Positions 1-64,000 of a stretch of DNA of 64,000 bases are shown here, piece by piece. Source of the stretch: Cenococcum geophilum 1.58 (Eukaryota > Ascomycota > Dothideomycetes > Gloniales > Gloniaceae); the NCBI GenBank assembly GCA_001692895.1, contig KV748202.1, positions 1,674,001 through 1,738,000 on the forward strand, read 5' to 3'. Position numbers and translations under genes: made by a program. The stretch's first letter is position 1. Every line of letters starts with the position of its first letter. The notes below the pieces were generated by a model. It was not told the origin of the DNA. It worked only from the letters and a program-made list of their open reading frames with translations, and did not search any database.

Positions 1-1801
1 TCTTGCGGCGTAAGCTTATAGTTAATAAAGACATACTTAAGCCTAGAATAAACAGAGACGTTGGCTAGCTAGTATAGTCTAAAACCACCAAGACCTTACT
101 ATAGCAACTATTAGTTACCTATCTAGTAGGTATCCGAAGGGTAACCTACCTAATAACGCATTATATTATGCTCTTTTGAAACTTAACGCGCATGCGCGAA
201 CTCCTTCCTATAGTAGACAGCAACCTTCTTCTTATCACCCCCATCCCTTACCCTATCCTCAGCATACTAACCTTACTCTCGCATTAGGCGTTACTAGCTA
301 GCTTACTGGGAATTATGGGCAGTATAGATGGCCGTGGTATAGTCTTAAATTTAGCTAAGTTGTTTAGCATTTGCGCTAGAATAAGAGAGAGCCCAGGTAA
401 TATAGTAGTTAAGGATATTAAAGGAACGTCGTTACTTAGGCCCAGGCTATTAAAGCTTAAAGTTAGCAATAGAAATCTATTAAGAATAGAAAAGCTCACC
501 TTAACGCAACTACCGCTCTTAGTACGCATGCATTAATTATAAGGACTAAAGGTATTAGATCTAACGTAGTGCGTCTTATTACAAGCCTCCAGAATCCTAT
601 TATTAGATTTCTAGTCTTTTAAAGACGTATAGGCAAAATTATTTAGGTAGGACCAGCACCAGTTACGAGTTAGTAGAGGTTAGGGTTCTATATATAAAGG
701 TAGGGCTAGGATACGCTATGGAATCTACTTAGAAAAGCAGTCAGCAGGAGAATAAAGAGGCATATTAAATTATTAATGGAAAAAAAGAAAATCTTAATAA
801 TATATTGAAGATACGTCTAAAATTGGATAAAGGTTAATAATGGGAAAGTAAGGTGTTAAGGAAAAGGAGCAGCTTAATAAGTAAAGGTGTCCTTATACTT
901 TACTGTCTAATACTCTTCCAATAAATAGCCGCAACCTTGCTGATATAACTCCGTTATAATAGCGCTATTTAGAAGGAAGGAAATACGCGTATAAGTTATT
1001 TAACTATTACTTCCTTATAAAAACTAACTACGCGGCCAGGGGAAGGTAATTAAGACGTTAAATTAAAGACGTATATGGGTTAAATTAGACCTAAAACGAT
1101 ACTATAGTATTAAAGAACAACGTTATAGACGTTCTTAATAATTGTATAATAGCTACAATTACTATCACGAAATGTCCCTGTTTACTAGGTAGTAGAGCTA
1201 CGCTAAATATACGGCATAGGACTACTAGATTTAAAACTATATATACTAAATCTTAAGAGACAAGTCTCTTTAACTAACTAATTAATACCTTAACCACATC
1301 TAATAGCCTAAGGGCAAATGCGGGAGTAATATGTTAGTAACGTAGAGGATTATAAGAAAAGGATTATAGACCATATCTTAGCAGTTAAAGATAACGGCAA
1401 GCTAAGGCTCTATACGTTAAATCCCATACTAAAAGGTTCTACGGAACTATACTAGAACACCAAATTGCCTATAATACTTGTAATTAATTGCAGACCGGTA
1501 TAAAGGCTTAGAAGTAAAGTTATATAAAAATCCCCGTGTTAGCCTAGGTAGTTACCGGCATACTTCTAGTAGGCTTCTAATAGGTCTCCTAGCAATCCTC
1601 GCGTCTTTTCTCTAGTTATATTTTTTCCTTATTAAGGTTTTTTAGGAGTTTAAAGTAGGGGTTAGATAGATAGATAATATACAGTAGTATACCAATACCT
1701 CTCCGAACCTCTTCCGGGACGAGCCCTTATAATCTCCCTACTATAAGGTAATAGCGATCGGGGGCCAACTGTAAGAAGGGGGGGGGTAATATAAGGGATA
1801 T
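1..1801. other. AT-rich repeat-derived DNA, no gene recognised
   Basis: This stretch is AT-rich and full of TAG/TAA in every frame, like the RIP-mutated transposons further on. Short readable pieces exist (for example around 1,330-1,500 on the plus strand), but I could not tie them to a family. Antisense open frames of 73-81 codons at 284-536 overlap each other on both strands and are chance frames. It is most likely decayed transposon sequence. Confidence 0.5.
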
Positions 1802-2106
1802 TATTACGGACACCTCGGGTTGCCCTTAGGACAACCCCTAAATGCCCCTTAGATAGTCGCCGGTCACGTACCGAAGGTACGTGCCCGTAGTATATAGTCT
1901 CCACAATCCCAGAGGCCTTACCTCCTTAAGGATTCGTCTCTCTTACTAATCTATCCTGTTCCAATCGTGTCCTTATAGCCCCCTGTCTATAAAATCCCCT
2001 TATAATACCCTTAGATTTAGATAGAATTTATATTATTCCTTTAAATCTTTCCTAAAGTCTCTTTGCGCCCTAATAACTATAGTATTTCCTATAAGGCTTT
2101 GTTATA
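1802..2106 (+). repeat. Degenerate 5' LTR of a Ty3/gypsy element
   Basis: This 305-bp block starts with TATTACGGAC and ends with TTTGTTATA, the same kind of RIP-altered TG...CA termini as the 425-bp LTR at 53,102. It is followed directly by a TTTACTACTAAGGTTATAG-type segment that matches the position just inside the LTR of the complete element at 53,527, and then by a gag relic of the same family. No matching 3' LTR was found in the window, so the element is incomplete. Confidence 0.6.
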
Positions 2107-2960
2107 TATTTACTACTAAGGTTATAGTATTAGTAAGTTAAGTAATATACTACTAAACGTAGTAGTTATACTACTATTAACGGTAGCAACTATATTAAGA
2201 TTAGGTAACGATATTAGTATAATAGATACTAACTTATAACTAGTTATAGTAGGATAGTTATAGGAAATAGTTAATTAATTAATAGACAATAACTGGATAC
2301 TTAAGGAAAGATTTAATAGAATTAGAGTAGTAAAGATTAAGCTACTATCTATTAAACGATTCTTAGGAGAAAAATTAAAGCTTAAGGGATTTCTTATATA
2401 AATGCACTTTAAGGTTATATAAAAAGGGGTAAAGTTAGTAATACCTATAGATTAGGTAGCGTACGTAGGATTATTCCTAATAGGAAGAGTACTTAAGTGG
2501 TTTAAACCTTACCTTATAAAAGTATAGAAAAAAGGTATAGCAACTACTAATTAGGAGGTATAATATATATTTATTAGTTAAAATAGGTTTATAGAACGCC
2601 TAACCTAAATATTTAGGGATTTAAAAGTAATAACTATATTTTAAAAAAAAGCTTTAGAACCTAACTTAATATACCTTAACAATTAATTATATAATATAGT
2701 TTTAAACGCTAGCTATATAGGTTAAATAGAATAATAAGGCGCTTATAGTATAGTATAAATAAGGACTTAAAGTAAAAGTTTAAGATATAATTATCCTAAT
2801 AGAAGATGCGGATACCCTTAGAGAATTAATTAATTAAGTAATTAAGATTAATAATGGGATTTATTAAAGGGAATAGGCTCGCTCAGTAGTAAACCACGTT
2901 ATATTAACTTAAGTACTAAATCTCTATATTAGACCCTACGTCTCTTTAGAAACTATAGTG
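2107..2960 (+). pseudogene. Ty3/gypsy gag relic (RIP-mutated)
   Basis: One plus-strand frame reads as a Ty3/gypsy Gag capsid domain interrupted by TAG codons. Landmarks are KRFLGEKLKLKGFL (about 2,356-2,397) and VAYVGLFLIGRVLKWFKPYL (about 2,458-2,517). The same landmarks occur, with fewer changes, in the gag of the complete element at 53,571-54,300, so the two copies are the same family. Stops sit where Gln or Trp codons are expected, as RIP would produce. After about 2,960 the gag homology ends before a protease or reverse transcriptase appears, so this copy is truncated or recombined. Confidence 0.7.
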
Positions 2961-3024
2961 TATCTTAAAAATTATAATAAATTCTAAAGATATTTGTAGT
3001 GTTTTACTCCTAAATAACGCATTA

Positions 3025-3125
3025 TGTAAGAGTATATATATTAGGTCCCGCCGCGCTTACAATAAGTTCGCAAGCACTCTTAGTCTTTTTGGCCGTATGG
3101 CGACGTGGAGGCGGGCCACGTTACA
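3025..3125 (+). repeat. Left 101-bp LTR of the miniature element
   Basis: It has TGTAA...TTACA inverted ends. It carries four transitions relative to the right copy (three G/C-to-A/T changes near 3,058-3,063 and one near 3,081). Confidence 0.75.
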
Positions 3126-3128
3126 ATT

Positions 3129-3143
3129 GTGCTTGCGAACTTA
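3129..3143 (+). promoter_or_regulatory. Self-priming primer-binding site
   Basis: These 15 nt pair perfectly with 3,063-3,077 inside the left LTR and over 14 nt with the right LTR. In Tf1-type retrotransposons the 5' end of the transcript folds back on such a site to prime reverse transcription. That is known for the family; its use here is inferred. Confidence 0.65.
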
Positions 3144-3367
3144 CTGGGGCTAGGTGTTGTAGGTTTAATCCCCATCGGTTACTTTACTCTAGTACAGTCT
3201 AACGCGCATCCGTGCAATAAGGCGTTAGTGGAGATTCTGATTGCTTATATTACTGGGGACTAACTAATATGGTGATACTCTTGGCGTTTAATCCCTGTGG
3301 CGCGAACGGGCCGCACAGAGGAATCCCTACGAGCGCTCGAGGACGAGCGCGCAGAGGAGAGGGCAAT

Positions 3368-3468
3368 TGTAAGAGTATATATATTAGGTCCCGCCGCGCT
3401 TGCGACAAGTTCGCAAGCACTCTCAGTCTTTTTGGCCGTATGGCGACGTGGAGGCGGGCCACGTTACA
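3368..3468 (+). repeat. Right 101-bp LTR of the miniature element
   Basis: It has the same length as the left LTR. It is the less mutated copy: it keeps CTTGCGACAAG where the left copy has CTTACAATAAG. Confidence 0.75.
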
Positions 3469-4115
3469 CATCCACAGCAGCACAAAAATGACCCCTTATG
3501 AAGCATTGTTTGGGGTAAAAGCAAATGACCCCTAGAATGTTGAGGATATCGTTCCCAAAAGAGAGGCACTAGTGGTGTCTAAAAGAATTAAGCAAATGAG
3601 AATTCGCAGAGAGGAACTCGAAAAGCACTTGCTAAACGCCTAGGCCGTGCAAAAAAGGTACTATAACGAAAAACATATACCGAAAGAATTTAAGATAGGA
3701 GACGAAGTCTTACTGTCTATAAAAAATATCCGAATAAAACGCATTAAGAAGAAGCTGGATTACCAGTGGCTCGGACCCTTTAAGATAGTTAAGAAAACTA
3801 AAGGAAACTAAGCCTATAAATTGGAATTACCGAAATCTTATCTAATATATCCCATATTTTATGTTTCCTTACTAGAGCTATACCGGAGAAGAGATAGTGC
3901 AGAACCGCCCCTACCTAGCGAAATTAATGGGGAACTAGAATGGAATATAGAAGATATTCTAGACTAAAGATGGCGCCAGAAGAAGCGCGAATTTTTAGTT
4001 TATTAGGAAGGATACTCCTAGGTATATAACAGTTGGGAACCTAAGAAGTACCTTTAGCTGGGATATAATACCGCAATTAAAACCTTCCTAAGAACTAAAG
4101 GTAAAGACTTAGAAA
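3469..4115 (+). pseudogene. Ty3/gypsy integrase C-terminus and chromodomain relic
   Basis: The plus frame entered at SSTKMTPYEALFG (about 3,476-3,514) is the typical end of the integrase core of a gypsy chromovirus. It continues with RYYNEKHIPKEFKIGDEVLL and the LDYQWLGPFKIV motif, then a chromodomain: EWNIEDILD (about 3,940-3,966), EFLVY-EGYS and NSWEPKKYL (to about 4,053). TAG codons replace expected Gln/Trp. The miniature LTR element abuts the frame exactly at the conserved HSST position, and the upstream integrase is missing, so this is a truncated relic at a junction. Confidence 0.75.
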
Positions 4116-6660
4116 TGGTTCTAGATATGCCATAGGTAAAGCAATAGGAAAGACCCTATAAATCAAAACTATAGGATTAAGCATAGGTATTAAGAATGGA
4201 AACGTTTCGCTATTATAATAGGGATCCTAGAATTCTATAAGAGGAAGCCTATAGGGATCTACTGGAGAACTACTAGGGATACTATTTAAAGAAGACACTA
4301 TATAAGAAGGAGCAGTAGCACTATAAGAAGTAGCCTTAGAGATTTAGAAAGATCCCTTAGGAATAAAAGGAAAGTATCTGGCCTAGCACTAGAGATATAT
4401 AGTAGAGTTAATGGTATAAAGAGGAGCAAAAGGACAGCCTATAAAGAATTAGAAATTTTAAGGAATTATAAGGCACCTATAGAAACACCACCCGTTTATT
4501 ATATATAGGGATTATAGTAGTGTACTGCGTTTATATGGATTGTTACTAAAGCTTAAAATAAAGGCATCCCTAAAGTATAAAGTTAATTTCTAATAATAGG
4601 GCATCCTAGAGGCACCCGAGAGGCACTATATAAAGCTATTCTATAAGAAAAAGGAAAGAGCTAGGTAATAACTTAAACACTAGCAGCAGTAATAGGAGCC
4701 TCCTCTTCTATCTTAACGTTATTATTAACGGTATTATTAGCTTCTCTATCCCTAGAAGCATTAGCACTTCTACTAATATTCTTTTTAGAATAACGGGTAC
4801 TGGAAGGACTAGCATGGGTAGGAGACTAGTAAGGAGAACATTTATCTTAACCTTCGTCGCTATCCTTAGTATCCTTAGGTTCCAAATCGGCGTCTAAGTA
4901 GGGATTAGAGAGATATTAGCTAAAGGAGTTAGCATAGTTCCTAAGTAAGTTACTAGAGAAACTTACCTAGCCAGAGTAGCCCGCGTAAAAGTATAAATGT
5001 TATTATTAATAAGGACGAGCTGTTTGCATATGCGCTCCTAAATACTATATATCCGAGAACGTTACGTCTCTATAGTAGTGGAAACCCTTATAAAATTAAA
5101 GAGTCTATAAGTAAGGGAAGATACCTTCTATCCCCACCTATTACTATTAGGATATTAGTGGAAATCTTAAATAGCGCGTTAGAGCCTATAAGTCTTATAC
5201 GTATAGATAGCGGGGATTTAATATAATTAGTAAAATCTAGAATAGGACAGAATAGGAAATACTAGGACGTAGGTCTTTCTCCTGCTGCGATAATAGGAGC
5301 ACTTAAATTTATTTTTGCCGGAGTAAGGCATCTTATAGACGTAAAAAGGATCCTATGTAAGAGTATAAACGCAGTAATAATAGCATTTTAGGGAAACTAC
5401 TGTAGGAGTAATAGACGCTATCTAGGGCGTCACTAGGAGATTAACGATACTGCCGCCGGTCTAGGGACTATGAGCTATTATAAGAAAATACTCTAAGAAG
5501 TTAGTATTGTTATAAGAAGATAAGGTGGGGATCCTATTACTTATAAATGTGTTATAAAAAGAGAATAAAGCAGCTATAAAAGAATAGCTGGAGACACGGA
5601 AGCTAAAAGCGGAGATATAGAGGAAACAGTCTGCTAAAAGATAAGACGAATAGTGTTATTAATAAAAAGATGTATAAGAGGCGACAGCTTATAAATTGGA
5701 AGAAAATTAAAATAAAGACGTTATTATTAGAATCTATTTTAGGTAAATAGGGATAGTGGCTTATGGACGCGTTACATAGGACAACCTCTAGATCAACTTA
5801 TAACAAACTCTTATAATAAGAAAGGTAAATCCTATCCAATTTTTATTATTATCATTTTAGTTCCATTATAAAGGCATTATAAGAAACTATAGTAGGAAAA
5901 GAGTAGAGGAACTAAGGATAAAGTAAGGTTCTACGCTAGTAAAGAACTAGCTATAAGCCGCATTATAGAGTACCTTTCTACTAAGAATTTCCCTAGTAGT
6001 TTTAGCCGGAACTCTATAAAAGCTTAGTAGAGGCAAAGTCTTAGAGGACTAAGACCCTTAAAGGGGAAGTAATTATAACGGAATTCCCTAAAAGGTATAT
6101 ATTAGATAAGATAGAAGGAGGTCTTATCTATATTCCAGAAGGAGGTCTTATCTATATTTTAGAAGGAGGTCTCATTTATATTCCAGAAGGAGGTTTTATC
6201 TATATTCCATCTATGTTCTAGAAGACACGGTTAGATAGATAAGGGGCAAAGGGTTTTACTAGCGTCTTAGAAAGATTATATAGGGAGCTAGTTCTCCTCT
6301 AGAGAAGAACTAGCGATTAGTCTCTAAATAGAAGTAGTTAGAAGCATTTGTCCTTTAATACGTGAAACTTATTCTACCTTTAACTTACCTTCTATTTACC
6401 TTCGACTTACCTTCTACTTATTGGTGACACTATCGATTAGATAATTATACGTTCCGGTTAGGCTAGCCTCTTACACATTATATATTTTTTACCTTTTATA
6501 TTTAAAAGAACTAATATTATAGGCTTAGGAGTATGCACTTATCTAATTTTATATTAGATCTAAACGCGTTATAAATTAGTTATAAATATAGTTAGGGTAT
6601 AATTTAGATTTTTATTAACTTACCTATATAGCTTTTTATATATCTGTGCCTCTTAAGTTA
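4116..6660. other. RIP-mutated repeat DNA, possible accessory ORF of the upstream element
   Basis: This stretch is AT-rich with many TAG codons. Parts read in one plus frame as Q/K/E-rich protein if TAG is taken as former CAG, for example around the 24-bp repeat at 6,113. I do not recognise a family, and no LTR or inverted terminus was identified. Confidence 0.35.
6113..6208 (+). repeat. 24-bp tandem repeat, 4 copies
   Basis: The unit AGAAGGAGGTCTTATCTATA plus TTCC is repeated at 6,113, 6,137, 6,161 and 6,185, with a further partial copy. The period is a multiple of three and one frame reads QKEVLSIF repeatedly; the first codon is CAG in two junctions and TAG in another, a RIP-type change inside a former coding repeat. 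Confidence 0.75.
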
Positions 6661-7344
6661 AGGACAGCGGTAGGTGGACACCCCCTAATTGATATACGGA
6701 CACCCCCCAATTGATATATGGACACCCCCCACTGATTAAGTTTAGATCCTTCCTGATTAAGTTAGAATATCACGCGAATTTAAGTTATTTGCATCTGTAT
6801 TACGAAAATTAAATTATTAAAATCGAATTCTTGTATACCTTGATTGCGTAGTACTCTGTAAGGCGCCGTGTGAACTTACCTAGGTGCTACTGCCTCTGCT
6901 TGATGTCTACGAACTGCCTGTCTATAAACTGCCTCCGCGAGTATGCCCGCGCTCCGCCTGCGCCTGCGCCCACGCTCGCGCCTACGCCCGCGCCTATATC
7001 TACGCGTAGTATACCTAGTATTCTGTTTGAATGCTGATGGCTTGTAATAAGTTGATGTATTAATGCGAACAGAGCCAGGTAGGTGGCCGCGGCGGCACTT
7101 AACAGTTAGAGGCTGGGGTGGGGAAAGGTAAGGCAAATGTGAGGTAGTGTTTTCGGTATGAGCGTGCGACGGTTATGCGACGGTCACGCGACGGTTGCGC
7201 ATTAATGCAGATGCAGATAACTCAAATTCATGTGATATTCTAACTTAATCAGGAAGGATCTAAACTTAATTAGTGGGGGGTGTTTATGTATTAATTAGGG
7301 GGTGTCCGTGTATCAATTAGGGGGTGTCTATTTACCGCTGTCCT
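6661..7344. mobile_element. 684-bp MITE-like element with ~145-bp terminal inverted repeats
   Basis: The ends are AGGACAGCGGTA and its complement TACCGCTGTCCT. Inverted arms of about 145 bp (6,661-6,805 and 7,200-7,344) match with mostly transition differences. Each arm carries three subterminal copies of a GGACACCCCC(C/T)AATTGATA-like motif, then TTAGATCCTTCC and TTAGAATATCAC blocks. A 6-bp direct repeat AAGTTA flanks it (6,655-6,660 and 7,345-7,350). The centre (about 6,880-7,090) is strikingly GC-rich (CGCGCC/CGCCTG runs). No transposase is present. A related copy lies at 11,265. The superfamily is undetermined; the 6-bp duplication excludes Tc1/mariner and piggyBac. Confidence 0.75.
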
Positions 7345-7350
7345 AAGTTA

Positions 7351-8643
7351 ATATAGTAAGTATAACCTTTATTTAGCGTCTATGGGTACTCTAAAAGGCT
7401 TAAATAATCCTTAATTATAAATATAGTAAGAGAATTAATAGATGCCTTAGTAAGAAATATAATATAAAGAACTTTAGGCTAAATATATTTAGAACCGGAT
7501 TAGAACGTATTTAGGATATATTAAAAACTTACCTTAATATAATCTTATAGCTATATTTAACTCTCTTCTAGTATATAATCTTCTAACCTAAGGATACTGT
7601 CTTCCAAATTAATTTTAAACTTATTTTTATTATTACTAGAGAAATCTAGTAGCTAATAATTATTAAATAAATCTATTTAAATTAGAATATATTCTAAACA
7701 CGTTATAAATACGTTATAACTAGTTACCTATAATAGTTAGTTCTGTTTTAGAGCCGTAAGGTAAGTTATATAGTGGGATGAGCGATTTAGGCTCGGTTGA
7801 CCACGTAATCTTATATTTTCAGCTAAGGCTGCCCCGTACAGGGATTATGCATTAGCGCTTATGGTAGACCCACCCTTTAGCGTGGTAAGACCGACCTGCA
7901 TCCACCTTCCAGCTCACCTTTCCGTCCAAACTCCCTTAAACAGTCCTAATTATGGAACTACTCCTGCCACAATTCGCAGTCAACTCTACGCGAAGACAGC
8001 CCCAAGGGTGAACTGGCAGCGAGGCCCAGAACTGGGCCACTTCGTTTAATGAAAGCTGAGAGCTGCCATCCGGGATAAGAGGCAAGTACCCGCCAAAGTG
8101 GATCATACCTGTGTTACTACCTGAATTTTGCAAACACGATTAAGGACAGGCGTGACGATTGTTCGCATTTGACCTGTCTCCTTTCCCCCGAGAGAGAGGA
8201 GTTTAGTGGCGGTTTGCTTTTTTGTTCTTAGACATTTGCGGTCGAACTAGAGCTGAGAGCGGAACGGAGATATGTATCTTGAACGGGATTCTCTTCATCA
8301 GGTGCTCTTCTCGCTCTCTCCTCGCTCTAACAACCCAAGGCAGTGACATATCAAATTTGCCAGTCATGTCGTTAGTACGGGTTATGTTCAATATGCTGAT
8401 CGGGACTGCGTTCCTAGGGGAGCTCTTCCGAAAGGATTCGTGCATTCCTGGAGAGACGGATGCAGGCTTCAGCGGAAGAGATCCACCAAGTGCTGGATCG
8501 GGTAGCCATGGTTGCCACTAGCTATTTAACTGAAATGTCTCACAGTCTTGGGTGCCTGCTTGATTGGCACTGCCTACAAATGGTACTGCAGTTCAACATT
8601 AGGCAAGCCCTGCGCCCAAGGATCCATTGCCCTCCAAGTTCCA
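7351..8643. other. Boundary from AT-rich repeat to gene island, no gene supported
   Basis: Up to about 7,760 the sequence is AT-rich repeat. From about 7,800 base composition becomes balanced and TAG density drops. Open frames of 60-99 codons on both strands (7,861-8,729) overlap each other and show no family signature. This is probably the 3' flank of the gene ending at 8,644. Confidence 0.4.
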
Positions 8644-9960
8644 CTACTTTGGCGGTCCTACGTATGCTGCATCGTAGAGATATCCCCATTGATCATCGAT
8701 GGAAATCACTGATGCCTCAGCTATTGTAATGGTTCCGAGTTTCACGCCAGTAAATTTACAATTAAGAAAGTCGCTTGCGAACGTCCCGGACAACGCGCAT
8801 CCTCCTTTTCCACCGAAAGTCATCGAACACTGATATTCATCTGAGTCATGTTCCATGTATCCTTCGCCTCCGTTCCCCCTTCCCCTCCAGCGATAGTTCC
8901 AGGCCGCGCGGTCAGGTGATGGTTTTGTGTACAGGGGAATAAGAAAGGAATCCCAAGCCGGTCTCTTTCGTTTTCGTCCAACAGATGGAGTTGGAAGACT
9001 CGGTGTTGCTGGGTCTTCAAATCGAAGCCAGCCTTTGACAGTATGGAAGTCGAATTCTCCAAACATCTGCGATACCTTGGTTCCATTGACCCGATAGATC
9101 CTCAGGGTCGGCGGCTCGTTACCATAGTAGTCGCGGTCGTGGAAGTCCGGGCAAGTAACCTTCCATACACCTGTCACATCCCATTCTCCCTGTTTGGCGG
9201 CCAGGTCGGCAACAGAGGCCTGCAGCCTTGCCTCTTCCCTTGCCTCCGCGTCTCGAGCTGCCTTCTCTTTCTCTTCGTGTTGCATCTCTTGTGCTAGAAT
9301 TCGATCTTCCCTCTCCCGTCTGAGCGCGGCAGCTTTGGCGTCCACATCAGCAAGAGTGCGCCCGACGATAATCCATTGAGAGTCGAAGTCGTGGGAGTAA
9401 GTCTGAGAATGGATCCATTCGAAATGAAGGCCAATTTTCTGCGCCGCAAACCCAAGGCCTTGGCAGTCCCTCTTGAATACGGAGACGGCCGTCGCATCAT
9501 TGTCGATGAAGATTGGCTTCAGACGATCGATGCCATTCTGCTCGTCCTTGAGTTTTTGATCACGGTACTGCTGGAGCGCTCTTCGTTGGTTGACGTCCTC
9601 CTGAGCTTTCCATTCGACTTTCGCTTTTTTCTCCAACTCGACGAGTTCATTGATCATGGTATTTGGCCCGGATCTCAACCGCGCTTGAACTTCTCCCATG
9701 CCGCCAGAAATCGTAAGACCGCGAAACGCGCATTGAGCACGCCACCAGTCTATGCTCTTCTGTTTCTTTCCCCGTGATTTGCTCTTATTGATGACGCCGC
9801 TGTTGAAAACAATGGGAAGGTAATCCGACAAGTCAGCCTGGAAGCTGGCGCCGCTTCTTTCAAAATGATAACCATCATACGTGTACTTCAGACGGTTGTG
9901 AGTGAGCGTGACTACAGTGTACACATCGAACTTGGGAATCTCCTCTTCGGAGTCGGCCAT
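8644..9960 (-). CDS. Hypothetical 438-aa protein with a SAP-like motif
   Basis: This is a single-exon frame starting at MADSEEEIPKF (ATG at 9,960-9,958); the frame stays open 32 codons upstream, but only through non-conserved 5' sequence with a TATA run. Residues about 71-97 (DWWRAQCAFRGL...GEVQARLRSG) look like a SAP helix-extension-helix DNA/RNA-binding motif. Residues 105-150 and 215-270 are highly charged and probably helical. The C-terminal 160 residues are aromatic and Gly-rich, predicted beta, and include a basic GRKRKRP stretch that could be a nuclear signal. I do not recognise a named gene. The clean frame in balanced-GC sequence argues for a live host gene. It is divergent from the gene at 10,489 and shares a ~530-bp promoter with it. 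Confidence 0.75.
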   Translation of the reverse strand: MADSEEEIPKFDVYTVVTLTHNRLKYTYDGYHFERSGASFQADLSDYLPIVFNSGVINKSKSRGKKQKSIDWWRAQCAFRGLTISGGMGEVQARLRSGPNTMINELVELEKKAKVEWKAQEDVNQRRALQQYRDQKLKDEQNGIDRLKPIFIDNDATAVSVFKRDCQGLGFAAQKIGLHFEWIHSQTYSHDFDSQWIIVGRTLADVDAKAAALRREREDRILAQEMQHEEKEKAARDAEAREEARLQASVADLAAKQGEWDVTGVWKVTCPDFHDRDYYGNEPPTLRIYRVNGTKVSQMFGEFDFHTVKGWLRFEDPATPSLPTPSVGRKRKRPAWDSFLIPLYTKPSPDRAAWNYRWRGRGNGGEGYMEHDSDEYQCSMTFGGKGGCALSGTFASDFLNCKFTGVKLGTITIAEASVISIDDQWGYLYDAAYVGPPK

Positions 9961-10013
9961 AGTCGATCTGTTGTGGTTGAAGATGCTTGATTGATTAACT
10001 AGCTCAGGGGCTC

Positions 10014-10029
10014 GTATATATATATGTAG
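10014..10029 (-). promoter_or_regulatory. TATA-like run upstream of the 438-aa gene
   Basis: TATATATATATGTAG lies about 55-70 bp upstream of the ATG at 9,960, a plausible core promoter position for a minus-strand fungal gene. This rests on position and composition only. Confidence 0.35.
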
Positions 10030-10312
10030 ATACGCCACACACGTGATACACAACACGATCGATGGGTGGGTGTAGCTGTGCCGCTGTGATTGGAGACAGA
10101 GTTTGAGAGCGAGTCGGTGGCAGTTGTGTGTTTTCGTGCGATTTGAAAGCCGATGTGTCTATGGGTGACTGGGTGGGTTGCTCGCCCATCAGCTTCTTTC
10201 TTTGCTTCTTTCGAAGATGGTTGCCATGGGATATCCCGCGAGGCCGGCCCGAAGGCCCCGATGCGCCCCCGATGCCCCCCGATAGGACGCCATCTTTTGC
10301 TGAGGTGCACTA

Positions 10313-10366
10313 AAACGCGAATCGCCCAAACGCGTCGCTCAAACGCGGCACCCGAACGCGTCGCCC
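10313..10366 (+). promoter_or_regulatory. Four phased AACGCG repeats containing two ACGCGT (MCB-type) sites
   Basis: One 15-bp and three 13-bp units follow one another (10,313, 10,328, 10,341, 10,354), each with AACGCG. Two are complete ACGCGT palindromes (10,330-10,335 and 10,356-10,361), the core bound by MBF-type factors that drive G1/S genes in fungi. The array lies in the divergent promoter, 123 bp before the ATG at 10,489. Regulation is inferred from the motif only. Confidence 0.5.
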
Positions 10367-10488
10367 AATAATATCCCAAGAATAGCCCCTGAATTACCTT
10401 TCTTCAGGGCATGCGAGGTCCAGAATCGGTATTTACCTGCGTACTTCGTTCCAACCACCACCAAAATCTTCCAACTCCAGACACAAGT

Positions 10489-11116
10489 ATGGCGGAATCA
10501 CGGAAGGAAAGTTTTTCGCTCTTTTCATCCATTGCTTGCCGTCCTAACTTTGCTCTGCAGCGCAGCTCAGCAACCCACGAACAAGAAAGCTCAAAACCCG
10601 CTGCCAAGAAAGCAAGGACGGCGACCTCGAAAGCAAAGAAGGCAGCCAAGGAGGTTGGAACATGCTCCTTGAACAAGAAGCAGATCGGAGACCGCGTGAA
10701 GGAGTCGCTAGCGTTGCAGAAATAGTACGTACTCGGCAGTGGTAGCTCGGTGTGGATCGTACTGACCATGTTCAGTCACATTCCTCGCATGTGGTTCGAG
10801 GTGAGGAGCTTCTGATGTTGTGCTACTGTAGCCCAACGCTCATTTTCTGCCTTTCTAGATGAAAATGGATCTACCGTTCTTCCGGTCATTCTTCGTCGAC
10901 AACGACAATCTTACTCAGCCATTGACTGTCGTGCCGGAAACGTTCGATGAGAGCACACCCGCTGTTATCATAGAAATGGGCTACCGAGCGGCAGGGGAAT
11001 TACTGGGCGTGACCAAAGTAAAGGGGGGCAATCGAATGGAAACGACACGTCTCGCAGCGATGTGCGTGATCTTTCGGCCCAAGGAGGGGAAGTGTGCGGT
11101 ATGGTTGACGGTTTGA
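10489..11116 (+). CDS. Hypothetical 172-aa basic protein, three exons
   Basis: My model joins 10,489-10,724, 10,776-10,800 and 10,859-11,116. Intron 1 (51 bp) is GTACGT...CAG with a TACTGAC branch site; intron 2 (58 bp) is GTGAGG...TAG. Joining keeps one frame (exons total 519 nt, including the stop). The protein is Ser/Lys-rich at the N-terminus, with a lysine-rich segment at residues 39-55 (AKKARTATSKAKKAAKE) that could be a nuclear signal. A hydrophobic-aromatic block (MDLPFFRSFFVDND) follows at 90-103 and the end is compact and beta-like. No family is recognised. An upstream in-frame ATG at 10,411 is possible, but it would place coding sequence close to the ACGCG array. The gene is divergent from the SAP-like gene. 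Confidence 0.5.
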
Positions 11117-11264
11117 TAACCGAAATACACCGAAGACTACACGCTCACCCTTTCGCCGCGTTTCCAGCGAAATTTGACCCATGCGATGCTATTGTACTAA
11201 TACTACCTACCTAAGTTCACTTAGGTACCTGAGGTTAAAGTTTGGACGCTGTTAGCTATACTAA
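11117..11264. other. 3' flank of the gene island, nothing seen
   Basis: This is a short balanced-GC stretch with no frame or repeat, ending at the second copy of the inverted-repeat element. Confidence 0.4.
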
Positions 11265-11930
11265 ACGATACGCGTACACCCCCCAATTAATACGCATACA
11301 CCCCCCACCTAAACAAGCTTAGATCCTTCCACTTCAAGTTAGAATATCACGTGTGTTTGACTTGTATGCATCTGCGTCGCGAAAATCAAACTTTCAAAAT
11401 GCAACTTCTATAACTGTACCACCAGAATTAAGTCTTAATTTCAACTATAGTACATCTTATAGAGTTCAAATCAAAGCTAAAATGCGCCAAAGGACCCCTC
11501 AGCAAAATTCTCCTAAAAGGGCAAGGCCCCACGACCTCCGTAAGCCTGTTGAATACTGCCGCTAACACCTTGCAAGTCATCTGCGGTAGCATCTTAACTT
11601 CCACCACCATTCTCACCACCTATAATACTCCCTATAATACCACCTACTTGCTCCTAAGTTGATTAATTAGATTGCGCAGCGATCTGTAAGGCAGTACGCG
11701 AACTGATTTAACTGCTGCCACCTCTGCTTGTCGTCTGCGAGCTGCCTCCGCGGGCACGCCCGCGCCCACGGGTGGTGTATCCAGTATTTTGCTCAAATGC
11801 TAAGGGCTCGCGACGAGTTGAGGTATCAATGCGACGTCTATTTGTAGAGACAGCTATAGAGCCAGCCGGGCGGCCGCGGCCGCGCTCAATAGCTAGAGGC
11901 TCTTAGATAAGAAGCAGAGGATCAATAGGT
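11265..11930. mobile_element. Second, decayed copy of the 6,661 MITE-like family
   Basis: From about 11,270 the sequence repeats the left-arm order of the 6,661 element: TACACCCCCCAATTAATACG twice, then TTAGATCCTTCC and GTTAGAATATCACG. The GC-rich core follows (CTGCCTCCGCGGGCACGCCCGCGCC, about 11,742-11,767; GCGGCCGCGGCCGC near 11,870). No right-hand inverted arm is visible, so this copy is truncated or diverged. It closes the small gene island on the right as 6,661-7,344 does on the left. Confidence 0.6.
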
Positions 11931-11999
11931 GGGCCAGTAGGAGGATCTAGTAGAGGGCAATCGAACCACCAGTGTACGTCTATTTTAGTGAGCTATATT

Positions 12000-13403
12000 T
12001 TTAGTACTAACGTGGCGCTTCGGTGTAGCTGCCTGTGGAGAGTATCCCTTCGCCTGGTAAAATGTGTCCTACGGTTATCGATAAGAGCCGACCAATAGGA
12101 TCTGTAGTATTAAAGCTCCGTGATCAAATCTACGAGCTTATAGAAGTCGTCAATTTCAGTATACAATTGGTATATACACTCAATCTTTGGATTTGAGTCG
12201 CTCAATATGAGGAAGCCAATAGCCGTCCTTCCTACAAAACGGTATACGGCAAACAGAACAGCCGTATAGAGTTCTTGGAGCTCTGCGAGGCCTCTTCCAA
12301 TCCTTACTATTGCGAGGTTTGCGAGTAGTATTTAGTAAAAGATCTAAGAGAGGCTTCCTGTGTCCTCTATATTGTGTTTAAGTCTTCCTACCGGCTTCGA
12401 TATAAGCAGAGCAGTACTTCTGCTTACGCCGCGTAAACAGCTTATAATCCTCCATAGGGTACCATAAAATATCACTTATAGAGTATCGCAATGGCCTCTC
12501 CCGAATATACACTCGCCGGCGAGTTCACTGCTTAAAGAGAGCCTACCGAAGGTCCTTCCGGAACTGCTTATGCGTATCACGATAAGCATTAGATGATCGG
12601 TATAAGGAGAGTAGAAAGTAATTAACGAGTATAATGTTAAGTAGGAAGTGCCATAGAGGCTTCTAAGTCTTTACATAAGGCCTCTAAGTATTATAATAAG
12701 ATCGTCTTTAGTTTGCAAGATCTACGCCCAATATATAGTAATTATAGTTGTCTATAAAGGTAGGAATTAGTAACTCTTTAACGACGGCGTTACCGAATAC
12801 CTTACGAGTTTATTTGGCAGAGCTGGCAGTAAGAGTAGGGCGCCTGCGAGTAGTGGTAATAGATTTCCAATTTATAGTAAATATATAACGTTAGTCAAAA
12901 ATTGAATTAAGAGGCAAGCTGTATATCTTACCGTCGTCAACTGTGCTTATAAAAAGAACGATTTAGGCGTCCTTCTAAGCGAACTCCATCACCTTTAAGT
13001 CCTTTAAGGTTGCTCCGTAGAGTACGCCCTATAGTATTTAGGCTGTATAATAGAGCTTAAGGTAAAAGAGTCTCTCGTCAATTTACTCGGTAGGTACCTT
13101 CCTTTTAGTGCCTCCACCGTCAATTAAGACATCGCCTTTAGCGTTACCTAATTTCTCGCGCTTAGTTTTAGTAGTTTAAACGGTACCTACGCCTCCAATT
13201 CCTAATTAGCGAAGCCTAGTAAGAAGCTTAACACTTATAAATAGATTATCGATCTAAACTATGTGCCTCCCTAGAGGGTAGAGAGGCTTATTTATATCTA
13301 TATTGCGCTAAGTAAGTAGATTAAGTATAACTACCTGCGTCTTTAAAAAACCTTTCTCCTTAGTAAATATAGCATTAATATTACGAGGCCTTATAGGGAT
13401 ACT
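12000..13403 (-). pseudogene. piggyBac-type transposase relic (RIP-mutated)
   Basis: Read on the minus strand with TAG as former Gln/Trp, this is a fungal piggyBac (DDE_Tnp_1_7) transposase. N-terminal to C-terminal landmarks are DNLFISVKLLTRLR (about 13,230) followed by GIGGVGTV and TTKTKREKLG, then ILQGVLYGATLKDLKVMEFA (about 13,000) and VVKELLIPT (about 12,770). GVDLANQRRSYYNT followed by PLWHFLLNIILVNY is near 12,640-12,720. The N-terminus is lost where LINE sequence begins at 13,404. Its 3' side ends at TATCCCTTCGCC (12,042-12,053), a degenerate member of the TATCCCTTAACCCG ends seen at 23,684, 44,994 and 51,573. Confidence 0.75.
12042..12110 (+). repeat. Degenerate terminal repeat of the piggyBac-family element
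   Basis: TATCCCTTCGCC is followed about 20 nt later by GGTTATCGATAAGAGCC and CCAAT. The same order (TATCCCTTAACCC, TATCGATAAG, CCAAT) recurs at 23,684 and 44,994 on the plus strand and at 51,573 in reverse. It sits beside the C-terminal end of the transposase relic. Confidence 0.6.
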
Positions 13404-14004
13404 ACGGTAGACCTAGCCCAGAATAAAGCCACCAATGCGGCCCACTAGACGGGATAAGCTCAAGAGGATGGCGGCCGCTATCTCAGGGACAGACACACGG
13501 CCAATGGACTTATCTGAAGCGCAGTATAAGAGAAGTAGAAGGGCTGGGGTACAAGAGGCGTTTAAGGAGCGGTGGAAAAGGGAATGGGAAAAGTACCAGA
13601 GCACGCTCACCCACTATACGACGGCCCAGGCCGAGCCATGGAACAAGGAAGTCTTTAAACGCCACGCGAGGCTTATAAAGGTAGAGAGCACGATTAATAC
13701 GCTGCTCAGAACCAAGTATATAGGGCTTAACAGATACCTCTACTACTGAAAAGTACCAGGGCACCTAACCCCGGCCTGCCTATGCGGCCACAGCCAACAA
13801 TCGATGATATACGTAGTGGTGTTCTGCCCTAGACACGCTGCTGGCCGGGCGGAAATGTATTACTATGCTAGAATATTCTTATATAAAGAGCTCCTAACTA
13901 AGCTAAAGGCTACTAAGGCAGTTGCGGACTGGTTTATGCAGATAAACCTCCTACTGTACCTTTTATTTGCTAAAGAGCTGGCTAGGGTAAAGAGAGGAGG
14001 CTAA
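13404..14004 (+). pseudogene. 5'-truncated LINE (Tad1-like): C-terminal end of the RT/RNase H protein
   Basis: The plus frame from 13,404 gives the last 190 or so residues of a fungal non-LTR retrotransposon polyprotein. Landmarks are the end of RNase H, then STINTLLRTKYIGLNRYLYY, VPGHLTPACLCG and VVFCPRHAAGR, the CCHC-like knuckle downstream of RNase H. The protein ends DWFMQINLLLYLLFAKEL and a stop at 14,002-14,004. One TGA (13,747-13,749) interrupts it. This part is far less mutated than the neighbours. Loss of everything upstream is the usual 5' truncation of LINEs; it joins the piggyBac relic directly. Confidence 0.75.
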
Positions 14005-14380
14005 GAAGTGCTTTAAGAGGCGGAGAATAAATACTATAGGGATAGCAGAATATAGCAGAATTTTGCAGATAGCAACCTAGCAGAAGTTAGCAGAACTTAT
14101 TAACCTGGCAGAATTTGGCAGAATTTAGTAACCTAATAGAAGTTAGCAGAATTTTAGCAACCTAATAAAATTTAGCAGAGTTTTAGCAACCTAACAGAAT
14201 TTAGTAGAGTTTTGGCAACCTAATAAAATTTAGCAGAATCTCGGCAACCTAGCAGAATCTAATAACCTAATAAAAGTTAGCAGAACTTTGGCAACCTAGC
14301 AGAATTTAATAAAATTTAGTAACCTAGTAGAATTTAGTAAAGGTTAATATCCTAATAGAACTTAATAAAACTTAGCAAGG
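14005..14380 (+). repeat. LINE 3' tail: degenerate TAGCAGAATTT / AACCTAATAGAA repeats
   Basis: After the LINE stop codon the sequence is an irregular array of short units such as GTTAGCAGAA, TTTGGCAGAATTTAG and AACCTAATAGA, about 15-30 nt apart. This fits a repetitive 3' UTR. Similar units recur near 15,740-15,780 and, inverted, around 23,448-23,470. Confidence 0.55.
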
Positions 14381-16506
14381 TATAGAGCTGCGTACGTTAA
14401 CGTAGATATAAATAACGGAACCTTTTATACCACTATTAGCCTTATAGGCCACCGGCCTACGCCCTACCTAGATAACTAGAGTAGCCAGGAATAGAACCTA
14501 GGCCCTAGCTATACACCCCACCGGATAGACCCAGGAGTACGCATTAAGATGGCTTTTCTATAGCGCCTTAAAAAGACATCTATTTGTGCTTAGCAGTTAC
14601 TAATTAGAAGAGAGGCTATATAGGCCGTATAATAAGCCATATAGGCCGTATAATAAGAGAAGGAGAGGTTTTATCCGGCCCCAGTGGTACGGTTCCCCTC
14701 TTATACATATATATATATATATACCTATATAGACCCGCTGCATAGACCCTAATGGGAGCCACAACAGCGTAATTGAATATTATAATATAACATAACATAA
14801 CATACGGTAGACCTATAAATAAGTTAGGTATATAGATAAATAAATTAACAAGCTCGAACTATAAAGTGTTACCTAATAAATTAACTTTAATTATATTTTA
14901 AGAATTACTATAAAGAGAGAACTATCTACGGTAGGGACTAAAGGTCCTTAAATATATAACCGTACTCCTAGTAAACCTCCTTGCTTTATAATATACGTAT
15001 ACTCTATATACTCTATCGCAGATCTTATAGATCCTATAGATTATATAGATTACATTATATAACTTCACTTACTACTCTTTATTACATAGTTCTACGGGCT
15101 CCATTATAGACCGTGCTTTAATTATCCAATAAGATGCTTCTAACTCCTCTCCTAGTAGTCGTAATATTATACTTATAGGGTCCGTAATACTATCCCCCTC
15201 CTCTTTATCTTCGTCCTTAAAGATATCCCATATCTCTAAGTCGTTAGTTAGAGGTGTAATGCCCCTTTATTTAATTTAGTCTTTTTGTAACTTATTATAC
15301 CTAAGGCTCCTTCTTCTTCTTCTACTATCCGTTATACCCGTACAGTAGCTGCGATATTGTCCTTAGGCGAGGTTATAGCAATTCCTTATTCTCGCTATTT
15401 AAAAGAGGGTTTAGTCTATGTTATGCTAGCAAGTCTATTATCGTGCTAACCTTCCTCCTATTCTGAGTGTAGAAAAACGAACATTTAATTATCCTATAAT
15501 GTTTGTTTGATTTCTAATACGGAATATACACGTCGTATTATTATTTATAACCTTTAAGTTCCCTAATTAATTTGTTATAGGGTCTTGTATTTAATCTATT
15601 GCTACAAAGCTTAATAATAAGCTCTTGCTCACTCTAGCTAAGTTACATTATTCTTAGGATAGGGAGTAGGAAATCGCTACTGCTTAGTAATAGGCCACTA
15701 ACGCCTGTCTGGCTGCGTCTGCTCGGCTAATAGTAGTCTTAGTAAAACTTAGCAGGATTTAGTAAAACTTGGCGGAATATAGCACAATACAGTAGATTGC
15801 CGTTAGATTGTTATAGATTGTAGCAACTTACGATCTTGTAGTCGGTCTCTAATTCCTAAGTTAGTGGAAATAGGTGGACGTATATAAGGTATTACAGAGG
15901 TGTCCCATAACACTTAGATAAAATACCTAGATTAAAATCTATATTTATCCCACTATTTCTTTAGGGTAGAAATTATACTATAAGTAGGAAGGCTATAGGT
16001 GTATATATATAGGGTATTTAAATAAGAGTAGGGGTAGAATTATATTATTTTTACGGCACTTGCAAATTTAAAAGGAAGTATAGTATAAGCGGTAAATAGG
16101 GTAAGATAGGTAATTAGGATACTCCTATATAGGAGTCTTAAAGTAGTAACCTAATGGTATTTTTTCTCCCGTTAATATAGTATGGGCGTACTACCTAGAG
16201 AGGTATACTCCGTATTACCACTTACGTTTAGCTTAGAGGTTTTTTATACCTATATTATGGCAGTAGTCTATATACACCTTAATTAGGACCGCATTAGACA
16301 TTAATTAAGAATTAAGAATAATATTTAATCGAGGTATGGACATATTAAGAGAGACACGTAAGCCTATATTATTAGATTGCCTATAAATAAGAATCTAAAG
16401 TTAGAGAAAGAAAAGAGAAAGAAGAAGAGCAGCACTATTTAAAGTAGGGTTCTTTTATACGGTCCTCTAGTTACGTAACTATATATCTCTACTAAGCTCT
16501 ACTAAG
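14381..16506. other. AT-rich repeat block with partial LTR, no gene
   Basis: This stretch holds a duplicated ATATAGGCCGTATAATAAG unit near 14,620-14,660, a TA microsatellite near 14,705-14,725 and a partial inverted LTR (separate entry). The rest is TAG-dense sequence without a recognisable frame. Confidence 0.45.
14810..15075 (-). repeat. Partial LTR related to the 425-bp LTR family, inverted
   Basis: The segment around 14,870-14,990 (AATTAACTTTAATTATATT, AAGAATTACTATAAAGAG, GAACTATCT..GGTAGGGACTAAAGGTCC) is the reverse complement of the central part of the LTRs at 53,102 and 60,598. Differences are mostly transitions. Neither end is crisp, so it is a remnant. Confidence 0.5.
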
Positions 16507-16702
16507 TATTACGGCACTGACCTAACGCATACTGTTTTATACTGTCTCGTACTATCTTATACTATTTCCTACTATTAGCTAGCCTACTACTAGCGCCTTA
16601 GCGGCTGGCCCTACTATTTGTATACAATACCCCCTTTTACCTTCTTCTCCTCTTTATACCATAACGTAGTTATTTAGTCTACTTTATTACAGCACCGTAA
16701 CA
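16507..16702 (+). repeat. 5' LTR (196 bp)
   Basis: It starts TATTACGGCACTGACC and ends CCGTAACA. It is the better-preserved terminus of the pair and differs from the 3' LTR almost only by transitions. Confidence 0.85.
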
Positions 16703-16999
16703 GTTTATAGTATCCCTAATTACGCCCTATTACAACCTTTATTTTTTCCTAGTCTATTATTTCTATTTTCCCAGCGTAATTGCAACCTAGCGCAATTAAT
16801 AATACTATACTATAAGTCCTAGATAACCCCAGTACAGTTATAAACAATCTTAGTACTATAGCCAGCCTTATAGACCTTAATTGCCTTATATAGATCCCTT
16901 AAAATAGGCAACTATAATATAGATAATACCCCATCGGCGAATATACGCGAAGCACTCGCCTGCCTTTTTAATACCTCCTATACCCACATTGCCTAGGCA

Positions 17000-18200
17000 A
17001 TTAGGAGTAGCCCAGAGTACCTTAAAAACCTTAATATAGCAGGAACCTTCTAGCACCTCTTTATATATATAACTTTTCTAACTAGTATTAAGAGTAGTCT
17101 TTAAGCCGTTTATAATAAAGGCCAAACTATAAGGTCCTAACTTAAAGAAGCTCAGCATAAAATTAACTCCCTTAAGACGCTTAAACTACGTATATAATAA
17201 TACGAATAGTAAGCCTTTATAAATACTTAGACTATACAAAGTCTAAGCCTTTAGATTACTATACTTACCCAGACTATTACCGATAAGAATACCGCTACTA
17301 GATCTCCTTTTTTAACTAAGCCCTATAGAAAAAAGTGTAAAGTAAAAAGATTTAACCCTATTTAATAGCAAGGGATCACTAACTAAAAAGTAAGAAATTT
17401 TTAAAATATAGGAAATAAAGATTTAAGGCGTTTTCCGGAGGAATATAAAGTGCTTTAAGACCCTAATGGGCGAAGTCCTCTATATATTAGATATGCTAAT
17501 AGATAAAGCTTATAACTATATTAAGCATGGCCTTAATATGCTACGCATATACCTAAATAACTTAAGTAAATAGACCTTCTCTAACTAAGAGTCTATATTT
17601 ATGTATATAAGGAAGTACTATAAGACTATAGATATAACCTAAGCAGCTAAAAATAAGCTAGATACCTTAAGCTAAGGTAAGCGTAACTACTAGCCCTAGA
17701 AAGTAGAGCTTAATAAGTTAATAATTAAAGTAAATAAGACTAAGGAACAAAAAGTAGATCTACTTAAGAAGAATATTTCCTCTAAAATAAAGGACCTAGC
17801 CCTTACCCTTAGCCGTAAGATTAGTAATACTAACTATAAAGGCTAAAGTAAGTAGATAAATATATTTACTTATAACCTTTAGAACTATACCTACTATATT
17901 AAGCTAAATACCGCTAAGCTAAGTACCGCTAGCGGCTATTAACCTATATTACCGTAGAATAACCTAATAAACCTTAACGCCGTTAAGTTTAGTAGTAGTA
18001 GTAATAGTCTCCCTAATAATGTTTAAAGATATTATATGGATAATAGACTTTATATAGCGTGTAGTTAACCTAGCTACTAGAAAAATGCTTATAACCTTTA
18101 AAAGAACCTAAATCCCCTTCTAATACTACCGCGTTAACCTCTTTCTAGCCGCGGCAGATTCTTTAACAAAGGGGATAGTAATTAAGGCGGTAACTGTAGA
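17000..18200 (+). pseudogene. gag region of the 16,507 gypsy element
   Basis: Between the 5' LTR and the pol region, TAG-interrupted frames rich in Lys, Asn and Tyr occur where Gag is expected (for example around 17,430-17,660). No zinc knuckle could be read with confidence. The call rests on position in the element more than on motifs. Confidence 0.45.
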
Positions 18201-19679
18201 TAAGGACGTAGGTTTAGATATAGAAACCTACCCCTATAATTTCTCTCCCTAATATAGCCTTAGCTAATAGTCTCGTACGTAAACTATAAATAAGTACTTT
18301 ATACTACTACTAATTATAAGACCGGTTATATTATTAGTAAAGTACCCTTTAGTATATATACACCGTTAAAGACCAACACGTTAAAATATACTAGCTAAGA
18401 CCATAGCTACTAGCCAAGCCCTATAATTTAGCTATTAAAAGGCTAACCCTTAGACTAAGTTGCCTTTAAGGGTTAGAACTATANAGGGAGGAGGATAAAA
18501 GGATTAGATCTATACTACTAGATTAGTTAGACCTTATTTTAAGCTAGCTACTATTTAATTTTAGAATAGTAAATAGTAATAGGAATACTATCCTTATTTA
18601 AATCTACCTCTCCTTACCGCGTAACCTACTCCTATAAGTTCTTATTAAAATAGTAAGCCTTATTAACACTAGTAGTATAGCACTAGTGTTTATAAATAAA
18701 GACTTAATTATAAAAAAGCACAATATTATAATAAAAAGACTTCTAGTTTTAAAACCACTCCGCCTTACTAATAGACTCCCATCTAGGTTTATTACCCACT
18801 ACTTTATAGTAATAATAATAATTAGCTACTATATAGAATCTATACTCTTCTATATTATAGAATTATTACCCTCTATACTAGTAATTCTTAGAATGCCCTA
18901 GCTTAAAAAGCATAACCTAAGGGCAGACTTCCCCGCCCTAGAGCTTAAGTTTAACTCCGATTACTATGCCTATAACCATCTCCTATAGCACATTCCTAAC
19001 TATAACTAAGTAGTACCACGCAGACGTATTACATAGCTAACACTTAGATACCGTCAGCTAATAGTAAAAGAGGTGCCTAATACTAGTAAGCTAATATACG
19101 TAGTAAATTAAGTAGAGATTCTAGAAGACTAGACTACCGCTTTATCCCTTAAAAAATAAATACCGCTAAAACCACAAGTCCCCTATATATACTCGCTTAA
19201 CCTAAGTTAACTAATAAAACACCTAACCCTAAGTTATTTGCTATACGTATATATAACCACACGTATAATAGCTAAGGGCGTTATAGCTAAGACTAAAACT
19301 AGAGTAATTAAGACCTCCCTTTTATAACGCCTAACCTTACACCTATCTCCCGCGCGTACTATATAGGGCCACCGCCTTATTTCCGCCCCCCTAGGCTAAC
19401 TAAGCTATACTAGCCTAGCTATAGCACTAGAGAACTAAACACACCCTAACATAGACGATATTAGATGCACTTATACCATTAATTTCACCTAGTTCTATAA
19501 ATAAAAAAATGTAAAGGTAATAAGGATTTATATAGCGGAGCTAGTAAAACTAGTTAAATAAAAAGAGTATTAATAGCTGCTTAAGGAGCTGCCTATAGGC
19601 CTAATAGAAGTACTAAACCTATTAAAAAGGTCTTTCCGCTAGCTAGTAAAAGGTAATTATATAATAAATAAAGCCCGTA

Positions 19680-22600
19680 AAGCGCTACCCCTTTATTTTT
19701 ATAACTTCTTTAAGATAAACCTAAAAATAAAGTCTGAGTCTCTATGCCGAAAGATAGTTAATACTAATATTAAGAAATTTTTAAAAGGCAAACTAGGATT
19801 AACCCGTAAAGATATTTTATAATACTTATTAAAAGAGTTTCGCGAATATATTAAATACTTCCTCTCTAAAAATATAGATAAGCTACCCCCTTACTAACTA
19901 TAGGACTATTAAATTAAGATTATACCTAAAAAGTAGGCCCCGTATTATAAAAATAAACCACTTTTACCTACTAAACTTAGTTATATAAAGAAGTGGATTA
20001 ATAAGATGCTAGATAAGGGTTTTATCCGCGAATTAACCTTACCAGTTACTGCACTACTTCTCCTTACTACAAAACCTAGTGGCGGTATATAAATTTACTA
20101 TAACTACTAAGGCCTAAATATAGTTACTATTAAGAATTAGTATCTATTACTATTAGTCCGTAAAATACTTAATGCACTCTATAGTGCTAAGTACTTTACT
20201 AAGCTTAATATAATTACTACGTTTAACTAAATCCGGATTACGGAAGGCTATAAATAGCTTATAGCATTTATTACCCGGTTTAGGCTCTATAAAATATTAG
20301 TTATACTATTTAGTCTTTATAACGCATCCGCTATATTTTAAAACTATATTAACTATATTCTATATAACGCCCTTAATAACTACTACACTACGTATCTTAA
20401 TAATGTCCTTATCTTTTTAAAAATATACGTTAAGTATATAAAATATATAAATAAAATTATCTAGAGACTTAGTAATGCTAGACTCCAGATTAATATTAAT
20501 AAGTCTAAGTTTTATGCTACTAAAATAAAATACCTTAGCTTAATTATCTTAACTAATAGCATAACTATAGACCCTAAGAAGGTATAGGCCTTATAGAAAT
20601 AGAAGGACCTAACGTTAGTTAAGGAACTATAGCAATTTCTTAACTTTACAAACTTCTATTAACGATTTATTTAAGGCTACTTTAAGGTAGTTAAGCCTAT
20701 AACTAGGCTACTAAAGAAGAGTATTAGCTAGTTATAGGGCCCTAACTAAATATAGGCGTTCTAGACCCTAAAAATAGCGTTTATTATAGTACCGGTCTTA
20801 GCGTATTACGACTATATAAAGAAGACTATAGTAGAGATAGACGCCTTAAACTAGGCTTTAGGTAGAATGCTCTATTAAGCCAATAAAAGTAATAAGCTTA
20901 AGCTAGTCGCATTCTTCTTTACTAAGCACTTAGCCCCTAAATATAACTATAAAATATATAATAAGGAGCTCCTAGCAATTATTAAGGCACTAAAAGAATA
21001 GTGCCCTAAACTATAAGGAACTAAGTAGCCGTTTAAAATTATTACGGACTATAAAAACCTCTAGACCTTTATAATAATAAAATAATTAAACTAGCGCTAA
21101 GTCCGCTAGGCTAAGTTTCCTTCCTAATTTAACTTTATTATTACCTATAGGCTTAGTACTAAAGCTATAATCCTAGACGCTCTTAGCCACCTCCTAGGCG
21201 TTATACCTGCTAATACTAATAACAAATATCTATAATACCAAGACCGCGTTATCTTACTACTAAAGAAAGTCGACCCTATTATCCTAAAAGAGCTACTAAG
21301 CGAATCCCAAGACCAGAATATTAAAGACTTTATTGTAGTAATAGACCCAGAGCCTAAGAAAAAACCCTTAAGGAGCTTATTAAGAATGCCTATATAGAAA
21401 ATAAACTCGCTAAGAATATATTAGCTACGCTACGCGAATAGAAAGACTATAAAGCACGCCGTTAGCCTAAGTAGATTAGGAAGCTACTCCGCTATAATAA
21501 ATCTAAATATTTAATTATTAACAGCCTAATCTACTATAGGAATTAAGTATTTGTCCCTAATTACCTAAACTCTAACTAGAAGTTATATACTATATATATA
21601 GTTTAGGCCCTATAAGTTACCTAGGCCGCGTTAAGACACTAAACCTCCTTAATTAAATATATTAGTGGCTAAGTATTTTATAGTTTATAGCTACTTTTAT
21701 AAGAAACTGCGCTCTTTACTTCCGTATAAAGACCCTATACTTAGTACCACCTAGTTTCCTAAAACTACTAAAACTACTAGTCCGCCTATAAACTAATATC
21801 TCTATTAACTACGTTGTTAACCTACCTAAGTGCCTTTATAACGGTAAAACATATAAACATATTTTTATTATTGTTAACCACCTAATAAAGATAAGACGCT
21901 TTATTCCTATTACTAGCCTAAATACTAAAAAGCTTATTAAAGTATTTATCTATACTATCTATAAGTTACACAGCGCTTTAAATACTATTATTTCTAATAG
22001 AGGCTCTTTATTTATTTTTAACTTCTAGCATTACCTAAACTAGCGCCTAAAGGTAACCCTAAGCCCTAGCTCCGTATAGCACCCTAAAATAAATAGTTAA
22101 ACTAAGATTATTAACGTAGTAATAAATAAGTACCTACGCGCCTTTATAAGCTTCACCTAATATAACTAGGTAGATTAGCTCCCCCTTACTAGGTTTACTA
22201 TAAATAACTAGGTTAATAAAACCACGAGAATCTTACCGTTTTTTACCAACTATAGCTATAACCTATATCTAGGTATTAAACCAGCAGGCCCCTAGCTATT
22301 AGCCCTATCTATATATATAAAGAAGGAGTACTTATAAACTATTACTATTACTAACCGCTTTAAGCGCATTCTAACCTAGCTTAAAGCCCTAGCTTATATC
22401 TCCTAGCGATGCTATAAAGATAACGCTAATATAAAACAATATAAGGGTATAATATTTAAAAGGGATAATATAGTTATAGTTAGCCTTAAAAATATAAAGA
22501 CTAACTAGCTTAAGAGGAAGTAGAATAATAACTAGGATAGACCCTAGCCCGTCCTAGCTGCCTATAGAGGAGTAGTTATAGTTAACCTCCTAAACTATAT

Positions 22601-22920
22601 CTGTATTAATAAGTCTTTCTATACTTTAAAAGTCCGCCTTTAGTTCCCTAAAGAGATCTTTAGTTAAGTATATATTAATAAAGAGGAACGTTATAATGTT
22701 ATAGGTAAGATAGCTAAAAGGGATAATAACGGTAATATCACGGATAAGTAGGAATTTAAAAAAATCCTTAATATATATAATAAATAAATAGACGAGCACA
22801 GCTTAATATATTATATTAAGTAAAAGTATTATAATAAGGAAACCTAAGAACCCAAAAAATCCCTAAAAGGGTACGAGTATATACTACTAAAGTTTTATAT
22901 ATAATACCTTAAGAAGCTAG
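19680..22920 (+). pseudogene. gypsy pol relic: RT, RNase H, integrase, chromodomain
   Basis: The reverse transcriptase starts near 19,990 with MLDKGFIRELTLP and TKPSGGI. The catalytic YLDD box is now YLNN near 20,395 (Asp-to-Asn by G-to-A). RNase H follows, with IVEIDALN-ALGRML, FFTKHLAPKYNYKIYNKELLAI (20,830-21,000) and ITYRLSTKAIILDALS. The integrase core spans about 21,640-22,400 and has ISNRGSLFIFNF (expected SDRG) and a PFFTNYSYNLYLGI end. A chromodomain-like tail reaches about 22,920. Trp and Gln codons have become TAG throughout. Loss of both catalytic aspartates shows the enzyme is dead. Confidence 0.8.
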
Positions 22921-23248
22921 GACCCCTAGACTAGGCACGAGATAAGGAAAAGTTATACTAAAACTATAGCCGACCATAAAGATAATTTATAGTGGCTAAG
23001 ATTTTATAGAACTTTAACCGCTAGTTAAAGTTATCTAATTAGTTAGTTTTTTGCTAAGAAGCGCTATATAGTAGCGGTATAGAGTTCTGCTAACTTTATT
23101 TGTTAAACTAACTAATTAGGATTTTCTATACCTAGTATAGAAAATCGCTATTAGCTTAGTTAAGAGTAGTAAGTAAAAGTAATATCTTTATAGTAAAAAC
23201 AAGTTATTTATTTAGTTTAGGGACTAAACCTTTTAGGAAGGGAAGTAT

Positions 23249-23444
23249 TATTACTGCACTAACCTAACGCATACTGTTTTATACTGTCTTAGACTATCTT
23301 ATACTATTTTCTACTATTAGCTGGCCTACTACTAGCGCCTTAGCGGCTGGCCCTACTATTTATATACGATACCCCCTTTTACCTTCTTCTCCTCTTTATA
23401 CCACAACGTAGTTATTTAGTCTACTTTATTACAGCACTATAATA
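23249..23444 (+). repeat. 3' LTR (196 bp)
   Basis: It has the same length as the 5' LTR; its end has decayed to CACTATAATA. It is followed by the target duplication CTGAG. Confidence 0.85.
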
Positions 23445-23683
23445 CTGAGTTCTGCTAAATTTTACTAGTACTATAATATATAGCTTTCTTTATCTAGTTC
23501 TAGTCCTATATTTAGTAAGCACCATTTATAAAAATAAAGCTTTAATTAATATTATATAAAAACTCTAATTAAATTAGAAAGCTTTCTGCCCTTAAATAGT
23601 GGTACTAAAAGTAATAGCGTATATAATAGCTACGACTATTACTACTAGCTATTTGTTAGGTAAAACCTAAGTAGATAGTTATA

Positions 23684-23974
23684 TCCCTTAGCCCATCAAT
23701 TTTCGTCTAACGGTTATCGATAAGAACTAGCCAATTAATTGTGCTGAATTTAACTCCCGCACTAAGGAATAGTTTTATAGTAATTTAATATATACGCCCA
23801 ATTTTGGGAGTTAAGTCGCTCGATATAAGGTTAATAGCACTTATCCTTCTTACAGAACGGTATTTTGCATTGTAGTAGGTAACTAATTAATGGAATCTAT
23901 GGGTGTACGCGTTGTTTTAAAACTAGTGTTCGCGTACAGACCACTTGCTTGTTGGGCGCTAACAGGTTAAGGGA
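23684..23974. mobile_element. 291-bp MITE of the piggyBac-like TATCCCTTAACCC family
   Basis: The left end is TCCCTTAGCCCATC, with CGGTTATCGATAAGAACTAGCCAAT about 25 nt inside. The right end is CAGGTTAAGGGA. It is flanked by TA on both sides (23,682-23,683 and 23,975-23,976). Left-end internal sequence through AGTCGCTCGATATAAGG matches 12,180-12,220 next to the piggyBac transposase, so this is probably an internally deleted, non-autonomous derivative. If the TTAA inside the end is the true duplication (piggyBac rule), the outer TATCCC is a shared target flank. Confidence 0.65.
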
Positions 23975-23976
23975 TA

Positions 23977-25041
23977 GCTATAAGGTATAGGCGACCTAGG
24001 GGTAACCTAAGGGTGACTTACCTATAAGGTATATGCGCTATACATACTTAGGGAAACCCCTTCCTTACCTTATATACAGACTCCTCCTTTTCCCTTAAGG
24101 ATTTGTCTATCTATATAATATATCCTATTATTCTATTAATTGGACTCCCTATCTATATCTTTACCTTATACTATTACTATTCTATTAATTTTAGTAATAA
24201 GTAATAAACTAAAATAATTCTTTTTAAAAGCGCGTTATATAGTCTTAAAATAGTAGAATATTAAAAATAATAGCAATAAACTAAGCTCTTACTTAAGGTA
24301 ATTTAACTTATTTTTTATATAAAGCTTTTAATTTAATAATATCTATACGTTAATATTAGCTTTATATAATCTTTCTAGAGAATATATATATATATATTAT
24401 TATTGCTACTATTAATAAGGTAAAGTTAAAGTAAAGAGTTAATGTAATCTATAAGCTAGTGGCCTATATAAACAAGTAGCCTACTCTACTAAACACGTGA
24501 TCGTAAAATAAGGCAATTAATTAACTACAAATAACTGAATTTAATGTAGCTATCTACTAGCTAGTTGCCTGCCGTCTAGAGCACAAACGTGCTATATATT
24601 CTATTGATTTGCATATACTCTACTTATATACTACCCGTTGCGGTCACTCAGCCGCTACCTCTACTACTCCCTCTACTGCCCCCTTCTAGGCGGCTTGTAT
24701 ATAAGATAGCCCTTCTACTCCTAATAAAACATCCCCACTAGCTATATACGTGCGCCTAGTTACCCTCTTTTATTTTTAGCGCTGGTTTTCTATATATAGC
24801 TTTTAATTTTTAGTTGTAAGTAAGATAGAGCTTAATATTACTATTTTATAACCCTTAATAAGCTAAATAAGGGCCTATTCTGTTAGACTTGGTAGGCTAT
24901 ATATATATATAAGGTAGTATTGCTAGGGTGTACGGTAGGGAGCAGGCAAGCCAAGCATAAGTTACATAGGGAGTCGATAGAAGAGGATGATATAGTAAAG
25001 AGTAGGCAATAGCCTTATACGGAGACGAACTGATAGGGGAG
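23977..25041. other. AT-rich repeat block, possible LTR fragment
   Basis: Sequence around 24,000-24,190 (for example CCCTTAAGGATTTGTCT) resembles parts of the LTR at 1,802-2,106, suggesting a related solo LTR without clear ends. The remainder has TA-rich runs near 24,390-24,400 and 24,900. No gene is seen. Confidence 0.4.
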
Positions 25042-25050
25042 GAAGGAGGC
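25042..25050 (+). repeat. Target-site duplication, left copy
   Basis: GAAGGAGGC is identical to 36,721-36,729 just outside the other inverted end. Confidence 0.7.
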
Positions 25051-25559
25051 TTACCTTAGCGAGCTTAGACGCGATTTTTTAGCTAGCATTGGAATAACCT
25101 ACGCCGTCTTCCGAATTGCAAAATCACGTCTGAGAGGGTTTAGCGAGATTTGTTAAAATCCTAAGCAAAATCTATAAAACGGAGATTGCGGATATCTAAT
25201 TTATTTATTTATATAACGCGTTATTATTACTAAAAGTTTATATATTATTTTTAGGACTTAGGGCTTCTAAATGGTATAAATTTTATAATACGGCTATTGC
25301 TTAGTCCTGATATTAATTTTGTTAAAGTTAAAAAATACGTTATTAAAAGCCTAAGCACGTATTATATCTTATTAAATAGTCTACTAATATTAATAAAACT
25401 ATATAGATATGTAGACATCTACTATATAAAGCTATTACAACACCTAAAAGGTGCTATAGTTGGGTCCTTCCTTAAAAATATCCTCCCTTAGCCTAGAGTG
25501 CCTCTACTACTACTAGGCGTTATATCCGTATAAAAAACCCACTATAGCTCTAAAGAAAA

Positions 25560-27565
25560 CCACTAGATGTTAGGGTCGGAAGCCTATAGTTAAATGGGAA
25601 TGCTAGCAGGTCTTACGGAGCTCGTGGGAGCTAGATAATTATATATGGGAGGATCTTACGTCCCTAGTAGAGAGGCAGTTATAGGACGTATAAGACGAGC
25701 TTCTGGCCTTATAGGAGGCAAGCAAGGACGAACAGTTAAGCGCGATAGATAGAGCTATTAATCTTCTATATCTGTATAGCGGACGACTAAGTTAAATTAA
25801 GGTATTAAGACGGGTAATATATAGGCGGAGGGACTTATTCCTAGCGGCGAAGATATTATAGGGTAAGAGTATAATAATGCAGGCGATTCCATTACTTGTT
25901 TAAGCTTCCGTTACTATTATTATATTACCTCTAAATATAATTAGAGAGGAGCAGCTGTTAAAAATACGGGCTATCCTAGGAGCAAATCCCGTATTTATAT
26001 ATGCGGAGGTAATAAAAGCGTATATAGATATCCTAAAACATATTAAGGCGGGTTAGTTTACGCATATTCTAGTATTACTAGAGTTACTATTAAGTAAACG
26101 GTTCCACTATATCCTTACTTAGCCCGCTTTTTACTTATATATTTCCTTAATTATAATTAATAAGTATTATCTAGTTGCTAACTAGAGTAAGAGCTTCCGG
26201 CCCCATTATATATAGCTCTTTAAGGTCCGACTACTGCTTAGTCCAATAGTACCGTGGTTTATATATACTGCAACACTTAATAAGGAGATATATATAAAGG
26301 TAATGAAGCTAGCGGGGTTTTATTAGAGTATGACGGATCTTAAATAAACGGATATTAATTAGCCTGACCTATCTATTATTAGGGGCTATATTAAGAGGAG
26401 GGATAAGAACAATTATAAGGCACTATTCTTTGTTATTAAAGAGGCATTTAAGGAGGCGGTAGTAGAGGAGGATTATATATCCGCGACCCTTAGCTAGATA
26501 TCCGTAGGGTCTAGTAAAATATCCACATTATCTAGCCAAATGCCCGTAGCGCCTAGTAGGATATCCGCTACCTTTATTTATTAATTAGTCGGGCGGATCT
26601 AAAATCTGGTAGGAGGTACTATACAGCTAAAGGGAAGAAAGGTTTTAAGTCCTAAATTAATTCCTAAGATAATTATCTTTCTTTATGCCAAAAATTATAT
26701 CTATAGGTGTATAAACATTATCCATTTGTGGCTTATAACTAAGGGCTATACTATAAAGTAGGCTAAAATAGCAGTATAGAGTTATTATACGATATTATCC
26801 AAATATAATAAGAGTAGGGAGTATTGAAATTTCTATATAGAAGACTTACCTACCCGCATTCTTATTACGTTGGACGCCCTAGCCTATAGTGCAGATATTC
26901 TAAATATTATCCGTTCTATTATATATGGTTATTATCCCAACAAAAGCCTAAATATAATACTGCAGTAATTTGGACGGGCCGCCTAACGTAACAGTATTAC
27001 CGGATATATAATTATCCTTATTAAAGACTAGTATAAAGGTGCTCTTATAAATATTGCACCGCTAAAGCAAAAGTCTCAAAAACCTATAGCCCCTCTATTT
27101 ACTCAACTTGGTTATAACTTTATTGCCGCTAAAATGGCAATATAGGAGGATAGGGCAGCGGATTTCGCCAGTGATCTGGCTTTATTCGTTATAATTAATA
27201 GTAATATTATCTTGCAGGTATCCGCTTAGGAGGAGGAGGATTAAATACTTAATATGAATATAATATTATTAGCCCTACTAATCGAGCATATAGAAAAACA
27301 GAAGAGGGTAAAGACTAATATAGAGAAACGGGCGGTACTTCTAGATATATTATACGAGCTCGTAAATAAAGCTACTAGATATCTACGTAATATTCTACTT
27401 AAGCTATATAAGGAGACAAGTCCGTTATCTAGAGGTCTACGCTGTTACTTTAATTGTAATAATTTATTGCAGGCTTATAAGGAGTATAATATTGTCGCAC
27501 TATATACTAGGAATACTGCGAAGAGTAAGTATTTAAAGGATATATTTGTAAGTGTTAAGAAGTGA
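25560..27565 (+). pseudogene. RecQ-like DNA helicase relic
   Basis: Plus-strand frames with TAG as former Gln/Trp read as a RecQ-family helicase. Walker A remains as GKSIIM near 25,862. Motif Ia is IIILPLNIIREEQ. Motif II (DECH in the family) has become NKYY at 26,159-26,170, each residue change explained by G-to-A or C-to-T. SFRPHY, VPWFIYTATL and DLSIIRGYI follow. The helicase C half starts PKIIIFLYAKN (about 26,660), with ILITLDALAYSADILNIIRSII and LQQFGRAAQRNS (about 26,960). A C-terminal extension with a Cys pair (CYFNCNN) ends at 27,565. Similar RecQ-like genes occur in fungal subtelomeres and repeats; here it is cargo or machinery of the 11.67-kb element. Confidence 0.7.
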
Positions 27566-29049
27566 ATTAAAGGATAGCTTAATATAATATACTAGGATAT
27601 AGTTTAGAGTCTAATTTCTAGTTATATTATATCTAATAATTAAATCTACGTACTTTGTATCTAACCTCCGCTAACTTATAAGGGCCTTAAGCGGATATTG
27701 CCTAAATAGAATTACAGCTTCCTAGGAGATAAAGTGGACGCGCTTATCCGCTTTATTTATAAGGAAGAAACGCGATACTTTAGTACTAGTGTCTTATAAG
27801 CTGCGTTATAATCTAGTAAACGTGTTGCCGTATCTAGAAGCTCGTCACAGACGCCTTTGCTATTAGTGGGTTAATAGGGACCTATTAGTGCATTAACTAT
27901 AAAGAGTGCTAGTCTTAATCAACCGTTATAAACCGAAGTATTACCGCCCTTACAGCTATTATTAGTATCTAGCTCGCAAACTAATATAACCGAGTTTTAA
28001 ATATCTTAGCTTGTATTAACCTAAGACTTATAGGCGAACTGGTCCTAGACTATATATGCCACTCTATTGCAGTCATCTTAACGGCTAGATATTTAATATC
28101 CGTATACTCTGAATATACGGCTGCCTGCTTAAAAATCGTCTAGTGCATATCTATAGAACCCTTAACTTGACCTTCGGCATCCTAATAACTCCCTACAGCG
28201 CCTCCATTGTTCTTAATAGCTTCTTAATATAGCTCCGCACTATTCTCACAATTCTCTACTACCTTAGTTTGTATCTCAGAACCTAGGTATTAGTCCGTGG
28301 TGTAGCCTTTAAGCTCTATAGCAGAAATCCAATAGTATTATTAGCTTGAATATAGGTGGCGCTAGTTTACAGCGTGGTGTTTGATCTCCGTAGCGATCTC
28401 CACAGCAATCTCCGTAGCGATCTCTACGTGCGGTTATTGCGAATCAATATAGCCTTGTTAATAATCCTACTGGCAATAGTCTATTATTGGTAGCAATCTG
28501 CGGTAATCTAGTATTAACAGCGACGGCAAACTGCCGTATTATGGCACCCTCTATAGCAACTTAGTAGCAGAATACTAAAAGGGAATTAGCCTATATAGCG
28601 GGTGTGGACGAATATCTATAGGGTTAGTATAGTGGTTCGGTAGCTTATCTATTAACCTAGGCTTGTCGCTTATAGCGGCTTTTAAATAGTTTGTCTAACT
28701 AATTATATATTAGTGCTTAATAACCGTATACTTCGCCTAGTAGCTTACTAGTACGGTTAGGAAGCTTATCCTAACGCGCAGACTTACGGGCCAATGTATT
28801 AGCCACTATAGAGTTAGCTCCCTTCTAGCCGGTAGAATTAACTAGAGGTAAATCTGGCACTTCCCGCCGCTCTGCTTAAGTAAGAAGTACCACCTCTACT
28901 TGTATAGCTAGTGCTAATACAACTCTAAACCAGTCTCTTTAGCTAATCCTCCCCTTTAGTACTGTACTAGCTAGCAGTATGACCTTAAAAAAGACGCTAA
29001 GACGTCTATTTACTAATATTAATGGTAATATAAGTGTAAATAGGCCGCA
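27566..29049. other. Middle region of the 11.67-kb element, coding content unclear
   Basis: Plus-strand stretches such as the one near 27,760-27,960 (RYNLVNVLPYLEARHR) look protein-like when TAG is read as Gln or Trp, but I cannot assign a family. A short cluster of GTAGCGATCTCC repeats lies at 28,384-28,430. Confidence 0.35.
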
Positions 29050-29465
29050 GCTAAAGCGCCGGATATTAGAGCTTATAGCGTAGCATTAGGTCTTAGCCCT
29101 TAGAGCAATCCGGATATTAAAGCTTATAGCGTAGCATTAAATCTAAATCCTTAGGGCAGCCTAAGTGTTAGAGCTTATAGTGTAGCACTAAGTCTTAACT
29201 TTTGGACGGGCCTAAGGTTTAATATTCGCAATATAGCACTAGATCTCCGATTACGAAAAATTCCAAAGTTTAATATCTATAGTGTAGCACTAGTTCCTAA
29301 GTAGTAGGAAATCCGGAAATTTAGAATTCGCAATATAGTATTAAATCTCCACTCCTAGAAAATCCTAAGGCTTAGGATTTAAGTTATAATACTAGATCTC
29401 CGCTCCTAGGAAACTCTAAGGCTTAGGGTTTATAGGCTAATACTTAATCTCCGCCCTCTAAACTG
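29050..29465 (+). repeat. Degenerate ~50-60-bp tandem array
   Basis: Units share TTAGAGCTTATAGCGTAGCA, then TTA(G/A)(G/A)TCT and a CCTTAGGG-like spacer. About seven or eight increasingly diverged copies run to about 29,465. They lie directly upstream of the first duplicated module and may be a promoter or subterminal repeat. Confidence 0.55.
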
Positions 29466-29636
29466 GGCGTAGCTTAGAATAAGTATATATAAGGTAGTTA
29501 ATGTTTACTAAGGTAAGTCACTATAGCAGCGATTACTTATTAGTAAGCTAATTTAATAAAATCTATAGCGCGGATATTCACCTTTAATTAACCTCCGTAC
29601 CTTTTACCTCATAGCATTGCGTCGTAAACTTTATCA

Positions 29637-31230
29637 TTGTTGTTTTATCTACTATCCATTAGTATACTACTATCTATAATACCTTCTTTTACACCTCTAA
29701 ATACGTCCGACAGCTATTTAGTTAAAGAACTTAATATACGCGACGTTAACGATGAAATAATTAAGGACGCTTTTAAGGACGCCCTTTTTTTTACTAATCC
29801 TTTAGGGTCTTTACCTAAAGAGTAAGCTTTCTAATACTAAATTATGCCTGCAGCTAATATAATTTTAGGAAATACGTACTAAAGCACTCTTTATTAGATC
29901 TAGCAGAGCACCATAATAAGGTTATTGCGAAATCCGCCAGAAATCCGCTTACCTCTTCACTACCTACCTCTTTACCGCCTACTTTTTTACCGCTTGCCTC
30001 TTCGCCGACTACCTTTAAGCCGCTTACCTTCCCACCGCCTACTGCTTCTAAGAAGTTTAATCCTTATCATGCTTCTACTTCTCTTAAGAGGTAGGCTAAT
30101 AAAATTACTACGCAAAATATTTAGTATAAGATAGCCTTTAAATCATATATGTTAGCTATACTCTTTTAGTATTTTATCTACTAATTTACCTCTTATAGTA
30201 ACCTAACAGAAATATTAGAGATTTTAGATAATAATAAAGAGAATAATCTTAATAACGCCGACTTTCCTAAAAGCCCTCCTCTATTCTTTTATAATCTTTA
30301 CAGCCCTTATAAGCTCCGCAGTATATAGACGGCCTAAGCTATAATGTCGGATATTAACATAAACGAGCGCCTTCCTATTTAAGTGCCGTTAGTAAATAAA
30401 TAGTACACCCTAAAAGCTAGTGCTTAGGAGAATATAAAGGAAGCTCGCTAGCGGATATATACCCACGTCCAAAATATTAAGGGTAGCTCTAGTATGCTAC
30501 GCGATCCGCTATATACTCTATATATTAAGCAAGACTATAAATATCGCGTTTATAAGCAGAACTTTAGGCTATATTTTAGAGGTACATGCTTAAGATATCG
30601 CTTAAGTAGTAAGTCGTGTAAAAAGGTATATGCTAATAGTATACTATTATTCTATTAGCTAATACGCATATAGGATAGTTTGCTAAAACTAGAGCCGGTT
30701 ATACCTTAGCATAAAAAACGTATATAATTAGTTTCTGCTAGTAATCTAGCTAGAACGCCTACCAAGAAGGTATAATATCCGCATTTTAATAATACGGATA
30801 TTACTAATATCTATATAACTTTATACCTGCACCATCCCCCCTTTAGAGACCTCCCCTTCCCCTAAGACTCTTACTTATAGTGATATACGCGGCCGTAAGG
30901 GCACCTATTTTGCCGCTGCTTCTCCTACTCTTTTACTAATTCCTAGTACGCCTAGTACTGCTCCTAGTACTACTACCACTCCCGCTAGCATAGAAAATAT
31001 TAGGGTATATTTAGCAATTGCTGTTTCCGCATATGTTAATATAGTTTATAAATAGGTAACTAAGATAGTAAAAGATGTTCGGGCTATAGATCGCTAGTTA
31101 GGTAAGCTTAAAGATTCTCTAAGTAAAATAAAGGATAGGCTTGCGTTTATAAGGCGTAGTATTATAGCACTTATATATAACGCCGGGTTACTAGATATAG
31201 AATTTAAGTAGATGCCGGTTAGTAGTTACT
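29637..31230 (+). pseudogene. Unknown ORF of module copy 1
   Basis: The frame opens with MLFYLLSISILLSIIPSFTP, a hydrophobic start like a signal peptide or membrane anchor, then NIRDVNDEIIKDAF and a stop at 29,823-29,825. A Pro/Ser/Thr-rich stretch follows (29,930-30,070). Next is a conserved block (ERLPIQVPLVNK, CLRYRLSSKSCKKVYANSILLFYQLIR; about 30,360-30,665). A second Thr/Pro-rich linker and a possible coiled coil follow (DVRAIDRQLGKLKDSLSKIKDRLA with the stop read as Gln, about 31,070-31,145). Several frame changes may be introns or damage. No family is recognised. Confidence 0.45.
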
Positions 31231-31364
31231 ACGAGTTAGCTATTACTACGGGTTAACTGTTATTACGGGTTTAGAGTAATAAAATAGTAGCTCTTACCTC
31301 TTTGCTACTATATATATAGGAATTAAGTCTCTACCTTATATTTAATAGATATAATTAATATTAT

Positions 31365-31588
31365 AATATCTATATAANCTAAGATAAAGATATCCGTATA
31401 AGCTAAGATAAAGATATCCATATAAGCTAAGATAAAGATATCCATATAAGCTAAGATAAAGATATCCATATAAGCTAAGATAAAGATATCCATATAAGCT
31501 AAGATAAAGATATCCATATAAGCTAAGATAAAGATATCCATATAAGCTAAGATAAAGATATCCATATAAGCTAAGATAAAGATATTTA
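31365..31588. repeat. 24-bp minisatellite, about nine copies
   Basis: The unit AGCTAAGATAAAGATATCCA plus TATA is repeated head to tail with almost no variation. It marks the end of module copy 1; copy 2 ends with only two to three copies (33,483-33,540). The long antisense open frames here encoding an 8-residue repeat are artefacts of the array. One N (31,379) lies inside. Confidence 0.85.
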
Positions 31589-31605
31589 TATATCCGCACT
31601 GTTGA

Positions 31606-33545
31606 TAATTACTAAGGTAAGTTACTATAGTAGCAATTATTTGTTAGTAAGCTAATTTAATAAAATTAGTAGCGTAGATATTTACCTTTAATTAACCTCT
31701 ATACCTCTTCTTCCTCTACTAACCTTCCACCTTATAGCACCACATCGTAAACTTCATTATTGTTATTTTATCCACTATCCCTTAGCATTCTACTATCTAT
31801 AATGCCTTTATTTACACCTGTAAACGATATTAATGCGAATAATAGTAGCCAGGCAGTTAAGAAACTTAATATACGCGAAATAAACGAGGATATTGTTAAG
31901 CGCGCCATAGCTACTCTTACTAAGCCTTTAGACTTTATTCCTAAAGAGTAAGCTTTTTAATACTAAATTATACCTATAGCTAATATGATTTTAGAAAATA
32001 TGTACCAAAGCGCTCTTTATAGGATTTAGTAGATGACGAAAATATAGATAGAACGAAATCTACTAAAAATTTGCGCATCTTTTCGCTACCTGCCTTTCCG
32101 TTGCCTGCATCTTTACCATAAACTACTTTACCGTCCGCTTCTTTACCGTCTACCTCTCTACTGCCGCCACCTAATGCTTCTAAAAGGAGACTAGACAAGG
32201 CTTATTTATCTTCTTTTCTTAAAAAGTAGGTTAAAAAGGCTACTAATACGAATCTAAAGGCCAAGATAGCTATTAAATCGTATATATTAGTTATACTATT
32301 TTAATATCTTATCTACTAATTTACCTCTTATAGTAACCTAAATATTTATAAGGTTTCTTTAGATAGCGAACCTTTAGATAGCGGCAAAGATAAAGATCTT
32401 AATAACGCCGACTCTTATAATCTTCGCAGCCCTCGTAATCTCCGTAGCCCTTATAATCTTTATAGTACCACAAATATAAATAAGCGCCTTCCTATCCAAG
32501 TGCCGTTAGTAAATAAATGGTATACTCTAAAAACTAGTATTTAGGAGAATATAAAGGAAAGTCGCTAGTGGATATTAACACACGTCTAGAATATTAAGGG
32601 TAGCTTTAGTAAGCTGCGCAACCCGCTATATACTCTATATAAGAAGCATAGCTATAAATATCGCGTTTATAAGAAGAACTCTGGGCCTTATTTTGGGGGT
32701 ACGTGCTTAAGATATTATGTAGGTAGTAGGTTGTGCGGAAAGGTACGTGCTAATAGTATACTGTTATTCTATCAGCTAATACGCGTATAGGAAGGTTTAC
32801 TAAATCTAGAGCCGGTTATACCTTAGGGCAAAAAATATACAAAGTTAGCTTCTGCTAATAGTCTAGCTAAAACGCCTACTAGGAAGGTATAATATCCGCG
32901 TGTTAATAATACGGATATTACTAATATCCACATAGCTTCGTTCTCGCACTATCCCCGCCCGCGCCACTACGCCTCCCCCTACTAAGACCTCCCCCGCTAT
33001 TAAGACTCCTACTTACAGTAGTACGCACGGCCGTAGAGGCACCTACTTTACTACTACTCCTCTAACTCTTTCGCCAATTACTAGCACGCCAGGTACTGCT
33101 ATTACTGCTACCACTTCTGCTAGCACTGGGTCTATTAGGGTATATTTAGCAATCGCTGTTTTTACGCGTGTTAATATAGTTTATAAATAGGTAACTAATA
33201 TAGCGAAAGATGTTTAGGGTATAGATCGCCGGTTTAATAAGTTTAAAGATTCTCTTAGTAAAATGAAGAATGAGCTTGCGTTCCTAAGGCGTGGTGTTAT
33301 TATACTTATACGCAATACTAGGCTACCAGATATTAAATATAAGTAGATATAAGTTAGCTATTGCTACGGGTTGGCTATTATTGCTAGTTTATAATAATAA
33401 AATAGTAGCTTTTACCTTTTTGCTACTATATACGTAGGAATTAAGTCTCTGCCTTATATTTAATAGATATACTTAATTAATATTATAATATCCGTATAAG
33501 CTAAGATAATAATATCCATATAAGCTAAGATAAAGATATTTAAAT
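31606..33545 (+). repeat. Tandem module, copy 2 (~1.9 kb)
   Basis: It starts CTAAGGTAAGTTACTATAGTAGCAATTAT, matching 29,508 with transitions only in this stretch. It ends ATATCCGTATAAGCTAAGATA... at 33,490-33,540 with a short version of the minisatellite. Confidence 0.75.
31760..33360 (+). pseudogene. Unknown ORF of module copy 2
   Basis: This is the paralogue of the copy 1 ORF. It has the hydrophobic start MLFYPLSLSILLSIMPLFTP and NIREINEDIVKRAI, a Pro/Ser/Leu-rich segment near 32,070-32,180 and a second conserved block (KHSYKYRVYKKNSGPYFGG, 32,640-32,700). A final helical region includes KFKDSLSKMKNELAFLRRG (about 33,240-33,295). Conservation of the same blocks in both copies suggests that they once encoded protein. 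No known function. Confidence 0.45.
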
Positions 33546-33899
33546 AAAGAGTCTATTCTAAAGGTTAAGTTTCTGGAGTATAAGGTATTAGTTTTACTCT
33601 ATTTTTATTTAGAAGATTATATATTACAATACTATTTTTAATTCTTATAATATCCGCACAGAGCTATTATATAAAATTAGAATATCTATAGATACTCCGC
33701 TTATATTGGAAGTATATCCGCAATTAAAATAATATATTACTATTACTCTTAGTATTTATTAAGCAACTTATACACCAACTATTATATATATTAGCAGAGG
33801 TATAGGTATAATATTAGGACAATAAACTATATAAATATATTTAGTAGCTTCTCCTAGTACCTCTATATTCTTATTAGCATCACTAAAGCTATATATAAG

Positions 33900-36250
33900 G
33901 GGATTAAATAGCAAACCAGCTGTAGTTAATAGGAAGGTATTAAATGTATTTACGCCGTCCTTTATAAGTTTCTTATATCCACGCTATAGGAGCAAAGAAG
34001 CCTTAAAATCTGCTAAGCGCCGCCTATATTATATAATTAAATCCTTCCTAATCTAATCTGTAAAATAGTGGATATCTAGCGCTAGAGACTTAGTCTTATA
34101 TTCGCTGTTTATACACTCGCTAAATATACGCTTAAAAATATCATAGAGCGCGCTAGTATAACTTATTATAAGAACACTCCACTTAAATAGCTTGTCTATA
34201 CCAAACGCCAAATTCCCACACGTCTAGAGCAACTCCTTAAGTTAAAGATTTAGCAGTTTATTAAGGCGATCCGTCTCAAAGAAGCTATCTAGCCGCCCTT
34301 AGAGGTTAACTAAACTATTAGTAAGAATAGCCCGTTAAAGCACTAGATTATAAGCGCTTGTCCTAACTAGTTGCTATAGGATTAGTATATTATATGTATA
34401 GTTCTTTAATAAGCTTCTAGCAAAGTATAAGCAAAGATAGGGGATTATACGCTTTAGTAGTCCAATATCCATATACTTAATAGCGTATTTTAGAAGCTTA
34501 TAAGTATTAATAACCTACAGAAACCAGATATAATTAAAGAACTCCATATTATAGTTATTAGCGGCGAAGCTTAATATATCTATAGAGGATAACGTCGCTG
34601 CTAGCTAACGTGCGTTAGCAGGTAGCCCCGAATAATTAGACGTGCGCTAATTTGCATCGCGGCATACATCTCCTAAAAAAGCCGCTGTGTGGATATCCTT
34701 AACATGCTCTAGAAATTGCTGCGGAGATAGGTTTTATATATATCGCTCGGCCTCACCATCTGCCTTAATATTACACTTATTATGGATATAAAGTAGGAAT
34801 AACGCAATAACACAAGCGTTAAAGCTTTAGAGGATTAGCTCTTCCATATAATAAAATAGGGCCTTTTCCCTAGGAATATTACGCCGTCTTAGGTGGTTTA
34901 TATAGGTGTAGAGCGCTAAAAACTACTACGCGGCTTGCTTACCCCTATAGAACGTACGCATAATTATATATAGGAAGTTTAATCGTATATGCTATAGCCC
35001 TAGAATAGGCAACACCCACTTATAGCTATCGTACGCACCTTCCGCCTTAACCCGCTCCTCTTTATATAATTAGATAAGCTTTACAGTCTTCTAATCTCCA
35101 TATACTAGGAATAGCCAGTCATTAAAAGCGGTTTCGTAATTATACTGCAGTTGGTCCAGAAAGATATTCTCTATTACGCGATAATTGCTGTTAATAGAAG
35201 CCTTGCTATCTAAAATAGGTCCTAGAGTTATATACTCTGTCTTTCTATAAGGGAGAATATTAACTGCTAGTATACGCGGATATTTAATATCCGCGTTAGA
35301 GTTAAATATACTATTAACCGCAGTAGGATACGCGCATTAGATGGCGTCCGTAATAAAACTTATAGATATCCGCTTCTAGAGGTTATTAAACTTATTCCCA
35401 GCTATATTAACAACCTTATCTAGCTTAAGTTAACGGGTGTTGTTTAATATCAACTGCTTAAGGCCCCCTTTAGGCATATATACTCCGCGTAAGATCTTTC
35501 CTATAGTATGCGAATTAAACTTACTAATCTCGCCAATAACCTAATGTTAAGTCTTTTAGTAATAGTTAAAGTTATTATAGATAATATAGACATTATTATA
35601 AATAGATAGAGACTTAATTAGTTTCTTAAGGGTTATTAGCACTAGAAGTACTAGTAAAATTAATAGAACCTTCCTTAAAACATTTAGCTAGCCTAAGCTT
35701 TTTAGCGTTAAGAGTTATATAACTATTAACCAGACTAAGGCTATATAGGAAAAATAGCATATAGCGCTTTATACCAAGCGCCTAAAGATATAGACTAAGT
35801 AGATAGGCAAAACCGTTTATAGAGTTCTAGGCAAACCCTAGGAGGAATATAAAAGCAACTATAACTATATATCCGCTATACAGATCCTAACTACGTTCCT
35901 CTTTATTTAGTGTGGATATCCCCTTAATAAGCTAAAACAGCAGCGGACCATGCTGCTAAATAAACTTAGCTATATTCTTAAGGTTAATATCCTAAAACTC
36001 TATATCTGGAGTCTATATGTTAAAGGGGCCGCGTTATAATTATAGTTAGTAAAGCTCTTTCCGGATACAGCGGACAGTATAGGTTACTAGCGTTATATAA
36101 ATATTAGCCCTATTAACAAGTTCTTCTTATATTTTCCTATCCTCTAGTAAAGTAATAAGTAGGTCCCCTACTTTCTTCTTCTTCCTATTACCTCTATGCC
36201 CGTTCTCACTTTCTAAGAACTTAAAGACCAGCCTATAAAAAGACCAGCCC
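33900..36250 (-). pseudogene. DUF6589-like protein relic
   Basis: The minus-strand frame, TAG read as Gln/Trp, contains a long protein-like sequence resembling the fungal DUF6589 family of putative transposon proteins. It has GEISKFNSHTIGKILRGVY (about 35,500), PILDSKASINSNYRVIENIFLDQL (about 35,200), FLVYGD-KTVKL (the conserved GDQ-type motif, about 35,100) and GL-HIRLNFLYIIMRTFY (about 34,960-35,010). NNYNMEFFNYIWFL and AILTNSLVNL-GRLDSFFETDRLNKLLN follow (about 34,280-34,570). The assignment is from remembered family features, not a search. It runs opposite to the helicase and reaches toward the right terminus. Confidence 0.55.
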
Positions 36251-36720
36251 TATTAATATAGAAGGTCCCTAATAATATTAACCTTCTTTTGCTTTAATGT
36301 CTTTGTCTAACCGGTAGGTGGAATATCCGCTAGTTGTGGAGAGGGCTAGCGGCGTAGGCGTTTAGCGTTAGTGTTTACTACGTGGCTTAGTGGTACAGAG
36401 GTAGAATTAGAGCCTCTGCGGTAACGAATTCCTCTTAACGTCGCGCGTATATAAGGAGCTGAAGATCTTATAACTTATAGAGTAGGCTTTTCTCTATAAT
36501 TTGGTGTGATTTTTATATTAATAGGTATTGTAGGAGGGTAGATTAATTTTGTTAAAGTTAATAAGGTTTTCTTATATAAACTATGTTTAGGTTTTCCTAT
36601 AAATCTCGCTAAAGTCTCTCAGACTAAGAAAACGATTGCCGTCCTAAATCAGCTTAGCGGACGGTGCGGATATTCCTATATCCGCACAATCGATTTCTTG
36701 GTCTAAGCTCGCTAAGGTAA

Positions 36721-36729
36721 GAAGGAGGC
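36721..36729 (+). repeat. Target-site duplication, right copy
   Basis: GAAGGAGGC matches 25,042-25,050. Confidence 0.7.
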
Positions 36730-36939
36730 TGCAAGCCTAAGGTGCTTATAAGGAGGTGCCAAGGGCTAGCCGAAGGCTAGCCTTGGCGACCCCTAAGAGC
36801 CCCTAGGCGATGCAGCTAAGTAAGGGCTAAAATAACCCTTATAATATGCTATTTAAGATAGCGCTTTAGCAGGTCCGTCTACTTCTATAGCTTAGTAATA
36901 TTATAGGGTGTTTTAGTTACCTGGGATGTATCTAATCAC

Positions 36940-38000
36940 GGACATTAGGGTAATAGTATCTAATATTTAATATATAGCAGTAATAGTACGCGATCTAGAT
37001 CGTATAGAACTAAGCTAGTAGCTATAAATCCTACCTGTATATTATTCTAATATAGTACTACCTACCTAGCCTGCCTGTATATAGGCGGGAATTCGCGTTT
37101 ATTAATATAGTTAATGCCACAGCTTATAATCTATTTAATAAGGCATTTATAGGCCTACTTTAGTACTAAGAAACAGCCTATATCTAGTAGCTGTAGTAAA
37201 TGCAATAAATGCGCTAGTATATAAAGAATAACTATCTAGTAATCTAGGCAGAACTAATCAAATTCGGGTAATACGTGGCTGTTATAGCTATCTAGTACTA
37301 GTAGCCGATGTGCACTAATAATGTGATCCTTTATATGCTTATAGAATACCTATATTAGCTAGGTTAAACTAATCTTATTTATTATCTAGCTATTGTTACT
37401 AATACCAATTAACCAGTTATATGGTATAATATTATTTTTATACTACGTAGCCTAGTATATTACTACCTTAAAAATAATAAGTAGTGGAATTGCGATCCCT
37501 AGGGCATTAATATATTTAATAATTATAATCTATTCTTAATTGCCTAGTTATATAGTTTTAGGCCAGCTAGCCCTATTAGTTCTAGTAACAACTTTTACAG
37601 TTATTATAACATCTATTTAGTAGCCGATTTTATTAAAATTCTAAATATCCTTATCTAGAATCCTATACTATATTTTTATATCTTAAACGCGTTTAAACTA
37701 TACTTAAATAAGTGTAAGATCTTCGTATTTCGCCTGTTAATAGTTATACTTATAATTATATTTGGGTTTTAGATTATTATAGTAGTTAATAAAATTCTAT
37801 ACCTAGTTTTAACTAATAGTAATAGGGTTGGTCTGTCTAGTACATTAAGTAGCGAAAATACTAGCCATCTACTGTATGGTTATAATCTTAGGTAGTATAC
37901 TACGTTAATTTATTAATAGAATCTACTACTTAAGACTCTCTTCTTATATTAGAATAAGACGGCAATTTAAAGCAGTAGAACGGCACTATAGTCTAATACC
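36940..38000 (-). pseudogene. Fot1/pogo-type transposase relic
   Basis: Minus-strand frames with TAG as Trp/Gln read as a pogo-family DDE transposase. The segment equivalent to the NFDETG region is followed by TTVKVVTRTNRASWPKTI, then NREWVTIIKYINALGIAIPLLIIF (about 37,520). Then come the W/LIGISNNSW and HRLLVLDSYNSHVLPEFDQFC region (about 37,280, the second catalytic Asp) and LQLLDIGCFLVLKQAYKCLI (about 37,160). NNIQVGFIATSLVLYDLDRVLL closes it (about 37,000). Terminal repeats were not identified. Many stops; inactive. Confidence 0.7.
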
Positions 38001-38960
38001 GCTAACGCGTTGCTTAACTGTCTTCTAGAACACATTATATGCCCTCTTAATACCTTATAAGGATGTAATTTAGCCTAGCTTATAGGCTTAAATGCCTAGG
38101 TTAACTCTACCCTCTAGGAAAAGGGCCTCTTACTATCATAGTGCTGCTATTTAGGTGGTTATTAAATAACGCGTCGCGCGTTAGGTGGGGTGGGCCACTT
38201 ACTTATATAGGCCACTAGCTTATAGATTACGTTAATATTAAAAGATTATATAAAGGCGCGCTATTACGTAACTAGATTACGTAGCTTAAGTTATATAATT
38301 ATATTATAAAACTAACAATCTATGCCAATAATTTGTATAATATTTATTTTGAAATAAGTATATTTCTATTATAATAAATTTTCTAAATTATTGCTAATAT
38401 TTAATATTGACACTATAAATATTAACAAATGCTAATATTTCAATTTTAATTTTTATATCCATTATATTATACTACGTACAATACTACGCATGCAGCCTCT
38501 AGGCTATGGCGCTATAGTTCTATATACATAAATCCTTTCTAGGCAGCTTAACATGTACTAGTAGCTAAGTGGGCACTCCAGCCTGTTTTTAAAAATGCTA
38601 GGGGAGCTGCTAGTCTATTGGTGTTTTCGTCCTGATATTTTGCTTACTATGGTCTAGTTTACACCAAGAAAATCGCACTAAGGAAATCCTGGCTCTTTTA
38701 TCTATTTCTGCCGTATTCTGCCGTTCCTAGAGTAGAAAAAGCGCTTTAAAAGATAGATTTTTAACGTAGTTTTGCATATAAGAATAAGAGAAACCATATA
38801 GCTTACTAGCTTGAAAGTAGCTACCAATTACCCCTATACGACTGTTTTATTCTGTACCCTATTCCTTCTCCTTGCTAAAGAAATGGGCAGGGAATTAGTA
38901 ATTAGTAGGTACTCTCCCCAAAAGTAACCTACTAATGCCAATATTTTATTGGCTGGAGTT
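38001..38960. other. AT-rich end of the repeat block, no gene
   Basis: TAG-dense sequence runs to about 38,600, then there is a gradual change to balanced GC by 38,940, which marks the left edge of the main gene island. Confidence 0.45.
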
Positions 38961-38964
38961 TCGC

Positions 38965-39324
38965 TTATTGAAAACCACGCCGGTTGCATCCTAGAGCCAT
39001 CGCAAGGCATCTGTCTCCACTGACTCTATCCCAGTCGAATAGATTCCTCCAATAGATAAATTCCGGTATTGGGTTGCTGTGGGTAATCCTCTGGCTCGGA
39101 TGCGGTGAACGGTGACCTTTCTCGTTGACGTATACCCGATCTTGCCCATCCAGGAGCACATATTCATTATCGGTTGCGTTCGACTCACCGGAATTCAGGG
39201 ATTCAGACTAGGGCGGAGCATCTCGAGGTGGGTTTGATACTACTTGATAAAAGAACTTAGGGAATATAGGTGCAGGGGAGAACGGCATACTCTGTAATGG
39301 ATTTGGCTTGCGCGGTGTACTCAT
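38965..39324 (-). pseudogene. Small hypothetical gene (119 codons) with one in-frame TAG
   Basis: From ATG (39,324-39,322) the frame reads MSTPRKPNPLQSMPFSPAPI and continues to a TAA at 38,965-38,967. It is interrupted only by TAG at 39,208-39,210 (codon 39), where CAG would fit and a single C-to-T change suffices. A 36-nt GT...AG segment ending exactly at that TAG could be a very short intron and would keep the frame, but it is below usual fungal intron size. The second half is soluble and charged (NEYVLLDGQDRVYVNEKG, FIYWRNLFDWDRVSGDRCL). No family is recognised. Confidence 0.45.
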
Positions 39325-41113
39325 TTTGGTGATATGCTATGGTTGACTCTTTCCCTGGTTGATTTAGATTTGTGTCGCCTCTTCCCAGATCATGAAAGGA
39401 TTGTGCCATGAACGGGACCGAAGTGTTGAGTAGGGCATCCTAAGGGTGGAGTGGTTCCTATGGCGATCATGGTATAATGAAGGAGTTACTGTAGAGACCT
39501 TTTGCTCGTGAAATTCATCTACAGTGAATTGGGGCGTCGTTGGCTTACCTGAAAACCGTATGGACCATTCACTCCGCTGGAGAGATCCGTTCGAGGGCTA
39601 ACGTTATGCTATGGTGAGAGATGTGAACTGGTTCCCTCTGCGTGAGCAACGAGAGGAAGTCATACGAAAAAGGGGACAGTCTCTGCGTTATAGCGTGAAA
39701 TTTAAGAAATACATGAATGCTAACATAACGGAACAGGTAGTAAACTGGCTGCAACGTAGAAATTGAAGGAAACTTAGCCTATGAGTGTCTTAGGTGGTGC
39801 TAAGGCGTGGATTTAACAGTCTTCTGGTAATGCTTTTGTGCATGTCTTCAGTCATCTTGGCAGAGTGTGACGATGGCTGCAATAGTCTCTCAAGTGAGAT
39901 CTCAGAAAAATTATATAAAATAATGCCTTCTGCTTAGCCAGCTGTGCCTTGCCCAGCCGATTGTACTGCGTAGCGCAGAAGGGAAATCTATATAGGATAC
40001 AGAAAACTCCCTGTCAAAGTATGGACGACGGTTCCCAGAGATCATCGTATGACCTGCTGTTGGTTGGCTTTTGAAGATTAGACAATGTTGACAATGTTGA
40101 CCGCCTTGGACTCCATGAATTTCTTGGCCCACTTTCGCTGTACGTGGTGTTGATACCAAACCAGTGGAGTGGATAGACTACTCTCCGACCCCTGGATCCC
40201 TAAAGTGATTCGGGTGGATTTCGCTAGAAAATTCGCTAGCGGCGAACGGCTTCGCAGAACCATAACTAGCCAATGGTATGTTTGCAAGGCTGTATTGCCG
40301 TCAAAGTCATGCGCTTGGAATAGAAAACGCGCTGACAAGTCGAGCTATTGAGCATCCGCCGCAGAGTAGAAACAGATGTGGCGCAGCTGAAGGCAAAAGC
40401 CAACCAACATCTCACTGAATGTAATGGAGTTGAACCAAACCAGTAGGAAAGTTAGAAGCTTAATTCAGCGAGACTCGGTAAGGAAGAAAAAGCAATGTTG
40501 ATTCCAAAACGTATTTTGGGCGATACACATCGCCAAGTTCTACTTCCACCCCTCAGACTCGTCTATTTTGGCTGCCTGAGGTTTGGAGTTCTGTTCGCTC
40601 AGCTTACTGTTACATATCACATGGTATGGAACAATCCGTCTTCAGCTACAGGCCAAGCACTCACCTCTGCACGACAGCCATTCAAGGTGACAACGCCTGC
40701 GGCTAACTACGCAGCGCCCACATACCAAGAACAGCGCCATCCAGCCGTTGCGCCGCCTACCTCCAATTAACGTACAATTAACATCACAACTCTCCTTTCG
40801 CATTTCATAAATGAGGTCTTCGATGACATCCAGGAATAGAAGCACAGTTCTTATGGCGCGCATACGAGTTATGGGAGGTCGTACCTGTATCGTGGGCTTA
40901 GATCGAAAGGGGATAAATATGAGTCTCATAATGGCCCACATGCGGGGAAGGGGGGATTTTCGACTCGCTGTCAGGAATACGCCCATGTCGCGAAGTCTGG
41001 TAGACCCGTTACCTTTAAAAATATACCCCTATCTCCTAATTCCTCTTATAATATCTCTTACTATCTTCATCCTCTGCCTCACGTCGATCCACATGCATAA
41101 GAATACCACTACC
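39325..41113. other. Balanced-GC region without a supported gene
   Basis: Open frames of 60-171 codons lie on both strands and overlap antisense to each other (for example 40,495-40,770 plus and 40,642-40,986 minus). None shows a domain, a coherent splice pattern or codon-biased composition. Confidence 0.4.
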
Positions 41114-41529
41114 ATGTTCTGTTGCCCTAGTCCCAGTAAATATAAACCAAGACTTTCTCCATCTTTCTCGATTGTCGTTTCTCTACTTTTCTTCCACGTC
41201 TCTTGTGTGGCGTCCGAGGGGAATGAGGCTAATAGCATCCGGCGTACGTGGATCCCCATCCCTAGCCTTGTTCTTGAGCCATTCCTGCCAATATTGTTTC
41301 TCCTGACTTTCTCAGTGTGCCACTAACAACCCGTCTTTCAGTCGGCATTGGGCTTGGACTTGGTCTCGGTATACCCATCGGTCTATTCATAATCGGCATC
41401 ATCGTATGGCGGGCAGTGCATCGCTGTCGCCAGAATCGGAGGGCTAGCACTACTGACAGTGAGAGCGGAAGAGGATGGATAGCGCTCCGCCGTGGAAGTT
41501 ATGGAATTGAGGAAATAAGGATGTCATGA
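41114..41529 (+). CDS. Small predicted membrane protein (105 aa), two exons
   Basis: My model joins 41,114-41,243 and 41,342-41,529. The 98-bp intron is GTACGT...CTTTCAG with a perfect CACTAAC branch site 14 nt before the acceptor. Joining keeps the frame (318 nt including the stop). Residues 17-34 (SFSIVVSLLFFHVSCVAS) resemble a signal sequence, and residues 44-67 are a Gly/Leu/Ile transmembrane segment typical of fungal surface proteins. A basic, Ser-rich cytoplasmic tail (RCRQNRRASTTDSESGRG) follows. The region between them is only about 10 residues, so the extracellular domain is missing or an upstream exon was not found. No family is recognised. Confidence 0.4.
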
Positions 41530-42843
41530 GCGCGTTGCTGTATGTAAGGTCGGGGATGGAAGATAACCATGAGTCATGGCGCTGGCCGCAGCTAGACAAA
41601 ATGTCGAAAGAAATGATACCCTAGAGCAATAAAGAGGGCATGGCATCAAACTGGAATTTCTTATCCCTGTGCTAATGCCACCGGTAGCTGTTGATATCAT
41701 TTTTACGTTCTTTGCCCTCTCCCCAGGTCGCCATGAATGGCAATTTGAACACTCCGGGCTTCTTCCAAAAACTTCTCAAACGCTTCAACAGTCAATTAAA
41801 TCCCCTCTTTGCCATTTCCTTCGACCCCCATACTGCCCTCGCCTGTCAGCAATGCACGCTAGCCGAGGACCGGCGAATGAGCAAGAAGTCATGATATGCA
41901 CATGAAAATTGTCTGGCCGCTGGCAAGTCCTCCGGGCCTGCTAAAAGATACGCTCCAGCTGGCAAACTAAAGGTAATGCGTGCAATTGATGCACACCGAT
42001 AAAGGGAATCTAAAAATGTGCCTACGCTGCCGTAATTAGCTCTTGAGACTACTGTGAACTGTGGTAAGAATTGCGGGCTGACCCTACGTTAGCGTACTAG
42101 AACCCGCACCCGCGGCTCAAGGCGTAGTCTATCATCTTAGCAGCCTAACAGATTCAACAAAATCTTGGCATCTCATTCCTTTGCCAGTGCCAAAGTCTCA
42201 GTTTAATACCAAAAAGCTGTCTCCCAAGGAGGGCTGGGGCGAGCTGCCTTGGGCAACGGCATATTGAAGCTGGGGGGCTGGATGAATAGATCTGATTCCG
42301 GAGGAGCTTGTCCCAGGCTTTACGAGATTGTCGGCAATGTTGTTAAAGAGACCTGATGTGAAGACTACTGACGTAGCGGCAGACCGGCGCATTCGGCTGC
42401 TTCTCCGAGCCTCTTGTGTGCGATGCGTCCCATGTGAACGCAAGACAACGGTGTTTGGCTTATGACCTGGGATTTTCCCTTGGAGAAACGTACCGCGACG
42501 GGCATTGTGTTGTTTGATCTTCCTTTCTTTATGTCTAGCCAGGAAAGACTGACTGAAATCGTAACAGCGGAGCCTTAGGAAAGTCCATGTTCCGACCTAA
42601 AAGATTATAAGTGTATGGATTCCTGCTCACGGTGCCGTGTGAATATTTTCCCGATAATTGCAAATATACCATCAATCTTCGCTGATAATGCTGGGAGGAA
42701 CTGGTTTTGTGGCATCTCTTTGATAGAACACAATGCATGATAAAAAGTAATAACCCTACATGGCATAATGTAAAGAATCCAGTTGCTGCGCCTCGCTCAA
42801 AAGAATTTAAATCATGTCGTAAAAGTACACCAAACCCCTCGGA
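41530..42843. other. Intergenic, no gene supported
   Basis: Open frames at 41,669-41,905 (+), 42,198-42,443 (-) and 42,535-42,738 (-) have no domain or splice context. This is probably the 3' flank of the lectin gene. Confidence 0.4.
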
Positions 42844-44376
42844 TCACGGCGAAATCGGCACATTTCCCACAATCGTCCAATCCGTACCGTTATTCAGGAC
42901 TTCTCTCAACGCGCCACCAGCTTGGAAATAACACCTCGTCATGTCCTGGCTAACCTCCAGCGGAAGGTTAAACCATGAGCTTGGTGTTAAACACGTTATT
43001 GATGTGCCGTTGTCCGCGCCTTTGAATGCCGTAAAAGTGGACGGGCCCTTCCAACCTGATGCGTCGTCCTCCCACACGACCTGTATAGTGCTAGCTGTGT
43101 CTTGATAGAGGACGTATTGGTTGAGGTCGCTACTACCATTGCGCGCGGATGAGAACACAGCGATGTTTGCGGCAGAGGGGATGGATCCCGAAAAGGTTCC
43201 AGCTGTGCAGCGCGCAGTTAGCGGGTGCCCTCAAGGAGGTAGGAAACTAAATGAATGACATACCAGTAGCGAATAAACCAGAGGTCGAATTCCGCGAATA
43301 ATCAATTACTTTACCATCATCACGCTGATAAAATACGCCCATCTCGGTGAGGTTTTGCGTCTGCGGTACAATCACCAGCCCGCCATTAGCAGACGCGCTC
43401 ACGTTGACCGGCGCCATAGACCAACATCCAGGCACTGTGCAATCATAGACGATCTCTTGTAGATTATTCGATGAATCCTCCCAAATAATAAACGGCCAAT
43501 ATGTCGTTAATCGCGTTTGAGAGCCAGCAGTTATTGTATTCTGGGTTAAGCTTCCGCTTTTGCCGGTTCTAGTGGTGTTATCCCAATTCCATTCCACGAT
43601 ATGGTCTTGTGGTTCGTTAGCAACACGTCCGATCGAACTCTGGGGTACACTCACTTTGATTATCTAGGTAGAATAATTCTATTTGATAAGTCTGTTATTC
43701 AAGCTATTAGCAAAAGAAAGTGGCTCATATGAAAGGAAGGAATTGTACCGTATCTGTCGCATAGAAGCTATGGTTGAAATTTGTAACAGCCAAAGGACTT
43801 CCAGTTTTGGCCGTGGTAAAGTTTGATGTCTGTGTCCAATTCCCGGTGCCCGATTCATAGGCAGAATATGAGAGGTAGTTGTCATCGTTCTGAAAGTAAA
43901 CACGAATCGAGAAGTTTCCCCCAGTTCTCCAACCAGTAACTGCCAGCGGAGAATTTTCACGAATTCCAATCGGCCTGGAAGTACTCGTAGGTGCTGCTGT
44001 AGGATTGCTTGTTGTTGTGGTTGCAGGTTGTGCGCTGGAGTTGTTGCTGTTATGGTTCAAAGTTGTGCCAAGAACTCCTCCTAGGACAGCGCCTACGATT
44101 ATTAAGACTACTGCAACGACAAGAATCCATAGCCGTCGCCCATGAAGAAAGGAGTTTCGAGGTGCTGGTGGTGCTTGCACCATCTCTTTTTCTGGAGCAT
44201 AGTACGCATACTGCTCTACAACCTGGGGTGATTCATTGTACCGAACATCCACGACCTCTAACCCTTCAGGTGGGACGACTGCCTCCTTATGGGCATCATT
44301 ATCTTTCTAGAGACGCGTAAGCCGAAAGATTATATATTAGGCCCATCAAATAGTAAGGTTCTTTACTTACACTCAT
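42844..44376 (-). CDS. Membrane-anchored fungal fucose-specific lectin (440 aa), four exons
   Basis: The exons are 44,371-44,376 (ATGAGT only), 43,749-44,306, 43,264-43,663 and 42,844-43,202. Introns of 64, 85 and 61 bp have GTAAGT, GTACAA and GTATGT donors and TAG/CAG acceptors. Total 1,323 nt with intact frame. Residues 1-60 are cytosolic, ending HGRR; 61-83 are a transmembrane anchor (LWILVVAVVLIIVGAVLGGV); 84-110 are a Thr/Ser/Pro stalk. The remaining 330 residues match the AAL-type fucose lectin fold, a six-bladed propeller, with repeats such as NLTEMGVFYQRDDGKVIDYS, LQEIVYD and STIQVVWEDD, plus several N-glycosylation sites. Fungal homologues bind fucosylated glycans; this one would display the lectin outside as a type II protein. 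The cell role is unknown. Confidence 0.85.
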
Positions 44377-44993
44377 ATTCCAGGTGTTGGGACAGCTCCC
44401 TTCATGACGCTTCCCGAAAATCGGGCAGCGAGCTTGAGGAGGGGATTTCGTGGAGGGAACCCTCCATTGTATTGCGGACTGTCAGCAATTTGACGTGGTG
44501 TAAGGTTGCGGATCCTAATCGCCAAGCCTCGTGCACTAGTCTTTGATATGCACTGAGTCCCTCGTACCCAATGGGGATGAGCCCGAGGTCATTCAAGGGG
44601 CCTGGTCTGGCGCTGAGCCGGGCAAGGATGGATGTTGGTGGCAGCGGGCGAGCTTGATGCCGTTAAGCTGAATTTCTGTCGTGGGCCGCTGTGGGGCTGG
44701 GAGTCCGCGTTTGAAATTGACGTCTCGTAGGGGTTTTGGATGTGGAATTCTGCCTTGTCAAGTATTATCACAGCTATCATCACAATCACCTGCCAGGGGA
44801 GGGAGAGGTGCAGGAACAAAAGTCCGGTGACCTAAAGCTTGCACGTGCCGAATTCTTTGCGACAGCGGAAATGAATGAGGATTTGTCCGGGCTGATGGTA
44901 AGGTTTGCGTTTTGTGGGGCTGACCCTTGAGCGATTTATTTCTGTACAGGCGAAACAAACGTACATGACTACGAGGGCGCGTAAAGACCATTA
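44377..44993. other. 5' flank of the lectin gene, no other gene supported
   Basis: Short open frames on both strands overlap and have no features. This stretch probably holds the lectin promoter. The piggyBac-family end begins at 44,994. Confidence 0.4.
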
Positions 44994-45075
44994 TCCCTTA
45001 ACCCGTCAAAATTGGTCCTTACGGTATCGATAAGAGCTCACCAATCAAACCGGTTGAATCAAGCAGCCGTTCTCA
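44992..45075 (+). repeat. piggyBac-family terminal repeat, left-facing copy
   Basis: TATCCCTTAACCCGTC (44,992-45,007) is followed by GGTATCGATAAGAGCTCACCAATC (about 45,022-45,045). The same order occurs at 51,573 on the opposite strand and at 23,684. The interior after about 45,075 does not continue into a recognisable element. Confidence 0.6.
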
Positions 45076-45701
45076 AAAATACGAGGCCTTTGACTTCGTT
45101 GAGAACAATGTTCCGCACGGACCACCTACGCTAAGGTAAAGCCTTTAATTTTTTAAGGTTAATCGGAAGAGTTAAACCTGGAATTCTCTAGTTCTAGTGC
45201 GCATAAAGCGGAATTGCTTTGTGTTGCGTGCGCACACTGGAGGTGTAACAGACTGTACCGAAGCTCGTGATGATGACTACAATATCTTAGCTGTTGAAGG
45301 TCAACACCACGTCAAGCTTCCCCAGCCACCGCCCAGGTGCATGGTTTCATCAGCCGTCGCTAGTCCCTAGTAGTAATAGCTGATCTAAAATACATCGCTG
45401 GCGTCCTCAGTCCAACGCTCGTCTTACGGGATTAGAATCGAAGTTAGTATACCAATGAAAATAACCGAACATCAGTACAGGGCTCCAAAATGTCTAACCC
45501 ATATTCACATTGCTCCAAGCTGCGGCTCGCTCAATTAGACAGATGGAAAAGTAGAAACATCCTAAGGGTATCATTATCACATCGTAGTCACACTCGCTCG
45601 TTCACAAAAATAGTGTGAAGAAATATAAAACACATCTGCAGATACAGATCCGAGAATCGCATGGCCGCCTCAACTCAAAAAACCTCAGGTCTCTCAAGAT
45701 T
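45076..45701. other. 3' flank of the Zn2Cys6 gene, nothing seen
   Basis: Balanced-GC sequence with no frame of interest; probably the 3' UTR and downstream region of the regulator gene. Confidence 0.4.
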
Positions 45702-48700
45702 CTACGCACTCCCTTCCATACTCAACAAAACATCTAGCAAATCGTACCCTCCGACGTCCGGCCCGAACGTTGTTTGTGTGATCTCCGCTCCATAGTTATT
45801 CAGAAGTGGGTCTAGCGGGAGTGCCAACCAGTCCGGCGCATAGCCATCTGCAGTATTGTCACCGCCTAGGTTAGGCGTCGCAGCTCCAAATTGTGCACCA
45901 CCAGCACCAGCTCCACTAAAGTCGTACCCGTTTGGCCCAAAGCCCGGCGGCGGCATGATGGAGATGTTGTTTGAAACCGGATCATACGTTTCCGTGGAAA
46001 TACCCCAGAGTGGATGATTGGGGGTTGCGCGACCACTGCTGATGCCAATGGAAGGACTACCAGGGCCTGGAAGGCCGTGATGACCATATCCTGTGACGCC
46101 CCCACTCCATTGCGTACCTAGATGTCCTGCTTGCTGCGCGTGAGTTTGTTGCGGCGGGGGCATCAGAGGCGTGTGTTGCCCAGTGCCAGCCCCCGCGTGA
46201 GGAGGCGAATGACTTGGGGCTCGAGAAATGCCAGTGGAACCATTGGCAGCCATGCGCACAAAACGAGAGCGAATGCGGTTAGTGAGAGTGTCTAGAAGGT
46301 CGGCAAATCGATTGCCAACATGAACATCGTCGACGATAGAAGTGCGAAGGGCAGATACGGCACGGTCCATAAGGCCGAGAGAAATAGCCACGTCGTCTTC
46401 TGTTGCGCCGAGAGCGAATGTCTAAGGTACGAGAAAGTGTTAACAAATGCTAGGTAAAGCAGCGAAACGAGAGGCTGTATAGTATCAAAAGAAAGGGGGG
46501 ATGGCGCCTTACCTTCAAGAGGATGATTGCCACAGAGACGATCCTGAAAAACGTTCGCACAGGCGCATGTTTGAGGTAATCTCCCGGATAGAGCCCGTCA
46601 ACCACAACTTTGAGGACATTTCGGCTCGCATCTATGACTTCCTTGATGTAATACTGATCGTTGCCGTACCACTTGACCAATGTAGAAAACGGTATCGCAC
46701 CGCCATCCTTAGAAGTTGAGCTAGACGGCCCATTCGAAGCGCCGTTGGGTGGCTGCAGATGAGTTTGCATGGGCGTGTTATGTGTACAACGCTCGACAAC
46801 AGCTTGAAGAGCAAGAGAATTGAGGTACACGCGGCAATATTCGAATTCAATTGTAAGGATATGTCGTAGCTGCGTTGGTACTGTTCAAATGTCAACATCG
46901 TAGCCCTATTTAATAAAATATCAGTCTTACTCTGCAGGGATTGCTCGAAGCCTCTCCTCCAATCCCTTAATGGCGTTTGGAAAAATCGTAGTAGTTCCAC
47001 ATATTTACCCGATTTGATGATGTCTCTCGTCTGGCGCCGATTAGGAAACATCTGATGATTGCCCATCTCCATAATTTTCGCAATCTGCTGCCAAAAATCG
47101 AGTACTAAGTCCTGGATAACATGGCGAGTCTGAGTAGCCACTGGTTCATAAGGATGTCGTTGCCCATCGGCTCGCATCATTTGAGACTGTCGTTGGATTT
47201 CTGCCATTCGCTCTTGGTAGAGCTGGGGCGGAGACTTCATAGGCGAGTAATCCCGCTCAACTTTTGGGAGCATGGAGGTTAAACCAAGCCGTCCACTAGT
47301 TTGAGTGACATAGATGAGTAGCAGGTCCTTTAGATGATTCTTGCGGCGGAAATAGGCTTTGACGGTTGAGTGCGGAAGATTTTGATTAGCTTGCTCGAAT
47401 TCCACTTCGCTCGTCTCGTCGAAAACTGCAGCATGTTAGTGACGCAACAGAAGGGCAATTAGTTAGACATTACCTCCAATTTCAAAAGCTAATGCCATAG
47501 CATTTCCGAGCAACATCCAACACCTGGCGTCATCAGTGACTTCTCCCACGTAAAAGCTCAAGGAGGCTTACATTCGGTCACTTCGCCAACAAGGCTCGAG
47601 CCAACTATCAATACGCTGTCCACCAACACCTTTGTACAAGTCAGGAGAAACCCCATTCCCAGAAGCACCGCCGTTGGGGTCCAGCGAGGCCTCGTCGGGG
47701 ACCATGAGTTCATCATCATCGTCTCCGGGAGGGAAATGTAGTGCACGAGGGTGCCATTCAGTTAAGAGCATCAAACTTTCCACAGTGCCAAGTGTCCGGA
47801 GGCCTTTTCGCGAGAGGGGGTTGACATCAGATCCAGGTTGCTGTCCTGCTCCACAGAACCCTCCACCAAATTGCTCTTGTCCCCAGATCATCCTATCAAT
47901 CATACCTTGGAGGTAAGACCAAAGTTTCTCGTGGATAGCATACGGGCGGGACATAGCTCCAGGACCAGTGAGTCTCGCGTATCGTGAGGAAATCGTGAGC
48001 AAGGTCACAACTAACATTGGCTCTTCTCTGAGAAGCTTGGCATGCGTGGCGTGATCTCGATAATCCGGAACCACAATAGGCGTCAGCGGAGAGAGATAGG
48101 TGTAGAAGTAATCCATGTAGGCGATAGCTTCCTGCGCGGTGAGCCATCCCGCTCGCACAAAGCGGAACCTTGACCATGCTTTCACAGCCTCAGCGAAGCT
48201 CGCATCATCTGATGGATTCTCCCCATTTATGTATGAGCGAGTGATAGCTGGGTCGACTGCTGGGTCACCTGCTGTGCGAGATTGATTGCGCCCATCTATG
48301 CCTCGGACACCATTGGCTTGAGGGCTTGGGAAGCTCGTCTGGGAGCCTGGAGTGTTACCAGTGCCCATCATGGGACGTTGAAGACTGCCGGAACTTCCTG
48401 TCCGATGGTGATCGATGTCCCCATTGCGGCCTGCGGCCTCAAATAGGAGGTTTAGCGCATCATGCCCGCTATAGACCTCCTTCTTCTGCAGTATTGCCGC
48501 CGTCGCATTATTGACCTTCTGATCCTCATCATCGTTGGACGCATTGGGATTTGCGGTCGGGCGACGGAGGGGTTCGAATCTGCCCACCGACCCACCAGGT
48601 GTCAGAGGCTGCTCTTGCTGAATCGCTGCAGTATAAGCAGTCGAGGTGCTTGAGCGACTAATCTGAATAGGATCAGGACGTGGTGCGCTGGCAGGAGTCC

Positions 48701-49010
48701 CATCAGGTGGCCCTGATCTCAATCTCTTTCTCCCATTTCGAATCTCGTAATCTGATATTTCGCCGTCGTCGAGTCCATCACCTCCATCTGCCGGTTTGCG
48801 CTTCCTCCGCGTGGCAGAGAAATAACATTCCTTACTTTCGCGCCGGCATCTGACGCAAGGTGGGTCGTGAGGGTTATCTACCGGACCAAGGTCACATCGC
48901 ACTTTTCGACGGCGACAGGGGATGCAGGCTTGGTAGGTGCGAGTATGGGCTTGCTGCGGGCCTCTGGGAGGAGGGGAGGCGTTCGATATGGTGGTTGAGA
49001 TAGTGGACAT
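45702..49010 (-). CDS. Zn2Cys6 transcription factor (1,023 aa), five exons
   Basis: The exons are 47,572-49,010, 47,474-47,523, 46,931-47,425, 46,513-46,880 and 45,702-46,421. Introns are 48, 48, 50 and 91 bp, all GT...AG, and the joined frame is 3,072 nt. Cys29, 32, 39, 52, 55 and 62 give CX2CX6CX12CX2CX6C, the zinc binuclear cluster that binds CGG half-sites. Residues 70-270 are low complexity; from about 300 the fungal regulatory middle region begins (SPLTPIVVPDYRDHATHAKL, LLTISSRYARLTG, IDRMIWGQEQFGGG). The C-terminus is Gly/Pro-rich and ends in an acidic-hydrophobic stretch (GGYDLLDVLLSMEG) like an activation domain. The zinc cluster and middle resemble Aro80-type regulators, but the target pathway cannot be fixed here. 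Confidence 0.9.
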
Positions 49011-49648
49011 TTCTGTTCGGCTTGCGACGGGTTACGGACAGCCCTGGTCTGAGGGCGAACGGCGGGACGGTCGAAGCTAATATGTGATACAAGTAACAAA
49101 GAAGCACGGCACTGAGGAAATCCAATAAATGCGCAAAAAGTCAATCCAGGATGCGCGAGAAGAAGGACGAGTGGTGGATGGTGACCTGCGTTCAGACGTT
49201 CAGACGGACGTTCCGTCGTCACCGAGATTTTGCGCTTCTCGCTGCCTGGTGTTGGCCTCTGAGCACCCTGACACTGGCTGCCAATTCGCCTTGATCAGGC
49301 GCATGCCTCAATGAACGTCCAGCAAGAACCCGTAATATCAGAAAAGTAGTATTCAACGTGATTTGAAGGGTCAATTGTGAGGCCCATGCCATTCTACAAG
49401 AAGCCCGCCGGCCGCTACCTCCATGTCACATGGATTAGTAAAAGTACAGTGAATTCACTGAATTTGGCTACACCATCGATACGCTTGTCTTCGCGGCACC
49501 GTTTATGCAAAGCTTCAAATAGTAGCATATCTCTGCCCTTGTTCATCTTCGCATTTGCTTTTTTGAGCTGCAAAGCGGAACAGGTCTTCTCACCCCCACC
49601 TCCTCTCATCAAGCCAGTCCCAGCAAAACACATTTACAAACCTCTTCC
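49011..49648. other. Upstream region of the Zn2Cys6 gene
   Basis: A non-coding stretch between the regulator start and the 3' end of the next pseudogene. Antisense open frames of 60-114 codons here lack features. Confidence 0.4.
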
Positions 49649-51139
49649 CTAAACTTCCGCCTGCGTTCGCCTAATCTGTCGTTGCTCCAATTCCTTGTAA
49701 AAATCTTCCATGTCCTCCTCATCCCTGTAGATGAGTCTCAGTCCGTCCCTGTGCAGAAGAAGCATGAAGAAAGCAAGTATGATCTGAAACCCAAGAGCGC
49801 CAGCAATCATGGTGTAATAGAAATACTTATGTTTTTGCTCCCACTCGTCCAAGCCTAGTGTGACCTGGGCATTTTTAAACCCTAGTGTCCGGCGAGCAGA
49901 CCAGCAATCACCATCCTAGACGAGACTTAGCAAGACAGGCTAACTAGATGAGGTGGAAACGACCTACCTTTAAAGGGTAGGAATAAGACAAGGGTCATCG
50001 GCGTGGCGAACATAGCATCTTTCATAGTGATTGCAAAGAATAGGTGTTTATCCCTCTCGCACTTTGCTTCTGCGTTTTGGCTTCGAGAACTGTCCGTATA
50101 TTTACAAAACATCTGAGTTAAAGCACAGCTGAAGCACCAGGCCATAAAGTAGGACAACTCTATGATCGAGCGGCATCCGAGACCTACAGTGGGGTTGAAC
50201 CAGGACATTAAAAATGAGCAGCGGAAAGGAGTGCTAGGCCAAAGACGAACATATCGTAGGGCTCCTCAAAAGATTTCTGTGAACGCCAAGTATACATAGC
50301 GCCATTCCAAGGCTTTAAACTGGTCAGCGGTAAGTCTCCTTGGTCAGGTCTAATGTGTTGGGAATGCTCCAGCAGCAGAGCTCAGAGTAATTGCGGACAA
50401 GAGCTAGTAATGCTACTCTCGGAGAGCTATTGCGAGGGAAGTGGACTGGCGTGCTTGTTGAAGCTTTCCCACTGGCCATCAAAGTAAACATGGGATATGC
50501 GTAAGCAATAATAGTTAGCATAGATCGTCGAGCACTCTTGATTCGGGTTTGGGAGAGAACCGTACTAGCATGATTGCATGGTATCAGGATATCCTCACGA
50601 TCCTCTCTAGTGAGTCGGTCGTCCTGAATGAAGTTTACGAGCTTTCTTGCGAAGAACCCTCCCGGTATTCCTTTGCTTGTTACGCGATATTTCGGATCGA
50701 AGTCATCTAACGCAAAGCATATGACTTCTAAATGCTTCAAGTCCTCCTGATGCATGCTTTGGGGGGGGGTTATATCTCCCAAGACATGTAAGATTATAGA
50801 TACGTAATTGAAGAGCAGACTCCGTCCACCGTTAATGAGATGCCGGATTGTCATATCCAGTAAGGATTCTCCCTCCGATTTGTCCAGTATACGCACATCG
50901 AAGTGGCTGAAATGCATATTACCAATTAGGGCAAAAAGCGGTATAACCCATGCAAGAATACCAGCAATTACGCCCCACTTGCCGTATGGTGTCCACCCTG
51001 TTCCGCATTTCTCATAGCATTGTGGGAGGCTCATAGTGCTCATATTCTTAGGGAATGTAGTTGAGCAAGTCTCGGTTCCGATAAAGTTTCCTTTGCGGGC
51101 GATGGCAGATGCCGGGGTGCATAGGAAGAACGGATATGA
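49649..51139 (-). pseudogene. Multi-membrane-segment protein gene broken by frameshifts
   Basis: From a likely acceptor (ACTACAG, 51,140-51,146) the minus frame reads into CYEKCGTGWTPYGKW and a first hydrophobic helix (GVIAGILAWVIPLFALIGNM, about 50,930-50,990). It stays open to 50,324. The protein then continues in another frame (DQFKALEWR), then another (MYTWRSQKSFEEPYDMFVFGLALLSAAHF), then the frame from about 50,208 (MSWFNPTVGLGCRSIIELSY and a DAMFATPMTLVLFLPFKG helix). After an intron-like GTAGGT...TAG a last segment (DEWEQKHKYFYYTMI, FFMLLLHRDGLRLIYRDEED) ends at 49,649. Each step needs a single-base shift, so the gene is inactive unless there are sequencing errors. It looks like a conserved ascomycete membrane protein of unknown function. 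Confidence 0.65.
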
Positions 51140-51840
51140 CTGTAGTATTTATGCCTAGCACGGTGGGAATTTCTCCTCTAGAATTTAGGACCGATCGAGG
51201 TTAATCTAGATTTCAAAGATATTTCACTAAAATGCACCTTCGGTAGAAGACAAAGACAAGACCGTAAATAAAATACCCCGGGCAGAACGATATCGTCGGG
51301 AGCAAAACGATTGATGACGTTAGGCCGTGGAGTGTTTATAGAAGGAGTTAGAGCAGAGGGAATGAAATGGGTCAAAGAAAAGGTGGTACACTTGGTGATG
51401 AGAAAGCATGGAAATTGAGCGTTGACCAAGTACGATCTAGGTACAACGCTTGGGCCAGTTTAAGGGTCGTGCAGTAACACCGCGTGTAGTTCTCATCATG
51501 GAGACTCAAACAAGAGCCTCCTATTGGCTGAGCCTTATCGATAACATGGCGCCCGAATCAGCGGGTTAAGGGATACTAACGCAAGCTGAAAGACACAGCC
51601 AGAGCTTTCAGGTAACACCGAGGGTTAGAAAGAGACAAAGATGCGTAGTGATACACCGGCTAACCACCAATATTCTATATCTGGTATGTCCACCATGTCG
51701 CTAATACATCGAGCGGCCCTACGGCGAAGAGGAAGCTCGCACAGCCACAGGGCTGAAACGTCACGGCTCTTCCGACCCCTCCGCGCGAACAGATGCGGCC
51801 CTGACAGTGAGATGGCTTATAAGTGGCTTGCTTGGGCCTG
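51140..51840. other. Right end of the main gene island
   Basis: This includes the upstream region of the membrane-protein pseudogene, a reversed piggyBac-family end (separate entry) and 260 bp of balanced-GC sequence. Overlapping frames at 51,641-51,934 and 51,675-51,884 are unsupported. Confidence 0.4.
51505..51575 (-). repeat. piggyBac-family terminal repeat, right-facing copy
   Basis: The reverse complement reads TATCCCTTAACCCGCTGATT, then TTATCGATAAGGCTCAGCCAAT, matching 44,992-45,045 base for base at its key blocks. TA flanks it at 51,574-51,575. Confidence 0.6.
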
Positions 51841-51945
51841 TACTCGGGCCCCGTCGGGTTCTTCGAATGCTGCGCAGCCCCCACCTAGTGGGGGCCTACG
51901 CCCTCAATACAAAAACACCCTCAACACAAAATAATTCGTAACTTT
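51841..51945. repeat. Left inverted end of the Fot/pogo-type element
   Basis: It contains an 8-bp-stem, 3-nt-loop palindrome at 51,877-51,895 (GCCCCCAC-CTA-GTGGGGGC). It matches the complement of 62,035-62,138 with only scattered differences. Confidence 0.8.
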
Positions 51946-51959
51946 ATATATATTAGGCC

Positions 51960-53101
51960 AATTGCCACCAAACTAGGCTAGAATTAAAGCTATTCGCATG
52001 GCGAATCTATTGGAAGGGCCCCTTCTATCTAATCTTCTTCTAGTGTTGTACTTTAGGGCCGTTTTGCCACGGCGTACGCTTTTATCTTAGCCACGCGTTT
52101 CCTTCCTACCTAGGTTATTAGGCCTATAGCTTTACATATAAAGCCCCTCGTGCATATAGGAAGGGCCTTAGGCCTATAGTTATATACCTAAAACACGCGC
52201 GATAGAGGGCGGTAATTGCCCTTAAAGATATATATAGGTTGGAGTTTCTTTTAGGTAAACTTTATAAGCGCAGAAAGAACCTCTATATAGAACTTTTACT
52301 TAGCCCTTTTTCTCTAGAGTTCTAGCTTAGCTATAAGAGCTAAAGCTTCTTCCTATTAAGCGTTATCTTAGCGTTATTTCTTTATACGCTAAGCGTCCTT
52401 AGCGTATATAGGCCCTCTAGCTAGGAGGATCTTCCGGCTACCTAATTTACGGCTATTATACGCAGCCTGCGCAGCCTACGTCTTTAATAGCTCTCCTTTA
52501 AATAAGGCGCTAGTATAGGCTTATACACGGGCGCCCTTAAGAGTTATCTTAATTGCTTTAAACAAACGATAAGGCAACTTGGGCTAAATCTCGTTATCTA
52601 AAAGAGCGTTAGATTAGCGCTTTAATGTATAAATAGTTAACGGAGTATACCAACCTTAGCCGCTAGGTGATGGAGGTGTAGGCTCTCTATCTATCTTAGC
52701 CATATATTAGTTAAAATCCTATATATCTTAGAGGACCTAATATATATCATCCGTTCTAGGGCTAGATTGCGCCGTAGAAGGGCCTTTAAGGGCCTTTAAG
52801 GCCCTCTCTAGTTTATCTAGGATGGAAGGATTAACGTATAGGTGCTTAGCTTCCTTATATACTTACACTTCTTGGCGCTATAGCTACGTAAGAATAACCT
52901 TAGGTTTAAATAAAACTATTCTAGTCTTCTATTAGGCGCCTATAATAGTACGCTAGGTAAAGGTCTTATAATAGATCTGGCCTATAGCTGCTAGGAACTT
53001 AGTTCTTATAAATTCCCTTCCGGTATACTAAGCTGCCGTATTAAGAGCCTAGCTATAATAATATTTAAGCGGCTAAAAATAACCTATATCTAATAGCTGT
53101 A
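51960..53101 (-). pseudogene. Fot/pogo transposase relic, C-terminal part
   Basis: The minus frame from 53,101 starts QLLDIGYF-PLKYYYSQAL (family: LQPLDVG.F.PLK), continues GREFIRTKFLAAIGQIYYKTFT and IVLFKPKVIL (about 52,910). It then runs to a Pro/Ser linker (YTPPSPSG, about 52,670) and a Lys/Ala-rich helical tail (52,300-52,600), as in pogo/Fot transposases. Stops are TAG at Trp/Gln positions. Confidence 0.7.
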
Positions 53102-53526
53102 TATTACGGACGCTTTAAGTACAATGTTACGACTACTTAGAGAAGAGACGGAAGAAGCTAGTTGGTTAATTTAGACACGGTCCAGAATGGAGCCGATAGA
53201 ACTATGTGACAAGGAATGGTAACCAAGGTTATATAATGTGCTACGTATTAAATAAGAGGAACGAGAGGAACTTATATACCTTACGTATAAGACGTACATT
53301 ATGTATAAGAAGGATTTTATAGGAGTACGGTCGTGTATTTAAGGACCCTCGGTCCCTACCTAGATAGTTCCTTCTTTATAGTGATTCTTAGAATATAATT
53401 AGAGTTAATCTATTAGGCAACCACTCCACTAGTTATTATTACGTTGTTAACTTTTATACTTGCATTTCCTATATACCTAGCCTATTAACGAGCCTATTGT
53501 AGTTCTTGCTATAAGGTTCCGTTATA
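53102..53526 (+). repeat. 5' LTR (425 bp)
   Basis: Same length as the 3' LTR; differences are almost all transitions. Contains AAGGACCCTCGGTCCCTACC near 53,340. Confidence 0.85.
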
Positions 53527-53570
53527 TAATTACTACCTAGTTATAGTATTAATATAAGAAGTCGAATAAT

Positions 53571-54740
53571 ATGCCACTAAAAGCAGCCACTATAATGCCA
53601 TTGACGGCAGCAACTACTTTAAGGATAGGAGATGATACTAGTATAGCGGATACTAATTTATAGCAACCTGTGATGGTTAGATAGCTATAGGAAATAGTTA
53701 ACTAGCTAATAGCTAATAATATAGTATTGGAAGAAAGACTTAACGGGATAGGAGTAGTAAAGATTAAGCTACTATTAATTAAGAGATTTATAGGAGAGAG
53801 GTTAAAGNTTAANGGATTCCTTATNNAGATNTACTTTAAGGTCTTATANGAGGGAGNAAAGTTACCTATACCNATGGATTGGATAGCCTANNTAGGACTA
53901 TTCTTATTAGGAAAAGNACTTAAGTGGTTTAAANTTTACCTTATAGAGATATAGGCAAATGGAATGATGACCACTAACTAAGACGTGCGATTTATNTTCT
54001 TAAGTTGGGAAGGATTNGCAGAANNACTNANNTAGATATTTAGAGACCCGGAAGAAATAACTATAGCGGAAAGAAAACTCTAGAACCTTATATAACGAAC
54101 TTTAGTAATTAAGTATATAATATAGTTCTAGACACTAGCAATATAAGTAGAGTGGAATAATAGGGCGCTTATAGCATAGTATAAATAGGGACTTAAGGCT
54201 AAAGTCTAGGATGTAATTATCCTAATGGAAGATGTGGATACCCTAAGGGAACTAATAAATTAGGCGATTAAGATTAATAATTAGATCTACTAAAGGGAAT
54301 AGGCTAAGAAGGGCTAGGATAAAGTTTTATAGTTATATAAGGCGTAGAGTACGCAATAATAAAAGCTAAGTTAGAAACTATAGTATGGCGCAGAGCTAAT
54401 AGACCTAAGTAGTACTAAAGAAGCCTATAAGAGATAGAGTAAACTATGGAAACCTAGAGGATAAGGATTAAGTAATTAAAGGTCTAAGGAGCAGAGGCTA
54501 AATTAGGGATCTTAATAGTAGAAGATATTTAGGCGGACTCTATAATAAGAGAAATGGTTTAAAGAAGGAGCTTATATAAATTGCGGAAAATAGGGTTATT
54601 ATGTTAGAGACTATAGAAGTGGGCAGAGTTACTATATAGTAAAGGGTATAAGACTAGTAGACGATATATACGTATAAAGGGACGATAATGTACTGTGAGG
54701 AATAAAAGAGTGTTTAATTAGAAGTTTTGCGTTTTGTTAT
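53571..54740 (+). pseudogene. gypsy gag relic with CCHC zinc knuckle
   Basis: The frame starts MPLKAATIMPLTAATTLRIG (53,571) and gives the capsid landmarks KRFIGERLK, GLFLLGK-LKWF and YLIEI, then VEWNNRALIA and INN-IY-RE. A knuckle region reads as Y-x-(Cys lost)-G-K-IG-YYVRDYRSG near 54,580-54,620. TAG codons lie throughout. Some residues are unreadable because of N bases. Confidence 0.7.
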
Positions 54741-56539
54741 AATAACGTATACCGAATTTATAAGGACGCCAAGTACAGCGTAAGCTATTGGCTATAAGAG
54801 CTAGCACCTATAGGATATAGAGGAACTAATAAACTAGTTTGTAAATTGGATATTAAGGACGATAAATTCGACCTAGGCAAAATATTCCGTGACGATAAGG
54901 TAATAAGGGCCGCTTACTAGGAGTAAGTAGACCTTGGAGATGTTATACTAGAGGTAGAGGATGATTCTATTATAGAATAAGGAATATTAGTAGGGATCGA
55001 AACCCTACTAGACACGATATCTATCGCTTCGCGAGACGCAAGAAAAGTAGGATAGTAAACTACTTTGGCACTTAATAAAGGCAAAAGGCTAAAGGCTTAA
55101 GATTTTTAAGACGAGATAAGGTAAGCTTAAGGACCTATAATGGACGGAAACCGATAGAGTAGAGTAGTGGCTTAGTTTAAAGATATATGAATAAGCTTGG
55201 GATAAGAATTCCTAATAGTATAAGATTTTTAAGACGAGATAAGTGAGACCTAGGACTCTTAAGATGAGACAAGGACACTAGTCAAGCCTAGTTGAACTAA
55301 GGTAGGAGCTAAGCTTAAGATAGAAGCAAGCTTAGGATTAAAGAATCTAAGGAGTTAAGAATTTAGAGTATAAATTAGGACACCTATAGATAAGAGGCTA
55401 AGAGCTTCTTTATAGATTAGAGAATCTGCGGTATAAATAGTAATTAGACTAGGAGATAGATATATAAACCTAGAAGACTTATTAGGGGAGCACAGCGTTT
55501 AGCCTAAAGATTAAAGAATTAATACCAAGATTAAGAAGCAAGATAACTTTAAGGATTAGAGCGTAAGGCGCAAACCAAAAGAAACTATAGAAGAGTTTAG
55601 GCAAAGAATTATTATATAGCAAGAACGGAAACTAGATAAAAGATCTAGCATATTAGGACGTATAAAGGACAGAGCACCAGTATAAAGAATTACCAATAGG
55701 CTGAGAGCAGGTATACTAAGAGCTAAGTGGCTTACCAAACTAGAATAAGAAGAGGATTTAGGGATTCCTACTAGGTTCAAGGAATAATATACTAAAGGCT
55801 GTTATAACACAGTAATAAAGAGATATTTCCTTACGGACAGACCGTATATACTCTAGCAGCTATACTAAAAGTGGTATAAACAACGACACAGTAATAAGTG
55901 GGAAGATTTCTATATATAGTTAGATAAAAAAGTTATTTAGGACCACCCAATTATAGAGAAGGCCATAATATATATTAAAGGAGCCTTAATCATAATATTA
56001 AAGGATCTAGAGGAACGTTTAGAGGACTAGAGAAGCAAAAGACGCATCTTAGTACCTATAAATAAGGTCATAACGTTTAGATTAGTATAATAAAGGTTTA
56101 AACTTAGGAATAAAGACGAGCTAAGAGTTAACCTAAAGTACCTAGCACACTATATAATATTATGGATTACGTACATAGACGATATATATAAAATGTATAA
56201 GAATCTAAAAAAAAAGAATCGGAAATACCCTATAAGGATATACTGGATAATAGATAAGTAATAGTATAGGAATGCTAAATATATATATAGATGGCATCTA
56301 ATAGAGGTCCAAGAGGAAGAAAGTTTAGTACTTTAACTAGGAAGATTTCTTACGGAAGAATGCTTAGACGGACAATAGTGGTGGGAATACCTAGAAAACA
56401 CGTATCTATAGCATATTAAAGATAAAAAGCAAATAAGGCATTAGCTAAAGAATAAGCTAAGTGCACTAGGATTAAGCAGCCAACAGTTAGGAAAAGTAGA
56501 GGCCTATAGAACTAGAGGGAGCCAGTAGTAGAGCCTTAG

Positions 56540-59500
56540 ACCCTTAAAGGAATTTAANGACGACACCTAAATTTATAAATTAATTGGTAAGATTAGCAGT
56601 TTAAAGCGCTAATAGATAGTAGAGCAACGCAAAACCATATCTTACTAGCAGTAGTTAAGAGAATAGGACTACCTTATAGACAAAAGGAGTAACCTTACCT
56701 ATTAGTTACAATTTTAGGAGATCTAATAACCTATAAAGGAGGGATTATCAATCTCAAAATAGGACCTATTTAGATAACTATTAAAGGAAAACAAATTAAG
56801 ATGTCTTTTAATATCCTACTATTGGGACAGGACAAGGCAATATTAGGTATGCCTTAGTTATAGGAATATAATCTAAGAATCGATTAGATTACAGGTTAGG
56901 TTAATATTAGAGATACTTAACGCCGCAAGATATAACAACAAGCTAAGTTAGTATAGTACTAAGTAGGAACAACCTATAAAGAAATAGAAAAAGGACTAAG
57001 CTATATACTAAAGAGATACTATAAATATAGTAAGAAACTATAGTCACCGGAAAGTAAAAAGCTATTAGAATATATAGCATAGGACTATAAAATAAAATTA
57101 AAACTAGGAATAAGTCTAAGGTTCTTTCTAATCTATAAGCTTACTAAAGAAGAAGGTAGAGCGTTAAAAGAGTTTGTCTAGGAAAATCTATAAAAGGGAT
57201 ACATTAGACCATCGCAATTATTAGTGGGTTATCTAGTACTATTCGTACTAAAGAAGAATGGCAAACTAAGGCTGTGTATTAACTATAGATAGTTAAATAG
57301 CATTACTAGGAAGGATAGGTATCCTTTACCCTTAATTAGCAAAATCTAAGACAGGATAGGTAACGCGTAAATCTTCACAAAGATAGATCTAAGATGGGTA
57401 TACTATTAGATTAGGATTAAGGAAGGCAATAAATAAAAGGCAGCCTTTAGGTTAAAGAAAGGACTATATAAACCATTAGTTATGCAATTTAGGCTTATAA
57501 ACGCACTAGCAACGTTCTAGAAGCGTATTAACAATATATTAAAAAAATACTTAGATAAATTCATTATAGTATATCTTAACGATATTATTATCTACTTAAT
57601 AACTAAGGAAGAATATAGGGAATATATTAAATAGGTTTTAAGGAGACTACAAGAAGAACAGATGCTAGTAGTAATTAAGAAATGCGAGTTCTTCACTAGG
57701 AAGACCGATTTCGTTAGATTTATTATTAAACTAGGCTAACTTAGTATAGATTTAAAGAAGATTAAGGCTATAGTGAATTAGTAGGAACTAGAGAACGTTA
57801 CACAGTTAAAATCGTTCCTAGGGTTTTGTAATTATTGCAGAAATTTTATAGCGCAGTGGTTAAAGGACATTAAGCTATTTACGCGGTTAATAAAGAAAGA
57901 AGAACTATAGGCATAGGGGGAGAAGTAAAGGAGACTCTTTAAAAAAGTTAAAGAGTTATTTACCCAGGAGCTAGTTCTTAAGATCTATTAACTAGGACTA
58001 GAGACAGTTATAAAAATAAATATATTAGACTATATACTAGGGGCGTGCTTTATATAAAGGCATCTAGATAGATAGCACCTAGTAGTATACTATAGTCGGA
58101 AGATAACACTACCGGAGTTAAACTATAATATCTATAATAAGGAGTTATTAGGTATAGTTATAGTATTAAAGAAATAGAGAGCGTTCTTATAAGGTATAGA
58201 GAAACTATTTATGGTTAAGACGGATTATAAGAACCTAACAGAATTCCTAATAATAAAGGAACTTAACTAAAGATAGGTTAGATAGGCAGAGATGCTTACG
58301 GAATACTATTTTAAGATTTAGTATATTAAAGGTACAGATAATACGCAGGCAGATGCTCTAAGCCGTAAAGCTAAACTATAGAATAAGAAAAAGCCATTAG
58401 GGGCTTTATTGCGAAAGGATATAGACAGACTAATTAGGTATAATTATCCAAAAATTATAGCAACTTAAGAAGATAATAAACCAAAGAAAGTCTATAAGAC
58501 ACTAGAAAGCTTTTAGGTATAAAGAATTCTAAAAGCATAGCTAGAAGATCTATAGACGGATATATATAAGAATTAAGAAGTAAAGTATATCCTAAGAAGT
58601 ATAGCAGAGTAGTTTGTAGAGGACTTCTATAAGGGACTAACCTAAGAATATAATAGAGCTACGGGCTTAGTATTAAGACTCTAGAAGGAGTATATTATTA
58701 ATAGAATCTAGAGAATAGCTAAAAAGGTTATAAAGGAATATCTAGATTGCTAAAGAAACAAACCGATAAGGCATAAGCTATATAGGGGGCTATAACCTAT
58801 TAAAATACCGGAGAGACCATAGGAGGTTATATTATGGGACTTTATTATTAAGTTGCTAAAATTAAAAGACCCTATTACCGGATAGGATTATAACGTAATC
58901 TTAGTAATAGTAAACAAGCTTATAAAGTAGGGATACTTTATAGCATATATAGAAGAAATCTTAGCGGAAGATATTGCTAGAATTTACGTTAAGGAAGTAT
59001 TTATAAAATATAGAGTATTAAGCAAGATTATATCGGATAGAGATCTAAGATTCGTAGTAATATTTTAGGAAGTATTTTTAGCGGAACAAGGAGTTCGAGC
59101 AGTAACTTCCACCGTATATTATTCGCAGACAGACGGTTAGACAGAAAGGTTAAATTAAATGCTAGAATAGTACCTAAGGCATTATATTAATTATGCACAG
59201 AATAATTAGGTATCGCTATTACCAGTTATATAGTTTGCATATAATGTAATACCCTAAGAAGGGATAGGCATATTACCATTTAAGGCAAATTATGGATATA
59301 AGCTAAGAATATTACTATTACTATAGCAAGCGAAGAAAATAAGTAGTATAGCTAAAGAAAGAATAAAGATATTAATAAATCTTTATATAAACCTTATAGA
59401 ATTAGTAAAGAAAGTATAAGAGAGAATAAAAAGGTACTATAATGCTAAGAGATCTAAGGGACTAGATCTTAAGGAGGGAGATAAAGTATAGCTACTATAT

Positions 59501-59900
59501 AAAAATTTTAAGAGTTAACAACTAAGTAAGAAATTAGACTATATTAGACTAGGACCTTTTAAAATTATATAGAGGATTTTACTAGTTATATTTAAGTTAA
59601 ACCTACTAGCCAAAATAAAGATCTACCCTATATAGCATATCGCAATGCTAGAGCCAGTATATGGAGATATTAAGCCACCAGTCTATAAGGCAGACACGTA
59701 TAGAGGATAAGAAGAAGATAAATAGCAAGTATTAAAGATCGTTAATTATAAGGATATTAATAATAAGACATAGTATAAGGTTAAGTGGATAGGCTACACT
59801 AAGACTACCTAGAAGCCACTAGAGAATTTAAAGAACGCTATAGGAAAGGTATAGGAGTATTAGAAGAAATTAGGTTAGGCAGTATTAATAAGGAAGAATT
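56540..59900 (+). pseudogene. gypsy pol relic: protease, RT, RNase H, integrase, chromodomain
   Basis: The protease-like part (LIDSRAT, originally DSGAT) lies near 56,615. The RT spans about 57,100-57,760, with KEEGRALKEFV, KKNGKLRLCINYR and the YLDD box now YLND (57,572-57,583). Connection and RNase H follow (KSFLGFCNYCRNFI, ELNYNIYNKELLGIV, KGTDNTQADALSRK, to about 58,375). The integrase zinc finger and core follow (58,640-59,300), ending near LPFKANYGY. A chromodomain-like segment (YKVKWIGYTKTT-KPLENLKNA) is at about 59,770-59,840. Stops replace Gln/Trp. The chromodomain would target insertion to heterochromatin in live relatives. Confidence 0.8.
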
Positions 59901-60597
59901 ACTAAAGAATGAGTTACCTAAGGGGGACCCAAGAAGAGTAGTTGCTAAACTACTTAGATCTGTTTTCTTCTCTATTAGAGGAGAATCCGTTCTTTTATTA
60001 CCTAGTTCCTATAGACCTTATTCTATAAATTTCCACTCCTTAGAATAAACCTTCTTATAAACCTTCTTAAGACGAAGTAGATAAGCAGACGCCGCAATTT
60101 GGGTATTTAGGGCCTTTTATTCCGCATTACGGGAACGTTTTAACTTAGTAAGGGCTTATAATAGTTTACTATCTAGCCGCGTAGTAGTAGATTAAATATA
60201 AAACCCTAAGATAAATTAATTAGGGAACTAGATAACTATTAAGAGTAATAGGTCGCGTATATTTAGTATTAAAAGTAGAGCGAACGTCACAGGATAAACG
60301 AATATTTACTTTAGTACACTCTAAGTAAGAGAACGGTTGTCGCGAAGATAGGTTCGCCAACGTAATATAAACTAACCCCTTTTTCAAACAATAAGAATAT
60401 AGAGACGGTATGATCTTACTAAGAGATAATATTGCAGCAATAGTGCGAGCACGACGTTGGGCGTGTAAAGAAGAAATTGCTTTAGGTATAATAAGTAATA
60501 ATATTAACCAAATTAATTAAACGGATATTATACCTTTAGTAAATAACTTAGAGATATTTTAAATCTTCAAGGACAAAGATAAAGAGGAGGGAGATGG

Positions 60598-61022
60598 TAT
60601 TACGGACGCTTTAAGTACAATATTATAACTACTTGGAGAAGAGACGAAAGAAGCTAGTTAGTTAATTTAGACACGGTCTAGAATGGAGCCAATAGAACTA
60701 TGTGACGAGGAATGGTAACTAAGGTTATATAATGTGCTATATATTAAACAAGAGGAATAAAAGGAACTTATGTACCTTATGTATAAGACGTATATTACGT
60801 ATAAGAAGGATTTTATAGAAGTACGGTCGTGTATTTAAGGACCCTTGGTCCCTACCTAGATAGTTCCTTCTTTATAGTAATTCTTAGAATATAATTGGAG
60901 TTAATCTATTGGGCAACCACTCCACCAGTTATTATTACGTTGTTGACTTTTGTACTTGCATTTCCTACACACCTAGCCCATTAACGAGCCCATCGTAGTT
61001 CTTGCTATAAGGTTCCGTTATA
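60598..61022 (+). repeat. 3' LTR (425 bp)
   Basis: It ends GGTTCCGTTATA and is followed directly by the target duplication CTGCA and transposase sequence of the host element. Confidence 0.85.
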
Positions 61023-61985
61023 CTGCAGAAAATACGTTATATAAGGGGGTAGCCCATATAGATGTATTCTATGGCCTTAAGTATATATTATAACTTCGTA
61101 TATGTTATAAGAGCCGTAACTATCTATTAAGAGGAGCCGATTTCTGCCTTAGATTAAGCCCTTAGTTTAGTAATAAAAATAGCGTATATAATTAAAGGCC
61201 AATTTATTATTACTATAGCCAGTTTCCAATCTAGCTAGTACTAAATAGCTAGCTAGCAAGTCCATAAACTATTCCTCTATTAAATTCTAGCTAGAAATAA
61301 TTATTATTAGAGTAATATAATTACTAATTAAGTATATAGTTTCTACTAAAGTTATAAGCTCTTAACTATTTAAATAAGGAATAAATATCTCTTATCTTTT
61401 CTTTATCTAAACTAATTAATTCTTTATAATACTAAGACGTACGCCGTACTTATTAAAGTTCTAGAAATTAGCTAGTATAATTCTATGTTCTTAGTAATAG
61501 ACTAAGAAGTTATTAAACTATCCTTTAATATAGGTAGGCTCCTATACCTTTTTCTAGGCAGTCTCTATAGGCTTAGCCTTTATACGCTTATATAAGGACT
61601 TATCTAAATAACGTTATAGCTAGTATATCCCAACCTATAGAGGAAGTTCGTTATTATTATATAGGGTAGTATAATTTTAGGCTAAAATTAAATTGGTCGT
61701 ATTACACACTATCTCCTTTTAAATTCCAAATTTAATACTATCTATATAGTTAAGAAATTGCTTTAAGGTAAGCTCCTCTGCATTATCTAAGCGCCTATTA
61801 GGTGCATAATGCGTAGACTTACTATTATAGCCTTAATAGGCCCTCTAGAGCTTATTATAGTTACATTTCCAATTATCTAAAACTTACTTTAAATTGGGCT
61901 TATATGGCAGGGCCTTAAGCTCCTTTACAATTTCTATAATCCTCTAAGCTTTAATAGTATATACATTAACCTTCCGGTTTGTCAT
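61023..61985 (-). pseudogene. Fot/pogo transposase relic, N-terminal part
   Basis: The minus frame opens with MTNRKVNVYTIKA at 61,985. It contains the CENP-B/Tc5-like helix-turn-helix region (ELTLKQFLNYIDSIKFGI, VCNTTNLILA-NYTT) and an FNKYGVRLSII segment equivalent to the family's FDETG block. The gypsy insertion point follows RLLLIDSYGSY and HLYGLPPYITYFLQ at 61,023. The frame continues precisely in the piece at 53,101 once one copy of the CTGCA duplication is removed. Confidence 0.7.
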
Positions 61986-62034
61986 TTTGGGTGCGTAGGA
62001 AGGTTATAGCTGTAAAAATACGTGTAGGATTATA

Positions 62035-62138
62035 TATATAGGATTAATTTTGTATTAAGGGTGTTTTTGTGTTAAGGGTGTAGGCCCCCACTAGGTGGGG
62101 GCTGCGCAGCATTTGAAGAACCCGACGGGGCCCGAGTA
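62035..62138. repeat. Right inverted end of the Fot/pogo-type element
   Basis: Complementary to 51,841-51,945, including the CCCCCAC-TAG-GTGGGGG hairpin; it ends GGGCCCGAGTA. Confidence 0.8.
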
Positions 62139-62400
62139 GTGTGGAACTGTTGAACTCGGGAATTAAGGCTGGGTGCTTAAGTCTTGACAACCCCTGGAAA
62201 TCGTCGTTGGTGGCTATCCAATTATAGAATCCGCCGAGCACATCCGCCACCCTAGCACGCTCATCGACGACACGCCATTCTTCACTGTACTTTATATGTC
62301 CGATATGCACCGTATTGTGTCTTCCATAGCCGCTCTCTATTATGCAGCTTCTTCGAATCTCATTAGACGAATGCCGTGATCTTTCATAATTAGGGCTCGT
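62139..62400 (-). pseudogene. Coding-like fragment cut off by the Fot/pogo insertion
   Basis: One minus frame stays open for about 86 codons from about 62,396 to the transposon edge. It includes SGYGRHNTVHIGHIKYSEEW and ERARVADVLGGFYNWIATND, ending FNSSTL at the TA target. Beyond the transposon, the frame on the other side reads QAQASHL and a stop. Composition is protein-like and the base composition is balanced, but I recognise no family and no ATG is seen. It could be an exon of a disrupted host gene. Confidence 0.35.
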
Positions 62401-62409
62401 TTACTACCT

Positions 62410-62665
62410 TTTTTTCACCTGTTCGCGCCACCTGTTCGTCGCCCAAAAACCCCACCTTGAACGAATAGGTGGATATTTCCAGGTCGATCAAATATCCAAC
62501 AGGTAGGAGCTGCTTGTTTGCCTCACCTGTTCGGTTTCCACCTGTTGGCCCGTCTTGGCAGCTGGAATTAATGTTCCACCTGGCCTTGCCGCTATTATAG
62601 TTAAAAGTAGTATAGAATGCGCGATTTTGCCCACCTGGGTACCGAACAGGTGGAATTCCACCTCG
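62410..62665. repeat. Cluster of CACCTGTTCG / CGAACAGGTG motifs
   Basis: Within about 250 bp the motif or its core CACCTG/CAGGTG/CAGGTA occurs about nine times in both orientations: near 62,417, 62,430, 62,469, 62,499, 62,525, 62,538, 62,577, 62,631 and 62,647, then CACCTCG. The outermost copies are inverted relative to each other, as in subterminal repeats of a small DNA element. There is no transposase. Confidence 0.55.
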
Positions 62666-63494
62666 ATTATGATGGTTTTTTGAAGGATTGGACACATCAC
62701 ATGATTCTAGTTTATTTGTATCGGGGTTCATGTTAGAGATTTAAAACAAAAATTAATTTGGTAATGGTGCATTCAGCGTGAACGGCTTCTAAGTTTAGAG
62801 GGGTCAAACGGGAATGCTGGCTTCTCTCGGCTCTGGACAGTCCTAGGCTTTAGAATAGCTTGATCGTAGACCATCGAATATGAATTTATAAGTCCCTCAA
62901 CAGTATCCGGCTTTAGTCAAGCTCCAGGGAATTGCCAGAGTTGATTGTGTTAGAAAATATTATATGCAACAATGGTGTTGTGTCTTGGCCCTCGGCGGGG
63001 CGGAATTTCCAGGCCCCGAACCCCTGTTCTTGGCTCAGACGTGATTCCGTTGGTGCGGATTTTCAATCGGTCCGCAAGCCGACTAACTACATTTGAAGCA
63101 ATTAAGGCCAGAGGCGCACCTGTGACTTTAACTACGATTACCGAAATAATCTATAACGAAAACTCCCCTCACCAAGGTCCATTTCCGTCTTTGGACCTAA
63201 GCAGCCGCCGCTTTAACCTCAGCCGAGGGTGAGCAGCCCTAAGCACGCCCTAAGCGCGCAAGGGGTGGGCCCTTGGGCCTAAATTTGGGAATCGGCTAAA
63301 GATGCCCAATATAGCCTTGAACCAAAATTTCGGCCAAGACTGCTGCAACTTAGCTACCCCTTAAAACCTATTGCTAACGCATTTACGCTTAACCTAGCTT
63401 TAGATTTTAGGTTATTATACTATAATTATTATTATTAAAATTATATAAAATAGCTATATAGTATAAAATGTTCCTTATTAAATATTTCAACACA
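62666..63494. other. Mixed-composition region, no gene supported
   Basis: The 86-codon frame at 62,972-63,232 has no features and its antisense is also partly open. From about 63,390 the sequence becomes AT-rich (TATTATTATTAAAATTAT). It may be the upstream region of the LINE-like ORF that follows. Confidence 0.4.
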
Positions 63495-64000
63495 ATGCAA
63501 TCGCCCGCCAAAGAAACCTGCGAAACAAGCCCAACAGAGCTCCCACGAGCTCCAGAGGACTACAGAAACCCTTCCTATTAAAACCACACACCCTAATTTG
63601 GCGTTAGTGGAGGTATATGTGGTGTTTTCTAATATACAGCCCCTAAAACCGGATCACAATAAATAAACAAACCCCTAACCCTAACCTTAACCCCAACCAC
63701 CCCAACCACCCTAATTGAACAGCGCGCCTTTTAAGAATGTGTTCTATAGACTATACAAACCGTAGAATAAACCCAGCAGGCACTACAGAAACGATCTCTT
63801 GATGCAGACGAGGAGCGCTCCACTATGCTCTCCTTCCTCACCACCGCGATTATAACCCTCTAGACAGCCTTCGCCACCTCAGCGGAGCTTATCTGGACCT
63901 AAGGAACCCAGGAGCAATATGCCCAGGACATAAAGGCAATCCAGACAGATATTGGCGCCCTTAGGAAGGCCGCAACGATGGCTACGAAGAGCGGACTGAC
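63495..64000 (+). pseudogene. LINE-like first ORF, 5' part, runs off the window
   Basis: The plus frame from ATG 63,495 (MQSPAKETCETSPTELPRAP) continues in the same frame to the window end. It is interrupted by TAA/TAG codons that a C-to-T change from CAA/CAG would explain. It has a Thr/Pro-rich part (LTLTLTPTTPTT, near 63,680-63,715), then QQALQKRSLDADEERSTML, hydrophobic residues and a helical segment (QEQYAQDIKAIQTDIGALRK). This resembles the N-terminal ORF of fungal Tad-type LINEs, but the zinc knuckle would lie beyond the window. Confidence 0.4.

Follow-up and report, generated by a model that had tools for sequence, protein, structure and literature searches.

Kojima 2020 (Mob DNA 11:15) is reportedly the source paper for the AcademH lineage of Academ DNA transposons. 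AcademH elements are described as helicase-encoding DNA transposons with target-site duplications of 9 or 10 bp, as against 3 or 4 bp in AcademX, and these lengths are related in the same account to the encoded helicase and nuclease (PMC10045372). AcademH is reported to be present in fungi at low copy number (PMC10799480). Other DNA transposons have other characteristic lengths, such as the 8-bp duplications of hAT and Zisupton and the 5, 6 or 7 bp of some hAT elements (PMC12730594). RecQ-like genes are also found as repeats in Dothideomycete genomes, including the subtelomeric RecQ helicase repeats of Mycosphaerella graminicola, which are described as telomere-linked (PMC4522978), and the RecQ-like, RIP-affected repeat X26 of Stagonospora nodorum (PMC3017866). 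The locus examined here shares with these the repetition of a RecQ-like gene in a Dothideomycete genome; the genes and repeats in those accounts are linked to telomeres, whereas the present gene is part of a transposon bounded by terminal inverted repeats.

In the window, by which is meant the whole 64,000-nucleotide stretch of Cenococcum geophilum 1.58 DNA that was analysed, positions 25051–36720 constitute a single transposon, whose inverted ends of 20 bp are perfect and whose target duplication measures 9 bp. The left terminal inverted repeat (25051–25070, + strand) starts with TTACC and the right one (36701–36720, − strand) finishes with GGTAA, and the element is flanked by two copies of GAAGGAGGC, the target-site duplication, at 25042–25050 and 36721–36729, the only two places in the window where this sequence occurs. 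Perfect termini and a perfect direct repeat outside them had both been noticed in an earlier sequence-only reading of this DNA, and both are present. The weaker inverted similarity that it saw over a further ~150 bp is real in one place and is not continuous: it consists of one 24-nt patch, 92% identical between 25128–25151 (+) and 36601–36624 (−), which is situated 78–101 bp from the left end and 97–120 bp from the right end. The left patch contains AGCGAG, the core of the terminal repeat, a motif that has one further internal match in the window copy and is altered at some sites in other copies.

The sequence-only reading had suggested searching the same genome with the terminal sequence, and doing so recovered repeated ends, six full-length copies and 9-bp duplications. 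The left 200 bp and the right 200 bp served as queries against 177,193,698 bases in 162 contigs. The left query gave 361 first-look candidates and the right query 366, unconfirmed as copies; scoring 40 of each yielded 41 match rows per end, among which those for the left end count the window's own row and a weak partial one, and both ends of the element are repeated in the genome. Stretches of 10 kb were read at 20 left ends, the right ends of four full-length copies being read separately. They revealed these four full-length copies, 15 elements whose right end falls inside the stretch (spans of 1.3–9.5 kb) and one element, L013, whose right end was not found in its 10 kb. Another copy, C4, was chosen because its ends are 12,033 bp apart, and it was read at its right end and over its first 10 kb, where the helicase and the two modules are followed by the last third of the DUF6589 gene's match to the relative P0001. 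The five full-length copies beyond that of the window are 11.0–12.1 kb long and colinear with it, at ~82–92% DNA identity per block; in C72, 1,000 bp are missing between helicase and module. The order helicase (+), module 1, module 2, DUF6589 (−) is the same in 6/6 full-length copies (C4 being read in part), all with the same ends, which substantiates the proposal of one large transposon with this gene set.

Duplications at the insertion sites were compared in the 24 elements with both ends read. An exact 9-bp duplication flanks 15 of them (14/20 in a first set and one, C33, of four in a second set picked for pairing ends), eight fit a 9- or 10-bp duplication less simply, and C7, with four mismatches at 9 bp, is counted as having no clear duplication. 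The eight comprise L018 and C4 with one mismatch each, C72 and C18 with two each, L009 with three, L011 with an exact 10-bp duplication (the sole 10-bp case), and C25a and C25b, which fit only with their flanks swapped and then with one mismatch each. In the printed flanks, every mismatch of L018, C72, L009, C4, C18 and the C25 pair is a transition. Among full-length copies the duplication is exact in two and has one or two mismatches in the others, in C25a and C25b only after the flank swap. As a control, left and right flanks were paired wrongly, and 4/380 such pairings agree at at least 7/9 bases, two of the four being the C25 swap. The duplicated 9–10 bp are of varied sequence and the insertion sites of the copies are unrelated; what recurs is a pair of fixed ends between 9-bp, once 10-bp, duplications. 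The 8-bp duplication of hAT and Zisupton does not match the 9 bp seen here.

The element is AT-rich with a RIP-type dinucleotide signature: TpA/ApT is 1.56 in the element vs 0.74 in window 43001–51000, and (CpA+TpG)/(ApC+GpT) is 0.53 vs 1.25 for the same two regions. Within window 24000–38000 there is no stop-to-stop frame of at least 120 aa, the copies read carry C-to-T and G-to-A changes, and no intact gene was found among them in this genome. C25a and C25b (L025+L031 and L028+L032) lie inverted to each other on contig C25 at ~235–269 kb. Both are 12,077 bp long, and all 1,084 of their 1,084 differences are C/T or G/A, over-represented at CpA and CpG, with no gaps. Since the two differ by transitions alone, the unit was multiplied and then hit by RIP. 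The simplest reading is that they are near-identical copies from a recent duplication that were struck separately by RIP; homogenisation by gene conversion is an alternative account of their likeness. Their target duplications are exchanged, each left flank matching the right flank of the other copy with one mismatch, as expected after inversion of the ~10 kb between them through recombination of the inverted copies. The family is one of real, formerly mobile DNA transposons, and every copy read has been damaged by RIP.

The similarity of the 15 shorter elements to the window copy covers little more than the ends: ~470 bp at the left end (in two pieces in L011 and L016) and 316–418 alignment columns, or 315–410 bp, at the right end. 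Among the comparisons listed they have in common an internal region peculiar to them. Because duplications of this same kind flank the derivatives, it was probably one and the same enzyme that mobilised them in trans. Much of the internal region of L012 is a 12-bp minisatellite of 38.8 copies (L012 8478–8934), which is absent from the tandem repeats listed for the window copy. In L011 (contig C26, 496931–506930) an insert of ~8 kb interrupts the derivative at element position 244–248, those five element positions being matched on both sides of the insert, and L017 spans a large extra stretch too.

The helicase gene is a RIP-broken remnant on the + strand. Its coordinates, 25502–27631, delimit the part compared between copies, and the gene may extend either way. 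The window's helicase stretch has no match in Pfam. It is similar to RecQ chains of the PDB (E 5.2e-5), as is a profile of the helicase copies (E 4.5e-4), and the NCBIfam model TIGR01389 (recQ) matches 4/4 of the X-masked copies scanned, with a best E of 8.8e-9 that corresponds to 34 bits, far under the model's curated cut-off of 640. In copy C124 a weak Pfam match to Helicase_C (E 0.044) was obtained. These results agree with the earlier call of a RecQ-type helicase on one strand, and the helicase feature of AcademH is present here through the sub-cut-off TIGR01389 matches and the profile match to RecQ chains.

On the opposite strand (−), at 33771–35618, lies the remnant of a DUF6589 gene, the candidate transposase, with an undelimited N-terminal part further upstream. 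The Pfam match to DUF6589 is strong in the window (E 4.4e-43), as the sequence-only reading had anticipated, and in the part of C124 concerned (E 6.6e-33). Six-frame Pfam scans of C124, which covered all but L019 4803–5000 and 9203–10000 (~1 kb), gave DUF6589 and the weak Helicase_C as the only plausible matches; they also returned an Img2 ribosomal domain at E 0.037. An uninterrupted relative, P0001 (573 aa, from a 2,238-base contig), is 67–71% identical to five of the copies, and wider relatives were found in Sclerophora amabilis, Ilyonectria destructans, Geoglossum umbratile and Metarhizium anisopliae, with several DUF6589 proteins each in the first two. Most relatives that cover the region have the motif order YDNF, YGDQKT and ETDR. 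There are exceptions: the second Asp is missing from P0004 and P0007, the usual third motif from P0004 and P0008, and the stretch of the second motif from P0008 and P0009, and the first acidic motif is degraded in the four element copies shown. To judge from these residues, the acidic motifs may represent a DDE triad. Modelling DUF6589 with AlphaFold gave structures of poor quality (mean pLDDT 43 and 60.5), the lists of similar folds contained no transposase, and searching the PDB with a profile from a shallow alignment returned nothing up to E 10.

Gene content and the imperfectly kept acidic motifs point to DUF6589 as the mobilising transposase. The sequence-only reading had offered either this protein or that of the duplicated module for the task, and the former choice stands on that same footing. 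The DUF6589 protein would be a transposase of the DDE type: it would bind the repeats at and just inside the termini, excise the element, make a staggered cut of 9 bp for its insertion and have mobilised the short derivatives in trans. The RecQ-type helicase might work at the element ends or in the repair of gaps after insertion. In Pfam, DUF6589 is a family without an assigned function, and the transposase role is a possible function for it: the suggested job for a domain found here in several filamentous ascomycetes is that of the transposase of a helicase-carrying transposon.

Taken together, the element is likely to be a RIP-inactivated, formerly autonomous DNA transposon of ~12 kb and of the AcademH type. 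The likeness to AcademH, as described in the sources cited above, lies in the encoded helicase, the 9- or 10-bp target duplications (15/24 exact at 9 bp and one exact at 10 bp) and the occurrence in fungi. There are two differences. AcademH in fungi is called low-copy (PMC10799480) whereas the family here is numerous, which counts against the assignment, and the element has a tandemly duplicated module of unknown function. The sequence-only reading had spoken of a possibly undescribed class; since helicase-encoding DNA transposons with duplications of these lengths are already in print as AcademH (PMC10045372), this is probably a new AcademH-type family with a duplicated module, a placement made by helicase and duplication length with AcademH known from its descriptions. 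A single genome here shows the complete unit together with its target duplications, derivatives and decay by RIP. The RecQ-like genes in fungal repeats would have a further possible source in AcademH-type elements, if these carry RecQ genes.

The alternative that survives best, though an unlikely one, is that of an undescribed superfamily, in which the DUF6589 transposase has no kinship with the Academ one and the resemblance to AcademH in helicase and duplication length is convergent. DUF6589 would then be the transposase of a separate fungal superfamily that carries along a RecQ-type helicase and a duplicated accessory protein and mobilises many short derivatives in trans, a proposal that we regard as equally doubtful. 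It draws on the status of DUF6589 as a Pfam family without assigned function, on the absence of that name from the literature searched, on sequence and fold searches that linked it to no known transposase, and on the module, for which no relative was found. These negative searches are weak, with shallow alignments and poor models, and two printed features of AcademH fit the element (PMC10045372).

That a Mutator-like element captured a RecQ gene and other host genes is improbable. The link to Mutator-like elements had been drawn in the sequence-only reading from duplication length, its sole basis, and was not borne out. The length is inside the range printed for MuDR/IS256 relatives (4–10 bp), but the gene content is different, and no MULE domain was found by the six-frame Pfam scans of most of C124, in which the frames are RIP-broken. 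Moreover, the same genes are present in all six full-length copies read, which means that they were not captured by one copy.

The duplicated module has just as little claim to encode the mobilising protein in place of DUF6589. Its two copies, of ~2 kb as previously noticed, lie in tandem at 29484–31448 and 31601–33539, both on the inferred + strand, and each is a possible gene of unknown function. They are spaced 2,104–2,135 bp apart and are 71–88% identical in ungapped blocks. A 24-bp minisatellite lies at the end of both, with 9.5 copies at 31366–31592 for the first and ~2.5 copies at 33478–33547 for the second. The module occurs in every full-length copy read and bears weak signs of coding: as protein, its copies are 65% identical over a composite of two frames, and 8/15 gaps between the DNA copies are multiples of three. 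By these signs it is possibly coding, although no reading frame is clearly favoured. No homologue and no transposase-like Pfam match was found for it, leaving the earlier suggestion that it mobilises the element with nothing positive in its favour. An accessory DNA-binding or coiled-coil protein is our guess.

It is scarcely probable that the element is of the Kolobok type with a RecQ helicase, as in KolobokH or a relative. Kolobok target duplications are TTAA, and if that rule holds, the duplications found here, 9–10 bp of varied sequence, contradict this reading. The likeness is that of DNA transposons with a RecQ helicase: KolobokH encodes one and is known only from fungi, and in the rhodophyte Kolobok-1_CCri it is on the complementary strand, as here (PMC9587614). 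In KolobokH proper, however, the helicase is downstream of the transposase domain (PMC9587614), and the present element has DUF6589 as its candidate transposase.

Finally, the idea that unrelated repeats came to lie together by chance in a RIPed region, for which one could point to the abundant AT-rich stretches in the window and which the sequence-only reading had named as the outcome that would undo its proposal, is refuted, because six full-length copies share gene set, order and ends at unrelated sites.

Two other parts of the window, 14001–25000 and 53001–62000, contain more AT-rich stretches with ~29–35% GC that look like other RIPed repeats. Between the element and the second of these, at 47568–49031 on the − strand, there is a 487-aa open frame with a cysteine pattern, which we take to be like that of a Zn2Cys6 fungal transcription factor.
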